Shown here one piece after another: positions 1 through 39,213 of a stretch of 39,213 nucleotides of DNA. The position numbers and the translations under genes are program-made. A model generated the notes under the pieces. That model worked only from the letters and a program-made list of their open reading frames with translations, was not told the DNA's origin and ran no database searches. Origin of the DNA: Planctomycetota bacterium (GTDB lineage: Bacteria > Planctomycetota > Planctomycetia > Pirellulales > UBA1268); the NCBI GenBank assembly GCA_027592945.1, contig JAQCJP010000004.1:1-39213 (forward strand). The letters are read 5' to 3'. Each line of letters starts with the position of its first letter. Within the stretch, counting starts at the first letter, position 1.

Positions 1-1
1 G

Positions 2-133
2 GGGAACTACTTCCCCGCCAGCCCGACGGCGGCCGGGGCGGCCAGCGTGGCGGTCGTTCCTGAGCCGGGCAGCATGGTCTCCTTGGGCTTGGCGGCCGCC
101 GCGCTCCTGACGGCCAGCCGTAGGCGGCGGTGA
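2..133 (+). CDS. PEP-CTERM sorting-domain protein, 3' end only
   Basis: The reading frame is open from base 2 and ends at a TGA at 131-133, giving the last 43 residues of a protein that begins outside the window. The tail carries the full PEP-CTERM signature: VPEPGS, then a short hydrophobic helix (MVSLGLAAAALLTA), then a basic cluster SRRRR at the extreme C-terminus. In known systems this tail is recognised by an exosortase in the inner membrane and the protein is exported to the surface or an extracellular matrix. The body of the protein is not visible, so its function cannot be given. The next gene is on the opposite strand, so this gene ends a plus-strand unit. The 207-base convergent spacer that follows shows no clear terminator hairpin. 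Confidence 0.8.
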   Translation, partial: GNYFPASPTAAGAASVAVVPEPGSMVSLGLAAAALLTASRRRR

Positions 134-340
134 GCTGGCCATCGCTACCAGACGGTGGCGATCGGAAAACGCCGGATCGTGCCGAAAGCGAACTGCAGGA
201 CCACACTCGCATCAAGCGGGAGCCCCATCGAAGCTGAGGCGGGTCGTCAAGGTCGTTCTGGCACGGCCGCGACGTCGCCGAACTCGCCGACATCCTCGGC
301 TCGGGCTCGAGCGTGCTCGTGCGGCAGTGATGGCCCGTCG

Positions 341-931
341 CTAGAGGGCGATCTCCAGGCGATTGGTGCTCGGCACGTCGTCGGCGATCTCGCAACCCCG
401 CTTCGCCGGCTCATCGCCCGTGACATCGACAGTGTAAAAGCCAGGGGGAACGAGCCCCTGCATGCCGCCGCCCGCCAGCGCGACCAGGGCGGTACCGTGC
501 TCATCGGTGACGCCCGAGTAGACGGGATCGTCGGCACCGAAAAACGGGTCGGCCGTCAGCGTCACCGGCACGCCGGCGACTGGCTTCCCGTTCCGGGTCA
601 CGCGGATCACCGTGGCGATGAAGTCCGACATCCCGTGATGGGCCTCCAGCCGTGCGGCGAGTTCTCCGGCCGAGACTTTTCCGTCCTTGTTCGCGTCGAG
701 TCGGAGGCGGGCAGCGAGCAAGGACGGAGAGGCCTCCAATTCGCGCTTGTCAAGCGACGCGTCGCCGTCGGTGTCGTAGGCGGCGAGGGCCTTGGCTGCA
801 GCGGCGGCCGGGGTCTGACGTGCCGGAGGGGCTGCAAACTGAGGGCCGCAGCCCGGAATCCACCAGCCAGCGAGCAGAACGAATCCGATCTGGCGGGCCC
901 AGCCGCGGCAGGCCGGTCGAGGCCCGGCCAC
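341..931 (-). CDS. Predicted lipoprotein with EF-hand-like calcium motifs
   Basis: A 196-residue protein from the GTG at 931, which has a GGAGG three bases upstream. It starts with a short basic stretch, a hydrophobic segment (IGFVLLAGWW) and the lipobox-like IPGC, so it is probably an exported lipoprotein. The middle has two EF-hand-type loops, DTDGDASLDKRE and DANKDGKVSAGE, with the acidic spacing of calcium-binding loops. The C-terminal part (RNGKPVAGVPVTLTAD and onward) resembles the beta-sandwich carboxypeptidase-regulatory-like or transthyretin-like domains common in planctomycete surface proteins. The same frame stays open to an ATG at 1084, but that start would overlap the upstream DUF1559 gene by 95 bases and bury the signal sequence. 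The gene sits 58 bases downstream of the DUF1559 gene on the same strand and is probably cotranscribed. Its function is unknown. Confidence 0.7.
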   Translation of the reverse strand: MAGPRPACRGWARQIGFVLLAGWWIPGCGPQFAAPPARQTPAAAAAKALAAYDTDGDASLDKRELEASPSLLAARLRLDANKDGKVSAGELAARLEAHHGMSDFIATVIRVTRNGKPVAGVPVTLTADPFFGADDPVYSGVTDEHGTALVALAGGGMQGLVPPGFYTVDVTGDEPAKRGCEIADDVPSTNRLEIAL

Positions 932-989
932 CGACCTCCGGCATCCGCTGACGCGGCGGCCTGTGGCAACGAGGACGGCGTGGGCTCGG

Positions 990-2039
990 CTAGGGAATCG
1001 CAACGGCTTGTCCGTCCCTTCGGCTGCCCAGATATTCCCAGACAAACGGATCGATCGTGTACGCGACCGATCGGGTCGCCCCATCGCAGAACGCAGCGTT
1101 CAACTGCCCGACGTGGGGTCCCCCAAACCGCAACGAGCAGACATCCTTCGCATCCTGATCGGCAGCGGGGTGAAAGCGGGCATCGGAACCCTTGGTCCAC
1201 CGAATCACGTCCCAGTCATATCCCTGGAACAGCGAGTTGTTGTCGGAGCACGTGTTGACCCGATGGCCGGAGGCGTGGAAATCGGGTCGCAGGAACTTCT
1301 CGCCCATGAGCAAGGTGTTGGAGGTGCCGTCGCGGATCGCGCTCACGCGAACCGGCAGTCGGGGCCTCACGACGCCGTCGAAGTGTTTCGCGATATTGGC
1401 CTCGGTGTAGGAGCCCCAGTCGCAGTCCGGATAGGTGTCCTGGCAACTCAGCGGCGGCCCGGTGAACCACCGTACCGGCCCCAGAACGGGTGAGTAGCTG
1501 CCGCCGTTGGCAGCGTAGTCGGTCTTGGCAAGCATGTGGTCGGCGGGCTGGGCCGCGTTGATCGAGGCTTCCGGGCCGTACGAGTTGGCGGGCGGGCGAC
1601 GCGAGGGGCAGTGGAACGTGGGGATCGGCTTCGTCTTCTGGTCGAGGAGGGCCGTCCGCTTTTGGCTGTTGGGAAGTCCTTGGCCGATCTCGTAGACCGT
1701 TCCCCCCTCGAGATACGGGAGGATCGAAAAGCACCAGCCGCCGGGCTGTGTCACGCCGGTCGCGCGATCCGGATCGCCGGTCCACCGATACCCCCAGCCG
1801 CCGGCCGGCAGGAATGCCTGCGCGGTCTCGTGGGACTGAAACGCGAGGGCAAGCTGCTTCGCGTGATTCAAACACTGGACATTGCTCGCGGACTCGCGCG
1901 CCGACTGGACCGCCGGCAGCAGCAGGGCCAGCAAGAGGGCTATGATCGCGATCACGACCAGGAGTTCGACGAGGGTGAACCCGTATTTCCCGAGCTTTCC
2001 GGCCGGGCAGTGTCCGTCGTCTGACGAGGCTCGCGTCAT
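990..2039 (-). CDS. DUF1559 protein with prepilin-type N-terminal domain
   Basis: A 349-residue protein. After a short leader (residues 1-19) comes the type IV prepilin cleavage/methylation motif GFTLVELLVVIAI, followed by a long hydrophobic helix and AVQSARESA. This is the pattern of planctomycete pseudopilin-like proteins. The rest is DUF1559, a family greatly expanded in Planctomycetes, and it keeps the typical late elements (CDGATRSVAYTIDPFVWEYLGSR). Such proteins are thought to be processed by a prepilin peptidase and held in the cell envelope by the N-terminal helix. Their role is not established. The start ATG at 2039 is the natural one because the leader is short and charged, but no strong Shine-Dalgarno sequence precedes it. 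The EF-hand lipoprotein lies directly downstream. Confidence 0.92.
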   Translation of the reverse strand: MTRASSDDGHCPAGKLGKYGFTLVELLVVIAIIALLLALLLPAVQSARESASNVQCLNHAKQLALAFQSHETAQAFLPAGGWGYRWTGDPDRATGVTQPGGWCFSILPYLEGGTVYEIGQGLPNSQKRTALLDQKTKPIPTFHCPSRRPPANSYGPEASINAAQPADHMLAKTDYAANGGSYSPVLGPVRWFTGPPLSCQDTYPDCDWGSYTEANIAKHFDGVVRPRLPVRVSAIRDGTSNTLLMGEKFLRPDFHASGHRVNTCSDNNSLFQGYDWDVIRWTKGSDARFHPAADQDAKDVCSLRFGGPHVGQLNAAFCDGATRSVAYTIDPFVWEYLGSRRDGQAVAIP

Positions 2040-2364
2040 GGCTTTGCCAAACTGCTTCGTGACAGCCGTTTAGAAATACCGCATGTAAACTGATCCCCCG
2101 GAACATCCCCCGTGATGCCACGGCAGGATACGAAATCCGATGGCATGCCAGCAAGTGTTATCCGACCGGGCCCTTGCCGGTGGGCATGCCAGCGATGACC
2201 CCGCCACGAGAGGCTGCTGCGACACTCATGCAACGCCCCTTCGCCGGCAAGGCGTCGATTGCTCCGCGGAAGATCCGATAGACCTTCTCGCTCGAAGGGG
2301 TGGAGATACGAGGCGATGGAGGGTGGCTGCCGGAGCGGGCGTGGCCTGGAGTCCTCAAAAGGGG

Positions 2365-2427
2365 ACCCAACTGAGACTCAACCGCTTGCGATTGATACTC
2401 CACAACTTGCAAATGATACTCAACTGC
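2365..2427. repeat. Three tandem imperfect 21-base direct repeats
   Basis: Units lie at 2365-2385, 2386-2406 and 2407-2427. The second and third share the core TTGCRAWTGATACTC. The first is more diverged but keeps TGAGACTCAAC in register. The period of 21 bases is two helical turns, so equivalent bases would face the same side of the DNA. The array ends about 40 bases upstream of a good -35 element for the PATR gene. This fits tandem operator sites (an inference). The alternative is that it encodes a heptad peptide on the minus strand. Confidence 0.6.
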
Positions 2428-2452
2428 TGGCGTCAGAATGTCCCATTCGGGC

Positions 2453-2467
2453 AAACTGCGGCAGTTT
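2453..2467. promoter_or_regulatory. Perfect palindrome abutting the -35 element
   Basis: AAACTGCGGCAGTTT is a perfect inverted repeat (AAACTG, CGG, CAGTTT) that ends one base before the -35 hexamer at 2468. The position suits an operator or activator site. As a hairpin followed by a short T run it could also be a weak terminator for transcription entering from the left. Confidence 0.4.
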
Positions 2468-2496
2468 TTGACTCGTGATCCTACAAATGATACGGT
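2468..2496 (+). promoter_or_regulatory. Sigma70-type promoter candidate for the PATR gene
   Basis: TTGACT at 2468-2473 matches the -35 consensus at five of six positions. A 17-base spacer leads to TACGGT at 2491-2496, a weaker -10 (three of six). Transcription would start near 2503 and give a 5' leader of about 50 bases before the ATG at 2552. The weak -10 suggests dependence on an activator. Confidence 0.45.
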
Positions 2497-2551
2497 GCCG
2501 CGGGTTGCCATAGTGCCTTTGTACTTGGGAAAGGGCTGCGGGGGGGTAACG

Positions 2552-3724
2552 ATGCGTAGAACCACGTTATGCGAGCGTTCGGGAGCCAATCGCCCACTGA
2601 GTTTCCGGGCAGCCTTCGCGATGCTTGCCATCGGCGGGATGGTCTTCCAAGGGGCTGGCGCAGCCGATCTTTACTGGAGCGGCACCGGCACCTGGGACAC
2701 CGCGGCGACAAACTGGGGCAGTTCTCAAGGCGGGCCCTACACGGGCTCCACCTGGAGCAACGCCACACCCGACTCTGCGGTCTTCGAAGGCGTCGCAGGA
2801 ACCGTGACGCTCGGTGAAGCGATCACGGCGGCAGGCCTGACGTTTGACATCGATGGCTACACGCTCACGGCAAACACGCTCACGCTGTCTGGCACGGCGA
2901 CGATTTCGACGGATTCTGATGTGACGGCGACCATGGCCAGCACGCTCGCCGGAACCGTCGGCATCACGAAAGACGGTGCGGGCACGCTGGTGCTGACCAC
3001 ATCGGGCGGCTACTCGGGCGGCACCACGGTCAACGGCGGCACGCTCCAACTCGGTGACGGCGGCGGGGCAGTTTCACTCGGCTCAGGGAGCGTTGCCGTC
3101 GCGAGCGGGGCGACGGTGGCCTACAGCACAAACTCGTCAGTGGGCGTGACGTTGCCCCTCGCCAATGAGATTTCCGGCAATGGCAGTCTTACCCTCTCTA
3201 CCGGCGGAGCGGCGCTCCGGGGAATCACGCTGGGCGGAAGTCAGGCATACACGCAATTGGGTGGCGGAGGTCTCTACAACGGCTTCGCCATCGATGCCGG
3301 CACGACCACGATCACGGCGTCGGAGATCACCCTCAGCGGCGACGTCGGCAAAAGGGATTCTGACGGCGGCACACTCGCCCTCGACACCTCGGCAGCGAAT
3401 GGAGCGATGACGCTCGACATCTCGCTCGGCCGCGGTGGCGTGTGGTATGTCCCCGACGCATTCACGGCCAACGCGGGTACCGGTATTATCAATGTCACCG
3501 GCACGGGGCAGTCGGACACCGGCTGGCGGCTCACGCCGGTGACCCTGACAGGCGACATGAACATCACTGCCAGCGTGAATTCCGGGGCAGCCGTGACGCT
3601 GGATCAGACGAATGCCGACCCCGGCGTGGTGTCGGGCGTCCTTTCGGGGGCTATGTCTCTGACCAAGGCGGGCGCCGGCACCCTCGCCCTCACGGCCCAC
3701 CAGGGTTACACCCGCGGCCGTTAG
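2552..3724 (+). CDS. Autotransporter-associated beta-strand (PATR) repeat protein, probably truncated
   Basis: A 390-residue protein from the ATG at 2552, which follows a G-rich ribosome-binding stretch (GGGGGGTAACG). Residues 1-38 look like a signal peptide (hydrophobic FAMLAIGGMVFQGAGAA). The mature N-terminus (LYWSGTGTWDTAATNW) is typical of planctomycete PATR proteins. A full PATR repeat lies near residues 140-175 (KDGAGTLVLTTSGGYSGGTTVNGGTLQLG in outline), and the rest is Thr/Gly/Ser-rich predicted beta-helix. A second PATR unit begins near residue 370 (KAGAGTLALTAHQGYT), but the frame then reads RGR and stops where GGTTVNGGTL would be expected. Members of this group are usually much longer and end in a PEP-CTERM or autotransporter domain. 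None follows here, so this is probably a truncated gene. It would be a surface or secreted protein of unknown role. Confidence 0.8.
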   Translation: MRRTTLCERSGANRPLSFRAAFAMLAIGGMVFQGAGAADLYWSGTGTWDTAATNWGSSQGGPYTGSTWSNATPDSAVFEGVAGTVTLGEAITAAGLTFDIDGYTLTANTLTLSGTATISTDSDVTATMASTLAGTVGITKDGAGTLVLTTSGGYSGGTTVNGGTLQLGDGGGAVSLGSGSVAVASGATVAYSTNSSVGVTLPLANEISGNGSLTLSTGGAALRGITLGGSQAYTQLGGGGLYNGFAIDAGTTTITASEITLSGDVGKRDSDGGTLALDTSAANGAMTLDISLGRGGVWYVPDAFTANAGTGIINVTGTGQSDTGWRLTPVTLTGDMNITASVNSGAAVTLDQTNADPGVVSGVLSGAMSLTKAGAGTLALTAHQGYTRGR

Positions 3725-3925
3725 TAGGAGCCGTTCGATCTCGGTCCGGAAGATCGTCGTGAGCGCCGCGACGGCTCGGGGCCAATCGGCGAACGCTTGA
3801 GGAGCGTGAGGGCGACCTCGGCTCAGCGACGAAAAATTTGCCGCCTGCTGCCGAGTAGTGCGTCGTGGGATAGGCTGCGTTGAAGTCGTGGGAGTTGGAT
3901 ACGGAGGGTCGTGAGGATTGAGGTC
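3725..3925. other. Intergenic segment after the PATR truncation point
   Basis: A 201-base stretch between the broken PATR gene and the cyclase-family gene. It contains no continuation of the PATR repeats in any plus-strand frame. On the minus strand short pieces of two frames look protein-like (for example AEVALTLLKRSPIGPEP near 3820-3770), but stops interrupt them. It could be a remnant of a mobile element that cut the PATR gene, but no terminal repeats or target duplication could be identified. Confidence 0.35.
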
Positions 3926-4726
3926 ATGAAGATAACGAACTGTCTGGTGGCGGTGAGTCTTGTGCTCGTACTGCCATGCCTGGTCTCTGCAGTGCATGCC
4001 GAGGATGCCGGGCGGTTGGTGGACCTGACGCACCGCTTCAATGCCGACACGATCTACTGGCCGACGGAAAAGGGCTTTCAGTTTCAGCCGGGCGACAACG
4101 GACCAACCGCCAAAGGCTACTACTACGCGGCCAATCGCTTTACCACTGCTGAGCATGGAGGAACACATCTCGATGCGCCTCGGCATTTCTCAGCAGATGG
4201 GCTGACAGCTGATGAACTGCCGTTGGAGCGGCTGATCGGCGAAGCGGCTGTGATCGATGTCACAAAGCAGTGCGCAGCCGACCCGACCTATCTGGTGACC
4301 ATCGATGATCTGATGGCCTGGGAAAAGAAGCATCAGCGACCCCTGCGGAATCTGATTGTGCTGCTGAAGACGGGCTGGGCGGCGCGGTGGGCTAACCGCT
4401 CGGCGTATCTCGGCACCGACAAGACAGGCCCCGATGCTGTCGCTGCACTTCGCTTTCCAGGCCTTTCGCCGCTGGCCGCTACCTGGCTTTCGAAGCAGCG
4501 GCAGATCAAGGCAGTGGGGATCGACACGGCGAGTATCGACTATGGCCCAGCGACGCATTTTGAATCACACGTCGCACTCTGCAGTGCGAATATTCCAATC
4601 TTTGAGAACGTGGCGTTGCTGGAAGAAATGCCTGCGGAAGGTGCAACCGTGACCGCTCTGCCGATGAAGATTGAAGGTGGTAGCGGAGGACCACTGCGGA
4701 TCATTGCCCGGCTACCAGCCGAGTAA
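3926..4726 (+). CDS. Secreted cyclase-family metal-dependent hydrolase (kynurenine formamidase fold)
   Basis: A 266-residue protein. The ATG at 3926 is preferred because it gives a compact signal peptide (MKITNCLVAVSLVLVLPCL ending at VHAE). A GTG at 3911 would add only five residues. The mature part belongs to the cyclase family (PF04199), which includes bacterial arylformamidases and isatin hydrolases. The metal-binding motif HGGTHLDAPRHF is intact near residues 78-89, and later family landmarks are present: the KTGW segment, VGIDTASIDYG and a C-terminal E-rich stretch. Family members hydrolyse amide or lactam bonds using Zn2+ or Mn2+. The substrate is not predictable, and kynurenine formamidase activity should not be assumed because this copy is exported. 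It appears to be a single-gene unit. Confidence 0.88.
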   Translation: MKITNCLVAVSLVLVLPCLVSAVHAEDAGRLVDLTHRFNADTIYWPTEKGFQFQPGDNGPTAKGYYYAANRFTTAEHGGTHLDAPRHFSADGLTADELPLERLIGEAAVIDVTKQCAADPTYLVTIDDLMAWEKKHQRPLRNLIVLLKTGWAARWANRSAYLGTDKTGPDAVAALRFPGLSPLAATWLSKQRQIKAVGIDTASIDYGPATHFESHVALCSANIPIFENVALLEEMPAEGATVTALPMKIEGGSGGPLRIIARLPAE

Positions 4727-4729
4727 ATA

Positions 4730-4744
4730 CTGCGACACTCGCAG
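4730..4744 (+). terminator. Short hairpin immediately after the cyclase stop
   Basis: CTGCGACACTCGCAG forms a perfect 6-bp stem with a 3-base loop, starting three bases after the TAA at 4724-4726. No T tract follows, so it may be a 3'-end stabilising hairpin rather than an intrinsic terminator. Confidence 0.3.
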
Positions 4745-4825
4745 CCTCGAGCACGCTGCCGTCCTCAGACTCCCAACGAGCATGCCTCGGACACGAGAAT
4801 CGCCTCGATCGATGAGACGCCGCCG

Positions 4826-5053
4826 TCAATCTTGCAAGGGCGGCCGTTGGGTGCCGAAAATTCTTTCTCGTACGGAAGGCCAGTCCCGTGCCTGTCCCTT
4901 CTTGCCCCCGAGCGCGAAGCCGAAGCGGTGCCCGAAGGAGATGCCGCCGAGCCGCGGGCGGTAGGCAAGCAGGTCCTCGTCGGCACGAAACCATTCGGGG
5001 GCATGCCGAGGCGGCGGCCGGTCAGGCCGGTGCCGCCAGTGCGCGGTCTGCAC
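4826..5053 (-). CDS. Hypothetical 75-residue ORF downstream of mfd
   Basis: The ATG at 5053 lies 12 bases beyond the mfd stop on the same strand. The middle of the product (EWFRADEDLLAYRPRLGG then FGHRFGFALGGKKG) has a protein-like mix of charged and hydrophobic residues but matches no family I recognise. A second minus-strand frame covering 4765-5004 also looks protein-like towards its end (KEFSAPNGRPCKIDGG). One explanation is a frameshifted remnant of a longer gene. Another is that neither frame is coding. The remainder of the 4727-5065 gap holds nothing else I can identify. Confidence 0.3.
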   Translation of the reverse strand: MQTAHWRHRPDRPPPRHAPEWFRADEDLLAYRPRLGGISFGHRFGFALGGKKGQARDWPSVRERIFGTQRPPLQD

Positions 5054-5065
5054 CGTGACCCCGGC

Positions 5066-8000
5066 TCAGCCCAGTTCGACGAGCGACCGGACGCTCGCCA
5101 GGAGCTTGTTCGGATCGGCGAGGGTGTCGGCGTGCAAGGGCACGACGGCGGTCTTTTGATCGACGATCCGCACGACGCGGCTCTTCTTGGCCGCGGCCCG
5201 CCTCAAGGCGTCGATCCGCTCCCGGTCGTGGTGGCCGATCATGATCATGCCCGGGTGGCGGGTGATCGAGTCGATGCCCAGATCGATCGCCCGGCAGCGG
5301 AGCCGGGCGAAGTCGAGCAGGCGGCGGGCCTCGTCGGGCAGCGGGCCGAAGCGATCGGAGAGCTCCGCGGCCAGATCGTCGACCTGCCGCTCGGCGGTGG
5401 CCCGGGAGAGCCGCCGGTAGACGTCGATCTTCGCTCGGAAGTCGGGACAATAGTCCCGCGGCAGCCAGGCTTCGCCGGGCAGGTCGATGTTCACCGGCGG
5501 CGGCTCGGCCGGCGGCATCTGCTTGAGGCCGCGGACGGCCGTCTCGAGCAGCCGGCAATAAAGCTCGTAGCCGACCGTGGCGATGTGCCCGCTCTGCTGG
5601 GTGCCCAGGAGGTTGCCCGCCCCGCGGATCTCGAGATCCCGCATCGCCAGCGAAAAGCCCGCCCCCATGCTGGAAAACTCCTGGATCGCCCGGAGCCGCT
5701 TGGCCGCGGTGCTCGTCAGCCGGGCCGCCTCGTCGACGAGCAGATAGCACCAGGCGCGATGATGCGAGCGGCCGACGCGGCCGCGGAGCTGGTGGAGATC
5801 GGCCAGGCCGTACTTGTCGGCCTCGTCGATGAAGATCGTGTTGGCCCGCGGGATATCGAGGCCGCTCTCGATGATCGTGGTGGCGAGCAAGATGTCGGTC
5901 TTGCCTTGGACGAAGTCGACCATCACCTCCTCGAGTTCGGTCTCACCCAACCGGCCGTGGGCGATCCCGATCGATGCCTCGGGCACGATTGATTGCAGCC
6001 GGCCGGCCACCTTGTGGATGTCGTGGATCCGGTTGTGGACGAAGAACACCTGGCCGTCGCGGGCCAGCTCCCGCTCGATCGCCGCCCGGATCAGCGTCGT
6101 GTCCCAGCGGGCCGGCTTGGTCTCGACGGGGATCCGGTTGGTCGGGGGCGTGGTCAGGTTCGAGATGTCGCGGATCCCGAGCATCGACATGTGGAGCGTC
6201 CGCGGAATCGGCGTGGCCGTCATCGTCAGCACGTCGACGCTCGCCCGGAGGGCCTTGAGCCGCTCCTTGACGTCGACGCCGAACCGCTGCTCCTCGTCGA
6301 CGACAACGAGGCCGAGATTGGCGAAGTGGACGTCGGCCCCGGCCAGGCGGTGGGTGCCGATCACGATGTCGACCCCCTTGCGGGCCAGGCCCTCGAGCGT
6401 GTCCCGCTCCTCCTTGGTGCTCGAGAGCCGGGAGAGGGCCCGGATCACGAAGGGAAACTCGGCGAACCGCTCGGTGAAGGTCCGCTTGTGCTGCTCGCAG
6501 AGCACGGTCGTCGGCACGAGCACGGCCACCTGCATCCCCGCCTCGGCCGCCTTGAAGGCCGCCCGCATCGCCAACTCCGTCTTGCCGAAGCCGACGTCGC
6601 CGCAGAGCAGCCGGTCCATCGGCCGCGGCTTCTGCATGTCTTCCCGGATCGCCTCGATCGCCGTCAGCTGGTCGGGCGTCTCGTCGTAGGGGAAGGCCTC
6701 CTCGAACTGCCGCTGCCAGGGCGTGTCGGGTGGAAAGGCGATTCCCGGGCGGCTGGCCCGGGTGGCCTGGAGCCGGAGCATGTCGGCGGCCATGTCGGCG
6801 ACGGCCTGTTCGACCGCGGCCTTCTGCCGAGCCCAGGCCGCCCCGCCAATTTTTGCGAGCTTGGGGGCGAGCTTCGTGCCGCCGACATACTTCTGAACCA
6901 GCTCGATCGCCGAGGCCGGCACGTAGATCTTCGTGCTCTCGGCAAACTCGAGCTCGAGAAACTCCTCGGTGCGGCCGTGCTTCTCGAGCAGCTTCATCCC
7001 CCGGTAGCGGCCGATCCCGTGGGCGACGTGGACGACGTAGTCGCCCTCGTGGAGGTCGAGGAAGGTGTCGATCGCCCGCGAGAGCCGCTGCCGGGCCGGC
7101 CGCGTCGAGACCTCCTCACGATTGAACAGCTCGGCGCTACTGACGAGCACGAGCTTCTCAGGGACCAGCCGAAACCCGCCCGAGAGCCGGCCGCGGGCGA
7201 AGTGGAGCCGCTCGGTGCGAGCCGGGGCGGAGTCGGCGAGGAGTTCTGTCAGCCGCGCTTCCTCGGCCTCGCTCGGGCAGACGACCCAGACCTCCTGATC
7301 CTTGCCGACCGTCTCGAGCTCCTCGCGGACCCGATCGAGCGCCCCGGTGAACCGCTCGACGCTCTCGACGGCAAGCGTGGCGACGGCGTCGAGGCTCGAG
7401 GGGGGAATCGCCGCCAAGGCCAGCGATGGAAAGCGGTGCAGCCGGGCGAAGACATCCTCGGGGTCGAAGAGGCCGGCGATCTCGCCCAGCCGCTGGTGAA
7501 ACCGCGTGGCCTCCTCGGCGCACTCCCCCGGCTCGACAATGGCGACGGCCGAACCGGCCGGCAGGAGATCGGCCAGGTGGGTGTGGCGGGTCGCTCCCGC
7601 CTCGACGGCCAGGGCCGTCAGGTCGATCGTCTCGAGGTCGGCCACGCTCCGCTGGGTGACGGTATCGAAGGTTCGCAGCGACTCGATCTCGTCGCCGAAC
7701 AGTTCCAGCCGCACCGGCCGCTCCCAGTCGGCCGCGAAGAGGTCGATGATCCCGCCGCGGCGGGCGAACGAGCCGGGTGTGTCGATCGCGTCGGCCGCCT
7801 GCCAGCCCCGGGCGGCGAGCCACTCGGCGAGTTCCTCGGGGTCGACCGTGCCGCCGACGGCGAGCCGGCGGGGGCCCGATTCAATCGCCCGCGGATCGAC
7901 CAGCGGGGCGAGGATTGCCTGGACGCTCGTCACGACCAGCCGGGGCGGGTCGCCCCCGGGCAGGGCCAGCTTCTTGACGGCCGCCAGCCGCTCGGCCTCG

Positions 8001-8341
8001 ACCGGGTCGTCGGGGCTGGGGCCCTCGCCGGCGGCATCGAAGTCTTCGGAGGCCGGGAGGAGCAGGGGCGGCACGTCCGAGAAGAGGGCCACATCGTCGA
8101 CGAAGGCCTCGGCCTCGGCCGCATGGGGCAGGATGACCGCCAGCGTGGCCGGGCTGCGGCCGGCCTCCGCCCGGAGGACCGCCGCCACGGCCAGGGCGCA
8201 GGCCGATCCCCAGGTTCCGCCGATCGTGCCGCCGTGCCCGTCGTGCAAGGCGGCGACGACCTCTGCGAACCCGCTGTGCTGCTCGAGCGTGTCGGCCAGG
8301 CGGGCGAGCCGCATCTTGGCCCGTGTGGAGCGTCGTGCCAC
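5066..8341 (-). CDS. mfd: Transcription-repair coupling factor Mfd
   Basis: A 1091-residue SF2 DNA translocase that removes RNA polymerase stalled at DNA lesions and recruits UvrA. All expected parts appear in order: an N-terminal UvrB-homology region (ending near residue 350), the RNA-polymerase-interacting CarD-like domain (EGDYVVHVAHGIGRYRG), the Walker A motif GDVGFGKTE, the DEEQRFGV helicase box, TATPIPRTLHM, the motif VI region QLRGRVGRS, and the C-terminal TRCF domain. The length is close to, slightly below, the usual 1150 residues. The frame starts at the GTG at 8341. An ATG at 8314 (MRLARLADTLEQH) is a possible alternative. A TATACT -10 box ends only about 10 bases upstream of the GTG, which favours a nearly leaderless mRNA or the downstream ATG. 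Confidence 0.97.
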   Translation of the reverse strand: MARRSTRAKMRLARLADTLEQHSGFAEVVAALHDGHGGTIGGTWGSACALAVAAVLRAEAGRSPATLAVILPHAAEAEAFVDDVALFSDVPPLLLPASEDFDAAGEGPSPDDPVEAERLAAVKKLALPGGDPPRLVVTSVQAILAPLVDPRAIESGPRRLAVGGTVDPEELAEWLAARGWQAADAIDTPGSFARRGGIIDLFAADWERPVRLELFGDEIESLRTFDTVTQRSVADLETIDLTALAVEAGATRHTHLADLLPAGSAVAIVEPGECAEEATRFHQRLGEIAGLFDPEDVFARLHRFPSLALAAIPPSSLDAVATLAVESVERFTGALDRVREELETVGKDQEVWVVCPSEAEEARLTELLADSAPARTERLHFARGRLSGGFRLVPEKLVLVSSAELFNREEVSTRPARQRLSRAIDTFLDLHEGDYVVHVAHGIGRYRGMKLLEKHGRTEEFLELEFAESTKIYVPASAIELVQKYVGGTKLAPKLAKIGGAAWARQKAAVEQAVADMAADMLRLQATRASRPGIAFPPDTPWQRQFEEAFPYDETPDQLTAIEAIREDMQKPRPMDRLLCGDVGFGKTELAMRAAFKAAEAGMQVAVLVPTTVLCEQHKRTFTERFAEFPFVIRALSRLSSTKEERDTLEGLARKGVDIVIGTHRLAGADVHFANLGLVVVDEEQRFGVDVKERLKALRASVDVLTMTATPIPRTLHMSMLGIRDISNLTTPPTNRIPVETKPARWDTTLIRAAIERELARDGQVFFVHNRIHDIHKVAGRLQSIVPEASIGIAHGRLGETELEEVMVDFVQGKTDILLATTIIESGLDIPRANTIFIDEADKYGLADLHQLRGRVGRSHHRAWCYLLVDEAARLTSTAAKRLRAIQEFSSMGAGFSLAMRDLEIRGAGNLLGTQQSGHIATVGYELYCRLLETAVRGLKQMPPAEPPPVNIDLPGEAWLPRDYCPDFRAKIDVYRRLSRATAERQVDDLAAELSDRFGPLPDEARRLLDFARLRCRAIDLGIDSITRHPGMIMIGHHDRERIDALRRAAAKKSRVVRIVDQKTAVVPLHADTLADPNKLLASVRSLVELG

Positions 8342-8344
8342 TGA

Positions 8345-8365
8345 GGCCTGAGTATAGGGCAGGCC
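8345..8365 (-). promoter_or_regulatory. mfd promoter -10 box inside an inverted repeat
   Basis: On the minus strand TATACT (positions 8356-8351) matches the -10 consensus at five of six positions. It is enclosed by the perfect inverted repeat GGCCTG (8345-8350) and CAGGCC (8360-8365) with a 9-base spacer. No good -35 is seen at the normal distance. The arrangement is that of an operator overlapping a -10 element. Which regulator would bind is unknown. Confidence 0.4.
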
Positions 8366-8403
8366 GATTGCGGGGCACGAGCCGGGGCCAGACGCCCTCC
8401 GAC

Positions 8404-11400
8404 TCAGGACTGCTCGCGGAGTGAGCGATCGGACTCCTGCCGGATCCCAGACGGCCCGGAGTTATCTTCGTCCTGGTCAGCCTGGACAAAGGCGGCGGCC
8501 AGTTGGGCAAAGGCCTGCTGGCTGACCGTCGAAACCTTCGGCTGCCCGAGCGTGCCTGTCGTCGCGAGCGGAGCCGCCGAAGCCGCCGCTTGGGCCGTCG
8601 GCACAATGCTCCCAGCGGCGTAGGTTCCAGCCGTGCTGATGGCGAGCACATCAAACAGGTCGGTGATCCCGTCGTAGTTGAGATCCCCTTCACCCCAGGA
8701 GGCGGAGCCGCCGGTGCCGTAGCGTCCTCCGGTGGAGATGGCCAGCAAGTCGAAGACGTCGACGACCCGGTCGAGATTGACGTCGCCGATGGCCGTGTAG
8801 CTGACCCGCGTCTCACCGGACGGTTCGACGCGATAGCCGACCGCACGGCTGGCTGCGTCGGCCGCCGCGGCGGATGAGCCGATCCCGGTGGCTGAAGCCC
8901 AGGACCCGTCGCCGCGGCCAGCGATCAACTGCTGCCGCAGCGTCTGCGGGTCGAGACTCCCGGCCGGGAGGAGGAGTTCGGCCGTGCCGAGGTCGAGGCT
9001 CGCTCCCGGGGCCATCGCCAGGCCTCCCACGACGACTGTCTCATAGCCCACATCGAGCCGGAGGGCTGCTCCCGGCTCCACCGCGACCTGACCGCTTCCC
9101 AACGCACCGGCCGCACGAACCAGCAACTCTCCCGCCTCGATCAGCGTGCCGTTGGCATGGTCATTGGCCCGATCGAGTACCAGCCGCCCCAACCCTCGCT
9201 TCACCAGCCGGGTGGGGCCGGCGCGACTGACCGGATCGGTCTGCTCGGCTCCCTCGGCAACCTCAAACACGGTGTCCGGCCCGCGGAGACTGACCGCGGC
9301 CAGGCTGCTGAAGCTGCCGGCGTAGTTGCCCTGGATGAATCGCTGCTGGCCGCCCCTCGGTCCGCTGGTGCGGGCCAGAAACGCCGGCACGTTCTTGACG
9401 ACGTAGAGGCTGCCTCCGGCCGGAATGACCGTGCCCCCCCGAAACGTGTGCTCGACGTCGCCCACCAGTTGCCAGCCCGAGATGTCAACGGCTTCCGAAG
9501 AAACGTTGTCGAGCCGGAGGTATTGCTCGGCCGGATTTCCGGAAATAGGGGTGGCGTCGAAGTCGTCGGTATTGATGGTGACCACCGCGGTGGCCCGTTG
9601 GGCGGCCGGCACCCGGGGGTCGGCGGTAATGAACGTCCGCCGCCCGTCGAGAAACACGTCCTGCAGCTGGTCGACCGCCTCGCTCGGCGTGTTCGGATAG
9701 GACCGGAAGTTGGAATGGAGGCCCCATGCGGCGAGGTCGGCCGCGGCTGCGGTTTCAGTCAGCAGCCGCTGCTCCTCGATCCGGCGGTAGGCGTGGCTCT
9801 CGGCGACGGGACTGCCGGGCAGCCCGTAGAAGGCGTCGGAGAGCGACCGCAGCCGCCGAAAGAACATCTCCGCGAGATCAGGATGCTCGAAGAATCGTTT
9901 GAAGACGTTGTTGCCCGCGACCGTTCCGGCCGCGGTGAGGTTGGAATCGAGGAACATGCCATTGTCGAAATACTGGTCTCGCCAGTGATGGCCAAACGAC
10001 AGGTCTTGGTCCCAGGGCAGGGGAAACCACTGCCCGGTTCCGTCGTTGTCGTGGTACCAGAGCATGTTCTTGTGGCCATAGTCGTGATTCCCGATGAGGG
10101 CATGGATGGCCAGATTGTTGACGAGCGAGGCAATCTCCAGGTTGTCGAAATCCCAGGTGGTGGCCGCGGTACCGGAGAGGCCGTTGGCATCGACCACTTC
10201 CTGGAAGTCGCTGTGGTCCTCGTATTCCCGTGACTTCTTCTCGACGTTTGTCGTGGCGCTATTGAGCCAGTTGTTGACCTTGTAGGCGGCACCGTTGGGA
10301 TCGAGCCCGACCCGCTCGAGGTATTCCTCGTCGATCTCCTCGATCACGTCGTAGAGCCCCAGAAAGCTGCCGTTGCGGTGCACGACCACCGGGTAACCGG
10401 CGAGGGCGGGGTGGTCGCCGAAGGCAAAGGCCTCGTAGGCGAGCGGGTGCCGGACCTTCGTCTGATCGGCGTAGTTGGTGAGGAGATTGAAGTCGCTGGC
10501 GATGCCGATGGCGGGTCCGAGGTCGAACTTCTCCCCTGAGTTGGCATCGATGTCGAAGGATTTTTTCGGGAAAAACGAGGTCGACTGCCCGTGCAGATCG
10601 ATCTGGACATTGTCGTAGAAGATGTCGCGGTAGAAGAGAGAGGCTCGCGTTCCTGCGCGGGTCTCCGCGGCTGCCGGATCCTGGACGAACAGCGACATGA
10701 CCGGCAGATCACCCGCGATCGACCCGTCAACCACCACCGTCCCGAAATACTCCGCCGAGTCGGCAGGGTAGAGAAACCGCGGCTCCCGTGTCGCCCGGTT
10801 CTGGATGTCGTCGGCGGTTACGTACCAGCGAAACATCTCGCCGGCAACGAAGCTGGAACCGGGCACCGTCGCGGAATAGATACCGTCGCCCGCCACGCCA
10901 TCACCGTCGGCTCCGGCGTCGTTCATGGCGATGGTGGCCTCCGCCTCGAACATCCGCCGGGTGTGAAGCACCACCGACCCGGGATCGACAGGGTGGTCTG
11001 ACGCAGTGACGCGGGCGGTGAAGACGAGATCCTCACCGGGAAGGAGCCTCCTTCCCGAGGCCGTCACACCGCTGACGGTCGGCCCGAGCGGCAGGCGGGG
11101 ACTGTTGGCGGCACCGGGGCTCGCGGTCGTCAGGTAGCTGATTTCACCGGATGTCAGGGAGTTGGTCGTCAGCAGCGGGGCCATCAGAAAGTCGCTGCTC
11201 TCCGGACTTTGGTTGAGCATCTGAATGGCAAGCGTGTTGGTGCCGTCCACCAGCAGGGAACGGAAATCGCCCTCCGCCCCGGAGCTGCCATCGAGCTTGA
11301 AGTTCTCGTAGCGGACCGCCGCGGAATCGGCGTTATGGGCCGAGGCGATCGCGTCCCAGGTGAGGCCGTTGCCGGCGTTCCGGGAAAAGAGAAAACTGCC

Positions 11401-12264
11401 GTTGAGGTAGGCGGCAAATCCGTCGTCGTATTTCAGGCCCAGGGTGAGATCCGAGACAGTCGCCGCGTCGGTGAGTTCGAACTGCATTCTGGCATAGACG
11501 CTGGTCGTGCCGGCCGGGACCGCTGTCGAGAAGAGCCCCAGATATCGGTGGTAGGAATCGGGCCATTCCTCGTAACCGATGGCGGCCGTGCCGGGCGTGA
11601 ACCCGTTGGCCGCGGCATCAAAGTCATTGGCCGTCCAGTCGCTGCCCAGCGAGCCGTCTTCCGGAATCAGATACCAGGCAGCTGTCTCCGGGGACACGAG
11701 GGGCCCGTTGACGATTCCGTAGGAGATGTCGGAGATCTGTGGGGGATACTCGCTGAGGGCCGACCCAAACTCGTCGATCAGGATTCCGGCCGGTGAGCGG
11801 AGGCCGACATATTCACCGCCGGCGCTGAGGCTGAAGTTGGTGTGGAAATGGCCGGCCGGATCGATCTGGTTGCGGCCCGATGCAAAGACCACCAGATACT
11901 CGCCTGGCTCAAGCACCGCCGAGGTGGGGAATCGCCACTTTGTCGGCTTGTTGACCTTGTCGGTCAGATAGTGGCCCTGCAGATCGACCGGCTCGTCGCC
12001 ACGGTTGTAGATTTCGATCCAGTCGCTCGAGTCACCGAACCCGTCATCGAGGGTCGCGGTGTTGGAGGCCATGAACTCCGAGAGTACAAGATCCGCCGTC
12101 AGCAGCCTGCGGGCTTCGAGCCGCTCGCAGGCCAGTCTCGAGCGGGCAATCCTGTGACGCCGGCGGCGACTGCAGGCAGGGCTCGTCTCCACCGGATCCC
12201 TCGTCAACACGGTTGCATGCCAGTGAAGTTCTCGACTGACCGCCCTGCGTTCCCAGGAGGTCAC
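8404..12264 (-). CDS. LEPR-XLL / lamin-tail / CotH-kinase / dockerin surface protein
   Basis: A 1286-residue multidomain exported protein. Near residues 46-58 it has CERLEARRLLTAD, the LEPR-XLL motif found at the N-termini of large planctomycete extracellular proteins. A lamin-tail domain follows (about residues 57-170, SDWIEIYNRGDEPVDL). The CotH region begins near residue 523 (PVMSLFVQDP) and contains the kinase signature PLPWDQDLSFGHHW near residue 752. CotH-type kinases transfer phosphate to secreted proteins. Around residues 1015-1080 there is a PATR-like beta segment (RGLGRLVLDRANDHANGTLIEAG). Two dockerin type I repeats lie near residues 1155-1215 (GDVNLDRVVDVFDLLAIS and GDLNYDGITDLFDVLAIS). 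The GTG start at 12264 is the furthest upstream. Other GTG or TTG codons before residue 30 are possible. It follows the amidohydrolase on the same strand. Confidence 0.9.
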   Translation of the reverse strand: MTSWERRAVSRELHWHATVLTRDPVETSPACSRRRRHRIARSRLACERLEARRLLTADLVLSEFMASNTATLDDGFGDSSDWIEIYNRGDEPVDLQGHYLTDKVNKPTKWRFPTSAVLEPGEYLVVFASGRNQIDPAGHFHTNFSLSAGGEYVGLRSPAGILIDEFGSALSEYPPQISDISYGIVNGPLVSPETAAWYLIPEDGSLGSDWTANDFDAAANGFTPGTAAIGYEEWPDSYHRYLGLFSTAVPAGTTSVYARMQFELTDAATVSDLTLGLKYDDGFAAYLNGSFLFSRNAGNGLTWDAIASAHNADSAAVRYENFKLDGSSGAEGDFRSLLVDGTNTLAIQMLNQSPESSDFLMAPLLTTNSLTSGEISYLTTASPGAANSPRLPLGPTVSGVTASGRRLLPGEDLVFTARVTASDHPVDPGSVVLHTRRMFEAEATIAMNDAGADGDGVAGDGIYSATVPGSSFVAGEMFRWYVTADDIQNRATREPRFLYPADSAEYFGTVVVDGSIAGDLPVMSLFVQDPAAAETRAGTRASLFYRDIFYDNVQIDLHGQSTSFFPKKSFDIDANSGEKFDLGPAIGIASDFNLLTNYADQTKVRHPLAYEAFAFGDHPALAGYPVVVHRNGSFLGLYDVIEEIDEEYLERVGLDPNGAAYKVNNWLNSATTNVEKKSREYEDHSDFQEVVDANGLSGTAATTWDFDNLEIASLVNNLAIHALIGNHDYGHKNMLWYHDNDGTGQWFPLPWDQDLSFGHHWRDQYFDNGMFLDSNLTAAGTVAGNNVFKRFFEHPDLAEMFFRRLRSLSDAFYGLPGSPVAESHAYRRIEEQRLLTETAAAADLAAWGLHSNFRSYPNTPSEAVDQLQDVFLDGRRTFITADPRVPAAQRATAVVTINTDDFDATPISGNPAEQYLRLDNVSSEAVDISGWQLVGDVEHTFRGGTVIPAGGSLYVVKNVPAFLARTSGPRGGQQRFIQGNYAGSFSSLAAVSLRGPDTVFEVAEGAEQTDPVSRAGPTRLVKRGLGRLVLDRANDHANGTLIEAGELLVRAAGALGSGQVAVEPGAALRLDVGYETVVVGGLAMAPGASLDLGTAELLLPAGSLDPQTLRQQLIAGRGDGSWASATGIGSSAAAADAASRAVGYRVEPSGETRVSYTAIGDVNLDRVVDVFDLLAISTGGRYGTGGSASWGEGDLNYDGITDLFDVLAISTAGTYAAGSIVPTAQAAASAAPLATTGTLGQPKVSTVSQQAFAQLAAAFVQADQDEDNSGPSGIRQESDRSLREQS

Positions 12265-12379
12265 GATCCAGCAGGCGATTCGTCGCCCGTAGCAAAGGCC
12301 ACCCCCGTCGGGGGTGGAATATCACATACCGGTTGCCGGCCTGCAAGGGCGGGCTGCCGTAGGAAACCGCACGGCGGCA
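12265..12379 (-). ncRNA. Candidate structured 5' leader upstream of the CotH gene
   Basis: Read on the minus strand, this 115-base leader can form several perfect helices. One is CCACCCCC-GAC-GGGGGTGG (forward 12299-12317, 8 bp). Another is CCGGCAACCGG (12329-12339, 4 bp). A closing helix pairs GCCCG (12354-12350) with CGGGC (12289-12285) and encloses the first two. A fourth hairpin, GGCGA-CGAA-TCGCC (12287-12274), shares three bases with the closing helix and ends 9 bases before the GTG start. The closing helix and the fourth hairpin are therefore mutually exclusive, which is the layout of a regulatory RNA switch. It matches no riboswitch class I recognise. It could also be a dispersed palindromic repeat. 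Confidence 0.35.
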
Positions 12380-12496
12380 TTATTCACTGGGGATGTCGAG
12401 TTCCGACTCATTGGCCAGACCGGGTTTGATCACGGCGGTCAGGCCCGAGGTGGGAAACTCTTCAGGGTGGATGCTGAGGATTGCGGCGATAGCCAT
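12380..12496 (-). CDS. Candidate 38-residue small protein
   Basis: An ATG at 12496, 21 bases after the amidohydrolase stop and in the same frame, opens a 38-codon reading frame ending in TAA. The product reads MAIAAILSIHPEEFPTSG, then LTAVIKPGLANESELDIPSE, with ordinary amino-acid composition and no low complexity. There is no Shine-Dalgarno sequence, so translation would depend on coupling or on occasional readthrough of the TGA at 12518-12520. I do not recognise the family. It could be a real small protein or the remnant of the end of a longer gene. Confidence 0.35.
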   Translation of the reverse strand: MAIAAILSIHPEEFPTSGLTAVIKPGLANESELDIPSE

Positions 12497-12517
12497 GGCG
12501 ATAGCAGCCGCACCGGC

Positions 12518-13567
12518 TCACTCCGGCTTGGCCTCGAGGAACGTGAACGGCTCGGCCTCGATCAGCGCGTCTGTTGCCGCCCCCGAGTACGTCTGGCCGT
12601 CGGCCAGCGGCAGCCGCCTGACAGGCGAGCCAGCCGCAAACTCGAGATCGGCCAGCGGCAGCCAGAAAACGGTCGGGCTGGTCGCCGAGTCGAAGAAGAC
12701 CGTCCGGGTGCCATGGTCGTGGACGGTCCGCCAGATCGTGCTGGCGATATTGGGCTTGCCGGGCGTGGCGATGCCCAGCGGCACGCTCGCCCCACGGATC
12801 ACACCGAAGACCGCCGCGATCGCCCGCTGACCGGTCATCTCTCGCGGGATGGCGTTGATGTAGAAGCTCGTCCGGGCAAAGCGGTCGCTGGCCCGGCTCG
12901 TGCCCGGGAGCATCACGTCACCGCCGATCTCCTTCCAGTAGGCGTTGAGGGCAAGCTGCTGGTCGAAGGGAGGCGAGTTGGTCATCACGGTGTAGTGCCG
13001 GCCGTGATGGATGACCAACTTGCCGGCGATGTATTCGAGGATCGCCGAATCACCGGACGGGTCAGAGAGGGCCACGTGGCCGACACCGGGAGAGCCGTTG
13101 GGCAGGACTGGGGCCACGACCGTGAAGGGCTCCTTCTCGAGGGCGGCGACTGCCTCGGCGACCGTCGCGTAGGAATCGAGGATGTACTGAGCCCAGGCGG
13201 CGATCGAGATCGTCGGCCGGCCGGCGACCGGCCGGCCGTAGTCGCTCTCGGCGAGGTAGAGCGTGTTGGCGACGAGCCCCTTTTCGTTCATGCCGTCTAC
13301 GCTCGCTGCGCCGTAGAAGCTGACGATCAAGGAGCCGTATTGGCTCGTCCACTCCAGGCTCTGCGGCCCGGCGGCCCCCTGCCGCTGCATGCCTCGCGGG
13401 AAGACCCAGATCTCTGATTTTGGGTCCTCCATCCAGTCCATCGAGCGACCGACAATCACGGTGTTGTCGACACAGACGTGCAGGCAACGGGTGCATGCGA
13501 ACGCCGGAATGGCGAACCCGACAGCAACGGTGAGAACTGCAGCGATTCGGAAGCAGCGGGACGACAT
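12518..13567 (-). CDS. Exported linear amide C-N hydrolase (choloylglycine hydrolase / penicillin V acylase family)
   Basis: A 349-residue Ntn hydrolase. The ATG at 13567 gives a clean signal peptide (RIAAVLTVAVGFAIPAFA) cut directly before Cys25, which would become the N-terminal catalytic nucleophile of the mature enzyme. Further expected residues are present: Arg41 and Asp44 in GRSMDW, the NEKGL element, and TNSPPF with the conserved Asn. The family cleaves linear amides such as conjugated bile salts, penicillin V and, in several Gram-negative bacteria, acyl-homoserine lactones. In a free-living planctomycete a bile-salt role is unlikely; quorum-signal or lipopeptide cleavage is more plausible but not shown. 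The frame is open upstream to 13849, but that part is low-complexity Arg-rich sequence antisense to ilvB and is not included. Confidence 0.92.
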   Translation of the reverse strand: MSSRCFRIAAVLTVAVGFAIPAFACTRCLHVCVDNTVIVGRSMDWMEDPKSEIWVFPRGMQRQGAAGPQSLEWTSQYGSLIVSFYGAASVDGMNEKGLVANTLYLAESDYGRPVAGRPTISIAAWAQYILDSYATVAEAVAALEKEPFTVVAPVLPNGSPGVGHVALSDPSGDSAILEYIAGKLVIHHGRHYTVMTNSPPFDQQLALNAYWKEIGGDVMLPGTSRASDRFARTSFYINAIPREMTGQRAIAAVFGVIRGASVPLGIATPGKPNIASTIWRTVHDHGTRTVFFDSATSPTVFWLPLADLEFAAGSPVRRLPLADGQTYSGAATDALIEAEPFTFLEAKPE

Positions 13568-13710
13568 CAACTGGCCCCCCAAAGGGAAAAGGTGAAAACC
13601 TGCCGAAATATACGAAAAACGGGGCCTTTTCCCGAGCCCGCGGTTATCGTGTATTTTTGAGATGATATCGCCGGGATGCCCCCGGCCCTCCGTCCCGCTT
13701 GGAGTTCGCC
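13568..13710. promoter_or_regulatory. Divergent promoter region between the amidohydrolase and ilvB
   Basis: An AT-richer 143-base gap. On the minus strand TATATT (13612-13607) is a good -10 candidate for the amidohydrolase gene, without a convincing -35. On the plus strand TTTTCC (13627-13632), a 17-base spacer and TGTATT (13650-13655) form a weak candidate for ilvB. No leader-peptide/attenuator of the kind that controls branched-chain amino-acid genes in enterobacteria is apparent. Confidence 0.35.
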
Positions 13711-15483
13711 ATGGCCACCGCTTCCCGATCCGCCGCCTCCGCCGCCTTCGTCTCGGGCGCCGACGTCGTCGTCGAGTCGCTGGTGCGGCAGGGGGTCGAG
13801 GTGATCTTCGCCTATCCGGGCGGGGCGAGCATGCCGCTTCATCAGTCACTGACCCGCTACGGCGACCGGATTCGCACGATCCTGCCCCGCCATGAGCAGG
13901 GAGGCGGCTTCGCGGCCCAAGGCTACGCCCGCGTCACCGGCAAGCCCGGGGTCTGCATGGCCACCAGCGGTCCCGGGGCCCTCAATCTGGTGACGGCGAT
14001 CGCCGACGCCAAGATGGATAGCGTCCCGCTGATCGCGATCACCGGCCAGGTGGGCACCAGCGTGATCGGCACCGACGCCTTCCAGGAGACGCCGATCGTC
14101 GAAGTCTGCCGGGGGATCACCAAGCACCACTACCTGGTGACCGACGCGGCCGACATCGCCCGGGTGATGCGGGAGGCCTTCCACATCGCGACCACCGGTC
14201 GGCCCGGTCCGGTCCTGATCGACCTGCCCAAGAACATCCAGCAGACCAACGTCGAGCCCGACTACGACGCCCCGCTCAACCTGCCCGGCTACCGGCCCGA
14301 GCCACCGCAGCCGCGGCCCGAGCAGATCGCCCAGGTCGCTGCGGCGATCAAGCGGGCCAAGCGGCCGGTGATCTATGCAGGTGGCGGCGTGATCACGGGC
14401 AACGCCTCCGATGAGCTTCGCGAACTCGTCCGCAAAACGGGCATTCCCGTCACGATGACACTGATGGGCCTGGGAGCCTTTCCCGCCAACGATCCCCGTT
14501 GCCTCGACATGCTCGGGATGCACGGCAGCGTCTATGCCAACTATGCCGTCGACGAGGCCGACCTGCTGATCGCGATCGGCGTGCGGTTCGACGACCGGGT
14601 GACCGGCAAGGTGGCGGAGTTCGCCCAGCACGGCTTCATCGTCCACATCGACATCGATCCCTCCGAGATCAACAAAAACAAGCTCGTCCACGTGCCGATC
14701 GTGGCCGATGTGGAAGACGCCCTCCACGCCCTCAACAAGGTCGTCGAGAAGCCGGCGGCCTCCCTCGACGACTGGTATGCCAAAATCGCCGAGTGGAAGC
14801 GGGAGGACCCCTTCTCGTACGACGAGAGTTATCCCGGCATTCTCGCTCAGGAGGCGATCGACCATCTTTCGCGGCTGACGGCCGACCGCGAGGCGATCGT
14901 CGCCGTCGGCGTCGGCCAACATCAGATGTGGGCCGCCCAGTTCTTCAAGTTCCGCGAGCCGCGGACCTGGCTCTCCTCGAGCGGCCTGGGCACGATGGGC
15001 TTCGGCCTGCCAGCGGCGATGGGGGCCAAGGTGGCCCGCCCCGAGGCGGTCGTGGTCGACATCGACGGTGACGGCAGCATCCTGATGAACATCCAGGAGT
15101 TTGCCACCTGCAAGACTGAGAACATTCCCGTCAAGGTGCTGCTGCTCAACAACCAGCACCTGGGGATGGTGGTCCAGTGGGAAGACCGGTTCTTCAAGGG
15201 GAACCGGGCCCACACCTACCTCGGCCCAGTCGACAACCCGGAGGCCTGCGGCCAGGGCGACGGGATCTCGCCGGAGTGCCGCTATCCCGATTTCGTGGCG
15301 ATCGCGAAGGGTTTCGGCTGGCAGGCCGAGACGATCCAGGCCAAGGCCGACCTTGAGCCGGCCCTTGAGCGGCTGATTGACGCCCCGGGGCCGGCCCTGC
15401 TCGACGTGCAGGTGCCCTACCAGGAGCACGTCCTCCCGATGATTCCCTCCGGGATGACCGTCCGCGACCTGATCAAGCGGTAG
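13711..15483 (+). CDS. ilvB: Acetolactate synthase large (catalytic) subunit
   Basis: A 590-residue ThDP-dependent enzyme that condenses two pyruvates (or pyruvate plus 2-oxobutyrate) in the first common step of valine, leucine and isoleucine synthesis. The ATG at 13711 has GGAG six bases upstream. The N-terminal ThDP domain has the catalytic glutamate in RHEQGG (Glu62), followed by SGPGALNL and the TDAFQE segment. The FAD-binding middle domain and the C-terminal ThDP motif ([11 protein letters not shown], with [12 protein letters not shown]) are complete. After this the chain reads [15 protein letters not shown], close to the plant enzyme, and then an insertion of about 15 residues with two cysteines (near residues 508-525) before [13 protein letters not shown]. 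No regulatory small subunit (ilvN) is adjacent; the downstream gene is convergent. Confidence 0.96.
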
Positions 15484-15537
15484 GCCCTTTGACTCGACGG
15501 TCGGCAGGCCGGTGTTCGACCAGCCTCGCCGATCCGA

Positions 15538-16971
15538 TCAGCCTGCCGGGCCGAACGGATCGTTGCGGGCCGGCTGATCAAAGGGAGAGCCGGGACGCTG
15601 CGGCAGATCACCGCCAGCAGGCTTGGGTGGGTCAGCAGCAGGCGGGGCGACGCCGACTCGAGGGCCGATCTCCGTCAGGATCGCTGTCAGCGTTGCCTCC
15701 GTGGGGGTGGTGTCGAGGTCAACCGCCGCCTGGCGTAGTTTCGCTGCCAGATCGGCGGCTCGCCGGGCGTTCTCGCCCTCGAGCAATGCCGCGATGCCGC
15801 CCTCACCGCTGCCTGGAGCAAGCGCCTCAGCCAGCGTGTGAAGTCGCCAGGCGTCCCGCCGGCAGGCCAGCGGAAAGACGGCGTCAGGATCTTCCGGAAT
15901 GAAGGTCTCGGCCTCGGCCGGAGCCAGGCCGGGCTGCCCTTCGATGCCGAACTCCGCCGGCGGAAGGAAGCCTGCTCCCGGTGGCGGAAATCCGCCGCCT
16001 GGCGGCCCGAAGCCAGGCCCGCCGGGAAATCCGCCCTCCATGCCCATGCCACCACGCTGTCCTTCGCCGCTGCTGAGGCGGCGGTCGAATCGGCGTTGCT
16101 CGGCAGCCTTGAGATCAGCAGCGAGTGATTCTGCGGCAAGGGCGCCGATGGCCGAGGTCAGCTGGGAGGCATCAAGCCCTGCGTCGGGCGTGGCAAGCCG
16201 TCCCAGGGCAGCCGCCGCCCGGATTCGGAGATCACGATCGGCCTTGGCATCAGTGAGGATCGTGCTGGTCGCCTCGAGCACGGGTGCCGGGCCTCCCGTG
16301 ACCTGCAGCAACTCAACCGCCCGGGAACGCATCCAGGTGACGGCGGCCGGATCGCCCTCGAGTGGGTTCTCCAGCACCTGGGCGAGCACCGGGGCGACAG
16401 CCTTCCGGAAGGCATCGTTCACCACGCCCGCGTCGGCGTGCCGATTGAGACCGGCCAGGGCCGCGATCCGCACCGCCAGAGGAAGATCGGTATTTCCGGC
16501 TGCCTTGGCCAGCGTCGGCAGGCTGCCCGGCCAGGGTTTGCGATCCGCCCCCTGGAGTTCGCCTACCAGGAGCATGGCGTTGACCGTCAGCAGAGGGTCA
16601 CGGTCGGTGTCGTTGGACAGGACTTCGGCATAGGCGAGGATTCGCGAGTTCACCGCGTCGAAAATCGGTGGATCTTTCGCGTTACGGAGGGCGAGTTCAC
16701 AAATCCGCCGGCGGACCCCCGCAATGCTCGCCCGATTGGTCTCGAGTTCCAGCTGCGGCAGCATCACGCGGTCCAGAAACATCTGCTCCGTCACTTCGAA
16801 GGAACCTGTCCGCAGCGCGTCGCCGTAATCGCGGGTCTCGGCCGCGTTTTCAACCTGCGACCAGGATTCGTAGTCGGCTCCGGCAGCCGGAGTCAGGAAT
16901 ATCGCCAGGGCAAGGAGGGCGGCGGCAGGCGGGGAAACGGCCGGATTGCCGGCAGCAGGCGATGAAGGCAT
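15538..16971 (-). CDS. Secreted helical-repeat protein, last gene of the PilM operon
   Basis: A 477-residue protein from the ATG at 16971, chosen because it is followed by a signal-peptide-like segment (AALLALAIFLTPAAGADYES). Residues about 35-290 are Ala/Leu-rich helices with a HEAT-like spacing (for example LAVRIAALAGLNRHADAG and DLRIRAAAALGRLATPDAG). Then comes a Gly/Pro/Met-rich linker (GGMGMEGGFPGGPGFGPP, about 305-345) and a second helical part, ending in a Pro-rich tail. The protein is probably periplasmic and serves as a scaffold. It lies 43 bases downstream of the previous gene, shares that gene's unusual Gly/Pro-rich composition and is probably part of the same transcript. Family unknown to me. 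The frame is open upstream to 17259, but that start would overlap the previous gene. Confidence 0.78.
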   Translation of the reverse strand: MPSSPAAGNPAVSPPAAALLALAIFLTPAAGADYESWSQVENAAETRDYGDALRTGSFEVTEQMFLDRVMLPQLELETNRASIAGVRRRICELALRNAKDPPIFDAVNSRILAYAEVLSNDTDRDPLLTVNAMLLVGELQGADRKPWPGSLPTLAKAAGNTDLPLAVRIAALAGLNRHADAGVVNDAFRKAVAPVLAQVLENPLEGDPAAVTWMRSRAVELLQVTGGPAPVLEATSTILTDAKADRDLRIRAAAALGRLATPDAGLDASQLTSAIGALAAESLAADLKAAEQRRFDRRLSSGEGQRGGMGMEGGFPGGPGFGPPGGGFPPPGAGFLPPAEFGIEGQPGLAPAEAETFIPEDPDAVFPLACRRDAWRLHTLAEALAPGSGEGGIAALLEGENARRAADLAAKLRQAAVDLDTTPTEATLTAILTEIGPRVGVAPPAADPPKPAGGDLPQRPGSPFDQPARNDPFGPAG

Positions 16972-17014
16972 GGCGGACACCGGATGATGAGGAGGGGAGA
17001 AAGCCGCTGGCTGG

Positions 17015-19249
17015 CTAGCGGCCGCGGCGAGGCTGCGGATCACGATCCCGATTGCTTTCACGACGGTCGGACTTGCCGTCGTCGGGTTCCTTCGTGCCGG
17101 ATTTGAAAAGGGTGGCGGCGTATTGCTCGACCCGGGGCTCCATATCGGCAGCCGAAACAAACTCAAAACTCCCGTCAGGCCGCAGGAAGAGCATCTCGAG
17201 CGGCGGCGGTGGCATGCGGGTTCGGAGGTCGGCTCGTTCATCCTGCGGCCCATGGACATCGAGGAGGATGCGATCGGTTGTCACGGTTTCCCCGTAGAAG
17301 CGGGTGTTGCCAGGCGAATTGAGCGCCATGTCGACGTCGGCGAGTCCGCCCGGTTCAGTCACGACGCTGCGGAGCGCCAGATTGCCGCTTTCTTCGGAGG
17401 GCCCAAGCACCATCACCTCGACGGTATCGCCCCGGAGCTTCATTTTCCGAGCGACGTCCTTCGGGATCGTGCGGGCAGCAAGCGCGGTGGGCTCCGACAC
17501 CCGGACTGGTGGCGTCGGCTGGCTGTAGTCGGAAAGCAGGAACTCTCCCCGGGCCGCCGCCGGGTCGGACAGATAACGGGGCGCGAGGCCGACGTTTGGA
17601 TTTCGCAGAGCGAAGCGAACCCGGTATTGGTAGGTCTCTCCGGGCGTGACCTTGGTGTCCACGAAGCGAAAAAGCCGCATTTCACTCAGCGGCATATCGG
17701 GGTTGAGCCCCATCATCGGGCCGCCTTCGCCGGCCATGCCACCAAAGCCCGCGTCGCGGATCGGTTCCGGAGCGGGGTCGACCAGCGAGCGGGCCGCCCC
17801 GCCGCCGTCGTTGCGGAGTTCGATGCTGAGAATACGAATGACGGGCGTGGGGCCCATGCGATCGACCCTCACAACGACATCGGCGGACTGATCATCGGCA
17901 CTGACCCCCGAAATGGAGAGATCCCTGCCAAAGGCTTCCGAGATCGCGCATACCGGCTTCTTGCCTCGCCCGATCGGGTCCGCGGCGATCCGCTGCCCGC
18001 CATCATCGCTGCGAACGCCAACGCGGTAGAGTCGAATCTCCTGCTGGCGGCGAGGATCCGCTTCCAAAACGACGCCCTCAATCCGAAGCCGCTTGTCGAT
18101 GAAGTCATCGGGTTTGGCGACGAGATCAGCCAGTGAAACCGGTTCCGGCGGCGGCAGATCCTCTTCCTCATCGGGATTGCTATCGAGGTAATCCTCCAAC
18201 TTTGGAATGAACCAAGGATGAACGAGGATGGTGCCCCAGGGGCGGTCAATCCGTTCCGGGGCGGCCGCGGCGTAGCCGATTTCGGTCTCCTGTGGCTGGA
18301 GAAGAAAGAATGGGGGAACCAGTTCCTGAGCCAAGGGTGAACCGGCCTCACCGTCGAGCTCGCCGCCGGGGCCGGGCACCATGGGAACCCTGCCCATCCC
18401 GCCAGGTTCCGTCCGCTCGACGTTCTCGATCTCGAGGCGTTGCCATGTGGGGGAACCACCCGGCACGACCCGAGCACGTTCCACCAAATAGACCGCCCAG
18501 CGGGGATAATCCCGCTCCGGATCCCGGAAGCTTGCCGAGCCGAACCGACTCTCATACTCGGCGATCTGCCGGGCGGCCGGAATCAAGCCTGTCACGACCA
18601 CGAAGGGAGTAACCTTGCCGGGTTCTTGGGGCTGCTCGGGGGTGAGGGCCGCTTCAGGCTCTGGAGCAAGCGGGCCAAAACCTCCAAAGAGCGTGCCGTC
18701 GTCACCGCGGTCGCCCGGACGGCCGCGAGGACGGCGGCCAGGGCCCCGGCCGGGACGCTCAGGCACCGGTTCTGGTGGCAGAGACGGGCGGATCATTCCT
18801 GGCGGCTGGAACATCCCGCCACCACCAACAGCCGCCGCCGGATCCGGCAAGACGGCCACTCCAGCCACTGCCCGCAGCGACTCGATCGGGAAGACCTCGG
18901 GCTTGCTGCGCTTTGTGAGTTCGGCAAAGAGTGGCCGATCAAACAGGGTGGGAGTCTGCGGGGCCGCCGCGATCTTCACCTGCTGCGGCCGCCAGGGCTC
19001 CACCCGAGGTGCCATCGGCCGTCGTTCAGGCACGCGGTCGGCCGGCACGTTTTCGACTCGCACAATGTTGTCACCCGCCGCGCGAGCCAGTTTTTCGAGG
19101 TCTTCCGGCCGCTGCGACGGACTCACCGATTCCGCCCCGATACCCCACCAGATGAGCAGCACCGCAAAGGCTGCCAGGACGGCAAAGGCTATTTTTTCAC
19201 CGTGGTTGAGCAGTGACTCACCGATTCCCGCCATCTTGATACGGCTCAT
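17015..19249 (-). CDS. Single-pass envelope protein of the PilM operon, family unknown
   Basis: A 744-residue protein. The ATG at 19249 overlaps the stop of the previous gene (TGATG), so translation is coupled. The N-terminus is short and cytoplasmic, followed by one transmembrane helix (IAFAVLAAFAVLLIWWGIGA, about residues 19-40), so the bulk should be periplasmic. Residues about 130-190 are Pro/Arg/Gly-rich. Later parts alternate ordered beta-rich segments (VTPGETYQYRVRFALRN near residue 530) with acidic linkers, and the tail is very basic. By position after a PilM and a PilO-like gene it could play the part of PilP, the linker between inner-membrane platform and secretin. No PilP sequence signature is visible, so this is inference. 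Confidence 0.78.
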   Translation of the reverse strand: MSRIKMAGIGESLLNHGEKIAFAVLAAFAVLLIWWGIGAESVSPSQRPEDLEKLARAAGDNIVRVENVPADRVPERRPMAPRVEPWRPQQVKIAAAPQTPTLFDRPLFAELTKRSKPEVFPIESLRAVAGVAVLPDPAAAVGGGGMFQPPGMIRPSLPPEPVPERPGRGPGRRPRGRPGDRGDDGTLFGGFGPLAPEPEAALTPEQPQEPGKVTPFVVVTGLIPAARQIAEYESRFGSASFRDPERDYPRWAVYLVERARVVPGGSPTWQRLEIENVERTEPGGMGRVPMVPGPGGELDGEAGSPLAQELVPPFFLLQPQETEIGYAAAAPERIDRPWGTILVHPWFIPKLEDYLDSNPDEEEDLPPPEPVSLADLVAKPDDFIDKRLRIEGVVLEADPRRQQEIRLYRVGVRSDDGGQRIAADPIGRGKKPVCAISEAFGRDLSISGVSADDQSADVVVRVDRMGPTPVIRILSIELRNDGGGAARSLVDPAPEPIRDAGFGGMAGEGGPMMGLNPDMPLSEMRLFRFVDTKVTPGETYQYRVRFALRNPNVGLAPRYLSDPAAARGEFLLSDYSQPTPPVRVSEPTALAARTIPKDVARKMKLRGDTVEVMVLGPSEESGNLALRSVVTEPGGLADVDMALNSPGNTRFYGETVTTDRILLDVHGPQDERADLRTRMPPPPLEMLFLRPDGSFEFVSAADMEPRVEQYAATLFKSGTKEPDDGKSDRRESNRDRDPQPRRGR

Positions 19250-20805
19250 CAGAACACGCCTCCGTCCGTAAATCCATCGGCGGCTGCATCTGTGAAAACG
19301 TCTTCGCGGGGCGGGGTCGCCAGGCCGATGGTACCGCGGAGCTCCACGGTGACGTCGAAGGATCGCCGCCGCTGCTCGCTCGGTGTCTCGTTGCGTCCGG
19401 CGACCACTGTTGCCAAGAGTCGAGCAAGCCCGCTGCCCGATTCTCCCTGGATCCCGCCTGCTCGGCCCCCTGAATCCCCGCCACCGGCCGGGTTGAGCCG
19501 CACTTGCCGCACATCGACTGGAACCGTCTGGGCCGCCAGTTCGGCAAGCAGGGCGTCGAGCCGCCGCTGGTTCATCACCACCCGAAGGGTAAAGGGCATC
19601 AGATGGATCATCTGGGCGTCCGGCGACGACGCCAACTCCTCGGCACGAATGGGCCGGCCGTCGAAATCGACGTAAATCCACTGTTTGAGCGCCTCGTCGG
19701 GGGAGAGTTGAGGGCCCTCCTCTTCCACCCCTTCGGCCCCCGGGAATCCCGCCAGTCCGCCGCCGGGCGGTGGCCCGCCGCGAGGGCCTTGGCCGTAGCC
19801 GCCGCTCAGGCCACCACCCGCCTGATCACCAAAACGGGGGTTGAGAGGTCGTCCCTGCGGCCCGCCCTCCAGGCCCATCTCGCCTCCCATGCCTGGCTCC
19901 ATCATCGGCAGGCCGTCCTCGCCCATTCGGGAGAGTGGATCGAGGGTGGGACCACGTTGCTGCATGACTCGCTGGGTGCCCTGGCCGCCAGGATTTTCTT
20001 CCGCGGCGGGATAGCCGACGGCCAGTTCCTCAACTTCGATGATCGACGAATCGAACCGGCCTGTGGCACCTGCGTTCATCGTGCGAATCACGTCACAGAG
20101 GAGTCCGTAGACCCAGAGTTCCTCCTGGGCGAGGACCACCTTGGTTGTCGAAGGAACCTGGTCCCAGGTGAAGGATTGGATCAGCCGCTTCTGGTCGGCG
20201 GGGTTCCAGATCAGCGGGTCGAGTGACCGCGACAGCGTTTCATCGTCACCCATCGCACCCGGCAGTCCGACCCCCGGCCCACCCGGCATCGGCCCCCGGA
20301 AACCTTCACCGCCGACGACTCCGTCAGCGGCCATCATCTCCTTGCAGCCCATGCGTTCCGGCAGGAGCCGAACAAGCTCGGGAACCGTGTTTTGGTATCG
20401 CTGCAGGAACCGCTGCGGCAAATCGGTGCGGCCGCCCGACTCGACCCGATCGATGGCCGTCAGGAAGTCGTCGCCCAATCGTGCCGGCCACACCCGCAAC
20501 GGCTCCTGGCTCTCCCAGATCAGTTGCCACTCTTGGAGCAGTTCCTCGCGGACCCGGCCAACCTGCTCGGCGATGTTTTCACTCCATCGGTCGTTGGGGT
20601 GGTCGGGCTCGTTGCGAACAGCGTTCAGGGAGGTGAAGTGCCCGTCGATCTCAGCTTTCTTCGCCGAAATCAACTTCTGCAGCCCGCCATTGGCCACAAA
20701 CAATGCCGGCAGCATCAACAGCGGCACCAACACCGCCAGAATCCAGAAGTGGTACTTCGCAAGCCCGGCGGCGTAGGGTCGGATTGAATCGGGGAGTTGA
20801 GGCAT
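19249..20805 (-). CDS. Single-pass envelope protein of the PilM operon, PilO-like position
   Basis: A 518-residue protein from the ATG at 20805, 19 bases after the pilM stop. It has a short N-terminus, one transmembrane helix (YHFWILAVLVPLLMLPALFV, about residues 18-38) and then a charged, probably coiled-coil region (LQKLISAKKAEIDGHF and following). This is the topology of PilN/PilO proteins. Two Gly/Pro/Met-rich linkers (about residues 160-190 and 300-385) are much longer than in classical PilO (about 200 residues). A C-terminal ordered domain (FTLRVVMNQRRLDALLAELA) has the beta-alpha pattern of the PilO ferredoxin-like domain. It probably works with the neighbouring membrane proteins in an assembly platform. 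The assignment rests on topology and gene order rather than a recognised motif. Confidence 0.78.
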   Translation of the reverse strand: MPQLPDSIRPYAAGLAKYHFWILAVLVPLLMLPALFVANGGLQKLISAKKAEIDGHFTSLNAVRNEPDHPNDRWSENIAEQVGRVREELLQEWQLIWESQEPLRVWPARLGDDFLTAIDRVESGGRTDLPQRFLQRYQNTVPELVRLLPERMGCKEMMAADGVVGGEGFRGPMPGGPGVGLPGAMGDDETLSRSLDPLIWNPADQKRLIQSFTWDQVPSTTKVVLAQEELWVYGLLCDVIRTMNAGATGRFDSSIIEVEELAVGYPAAEENPGGQGTQRVMQQRGPTLDPLSRMGEDGLPMMEPGMGGEMGLEGGPQGRPLNPRFGDQAGGGLSGGYGQGPRGGPPPGGGLAGFPGAEGVEEEGPQLSPDEALKQWIYVDFDGRPIRAEELASSPDAQMIHLMPFTLRVVMNQRRLDALLAELAAQTVPVDVRQVRLNPAGGGDSGGRAGGIQGESGSGLARLLATVVAGRNETPSEQRRRSFDVTVELRGTIGLATPPREDVFTDAAADGFTDGGVF

Positions 20806-20824
20806 GCCGTCAGATCCGATGCTG

Positions 20825-23002
20825 TCAGAAAGAGAGGCCTGAATCGTCGGCGGGGGGAGCCACCGGTCGAGGTGAACCACCGGGCACAGTCGGCTGCCAT
20901 GTGAACTGGAGCGTGAAGGCGTATCGTCGCAGCTCGATGCTCTGCTCCTGTTCCTCGTCGAGGTCAGCCGGTGCTCGTCCGGGCAGGCCGCCGGAATCCC
21001 CCTCAGCCGCCCGCGCGGTGCTCACACGAACGGTTCTGACGGGAGTCCGCTCCACGATCACCGGATAGCCGATGCCCAACTCGGCCACTGACACCGTGGC
21101 GGGCTGGCCGGCCACCTCGGCGTCGGCAACCAGCGGACCCGCGGAAACGGGGAGCCGGGTTTCCTCATCCAGCATCTTGTTGAGGAACTCCTCGCGGACA
21201 AACTGCTCGCCCTCGAGCGGCTTGTGCCGGTCTTCATTGTGGTAGTGGTAGCCCACGAGTTGCACGACCCATCCTGGGCCAGATGGCCCGTCAGGCTGGG
21301 GCGATCCTCCGTCATCCTCCAGGCCAAGTCCCGGATCCACGGAGGCCTGCTCGGCAGCAGCGTCCTGCGGGAGGCCGTTATCCTCCTCGGGGCTCGCCAG
21401 GTCGCCCGGCTCTGTGGCTGCGGGCTCGGCATTGAGCCCGGCGGCCCGCTTGGTCTGCTCCCACTCGTCTTTGACCCCCTGAAACCAGACGGAAAGGTCA
21501 GGGAAGTATTGCATGTCGAGGGAGAAGACGTGGATCTCGCGGCGATCGGCAGGGTTTTCCGGAATCGCGTCGGCAGGGTCGCTAGGCAGGAGCGTCGCCA
21601 ACGCCCGAACCAGGCCGAGGGCCTCAAATCGCCGCTCGTAGAGATCGAGGACGTACCGTTCCCAGGCGATCGTGTCGCGGAGTTGTTGCTCGGACTCCTC
21701 AAACGCGGCCTTTGCCGCTGCCGACCGGCTCTTGACACCATCCGACGATGCAAAGGCCGAGCTATATCCGGCCGCCTGGAAACTGCTGGCCGCCAGAAAC
21801 CAGCCTGCGAAGTTGGCAACGCCGGCGACGAGGAGCGTGAGCACCGCAGCCAGGGCCCAAGGGCGTTTGGCGGCCACCAATCGATCCCGGGCAATTTCCG
21901 GCGGTAGCAGGTTGGTGCCCATGCCCGCGCCGCCTGCCGCCTGCAGGGCGAGGCCGTAGGCAGTCCCAAAGCCCAGGCGGTTGTCGCGAAAGGCGGTCGC
22001 CTTGGTCGCCGGCCCTTCCATCGCCGCGAACGTGTCGAGGCGGCGAACATCGAGCTGCAACTGCTTGCCGACGAAGTCGGCAAGCCCCCGCAGCTTGGCC
22101 GCGTTGCCGAGCAGGAAGACCTTGCCGATCTTGGCGGTCCGGTCGGTGCCGGTGAAGTAGTTGAGCGATCGCTGCAGTTCGGACGCGAACTGGTTGAAGA
22201 CCGGCCGCATCGCCTTGAAGACCGCCCGGGGATCACTGGCGCGGACGGCGTTCCGCTTCTCCTTTTCGGCCTTGGCAAACGTGTATTGGAGGTCTTGGAC
22301 CAGCGCCTTTGTGAAACTCCCTCCGCCGATCGGCATGCTCCGCTGCCAGATGCGAAGCCCGTTGGTGACCACCAGGTCAGTCGAGTCGACACCGATCGAG
22401 ACGAGCACGATCGACTCCGGCGGGTTCTCGGGGTCGATCGTCGCCGGGTCGGGCAACTGGTCGAACATCGCCATGTTGGCCAGGGCGATGGGCGTCAACT
22501 GGAGGATGTCGACATCGATGCCGGCCGCGTTGAAGGGCGCGAGGGTCTTGGTGACCTGATCCCGCTTCATCGCGAAGAGGGCAACCTCGGCATCCATGAC
22601 GAAGCCCCCCTCTTCGATACCGGCAGCGAGTCGTTGCCAGTCCCAGACGACCTGGTCGAGGGGAAAGGGGATCTGTTGGCTCGCCTCATACTTGACGATG
22701 TCCGGAATTTTTTTCGCTTCGACAGGCGGCAGTTTGATGAACTTTGCCAGCCCGGACTGGCCCGCCGCCGAAACCGCCACGCGGTCGCCGGTCAGGTCGT
22801 TGCGGGAGAGAAACTCCTCGAGAGCCGCCTCGATGAGGGCCTGCGGATCCGCCTCCGGCTGGGACAGCATCATGGGGTATTCGACGACGTCGAAACCCTC
22901 GGCCACGATCTTGCGGGGGTCGGTCGGGGAGATCCGGCAACGGAGCGCCTTGAGGCTGCTCTTGCCGATGTCGATTCCCCACGCGTATGGGCTGGATGCC
23001 AT
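20825..23002 (-). CDS. pilM: PilM-family actin-like ATPase fused to a PilN-like membrane segment
   Basis: A 725-residue protein. The ATG at 23002 has an AGGA upstream and begins directly at the fold (YAWGIDIGKSSLKALRC, phosphate-1 loop). The PilM core runs to about residue 365, with the second phosphate loop VSIGVDSTDLVVTNG, IGGGSFTKAL, KYEASQQIPFPLDQVVWDW and GNAAKLRGL, all typical. A transmembrane helix follows (residues about 379-403, ALAAVLTLLVAGVANFAGWF), then a charged coiled coil (about 415-465), an acidic linker and a C-terminal ordered domain. In classical systems PilM is cytoplasmic and binds the N-terminus of the separate membrane protein PilN. Here both seem to be in one chain. 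This is the first gene of a four-gene operon and probably nucleates the inner-membrane platform of a pilus or type II secretion-like machine. Confidence 0.88.
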   Translation of the reverse strand: MASSPYAWGIDIGKSSLKALRCRISPTDPRKIVAEGFDVVEYPMMLSQPEADPQALIEAALEEFLSRNDLTGDRVAVSAAGQSGLAKFIKLPPVEAKKIPDIVKYEASQQIPFPLDQVVWDWQRLAAGIEEGGFVMDAEVALFAMKRDQVTKTLAPFNAAGIDVDILQLTPIALANMAMFDQLPDPATIDPENPPESIVLVSIGVDSTDLVVTNGLRIWQRSMPIGGGSFTKALVQDLQYTFAKAEKEKRNAVRASDPRAVFKAMRPVFNQFASELQRSLNYFTGTDRTAKIGKVFLLGNAAKLRGLADFVGKQLQLDVRRLDTFAAMEGPATKATAFRDNRLGFGTAYGLALQAAGGAGMGTNLLPPEIARDRLVAAKRPWALAAVLTLLVAGVANFAGWFLAASSFQAAGYSSAFASSDGVKSRSAAAKAAFEESEQQLRDTIAWERYVLDLYERRFEALGLVRALATLLPSDPADAIPENPADRREIHVFSLDMQYFPDLSVWFQGVKDEWEQTKRAAGLNAEPAATEPGDLASPEEDNGLPQDAAAEQASVDPGLGLEDDGGSPQPDGPSGPGWVVQLVGYHYHNEDRHKPLEGEQFVREEFLNKMLDEETRLPVSAGPLVADAEVAGQPATVSVAELGIGYPVIVERTPVRTVRVSTARAAEGDSGGLPGRAPADLDEEQEQSIELRRYAFTLQFTWQPTVPGGSPRPVAPPADDSGLSF

Positions 23003-23093
23003 AAGTCCTGGGGGATTCCCGATGGGGTGAATGAGCCGACCACGGGGCAGGTAGACAACGGCCAGCGTTCTGACCAAACCCCGTCACTCCTGA

Positions 23094-23123
23094 ATCCTAG
23101 AAACGGTCCGTAGGGGGTGTCAA
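23094..23123 (-). promoter_or_regulatory. Strong promoter candidate for the pilM operon
   Basis: On the minus strand a perfect -35 TTGACA (23123-23118) is followed after 18 bases by TAGGAT (23099-23094), four of six matches to the -10 consensus. Transcription would begin near 23087 and give a leader of about 85 bases. It is the best sigma70-type promoter seen in the window. Confidence 0.55.
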
Positions 23124-23178
23124 ACGGCCCACGGCAGCCGGCGGGACGCCGTTGCCTGCGGTCACTACACTCTTTCGC

Positions 23179-25707
23179 ATGCGATCTGACCGCGTCACCG
23201 TCCTTCTGCCCTGCCACGGCATCGAAGACTTTCCGACCTGGTTGGATGATGAGCAGAGCGATCAACTCCTGACCGCCTGGACGGCGGTCTGGCACCCGGC
23301 AATCATTGCTGCCACCGGCCGCCGCCCGACCTGGACGGGGCTCGACGGACCGTTGCCCCAGCCGCCGACGGTGGGCGTCGTCCCCGCTGCCTGGGACGAC
23401 CGCTTTACCGGCGACGAGAGCGAGGCTCGCTGGGTTCGCCGACAGGACTCCACTGACGCTATCGCCCAAGCCGCAGCCGAGGCGCTCGGACTCTCCACAA
23501 CAGCCGCCGAGTGGGAGACTGCCGACCGCTGCAGCGATGACTTTCGCGCGATCGGGCTCGGCGTGCTGCTCGCGGAGTTGCTCGCCCATCGGATGCGGAC
23601 CGATGCCGACCTGACCGGCAGCGGATTCGACGCGGCCGTCGTGGCCGCCGCCCGGGCCGCCACCACCGGTGACAAGGTGACCGAACGGGCAGCACTCGAC
23701 GAGGCCTTTGCCTGCCTGGGAACCACGCGTGCCCGCTACTACCCTGTCGAATGCTGGCTGCTCGATATCGTCTTGCTGGCAAGCTCGACTGCAGAGCCGG
23801 CGATCCAGCGGGAACTGACCAGCCCGGTGCCGGCGGCGGTGGTGGCCAGCGGCGAGACCATTCAGCGCTGTGCCACGGCGCATCCGGCAGCGATGACGGC
23901 GATGCGCGAAGCCGTGGCCCGCGGGCTACTCGAGCCCTGCGGCGGCCGCGACCGGGAGGTGCCGCTCGATAGCTGCCTGCCGGAACAGTTGTGGGCTTCC
24001 TTCGTGGCAGGTCGGGAAGCCTGGCGGGAGCATCTTGGAAGGACACCGGTCTGTTACGCCGCCGTGACCGGCGGATCGTCGGCGATCCTGCCAGGGCTGC
24101 TGACGGGCTTCGGATACCGGGCCGCCCTCTGGAGCCTCTTTGACGGCTCCGCGATTCCGGATGCCGGCACGAGCCTGATTCGTTGGGAGCAGGGCGGTTG
24201 CGGCGTGATAGCCATCGCCAAGCCGCCGCTTGACGTCAGCCGACACCGCAGCGTTCTGGAACTTCCCGAGCGCCTCGGCGATGCGATGGATCATGATCAT
24301 GTCGCTCTGCTTCCCATGGCCCATTACGCGGGCGGGGCGAGCGGCTGGTACGACCTGCTGCGACGGCTCGGCAGTCGCAGCGATCTGCTGGGCACGTTCG
24401 TGACCCCGACAGAGCTGGTCGACCGGGCGGGCGATGCGGCGACGGTGGCAGGTTTCGAGCCCGACGCCTTTCCACCAACGCTGCCCGGTGAGGCCGACCG
24501 CACGCCCTTGCCACCGGGATTCGGAGCCGCAGCGGTCCGTGACATCGCCGCGCGGGCCGTGGCCGCCACCGGCTCCCTTGACGATCTCCTCCCGCCGCGA
24601 AAGCCCGCCGGGGCGGCGTCCGCCTCGTCCGCACCGCCGGCCCGCCGCCGGTGGCTGCCGGGCGGATTGCTGGGCCGGCGGCGGGAAGACGATGCCCTCG
24701 TGCTCGATAATGGACTGGTGCAGGTCCGGCCCCACCCGCAAACCGGCGGACTCCTCTCCCTGCGTCGACCGGTCGACCGAGCCAACCGCATCTCCCAGCA
24801 GCTTGCCATCCGGACGACCACGGCGGCGCACCCAGGTCACTGGACATCGCCCGAGGATCGCAGCATCTACACGACGATGGCGGCCGACCAGGTGGTGCGG
24901 CACGGTGGCAGCCGTGAAGGCATGATTGAAAGCCGGGGGCGACTGGTCGATGAGGCTGGCCGCACAGCCGGAACGTTCACCCAGCGGATCCGACTGGCAG
25001 CATCGTTGCCCTTGGCGATGATCGACGTCGAGGTCACCACCAGCGAGATTCTGGCCGGCCCACTGCTCGAGGCTTACGTCGCCTGTCGGTTTGCCTGGCA
25101 TGAAAACGAAGACATGGAACTCCGCCGCAGCCTCCACGGGCAGGCGGTGGTGACCGAGCGGAGCCGGTTCACGGCACCGCAGTTCGTCGAGTTCGTCCTG
25201 GCCGGCGGTCCCCAGCCAGCTGCCGATCCGGTCACGCTCCTCACCGGCGGCCTGCCCTGGCATGTCAGGTCGAGCCCTCATGTCCTCGATACCGTCCTGC
25301 TCAACGACGGACGCTCGGCGGTCGCCCGCCTGGGGCTGGGCGTCGGGATCGGTCGGCCCTGGGATGCCGGCCTCGTCGTGGCGGCCGGTGGCGTGCCCCG
25401 CCCCGGCCAGCTGCTGCCGGGCCATGTCCGCCTCATCCCCGAGCCCGCAGGGGCGGCCGCGGACGGGGAGATCACGGTCGATCTGATTGAGTCGGTCGGC
25501 CAGGGCGGAGACGTCCGCATCGAGTGGGCCCGACCGATCGCCCGGGCCGCGGTGGTCGACTTCGAAGGCCGGCCGCTTCCCGATGTGCCGATCACCGTTG
25601 CCGGTCAGACGACCAGAATCGGCATGCAACGGTTTCAATGGCTGCGGCTGAAGCTGGAGTTTGCCGACGCGGATGACCGTGTCGAGGTTGAGGGAGGCGA
25701 GCGATGA
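23179..25707 (+). CDS. Glycoside hydrolase-like protein (GH38/GH57-type architecture)
   Basis: An 842-residue protein from the ATG at 23179; a TTG at 23152 in the same frame is less likely. It has no signal peptide, so it should be cytoplasmic. The first half (LLPCHGIEDFP at the start, PVCYAAVTGGSSAILPGLL and ALLPMAHYAGGASGWYD later) has the alternating layout of an alpha/beta barrel of the GH38/GH57 type. The second half starts near residue 512 with DNGLVQVRPHPQTGGLLSL, close to the beginning of the C-terminal beta domain of alpha-mannosidases. An Ala/Pro/Arg-rich linker joins the halves. The catalytic residues cannot be assigned with confidence, and activity may be lost or changed. Its stop overlaps the cmk start by four bases (ATGA), so expression is coupled to cmk and plsC. 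Confidence 0.72.
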   Translation: MRSDRVTVLLPCHGIEDFPTWLDDEQSDQLLTAWTAVWHPAIIAATGRRPTWTGLDGPLPQPPTVGVVPAAWDDRFTGDESEARWVRRQDSTDAIAQAAAEALGLSTTAAEWETADRCSDDFRAIGLGVLLAELLAHRMRTDADLTGSGFDAAVVAAARAATTGDKVTERAALDEAFACLGTTRARYYPVECWLLDIVLLASSTAEPAIQRELTSPVPAAVVASGETIQRCATAHPAAMTAMREAVARGLLEPCGGRDREVPLDSCLPEQLWASFVAGREAWREHLGRTPVCYAAVTGGSSAILPGLLTGFGYRAALWSLFDGSAIPDAGTSLIRWEQGGCGVIAIAKPPLDVSRHRSVLELPERLGDAMDHDHVALLPMAHYAGGASGWYDLLRRLGSRSDLLGTFVTPTELVDRAGDAATVAGFEPDAFPPTLPGEADRTPLPPGFGAAAVRDIAARAVAATGSLDDLLPPRKPAGAASASSAPPARRRWLPGGLLGRRREDDALVLDNGLVQVRPHPQTGGLLSLRRPVDRANRISQQLAIRTTTAAHPGHWTSPEDRSIYTTMAADQVVRHGGSREGMIESRGRLVDEAGRTAGTFTQRIRLAASLPLAMIDVEVTTSEILAGPLLEAYVACRFAWHENEDMELRRSLHGQAVVTERSRFTAPQFVEFVLAGGPQPAADPVTLLTGGLPWHVRSSPHVLDTVLLNDGRSAVARLGLGVGIGRPWDAGLVVAAGGVPRPGQLLPGHVRLIPEPAGAAADGEITVDLIESVGQGGDVRIEWARPIARAAVVDFEGRPLPDVPITVAGQTTRIGMQRFQWLRLKLEFADADDRVEVEGGER

Positions 25708-26363
25708 TTGTCACGATCGACGGGCCGGCCGGGGCCGGCAAGAGCACCGTGGCCAGGGAGGTCGCTGCCCGGCTCGGCTGGTGCTACCTCGACACCGGTG
25801 CGATGTACCGGGCCGTCGCCCTGGTGGCTCTCGAACGGGGTCTCCCGCTGGAGGATGCCCAGCCGCTCGCCGAGATGGCCGAGTCGCTGCCGATCGACTT
25901 CCAGGCGGGTCGGGTCTTCCTCGAGGGCCGTGACGTCTCCGCCGAGATTCGGAGCGATCGCGTCACGCAGGCCACGCGGCCGGTAGCCGACGCACCGCCC
26001 GTGCGGGAGGCGATGAAGCAGCTGCAGCAACGGCTGGCGGCGGGCCGCGATGTGGTGACCGAAGGTCGTGATCAGGGGTCGGTCGTCTTTCCGGCCGCCG
26101 AGGTCAAGATCTTTCTGACTGCCAGCGCCGCGGAACGAGCCCGCCGCCGCCACCGCGAACAGGAAGCCCGCGGGCAGCCGAGTTCGCTGGCCCAGGTGCT
26201 GGCCGATCAGACCCGCCGCGACGAGGGCGATCGTCGGCGGCCCGTCGGCACGATGGAGCCGGCCGCCGACGCGCTGATCCTCGAGACAGACGGGCTCTCT
26301 CCGGCGGAGGTCGTCGAGCGGTTGCTGGCGGTGATTGCCGCACGGCGGCGGGGAGGCGTGTGA
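25704..26363 (+). CDS. cmk: Cytidylate kinase
   Basis: A 219-residue enzyme that phosphorylates CMP and dCMP with ATP. The start ATG at 25704 overlaps the previous stop and has GGAGG six bases upstream. The P-loop is IDGPAGAGKSTVAREVA at residues 5-21. The CMP-binding region (YLDTGAMYRAVALVAL, then VTEGRDQGSVVFP) and the lid region rich in arginine (AAERARRRHREQEARG) are in place. Length matches the family (about 225). It lies between the glycosidase-like gene and plsC, both with overlapping start and stop codons. Confidence 0.97.
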   Translation: MIVTIDGPAGAGKSTVAREVAARLGWCYLDTGAMYRAVALVALERGLPLEDAQPLAEMAESLPIDFQAGRVFLEGRDVSAEIRSDRVTQATRPVADAPPVREAMKQLQQRLAAGRDVVTEGRDQGSVVFPAAEVKIFLTASAAERARRRHREQEARGQPSSLAQVLADQTRRDEGDRRRPVGTMEPAADALILETDGLSPAEVVERLLAVIAARRRGGV

Positions 26364-27079
26364 TGGCCGACACACCGAGCAGCAGGACCGAGCCGGCGAT
26401 CCCGGCGGGCCACTCGGTTTTTGGCAGCGTCCTCTACGCGACGCTGTGGGTGCTCTGTCGCACGCTGGGCGTCTCGCTGTTCGGCTTTCGCGTGCGGTTC
26501 GCCGAGCCGGTGCCGAAGCGTGGCGGGCTGCTGGTGCTCTCGAGCCACCAGAGCCATCTCGATCCGCTCCTGCTGGGACTGGCGAGCCCCCGCCGGCTCT
26601 CGAGCCTGGCGAGGAGTTCGCTCTTTCACTTCGGGCCCTTTGGGGCCGTGATTTCAGCCCTCGATGCCGTCCCCATCGATCGCGACGCCTCGATGGTTGC
26701 GGCGATGCGGGCGGTGATCGCCCGCCTCAAGAAGGGCAGGGCCGTGACCGTCTTTCCCGAGGGAGCCCGCACCGGCACCGGGCAGTTGGGAACGTTCATG
26801 CCGGGCTTCGGCCTGATCGCCAAGCGGGCCGGGGTCCCGATCATGCCGGTGGCGATCGTGGGGGCGTACGAGTGCTGGCCTCGGACCAGGCGGTTTCCCC
26901 GGCCTGGTCGGATTCGGCTGGAGTTTGGCCGCCTGATCCCGGCGGCCGAGGTGGAAGCGCTGAGCGAACGGGAACTCTTTGAGCTGTGCGTGGAGCGGAT
27001 CCGCGAACTCGACGCTCGCGGTCGGGCCGCACTGGCCGGCATCAAGGAGCCGGCGAACTGCCGCCCCGAGCCCGCTTGA
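26363..27079 (+). CDS. plsC: 1-acyl-sn-glycerol-3-phosphate acyltransferase
   Basis: A 238-residue membrane-associated acyltransferase that makes phosphatidic acid from lysophosphatidic acid in phospholipid synthesis. The ATG at 26363 shares a base with the cmk stop (TGATG) and has GGAGG four bases upstream. The catalytic HX4D motif is HQSHLD, the acceptor-binding motif is FPEGARTG, and a third block (GVPIMPVAIVGAYE) is present. An N-terminal hydrophobic segment (VLYATLWVLCRTLGVSLFGF) suits membrane attachment. Adjacency of cmk and plsC-type genes is common in bacteria. The last 38 bases overlap the 3' end of the convergent gene on the minus strand. Confidence 0.95.
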   Translation: MADTPSSRTEPAIPAGHSVFGSVLYATLWVLCRTLGVSLFGFRVRFAEPVPKRGGLLVLSSHQSHLDPLLLGLASPRRLSSLARSSLFHFGPFGAVISALDAVPIDRDASMVAAMRAVIARLKKGRAVTVFPEGARTGTGQLGTFMPGFGLIAKRAGVPIMPVAIVGAYECWPRTRRFPRPGRIRLEFGRLIPAAEVEALSERELFELCVERIRELDARGRAALAGIKEPANCRPEPA

Positions 27080-30053
27080 AGGGATCGATCGTGCCCCCGC
27101 CCGGGCCGGGAGGCGGGGCGTCCGGATCGGCACCGAAGGGAAAGATTTTCGGCCAGCCGAGGCTGGTTCCCGGCCAGTCGGCCGCCTCGTCCGGCTGCGG
27201 CTTCGAGATGGCCGACTGGGGGGCGGTCCGTCGCGGGGTGAGCAGGTCCGATGGCGAGGGGAAGCCGCTGCGATCTGATCTTGGTCGATTCGGGTGTGAG
27301 ACGAGCGCGGCCGGAAGCCCGCCGGCACCCTGGCCCGGAGGGCCACGTTCGAGGGTCTTCACAGAGACGTCATCAATGCGGGCTTCCCCGACTCCAGAGA
27401 GAGCGAAGGTCACCACCAGTGGTTCACCGACGGAGTCGGCCGGGACGATCCGATAGAGGACCAGCCGCCTCCAATCGCCACTGGGGCCCACCCGCTCACC
27501 GAGCGCGGGTCCACCGAGCGAATCGAAGACGAACAACCCGTCGACACTGCCGGTGATCGGCTGCGGCACCCAGACCTGGGCCGAGATCTCGAGGAGTTTG
27601 CCGGCGGGGGCGGAGATCGGCGGTGTCGTGATCCAGACCGGCGGTGTCTCCAGGACCGTGGTGGGCTCCTCGGGATTGGTGGGCCGGGCCACCAGGCGGA
27701 GGCATCCCCGACCGGAGGCAGGCCGGGAGCGAGACACCTCCACTGCGGTTTCGATGCCCGAGTCGGCCCGGGCAAAGTGTCGCCACCCGCCCTGCGCCAG
27801 AAGTTCGAGCCGCTCCATGTCTCCTCCACCGAGCAACTCCTCACCGGTGACGGTGGCGGTGCGGGCCGCCGCGAACCGCCAGGCCTCGGCCAGCGAAGCA
27901 TCAGAACAGCAGAGCGGGCTGGCCACCATCGAGCCCTCGGCCTTGACGGCATTCTCCCAGATCCGCCGTTCGAACTGCCCGGCAATGGCCGCCGCCTTGT
28001 GAAAGGTTCGTGTGGCGGTGGCCGGATTGCCAGCAGCTTGAGCCTCACCGTCGGAGGCCAGGCGGCGGGCCAGGCTGAGCATCGGGACGGCCTCCACCGG
28101 GGGCGGGCCGCTGAAGGCATGAGGCGGGAGGCGGCCGATCAAATTCGCGGCGTGCTCGAGGGCCAGCGAGGCGGTGCTCCGCGCCGAAGCCAGTTCCACC
28201 TCGGCCGTTTCCCGAAGCCGCGACTGAACGTGGGCCGTCACCGCCTGCTCGCCGCTGATCAGGATCAGGCCATGGGTGGCGAAGCCATCGAGCGTCACCG
28301 AGACTCCTCCGGTCACCCGCTGCTGGCGGATCGGCCGCAGCCCGCCGGCCGTCACCTCCCACGCGCGGTGGGCTTCTGGCACGCCCGGCACGAGGATGGA
28401 GAGAGGAATATCTTCTCCCGGGATGTCGGGCCCCTCGTAACGCCGAGCCACGATCTGCGATCCCTGCACGCTCCGCCAGGCGAGCACCATCCGGGCGCGG
28501 GCCGCTTCCATCACGAAGGCCTGCACCTCGCGACTGCTTGTCTTGGCTGGCGAGGCGAACCGGCCGGCGGCTCCCCAGGGTTCGAGCACCGCGAGACGGA
28601 GGTTCATCTCGCGAACCGCCGCGGCTCGCGTGCGGGCCTCGAGGTCATCGCCATCGAGCCGCCGCGAGGAGGTGAAGAGGATTCCCCTGACACCCCCGGC
28701 CACGGCGGAAAAGGCTGCCAGGGTGAGGCTTTCGGGGTCGATGGCCAGCCCGTTGCCCCCCACACCGGCCAGGGCTGCCGCCTGGGCGGCGGCGGCCGGG
28801 TCGATATCGGTCGCCAGGGTCGTCAGCAGCGGCGTGCCGGGCCGGGCCAGACGGGGCCGCTGCCGGAGCCACTCCAGCCAATCGACGAGTTCCAGGCTCG
28901 TGCCGAGCACGGTCCGGCGGGCCACCAGCATGTCGATGTGGCGAGATACCGACCGCAGACCGGAGTCGGCCGAACCGATCAGCGGACGGCCGGGACGCGG
29001 GTCGCAGGCCCGCACCCGCCGGCCCTCCTCGGCAAGTTGCTCGATGCCGTTCTCCGACAGTCCGCTGCCCAGATCCCAGGCGAGCACACGGTTCCAGTTC
29101 CGCAGCAGCGGCACCTTCTCCGGCTGCGTGAGGTCGATCTCGGGGATTGGTGGAGGCGGGCAGATGATCCACAGGCCTGTGGCCCTGGCCTCGGCCAGCT
29201 GCTCGGTTGACGCCGGGGCCGGGAGCCGGACGGCGTTGAAGCCGAGTTCTGCAAGAACGCTGAAGGGCTCGCCAGTCCAGTCGATCGCGCGGGGAAAGAA
29301 GGGGACGCCGTCCACCTCGAGGATGCCCCGGGTCAGCCCCGCCGGCGGATCGTTCGCTGCCGGCTGGGCTGCCGCCGCCGGGCGAACCAAGGAATCGCGG
29401 TGGGAGGTGATCGGCACGAGGCCGGTCACCGACAGGTCATCGGTGGCGATCTCATGGCGGCCCGGGCCGGCGGCAAACTCGATGACCAGGGCGGTCACTT
29501 CCGCGGCCGCAAGCGAACCATGCGGGCCGTGTTCCAGGCGCAGGGCCGGCAGTTGGCGGGCCAGGCTTGCGGCGATGTCGGTCACCTGAAGCCGCTCCCA
29601 GCGGCCGATGTCGCGGCTGGTTTCACCCGGCACGACCACGTCCACGGGCTGACCATGGGGGCCTGGGACGTTGGGCAGGCGAACGCGAACCGCCAGCTGC
29701 ACATCCGGCCGGCTCGCCCGCACCCAGACCGATGCCTGGAGTTCGTCGATGACGGCGGCCGGCTCGAGCGGGAGCTGCAGCCGGATCATGCCTGACGTCG
29801 CCGACTCCACAACGATCCGCTCGCAGCGGCTGCCCCGATGGGCGTCGGTGTCGGTCCGCTCGTGCACCAATGGCGTCGCCTCGTTGCCGCCCGTTGGCAC
29901 CTGCCAGACCGGATGCTCGCCTTCAAAGCCGTCGCGAATCTCGGCGGCCACCAGGAACGGTCCCGGCCAGGCTGCCACAAGCACGGCGGCCACGCCCAGG
30001 AAGGGCATGGGCCGCCGCGGCAGGAGAACGAGCCGGGCAGTAGACGGTCGCAT
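27042..30053 (-). CDS. Large secreted protein with TIM-barrel-like and carbohydrate-binding-like parts
   Basis: A 1003-residue protein. The ATG at 30053 gives a signal peptide (basic MRPSTARLVLLPRRP followed by FLGVAAVLVAAWPGPFLVAAE). Residues about 36-215 resemble a beta-sandwich carbohydrate-binding module. Near residue 230 the segment GILEVDGVPFFPRAIDWTGE followed by LAELGFNAVRLPAP is typical of the start of GH2/GH5-like barrels, but the usual catalytic Glu motifs are not evident. Residues about 735-900 form a second module of the CBM4/9 type (SGRGCLRLV then GEARIDDVSVKTLE). The C-terminal 90 residues are Pro-rich and basic. The domains suggest a polysaccharide-binding protein, possibly without enzymatic activity. 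It is convergent with plsC (38-base overlap) and divergent from the kinase gene. Confidence 0.8.
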   Translation of the reverse strand: MRPSTARLVLLPRRPMPFLGVAAVLVAAWPGPFLVAAEIRDGFEGEHPVWQVPTGGNEATPLVHERTDTDAHRGSRCERIVVESATSGMIRLQLPLEPAAVIDELQASVWVRASRPDVQLAVRVRLPNVPGPHGQPVDVVVPGETSRDIGRWERLQVTDIAASLARQLPALRLEHGPHGSLAAAEVTALVIEFAAGPGRHEIATDDLSVTGLVPITSHRDSLVRPAAAAQPAANDPPAGLTRGILEVDGVPFFPRAIDWTGEPFSVLAELGFNAVRLPAPASTEQLAEARATGLWIICPPPPIPEIDLTQPEKVPLLRNWNRVLAWDLGSGLSENGIEQLAEEGRRVRACDPRPGRPLIGSADSGLRSVSRHIDMLVARRTVLGTSLELVDWLEWLRQRPRLARPGTPLLTTLATDIDPAAAAQAAALAGVGGNGLAIDPESLTLAAFSAVAGGVRGILFTSSRRLDGDDLEARTRAAAVREMNLRLAVLEPWGAAGRFASPAKTSSREVQAFVMEAARARMVLAWRSVQGSQIVARRYEGPDIPGEDIPLSILVPGVPEAHRAWEVTAGGLRPIRQQRVTGGVSVTLDGFATHGLILISGEQAVTAHVQSRLRETAEVELASARSTASLALEHAANLIGRLPPHAFSGPPPVEAVPMLSLARRLASDGEAQAAGNPATATRTFHKAAAIAGQFERRIWENAVKAEGSMVASPLCCSDASLAEAWRFAAARTATVTGEELLGGGDMERLELLAQGGWRHFARADSGIETAVEVSRSRPASGRGCLRLVARPTNPEEPTTVLETPPVWITTPPISAPAGKLLEISAQVWVPQPITGSVDGLFVFDSLGGPALGERVGPSGDWRRLVLYRIVPADSVGEPLVVTFALSGVGEARIDDVSVKTLERGPPGQGAGGLPAALVSHPNRPRSDRSGFPSPSDLLTPRRTAPQSAISKPQPDEAADWPGTSLGWPKIFPFGADPDAPPPGPGGGTIDPFKRARGGSSPAP

Positions 30054-30257
30054 CGCAGCATCCAAGCAGAGGGACAAACCGGGCTTGTAGCAGCCGGGGG
30101 GGATCCGGCTCCAGATGATTTGACGGCCGGCTGCCGCCGTCGATACTCGCCTTGGGCAGTGGAAAAAGGTATTTTTGATGGTCGCTCACATGCCGCTCAT
30201 GATCGTCCGCGCTGTCGATCCGTGCGGATTTCCGTCCCTCCCGCCCTGTCTGCCGTC
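30054..30257. promoter_or_regulatory. Divergent intergenic region with an inverted repeat
   Basis: Between the large secreted protein gene (minus) and the kinase gene (plus). AGCCGG (30092-30097) and CCGGCT (30105-30110) form a perfect inverted repeat with a 7-base centre. TTGACG at 30120-30125 is a good -35 for the plus strand, but no matching -10 follows at normal distance. An A/T-rich patch lies at 30160-30178. Confidence 0.3.
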
Positions 30258-31700
30258 ATGAAGCCCGTTACCGCCGACGATCTGGCCCACCTCGTCGGTG
30301 ACCTCGATCTCGTGGCTGCGGGGCCGCTGGCCGACGCGGTCGCCGAAGCTGGTGAGGGTGGTGCCGAGGCCTGCGGCCGGGCTCTGGTGCGACGGGAGCT
30401 GCTGACCGGATTCCAGCTCGAGCGGCTGCTCAAGGGGGACCGGCGTGGCTACTACTTTGGGCGGGCCAAGCTGCTCTATCAGATCGGGGCGGGATCCTTT
30501 GCCCGGGTCTACCGGGCCATTCACCGCGACACCGGCGGGATCCTGGCGGTGAAGGTACTCCGCAACCGATACGCCAACGATCCCGGCAAATGCAAGTCCT
30601 TCCGCCACGAGGGCGAAATGGGCCAGATGCTGAGGCATCCCAACATCGTCGCCATCGACGACGTCGGCGAGGAGGCAGGCGCGAGTTACATCACGATGGA
30701 GTTCGTCGAGGGGCAGACCCTGAGGGAGTTGGTCCGCATTCGAGGAGCGGTCGAGCCCGACAAGGCTCTCGAGCTGATCAGCCAGATGACCGCCGGGCTC
30801 GAGTACGCCCACCGCCGGGGTGTGACCCACCGCGACCTGAAGGCCTCCAATGTGATCATCTCCTCGACCGGCCAGGCCAAGCTCGTGGACTTCGGCCTGG
30901 CGGGCGTCGATGACTCGGGCGATCAGTCGTTGGCCCGCCTCGAGCAGCCCCGCACGATCGACTACGCGACGCTCGAGAAGCTGACGGGGATGAAGAACGA
31001 CGCTGTCCGCAGCGACATCTACTTTCTCGGGACCGTCGCCTACCTGCTTGTCGCCGGCACGCCCCCCATGGCCGAGACCCGCGACCGCAATCAGCGGTCC
31101 AATCCTCGCCGGTTCGAAACGGTCGTGCCTCTGGCCAAGCGGTGCCCCGACCTGCCCCGTGACCTGACTGAACTGATCGACCGGATGATGCGGCTCGACC
31201 CGCTGGAACGCTGGCAGACCGTCGCTGACATCCGCCGCCGTGTCGAAGCCGTCCAGTCACGCCGCCATGGCGGAGCCAACGGTCCAGCGGCGGTCACTGA
31301 GGCAGCCGACGAACAGCCCCGCAAAGGGACGGTGATGCTGGTCGAGTCTTCGGAGCAGGCCCAACAGGTGCTCCGGGATTTTCTCGGCAAGCTCGGGTAT
31401 CGGGTGCTGGTCACGCAGAGCCCACAGCGGGCCCTGAGCCGGTTTGCCGCCACGCCGCCTCCCGCCGACTGTTTAATCGTCAGCACCCGCTCGCTGGGCG
31501 AGGAGGCGGTGCAGGCATTCAACGGGCTGGCCGGCGACGACCAACTCGCGGGCGTGCCGGCTGTTTTGCTCCTGGGTTCGAAGCAGAAAAGCCTCCGCTC
31601 GTTGGCCCGGGCCGACGACCGCCGCCGGGTCGTTCAAATGCCCGTTCCGTCCGAGACGATGAGTGCGGTCCTCGCGGACCTCGTCGGCGTCCGCAGCTGA
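30258..31700 (+). CDS. Serine/threonine protein kinase with C-terminal pseudo-receiver domain
   Basis: A 480-residue cytoplasmic protein from the ATG at 30258; no strong Shine-Dalgarno is seen. Residues 1-65 are a helical N-terminal region. The Hanks-type kinase domain (about 70-335) has the glycine loop IGAGSFARV (76-84), Lys99 in [12 protein letters not shown] (191-198, Asp193) and DFG (211-213), so catalysis should be intact. The activation segment is unusual: the APE motif is replaced by ATLE (237-240). After a linker, residues 357-480 have the length and beta/alpha order of a response-regulator receiver domain, but Ser409 stands at the phospho-acceptor Asp position, Glu363/Ser364 replace the acidic pair, and Leu439 and Met461 replace the conserved Thr and Lys. 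No transmembrane helix is seen. It is the gene just upstream of the ATP-grasp cluster. Confidence 0.9.
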
Positions 31701-31723
31701 GGCCCGGGGCATTTCACCGGGCC
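31701..31723 (+). terminator. Hairpin directly after the kinase stop
   Basis: GGCCCGG (31701-31707) and CCGGGCC (31717-31723) form a perfect 7-bp stem with a 9-base loop beginning at the base after the TGA. There is no T tract. It may separate the kinase transcript from the ATP-grasp cluster, or stabilise its 3' end. Confidence 0.35.
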
Positions 31724-31825
31724 GGACTGTCGGGTATCCTGCCCAGCGACCTGCGTCTTGCCGGCGGATCGAGGCCGCGGGAGCCCACCTCCGGCCCCGC
31801 CGCGCAGGGAAGACAGCGAGCCGCC

Positions 31826-33265
31826 ATGGATTTGCAGGCCTACCAGACCGAGGGATTCCACGACGAGCTCTTCGATGACGCTCGCCGGCCGCGGCCCGGA
31901 GCCGAACTGCTCGTGCAGCGGCTCGAAGGCTTCTCCAACGGAGAACTCTCGGAGCGGCAGCGGGCTGCCGACAAGGCCCTCCTGACGATGGGGATCACCT
32001 TCAACGTCTACGGGGATGAGGCAGGCACGGAGAAGATCTGGCCGTTCGACATCGTGCCGCGGGTGATCGAGGCGGCTGAGTGGGCCGTGATCGAGCGGGG
32101 ACTGGCCCAGCGAATTCGGGCCCTCAACCTCTTCATCGACGACATCTACAACCGCCGGCAGATCGTGGCCGACGGCGTGGTGCCCGACTGGCTGGTCGAT
32201 TCCGGCAAGTGCTTCCGCGGGCCCTGCGCCGGCCTCACCCCGCCCCGCGGCGTCTGGTGCCACATCACCGGCACGGACCTGGTCCGCGGTGACGACGGCG
32301 TGATGTATGTCCTGGAGGACAACCTCCGCACCCCGTCGGGCGTCTCCTACGTGCTCGAGAACCGCGAGGTGATGAAGCGGACCTTCCCGCAGCTCTTCGA
32401 GGGGCAGCGGATCAGCCCGGTCGAAGACTACCCCGAGAAGCTGCTGGCGATGCTCCAGTATGTGGCTCCCAAACACGCCCGCGACCCGAGCGTCGTGGTG
32501 CTCACGCCCGGGATTTACAACTCCGCCTACTTCGAGCACAGCTTCCTGGCCCGCCAGATGGGAGTGGAGCTCGTCGAGGGCTCCGACCTCGTCGTCCAAA
32601 ACGACGTCGTCTTCATGCGGACGACCCGGGGCCTGGAGCGGGTCGATGTGATCTATCGGCGGATCGATGACGACTTCCTCGATCCGCTGGCCTTCCGACC
32701 CGACTCGCTGGTGGGCGTGCCGGGGCTGATGGCCGCCTATCGGAAGGGCAACGTGGCCCTGGTCAATGCCCCGGGGACGGGGATCGCCGACGACAAGGCG
32801 GTCTATGCCTTTGTGCCGCAGATCATCCGCTACTACCTGGGTGAGGATCCGATCATCCCCAACGTGCCCACCTGGGTCTGCGGGGAGCCGGCTCAGCGAG
32901 ACCATGTGCTGGCCAATCTCGCCGAGATGGTCGTCAAGCCGGCCAATGAGTCGGGCGGCTACGGGATCGTGCTCGGCCCCCGGGCATCGCAGCAAGAACT
33001 GACCGAGTGCCGTGATCGGATCCGCGCCAACCCCCGCAACTTCATCGCCCAGCCGATGCTCTCGCTCTCCCGGGTGCCGACGGTCGTCGGCGATGCGCTC
33101 GAGGGCCGGCACGTCGATCTGCGGCCCTTCATTCTCTACGGCGAAGAGATCTATGTCCTCCCCGGCGGTCTGACGCGGGTCGCCCTCGTGAAGGGTTCGC
33201 TGGTGGTCAACTCCTCGCAGGGTGGCGGCAGCAAGGATACCTGGGTCGTGCAGGCAGGAAGGTGA
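31826..33265 (+). CDS. Circularly permuted ATP-grasp type 2 protein (predicted amidoligase)
   Basis: A 479-residue protein starting at the ATG at 31826. It matches the circularly permuted ATP-grasp family (DUF404/DUF407/DUF410 region). Signature blocks seen in order are [11 protein letters not shown] (162-172), [20 protein letters not shown] (309-328), [12 protein letters not shown] (369-380), [11 protein letters not shown] (431-441) and [13 protein letters not shown] (462-474). The acidic and Lys/Asn residues of these blocks suit Mg-ATP binding. ATP-grasp enzymes join a carboxylate to an amine through an acyl phosphate. The substrates of this family are unknown. It is the first of three plus-strand genes with 7- and 9-base gaps, together with the alpha-E and transglutaminase genes, a recurrent association in bacterial genomes. 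Confidence 0.95.
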
Positions 33266-33272
33266 CGGGGCG

Positions 33273-34382
33273 ATGCTGTCGCGGGTGGCCGAAAACGTCT
33301 ACTGGATGAACCGCCAGATCGAGCGGGCCGAGAACGTGGCCCGTGCGGTGGAGACGGCCCTCGATCTCTCCGTCGAGGGCACGATCAGTCAGGGCCGCCT
33401 CTGGAACGCGTTGGTCTGCACTTTTGGCGACCAGGCCGACTTCTGGGCTCGGCATGGCCTGGCCGACCAGGCACATGTGATCTCGTTTCTCTCCTTCGAG
33501 CCGGGCAATCCCAACTCGATCGCCAGTTGCCTGCATGCCGCTCGCGAGAACGCCCGCACGGTTCGCGACATGATCAGTACTCCTATGTGGGAGGAGATCA
33601 ACAAGGTTCATCTCTACATGCAGTCGGCAGCCCAGCAGTACGGCGGCTGGCTGCATCCGCGGGAGTTCCTCGACGAGGTGAAGCGGGCCAGCCAACTGAT
33701 CACCGGCGTCGCCGACGCGACGATGTCCCATGGCGAGGCCTGGCACTTCGCCCGGCTGGGTCGGCTCATCGAGCGGGCCGACAAGACGAGCCGGGTCTTG
33801 GATGTGGAACACTATTTTAAGCCGGCGGCTTTCCGCTTCGCGCCGCCGGCAGACAGCACCACAGCCGATCCGCGCTCCCAGGCGGCTTTCCGCTTCGCGC
33901 CGCCGGCAGACAGCACCACAGCCGATCCGCACTCCCAAGCGACGGCACCTGTCGCGCCGGCGGAGGGCGGTGACGAGCCGCCGGGCGGTGATGCCGTGCA
34001 GTGGTCGGCGGTGCTCGAAAGCGCCAGCGCCCTCGAGATGTACCGCAAGCAATACGGGCCTGTCGTGCGTCGCAACGTCGCGGAGTTCCTGATCTTCGAT
34101 CGCTTCTTTCCGCGGACCATGCACTTCTGCCTGATTAAGGCCGAGGAGTCGTTGCTGGCGATCACCGGCGGTGCCAAGGGGGCCTACACCAACCCCGCCG
34201 AGCGACGGCTCGGACGGCTCCGGTCAGGACTCGACTACGGCCACATCGACGAGGTGCTGGCGGGCGACGAGGGCCTCCACGAGTTCATCGACGGCTTCCA
34301 GCAGCGGCTCAATCGGGCCAGTGACGCGGTCCAGGAGACCTTCTTCGCCACGCGGCCCGCCGGCCCCGTGGCCGAGGCCTAG
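33273..34382 (+). CDS. Alpha-E domain protein (DUF403) with a duplicated insert
   Basis: A 369-residue mostly helical protein. The ATG at 33273 lies 7 bases after the previous stop, with GGAAGG in the end of the previous gene as ribosome-binding site. The beginning MLSRVAENVYWMNRQIERAENVAR and the conserved LGRLIERADKTSRVLDV block identify the alpha-E family, whose members always accompany ATP-grasp and transglutaminase partners and probably act as a structural or regulatory subunit. Typical members have about 310-320 residues. This one is longer because of a linker insertion at about residues 184-240, between the RVLDV helix and VQWSAVLESASALEMYRK. The insertion contains two 19-residue copies beginning AAFRFAPPADSTTADP, followed by a Pro/Gly/Ala-rich stretch. 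It is probably a surface loop that does not disturb the fold. Confidence 0.93.
   Translation: MLSRVAENVYWMNRQIERAENVARAVETALDLSVEGTISQGRLWNALVCTFGDQADFWARHGLADQAHVISFLSFEPGNPNSIASCLHAARENARTVRDMISTPMWEEINKVHLYMQSAAQQYGGWLHPREFLDEVKRASQLITGVADATMSHGEAWHFARLGRLIERADKTSRVLDVEHYFKPAAFRFAPPADSTTADPRSQAAFRFAPPADSTTADPHSQATAPVAPAEGGDEPPGGDAVQWSAVLESASALEMYRKQYGPVVRRNVAEFLIFDRFFPRTMHFCLIKAEESLLAITGGAKGAYTNPAERRLGRLRSGLDYGHIDEVLAGDEGLHEFIDGFQQRLNRASDAVQETFFATRPAGPVAEA
33825..33938 (+). repeat. In-frame 57-base tandem duplication containing a palindrome
   Basis: Copies at 33825-33881 and 33882-33938 differ at only two bases (one Arg-to-His change, one silent). The first copy with its left flank contains CCGGCGGC at 33822-33829 and GCCGCCGG at 33842-33849, perfect inverted arms around a 12-base loop. 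The second copy keeps a 6-bp version of the arms (GGCGGC/GCCGCC). The near identity suggests a recent duplication of a palindromic element inside the coding sequence. Confidence 0.85.
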
Positions 34383-34391
34383 GAGCCGGCA

Positions 34392-37300
34392 ATGGCCATC
34401 CGTGTCGCCCTCCATCATCGCACCGAGTATCGCTTCGACCGCGAGGTGCGGCTGGCTCCCCATGCGATCCGGCTGCGACCCGCACCCCACTGCCGAACCC
34501 GGATCACCGGCTATTCGCTCACGGTCGAGCCGGCCGGCCACTTCCTGAACTGGCAGCAGGACCCGCAGGGCAACCATGTGGCCCGGCTCGTCTTTCCGGA
34601 GCCAGCCCGGCAGCTCGTCCTGGAGGTCGACCTGGTCGCGGAACTCGTCGCGATCAATGCCTTCGACTTCTTCCTCGAACCCCAGGTGGAGCGGTTTCCG
34701 TTCGCGTATGACCCGCTTCTGGCCGCGGAACTGGCCCCCTATCGTGAGATGGGAGCGGCCACCGGCGGGCCGCTCGTCGATACCTTCCTCGACGACTTTC
34801 GCCAGACCGGTCTGCCGGCGGCGGCCGGGCGGACAATCGACCTGCTCGTCGCGCTCAATCAGGCGGTTCACGATCGGGTGGGCTACGTGATCCGGATGGA
34901 GCCGGGCGTGCAGTCGCCCGAGGAAACCCTCGGCCTCGGCACCGGCAGCTGCCGCGACTCATCCTGGCTGTTTGTCGCCTTGGCCCGTCGCCTCGGCCTG
35001 GCAGCCCGCTTCTGCTCGGGCTATCTCGTCCAACTCGCCCCCGACGAGAAGCCGCTGGAGGGACCGGCCGGTCCGGCCGCCGACTTCACCGATCTGCACG
35101 CCTGGGCGGAGGTCTATCTCCCGGGTGCGGGCTGGGTCGGCTTCGACCCGACCAGCGGCCTCTTGGCCGCCGAGGGCCACATCCCGCTGGCGGCCACGCC
35201 CGAGCCCCGCAGCGCCGCGCCCGTTTCTGGCGCGGTCGATCCCTGCACGACCGAGTTTGGCTTCACGATGCGGCTCTCGCGGCTGGCCGAATCACCCCGC
35301 ACGACGCGGCCCTTCGCTCCGGAGCAGTGGGAACGGATTCTGGCCGTCGGCGAGGAGGTCGATCAGGCGCTCGCCGCCGCTGACGTTCGGCTGACCATGG
35401 GGGGCGAGCCGACCTATGTCTCGATCGACGACTTCGAGTCACCGGAATGGAACACCGTCGCCCTGGGCGACCAGAAGCGGCAGCAGGCCGGGGTGATGGC
35501 CCGGCGGCTGCTCGAACGGCTGGCCCCCGGCGGCGTCCTCCTCGAGGGGCAGGGAAAGTGGTATCCCGGCGAGCCGCTGCCCCGCTGGACGCTCGACTTG
35601 CTCAAGCGTCGCGATGGGGAGCCGATCTGGCAGCGGCGGGATCTGCTCGCTGACGACCCGCCCCCGCCGGAACGGTCCGCTGAGCCGGAGACCGTCGACG
35701 ATGAGCCCGTCGACCTTCCCCGGCCGACCCTGGCCGAGCGGCAGGGGGCTGCCAGCGTGGCGAGCCGCTTCCTCCAAGGCCTCGCCGCACGGCTCTCGCT
35801 GGCCCCCGCGTCGGTCATGGCAGCGCACGAGGTTGCACCCACCAGCCCGCTGGCCGCGGAGGCAACCGACACCGAGACACCGGCGGCCTTCGTGCTGCCG
35901 CTGCTGCGGCAGCGGGGCGGCGGCGAGGTCTGCTGGCGATCGAGCGACTGGCCGATGCCGGCCCGCCGGGTGCCGCTCGTGCCGGGTGACTCTCCTGCCG
36001 GCCTGCGGCTGCCGATGGGAAGTCTGCCCTGGCCAACGGAAGAGGAAGTCCTGGCTGGTACCGGGATCGTCCGGACCTCGGTGGTGACGGAAGTCCGCCG
36101 GGGGCGGCTCCATGTCTTCCTACCGCCACTCGATCCCCTGCCAGAGGAGGCCCGCGATCCCCAGGCGGCACCGGGGCCGGCCGCTGATGACTGGCTCGAC
36201 CTCATCGCAGCGATTGAGGCGGTGGCGACGGAACTCGACCAGCCGGTCGTGCTGGAAGGCTATCCGCCACCGTACGATCCGCGGCTCGAGCGGCTGCATG
36301 TCACGCCTGATCCGGGTGTCATCGAGGTCAATGTGCCGGCGGTGGGATCGTGGCGGGATCTCGTATACCTGCGGGAGACTCTCGATGCCGAGGCACGGGC
36401 CAGCCGGTTGACGGCGGAGAAGTTCGAACTCGACGGCCTCCACACCGGGACCGGCGGCGGCGACCACGTCGTCCTTGGCGGGGCCCGGCCAGCCGACAGC
36501 CCATTCCTGCGGCGGCCCCAGCTGCTCGCCGGCATGGTGGCCTACTTCAACAATCATCCCTCGCTTTCCTACCTGTTCGCCGGTCGCTTCATCGGACCGA
36601 CCAGCCAGGCGCCGCGGATCGACGAGGCCCGCCACGAGAGCCTCTACGAACTCGAGATCGCGATGCAGCAGTTGGCGGCCGTCGATCCGGCCGGGCCGCC
36701 GCCAGGATCGCCGGCCCAGCGTGATGGGCTCTGTGTGCTGCCCTGGTTCACCGACCGCGTGTTCCGCAACATCCTCACCGACCTGACGGGCAACACCCAC
36801 CGGGCTGAGTTCTGCATCGACAAGCTCTGGTCGCCCGACTCGGCCGGCGGCCGCCGCGGCCTGCTCGAGTTGCGGGGCTTCGAGATGGCGCCGCACGTCA
36901 GGATGGGCCTGCTGGCCCAGCTGGTGGTGCGGGCATTGGTGGCCTGGCTCTGGCGGGAACCCTACCGGGGCGGCCTGGTCCGCTGGGGCACGGCGCTCCA
37001 CGACCGCTTCATGCTGCCCCACTTCCTGATGCAGGATTTCGCCGTCGTCGTCGCTGAACTACGGCGGGCGGGCTTCAGCTTCGAGACGGAGTGGTTCGAG
37101 AGTTTTGTCGAGTTTCGGTTTCCGCGGCTCGGCGAGGTGACCCACGACGGCGTGCGACTGGAACTGCGGACGGCGCTCGAGCCCTGGCATGTGCTGGGCG
37201 AGCAGTCGGCCGGCGGGAGTACCGCCCGGATGGTCGACAGTTCACTCGAGCGGCTGCAGGTCAAGGCAGCCGGCCTCGTGCCGGGCCGACACGCCATCGC

Positions 37301-37670
37301 CTGCAACGGCCGGCGGGTGCCCCTGGTGGCGACCGGCGTGCCCGGGGAGTTCGTGGCCGGGGTGCGGTTTCGGGCGTGGCAGCCGGCCGACTGCCTTCAT
37401 CCGATGATCCCGGTCCACTCGCCGCTGGTCTTCGACGTGGTTGATCTCTGGAGCGGCCGCAGCCTTGGCGGCTGCACCTGGCATGTCGTCCATCCCGGGG
37501 GTCGCTCCTTCGAGACGCGGCCGGTCAACGCCCTCGAGGCGGAGAGCCGGCGGGTCGCGAGGTTCTTCGCCACCGGCCACACGCCCGGTCCGTTCGAGCC
37601 ACCGCCGGAGGAACGCAATCCCGACTACGCCTGCACGCTCGACCTCAGGAGGCAGGCGGCGATTGGATGA
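34392..37670 (+). CDS. Transglutaminase-like protease/ligase with C-terminal DUF2126
   Basis: A 1092-residue cytoplasmic protein. The ribosome-binding AGGAG (34381-34385) overlaps the TAG of the alpha-E gene and lies six bases before the ATG at 34392, so the genes are translationally coupled. Residues 1-95 are the bacterial transglutaminase N-terminal domain (HHRTEYRFDREVRLAPHAIRL). The papain-like transglutaminase core has the full triad: Cys187 in GTGSCRDSSW, His236 in DLHAWAEVY and Asp252 in GFDPTSG. From about residue 330 to the end is DUF2126 (LTMGGEPTYVSIDD, then a long Ala/Pro-rich variable part, and HPSLSYLFAGRFIGPTSQAPR). Such proteins are predicted to cleave or form amide bonds in the product of the ATP-grasp partner. 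The last 26 bases overlap the convergent gene. Confidence 0.95.
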   Translation: MAIRVALHHRTEYRFDREVRLAPHAIRLRPAPHCRTRITGYSLTVEPAGHFLNWQQDPQGNHVARLVFPEPARQLVLEVDLVAELVAINAFDFFLEPQVERFPFAYDPLLAAELAPYREMGAATGGPLVDTFLDDFRQTGLPAAAGRTIDLLVALNQAVHDRVGYVIRMEPGVQSPEETLGLGTGSCRDSSWLFVALARRLGLAARFCSGYLVQLAPDEKPLEGPAGPAADFTDLHAWAEVYLPGAGWVGFDPTSGLLAAEGHIPLAATPEPRSAAPVSGAVDPCTTEFGFTMRLSRLAESPRTTRPFAPEQWERILAVGEEVDQALAAADVRLTMGGEPTYVSIDDFESPEWNTVALGDQKRQQAGVMARRLLERLAPGGVLLEGQGKWYPGEPLPRWTLDLLKRRDGEPIWQRRDLLADDPPPPERSAEPETVDDEPVDLPRPTLAERQGAASVASRFLQGLAARLSLAPASVMAAHEVAPTSPLAAEATDTETPAAFVLPLLRQRGGGEVCWRSSDWPMPARRVPLVPGDSPAGLRLPMGSLPWPTEEEVLAGTGIVRTSVVTEVRRGRLHVFLPPLDPLPEEARDPQAAPGPAADDWLDLIAAIEAVATELDQPVVLEGYPPPYDPRLERLHVTPDPGVIEVNVPAVGSWRDLVYLRETLDAEARASRLTAEKFELDGLHTGTGGGDHVVLGGARPADSPFLRRPQLLAGMVAYFNNHPSLSYLFAGRFIGPTSQAPRIDEARHESLYELEIAMQQLAAVDPAGPPPGSPAQRDGLCVLPWFTDRVFRNILTDLTGNTHRAEFCIDKLWSPDSAGGRRGLLELRGFEMAPHVRMGLLAQLVVRALVAWLWREPYRGGLVRWGTALHDRFMLPHFLMQDFAVVVAELRRAGFSFETEWFESFVEFRFPRLGEVTHDGVRLELRTALEPWHVLGEQSAGGSTARMVDSSLERLQVKAAGLVPGRHAIACNGRRVPLVATGVPGEFVAGVRFRAWQPADCLHPMIPVHSPLVFDVVDLWSGRSLGGCTWHVVHPGGRSFETRPVNALEAESRRVARFFATGHTPGPFEPPPEERNPDYACTLDLRRQAAIG

Positions 37671-39108
37671 CCGGCCCACTGCGGACCGCATGACGAGCGA
37701 TGCCGGCAAGCATCCGGCGGAAGACGAGCTCGTGAAGCGGCCAGATGGCATACCAGTAGGCCAGACCGCCGAGGCCGCGGGGATCGAAGACGGCCGTCTG
37801 GTGGATCGTGACATCGCCGTCGCGGGGCACCACCTCGAACTCGAGCCAGCCCCGCCCGGGGAGCTTCATCTCGGCGGCCAGTCGCAGTCGCCGAGGCGGC
37901 TCGCAGATCTCCACCCGCCAGCAGTCGAGCGTGTCGCCGGTGCAGAGCCGGTCGGGATCGCGGCGACCTCGCGACATTCCGGGGCCGCCGATCAGCCGGT
38001 CGAGCCAGCCGCGGAGCGTCCAGAGCCAGTTGCAGGCGTACCAGCCGTTGGTCCCGCCGATCCGCTCAACCGCCGCGAAGGCCCGCTCGGGCGAGACGGC
38101 CACCACCTGATGGCGATGGTCGACCAGCCGCGATTCCTCGTGGGCTCCGCCGTAGCGTCGGGGAAGATCCTCGACATCGGCGAAGTCGGCCCAACGCTTG
38201 CCGGCGAAAGCCGCATCAGCCTGGTCGGCCGCCTCGCTGACCGCCGTGGCCAGGTCGCGAGGCCGAATGGCGAACTCGCGGCCCGCCGCGTCGTTGGTGA
38301 CCACCGTGGGGTTTTTCAGCCCGTCGATCAACTTGCGTCCTACCTTCGAGTACCGCGGCGTGACCAGCTTGAGCCAGAGGCTCGAGAGCCGCGGCGTCAG
38401 CACCGGGACGGGAATCATCAGCCGTCGCAGGCCACGCTGCCTGGCGTACTCCCGCATGATAGCGCCGTAGGAGACCTTGTCTGGCCCACCAATCTCGAAA
38501 ATCCTGGGCGGCCCCGGGGGCAGCGTGACCGCCGCAGCCAGGTAGCCCACCACATCGGTGATCGCGATCGGCTGGGTGGGGGTCGCCAGCCAGGCTGGGC
38601 AGATCATCACCGGCAACCGCTCGACGAGCGTCCGCACCAGGTCGAAGGAAAAACTGCCTGCCCCGACGACGATCGAGGCTCGAAACTCGATGACATCCAG
38701 ACCGCCTGCACGGAGGATCGCTCCCACCTCGTGGCGACTGCGGAGATGGGGTGAGAGCCGCTCGTCGTCATCGGCGCCGAGACCGCCGAGGTAGATGATC
38801 CGCTTGACCCCCGCGGCCCGGGCCGCGGCTGCGAACCGCTCGGCGGCCAGCCGGTCGGCTCGTTCGAAATCGACGCCGCTCTCCATCGAGTGGACGAGCC
38901 AGTAGGCGGTGTCGATGCCCGCGCAGGCCCGGGCGAGGTCGTCCGGATCAGTGGCGTCGCCCGCCATCACCTCCGTCCGCGGCCCGGTTCGCCCCTCGAG
39001 CTTGGCTGGCCGCCTGGCCAGGCAGCGGACCTCGTAGCCTTGCCGTTCGAGTTCCGGCAGGAGCACGCCCCCGACATACCCGGTCGCCCCTGTCAGCAGT
39101 ATTCGCAT
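37645..39108 (-). CDS. NAD(P)-binding epimerase-like protein with C-terminal DUF2867-type domain
   Basis: A 487-residue protein. The start at 39108 leads directly into the Rossmann motif (LLTGATGYVGG). Residues 1-300 follow the atypical SDR pattern (AYWLVHSMES, KRIIYLGGLG, EFRASIVVGAGS, PIAITDVVGYLAAA). The classic catalytic YxxxK is not in the usual place, as in other atypical NmrA-like members. Residues about 320-480 resemble DUF2867, a START-like domain (VSPERAFAAVERIGGTNGW, GMSRGRRDPDRLCTGDTLD, then HQTAVFDPRGLGGLAYWYA). This two-domain combination is widespread, and its substrate is unknown. It runs convergently into the transglutaminase gene. Only 105 bases upstream are visible. Confidence 0.93.
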   Translation of the reverse strand: MRILLTGATGYVGGVLLPELERQGYEVRCLARRPAKLEGRTGPRTEVMAGDATDPDDLARACAGIDTAYWLVHSMESGVDFERADRLAAERFAAAARAAGVKRIIYLGGLGADDDERLSPHLRSRHEVGAILRAGGLDVIEFRASIVVGAGSFSFDLVRTLVERLPVMICPAWLATPTQPIAITDVVGYLAAAVTLPPGPPRIFEIGGPDKVSYGAIMREYARQRGLRRLMIPVPVLTPRLSSLWLKLVTPRYSKVGRKLIDGLKNPTVVTNDAAGREFAIRPRDLATAVSEAADQADAAFAGKRWADFADVEDLPRRYGGAHEESRLVDHRHQVVAVSPERAFAAVERIGGTNGWYACNWLWTLRGWLDRLIGGPGMSRGRRDPDRLCTGDTLDCWRVEICEPPRRLRLAAEMKLPGRGWLEFEVVPRDGDVTIHQTAVFDPRGLGGLAYWYAIWPLHELVFRRMLAGIARHAVRSGPVIQSPPAS

Positions 39109-39165
39109 TCCAAGAGTCTACGCGACCAGAGCGGCGAGGGGTGGGCCCGTGCCATCTCACCGGAC

Positions 39166-39213
39166 GCTCGCTCCAGGCATCCTGCCTTTCGCTCGCTCGA
39201 TGCTGGCTCGCTC
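39166..39213. repeat. Three GCTCGCTC octamers at the window end
   Basis: Exact copies of GCTCGCTC occur at 39166-39173, 39191-39198 and 39206-39213 in the region upstream of the epimerase-like gene, with start-to-start distances of 25 and 15 bases. The array may continue beyond the window. They could be regulator sites or simple GC-rich repetition. Confidence 0.4.

Follow-up and report, generated by a model that had tools for sequence, protein, structure and literature searches.

A PilM-led operon of Planctomycetia encodes a predicted PilM–PilN fusion and candidate subunits of an inner-membrane pilus or secretion platform

The platform proteins of type IVa pili are PilM, PilN, PilO and PilP (together with PilQ), and PilN binds PilM through its NLLP motif, the interaction addressed by Protein Data Bank (PDB) entries 5eou and 2ych. 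A further point of reference is Amuc_1100, a much-studied protein of Akkermansia. In the type II secretion system (T2SS), PulL/GspL has been described as a PilM–PilN fusion, and loss of PilT as the step from the type IVa pilus to the T2SS (PMC10191384). GspL has a permuted (αββ)2 ferredoxin-like order, and PilN and PilO have been described with related domains (PMC6233222). The MUL2 locus of Akkermansiaceae comprises amuc_1099, amuc_1100, amuc_1101 (PilM) and amuc_1102 (pilin-like) and has been assigned a role in glycan attachment (PMC13174399); Amuc_1101 is apparently a further PilM–PilN fusion. Our literature search, which covered few subscription journals, found no report of such a fusion in planctomycetes. 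In these bacteria, microscopy has revealed fibres on crateriform structures that bind dextran (PMC5394234).

The stretch of planctomycete DNA analyzed here (the window, 39,213 nucleotides) contains four tightly packed genes on the minus strand, namely M (20825..23002, 725 aa), N (19249..20805, 518 aa), O (17015..19249, 744 aa) and H (15538..16971, 477 aa), consistent with the operon proposed in a first-pass annotation of the same sequence. M and N are separated by 19 bp and O and H by 43 bp, and the stop codon of N overlaps the start codon of O in the proposed TGATG coupling (19247..19251, minus strand). A promoter and terminator scan of the locus gave signals no higher than those of shuffled sequences and was uninformative on the ends of the operon. 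The source genome assembly comprises 3.56 Mb in 326 contigs and is 95% complete. On the evidence below, M, N and O very probably serve as the alignment platform in the inner membrane for a machine of the type IV pilus or type II secretion kind, one that belongs to the core equipment of Planctomycetia.

The two halves of protein M

M, the product of the first gene in the operon, begins with a PilM actin-like cytoplasmic domain (residues 9–354; 21941..22978, minus strand), delimited by Pfam alignment and Foldseek. The Pfam family PilM_2 (PF11104) covers residues 9–354 with an E value of 6e-34 and 117.8 bits, against a cut-off of 27, and the NCBIfam model TIGR01175 (pilM) scores 144.1 bits, above its 133-bit cut-off. 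With both curated cut-offs passed, the complete PilM fold previously claimed for this protein is well founded in the sequence. The AlphaFold2 model of M (mean pLDDT of 86) matches PilM in 5eou with a Foldseek E value of 2e-24 and a TM-score of 0.82 by target, and ten PilM chains lead the Foldseek ranking (E of 1e-21 or better), followed by FtsA. Pfam, NCBIfam, a PDB sequence search and Foldseek alike identify the domain as PilM, and it is the one PilM copy in the source genome. The cytoplasmic domains of GspL match the M model far less well, at an E value of 3e-9, and PilM is by a wide margin the better match.

This comparison bears on a narrower, partly competing reading in which the operon encodes a true T2SS platform, with M as GspL, N as GspM and O as GspC, that supports secretion by a pseudopilus and builds no surface pilus. 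A PilM–PilN fusion is indeed the arrangement of PulL/GspL (PMC10191384), but the two Foldseek E values (2e-24 versus 3e-9), the TIGR01175 score above cut-off and the retention of the NLLP motif of PilN in M all argue against this assignment, which we consider unlikely.

The NLLP motif, which in PilN is N-terminal, lies at residues 364–367 (21902..21913, minus strand), and the chain directly past the PilM domain reads TNLLPPEI. In the alignment, this motif coincides with NLLP in the PilM–PilN(1–12) chain of 5eou, and the pattern N-[LIVM]-[LIVM]-P is conserved in 60 of 64 homologs. The junction, like the PilM domain, is established at the sequence level. A single membrane helix follows at residues ~387–405 (21788..21844, minus strand; hydropathy peak at 387, within a helix modeled over residues 368–406), and a long periplasmic helix spans residues 414–471 (21590..21763, minus strand) in the AlphaFold2 model. 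The expected succession of membrane helix and further helix after the PilM domain is thereby recovered, and the coiled-coil state of the second helix is presumed.

The model further predicts a PilN/GspL-type permuted ferredoxin-like domain at residues 490–702 (20897..21535, minus strand), which also includes one additional helix and, at residues 527–568, a disordered loop. Its elements follow the order strand, (extra helix), strand, helix, strand, strand; when the long helix is counted as the first helix, this becomes the permuted (αββ)2 order described for GspL. Among the Foldseek matches listed for M, the domain had no PDB match of its own, and no PilN or GspL periplasmic structure was present. 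No protein of the source genome scored above cut-off for the Pfam PilN family PF05137, with the best E value of 0.5 falling on another contig. The predicted PilN identity of the domain is based on the order of its elements. Taken together, the NLLP junction, the single membrane helix and the predicted ferredoxin-like periplasmic domain support a PilM–PilN-type fusion at the level of the motif and, by prediction, at the level of the fold. The first-pass annotation had regarded PilN as normally separate from PilM; the fusion stands for M, but its type was already known from PulL/GspL of the T2SS (PMC10191384). Because M is closer to PilM than to GspL and has kept NLLP, an independent fusion or an intermediate appears more likely than descent from GspL.

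The single-pass proteins N and O and the secreted protein H

Hydropathy places a single membrane segment near the N terminus of both N and O, at residues ~20–38 in each protein (20692..20748 in N and 19136..19192 in O, both minus strand), in keeping with the two single-pass proteins expected after M. N, O and H also carry the Gly/Pro/Met-rich linkers that had been attributed to all four proteins; in M, a composition scan found zero 40-residue windows with at least 40% Gly/Pro/Met, and the claim fails for this protein.

The periplasmic part of N is predicted by AlphaFold2 to contain a ferredoxin-like core with pLDDT above 90. It begins with a helix and a strand in residues 220–263 (20017..20148, minus strand) and is completed by a strand–helix–strand–strand unit in residues 400–496 (19318..19608, minus strand). 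The individual elements are helix 220–243, strands 255–263 and 400–412, helix 413–424 and strands 430–437 and 484–496, which gives the predicted order α-β-β-α-β-β, the (αββ)2 order of PilO and GspM. A PilN- or PilO-like fold beyond the membrane helices is thus predicted in both M and N. The nine best matches of the N model among 350,542 PDB chains are Amuc_1100 (eight chains) and PilO from a model of the type IVa pilus machine (one chain), with probabilities of 0.75–0.98 and E values of ~0.1–0.5; the PilO chains among the top matches have E values of 0.3 or worse. Given the rank of the matched chains and the genomic context, this likeness to Amuc_1100 and PilO is suggestive, and N is apparently a structural relative of Amuc_1100 of the PilO/GspM-like type.

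Sequence comparisons are sparser. No Pfam or NCBIfam family exceeded its cut-off in a scan of all N members, and a search of PDB sequences with the N profile returned chance-level matches. Amuc_1100_fam (NF038287) is the family that matches the most N members, yet it does so in 3 of 23, with a best E value of 0.056, and its 180-bit equivalog cut-off was passed in none of 196 genomes of the phylum. The GspM model weakly matches one N member, a point for the T2SS assignment. For the Pfam PilO family PF04350, the source genome has nothing above cut-off and a best E value of 0.1, on another contig; as neither PilN nor PilO exceeds its Pfam cut-off in this genome, the search leaves M and N as its sole candidates for these roles. 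Compared profile against profile, neither N and O nor M and N showed real similarity, and a phmmer search that started from an Amuc_1100-like protein of another class failed to retrieve the Amuc_1100 structures. In other classes of Planctomycetota, weak Amuc_1100-family matches adjoin a relative of M at 6 of 12 loci; in three of these six (L217, L220 and L221), the operon is of a different type and encodes FHA-domain and TPR proteins.

The resemblance of N to Amuc_1100 raises the more specific possibility that the operon is the planctomycete counterpart of the MUL2, or Amuc_1098–Amuc_1102, pilus locus of Akkermansia and serves to retain glycans or import them. Beyond the predicted structure of N, the family NF045709 (Amuc_1101_fam) matches M with 186.7 bits and an E value of 8.5e-55, and Amuc_1098_fam matches the secretin of the source genome at 2e-15. 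MUL2 is credited with glycan attachment (PMC13174399), which may be compared with the dextran-binding fibres of planctomycetes (PMC5394234). Against this, every NCBIfam match involved falls below its equivalog cut-off (650 bits in the case of M), and the glycan function is borrowed by analogy from those papers. We view this reading, a special case of the platform that we favor and so not exclusive of it, as a reasonable possibility that falls somewhat short of an even chance.

In the general proposal of an M–N–O platform, O occupies the position of pilP or gspC. No member of the O family exceeded a Pfam or NCBIfam cut-off, and the O profile returned chance-level matches to PDB sequences. Matches to AbrB and MazE in O were weak and were set aside. 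In sister lineages, O often lies between the pilO-like gene and a secretin gene, as PilP and GspC do, and this place before the secretin gene suggests, by analogy, a PilP/GspC-like connector.

H has a signal-peptide-like hydrophobic N terminus and a sequence that appears repeat-like by eye, in agreement with its earlier description as a secreted repeat protein. It directly follows O at 27 of 30 loci with M–N–O within the family of the window and at none of 34 loci outside it; distant relatives of H in sister genomes are located away from M–N–O. We rejected the idea that H is a displaced secretin domain, as its profile matches no secretin in the loci examined. We regard H as an accessory and not as a core part.

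Conservation of the locus and the rest of the machine

M is present in 57 of 60 genomes of the family and in 147 of 149 sampled Planctomycetia genomes and is thus near universal in the class. The order M–N–O is intact at all complete loci in both sets (19/19 in the family and 20/20 in the class) and at 64 of the 80 loci from a contig search, the remaining 16 of which end at contig edges. The order is therefore kept at every locus long enough to show all three genes, and both this order and the presence of M are conserved far beyond chance. Where more than 4 kb of sequence was available past O, a secretin gene came next at 14 of 23 contig-search loci outside the family and at 6 of 15 class loci; in nine loci of each of these two sets, our search detected neither a secretin gene nor H past O. 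In the family of the window, the secretin gene lies away from the operon, and H takes the slot past O.

A genome search for pilus machinery, suggested along with the first description of the locus, recovered motor ATPases, PilC, prepilins, a prepilin peptidase and a secretin, all read directly from the sequence and located on other contigs. One contig (C318) carries, in a row, genes for PilB, PilT, PilB and PilC and five prepilin-like genes. One of the two PilB proteins has a c-di-GMP-binding N-domain that scores above cut-off. The single secretin, which gives the Amuc_1098_fam match below its equivalog cut-off, is on contig C15, and the prepilin peptidase is on contig C277. The prepilin genes past PilC weakly match GspG, GspH, PilV and GspK models, as a T2SS would predict, but PilT scores above its cut-off within the pilB–pilC cluster, and loss of PilT has been described for the T2SS (PMC10191384). 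The presence of PilT argues for a retractable pilus as the product of the machine.

The dispersal of these genes, with the pilB–pilC cluster and the secretin on contigs other than that of the operon, could also be taken to mean that the operon encodes some other envelope complex, which acquired a PilM domain and acts outside pilus assembly or secretion; O and H have no recognized domain, in line with this idea. We find it very improbable given the adjacency of the secretin gene in sister lineages, the NLLP motif in M and the fact that no further PilM, PilN or PilO was found with which the PilB, PilC and secretin of this genome could work. The machine genes, the predicted folds and this adjacency agree with the first-pass suggestion of a divergent pilus or secretion platform, which withstood the refuting checks applied to it here.

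A model of the platform and its relation to known systems

In our model, M would combine PilM and PilN in one chain, with its actin-like domain holding its own PilN part through NLLP, either in cis or between neighboring chains. The cytoplasmic domain would be expected to contact the PilB and PilT motors and PilC, and the long helix and ferredoxin-like domain would pair with N, the counterpart of PilO or GspM. O would play the part of PilP or GspC and link the M–N ring to the secretin in the outer membrane, and H would be a secreted accessory, encoded in the operon in the family in which the secretin gene stands elsewhere. We infer the M–N pairing, the roles of O and H and the retractable pilus from the predicted folds and the genomic setting.

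Such a platform would resemble PilM–PilN–PilO–PilP of type IVa pili (with PilQ) in its PilM domain, the NLLP motif of PilN and the PilO-like fold predicted for N, as well as in the M–N–O–secretin gene order of sister lineages. It differs in that PilM and PilN form one chain, in the far greater length of N and O and their Gly/Pro-rich linkers, in the lack of detectable PilP similarity in O and in the absence of a secretin gene from the operon in the family of the window. With GspL, GspM and GspC, it shares a single chain in which one helix joins a PilM-like cytoplasmic part to a predicted ferredoxin-like periplasmic domain; unlike the T2SS, M has the full PilM fold with the NLLP of PilN, and the genome keeps PilT. 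The Akkermansia locus Amuc_1098–Amuc_1102 appears similar in having a PilM-like protein with a C-terminal extension, an Amuc_1100-like second protein (here N) and, as in sister lineages of our genome, a secretin gene nearby. However, the planctomycete proteins score below the family cut-offs, and no counterpart of H was identified.

These comparisons supply candidate genes for the inner-membrane platform that had been missing from the planctomycete pilus or secretion machine, in which Pfam misses PilN and PilO. A PilM–PilN fusion that retains the binding motif of PilN and coexists with PilT in one genome bears on the relation between the T2SS and type IVa pili, and the predicted fold of N raises a possible role for relatives of Amuc_1100 as PilO-like platform subunits. 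The M–N–O genes are also natural suspects in the production of the dextran-binding fibres and crateriform structures of planctomycetes (PMC5394234). More speculatively, the fused, Amuc_1100/1101-related platform might drive the crateriform structures' 12 nm fibres, the pilins of which would be DUF1559 proteins (tentatively linked to the operon in the first-pass annotation), as a base for the capture and uptake of macromolecules; we put this forward as a long shot. DUF1559 gives 37 matches in the source genome, corresponding to ~36 genes spread over the genome. One of these genes lies in the window itself (990..2039, minus strand); it is prepilin-like, combining a DUF1559 match with an N-methylation motif, contrary to the earlier statement that the window contains no pilin.

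Motor ATPase of the source genome

On C318, the contig of the source genome that encodes PilB, PilT and PilC, a PilB (positions 7868-9583 of locus L015, part of this contig) carries an MshE-related c-di-GMP-binding N-domain that scores above its cut-off. This domain suggests that the motor is under c-di-GMP control.

Prepilin-like and other genes in the window

The first-pass annotation held that the window contains no pilin, which is contradicted by a minus-strand gene at 990-2039 encoding a DUF1559 protein (PF07596, E 1e-31) with a prepilin N-methylation motif (PF07963, above cut-off). The window also encodes a protein with a passenger-associated-transport repeat (2438-3724, plus strand; PF12951, above cut-off) and a large CotH kinase protein that bears Lamin Tail Domains (8404-12264, minus strand).

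Insert in gene O and a second operon type

Alignment of homologues of O, the single-pass periplasmic protein at the pilP/gspC position, shows a domain-sized insert inside O at about 17800-18130, which is common to this O and that of one close relative (locus L051) and missing from the remaining aligned homologues.

Three loci from other Planctomycetota classes (L217, L220 and L221) represent a second operon type, comprising genes for an FHA-domain membrane protein, a PilM-like protein, a protein resembling Akkermansia Amuc_1100 and a TPR protein; among them, L217 and L220 additionally encode a GspG-like prepilin.
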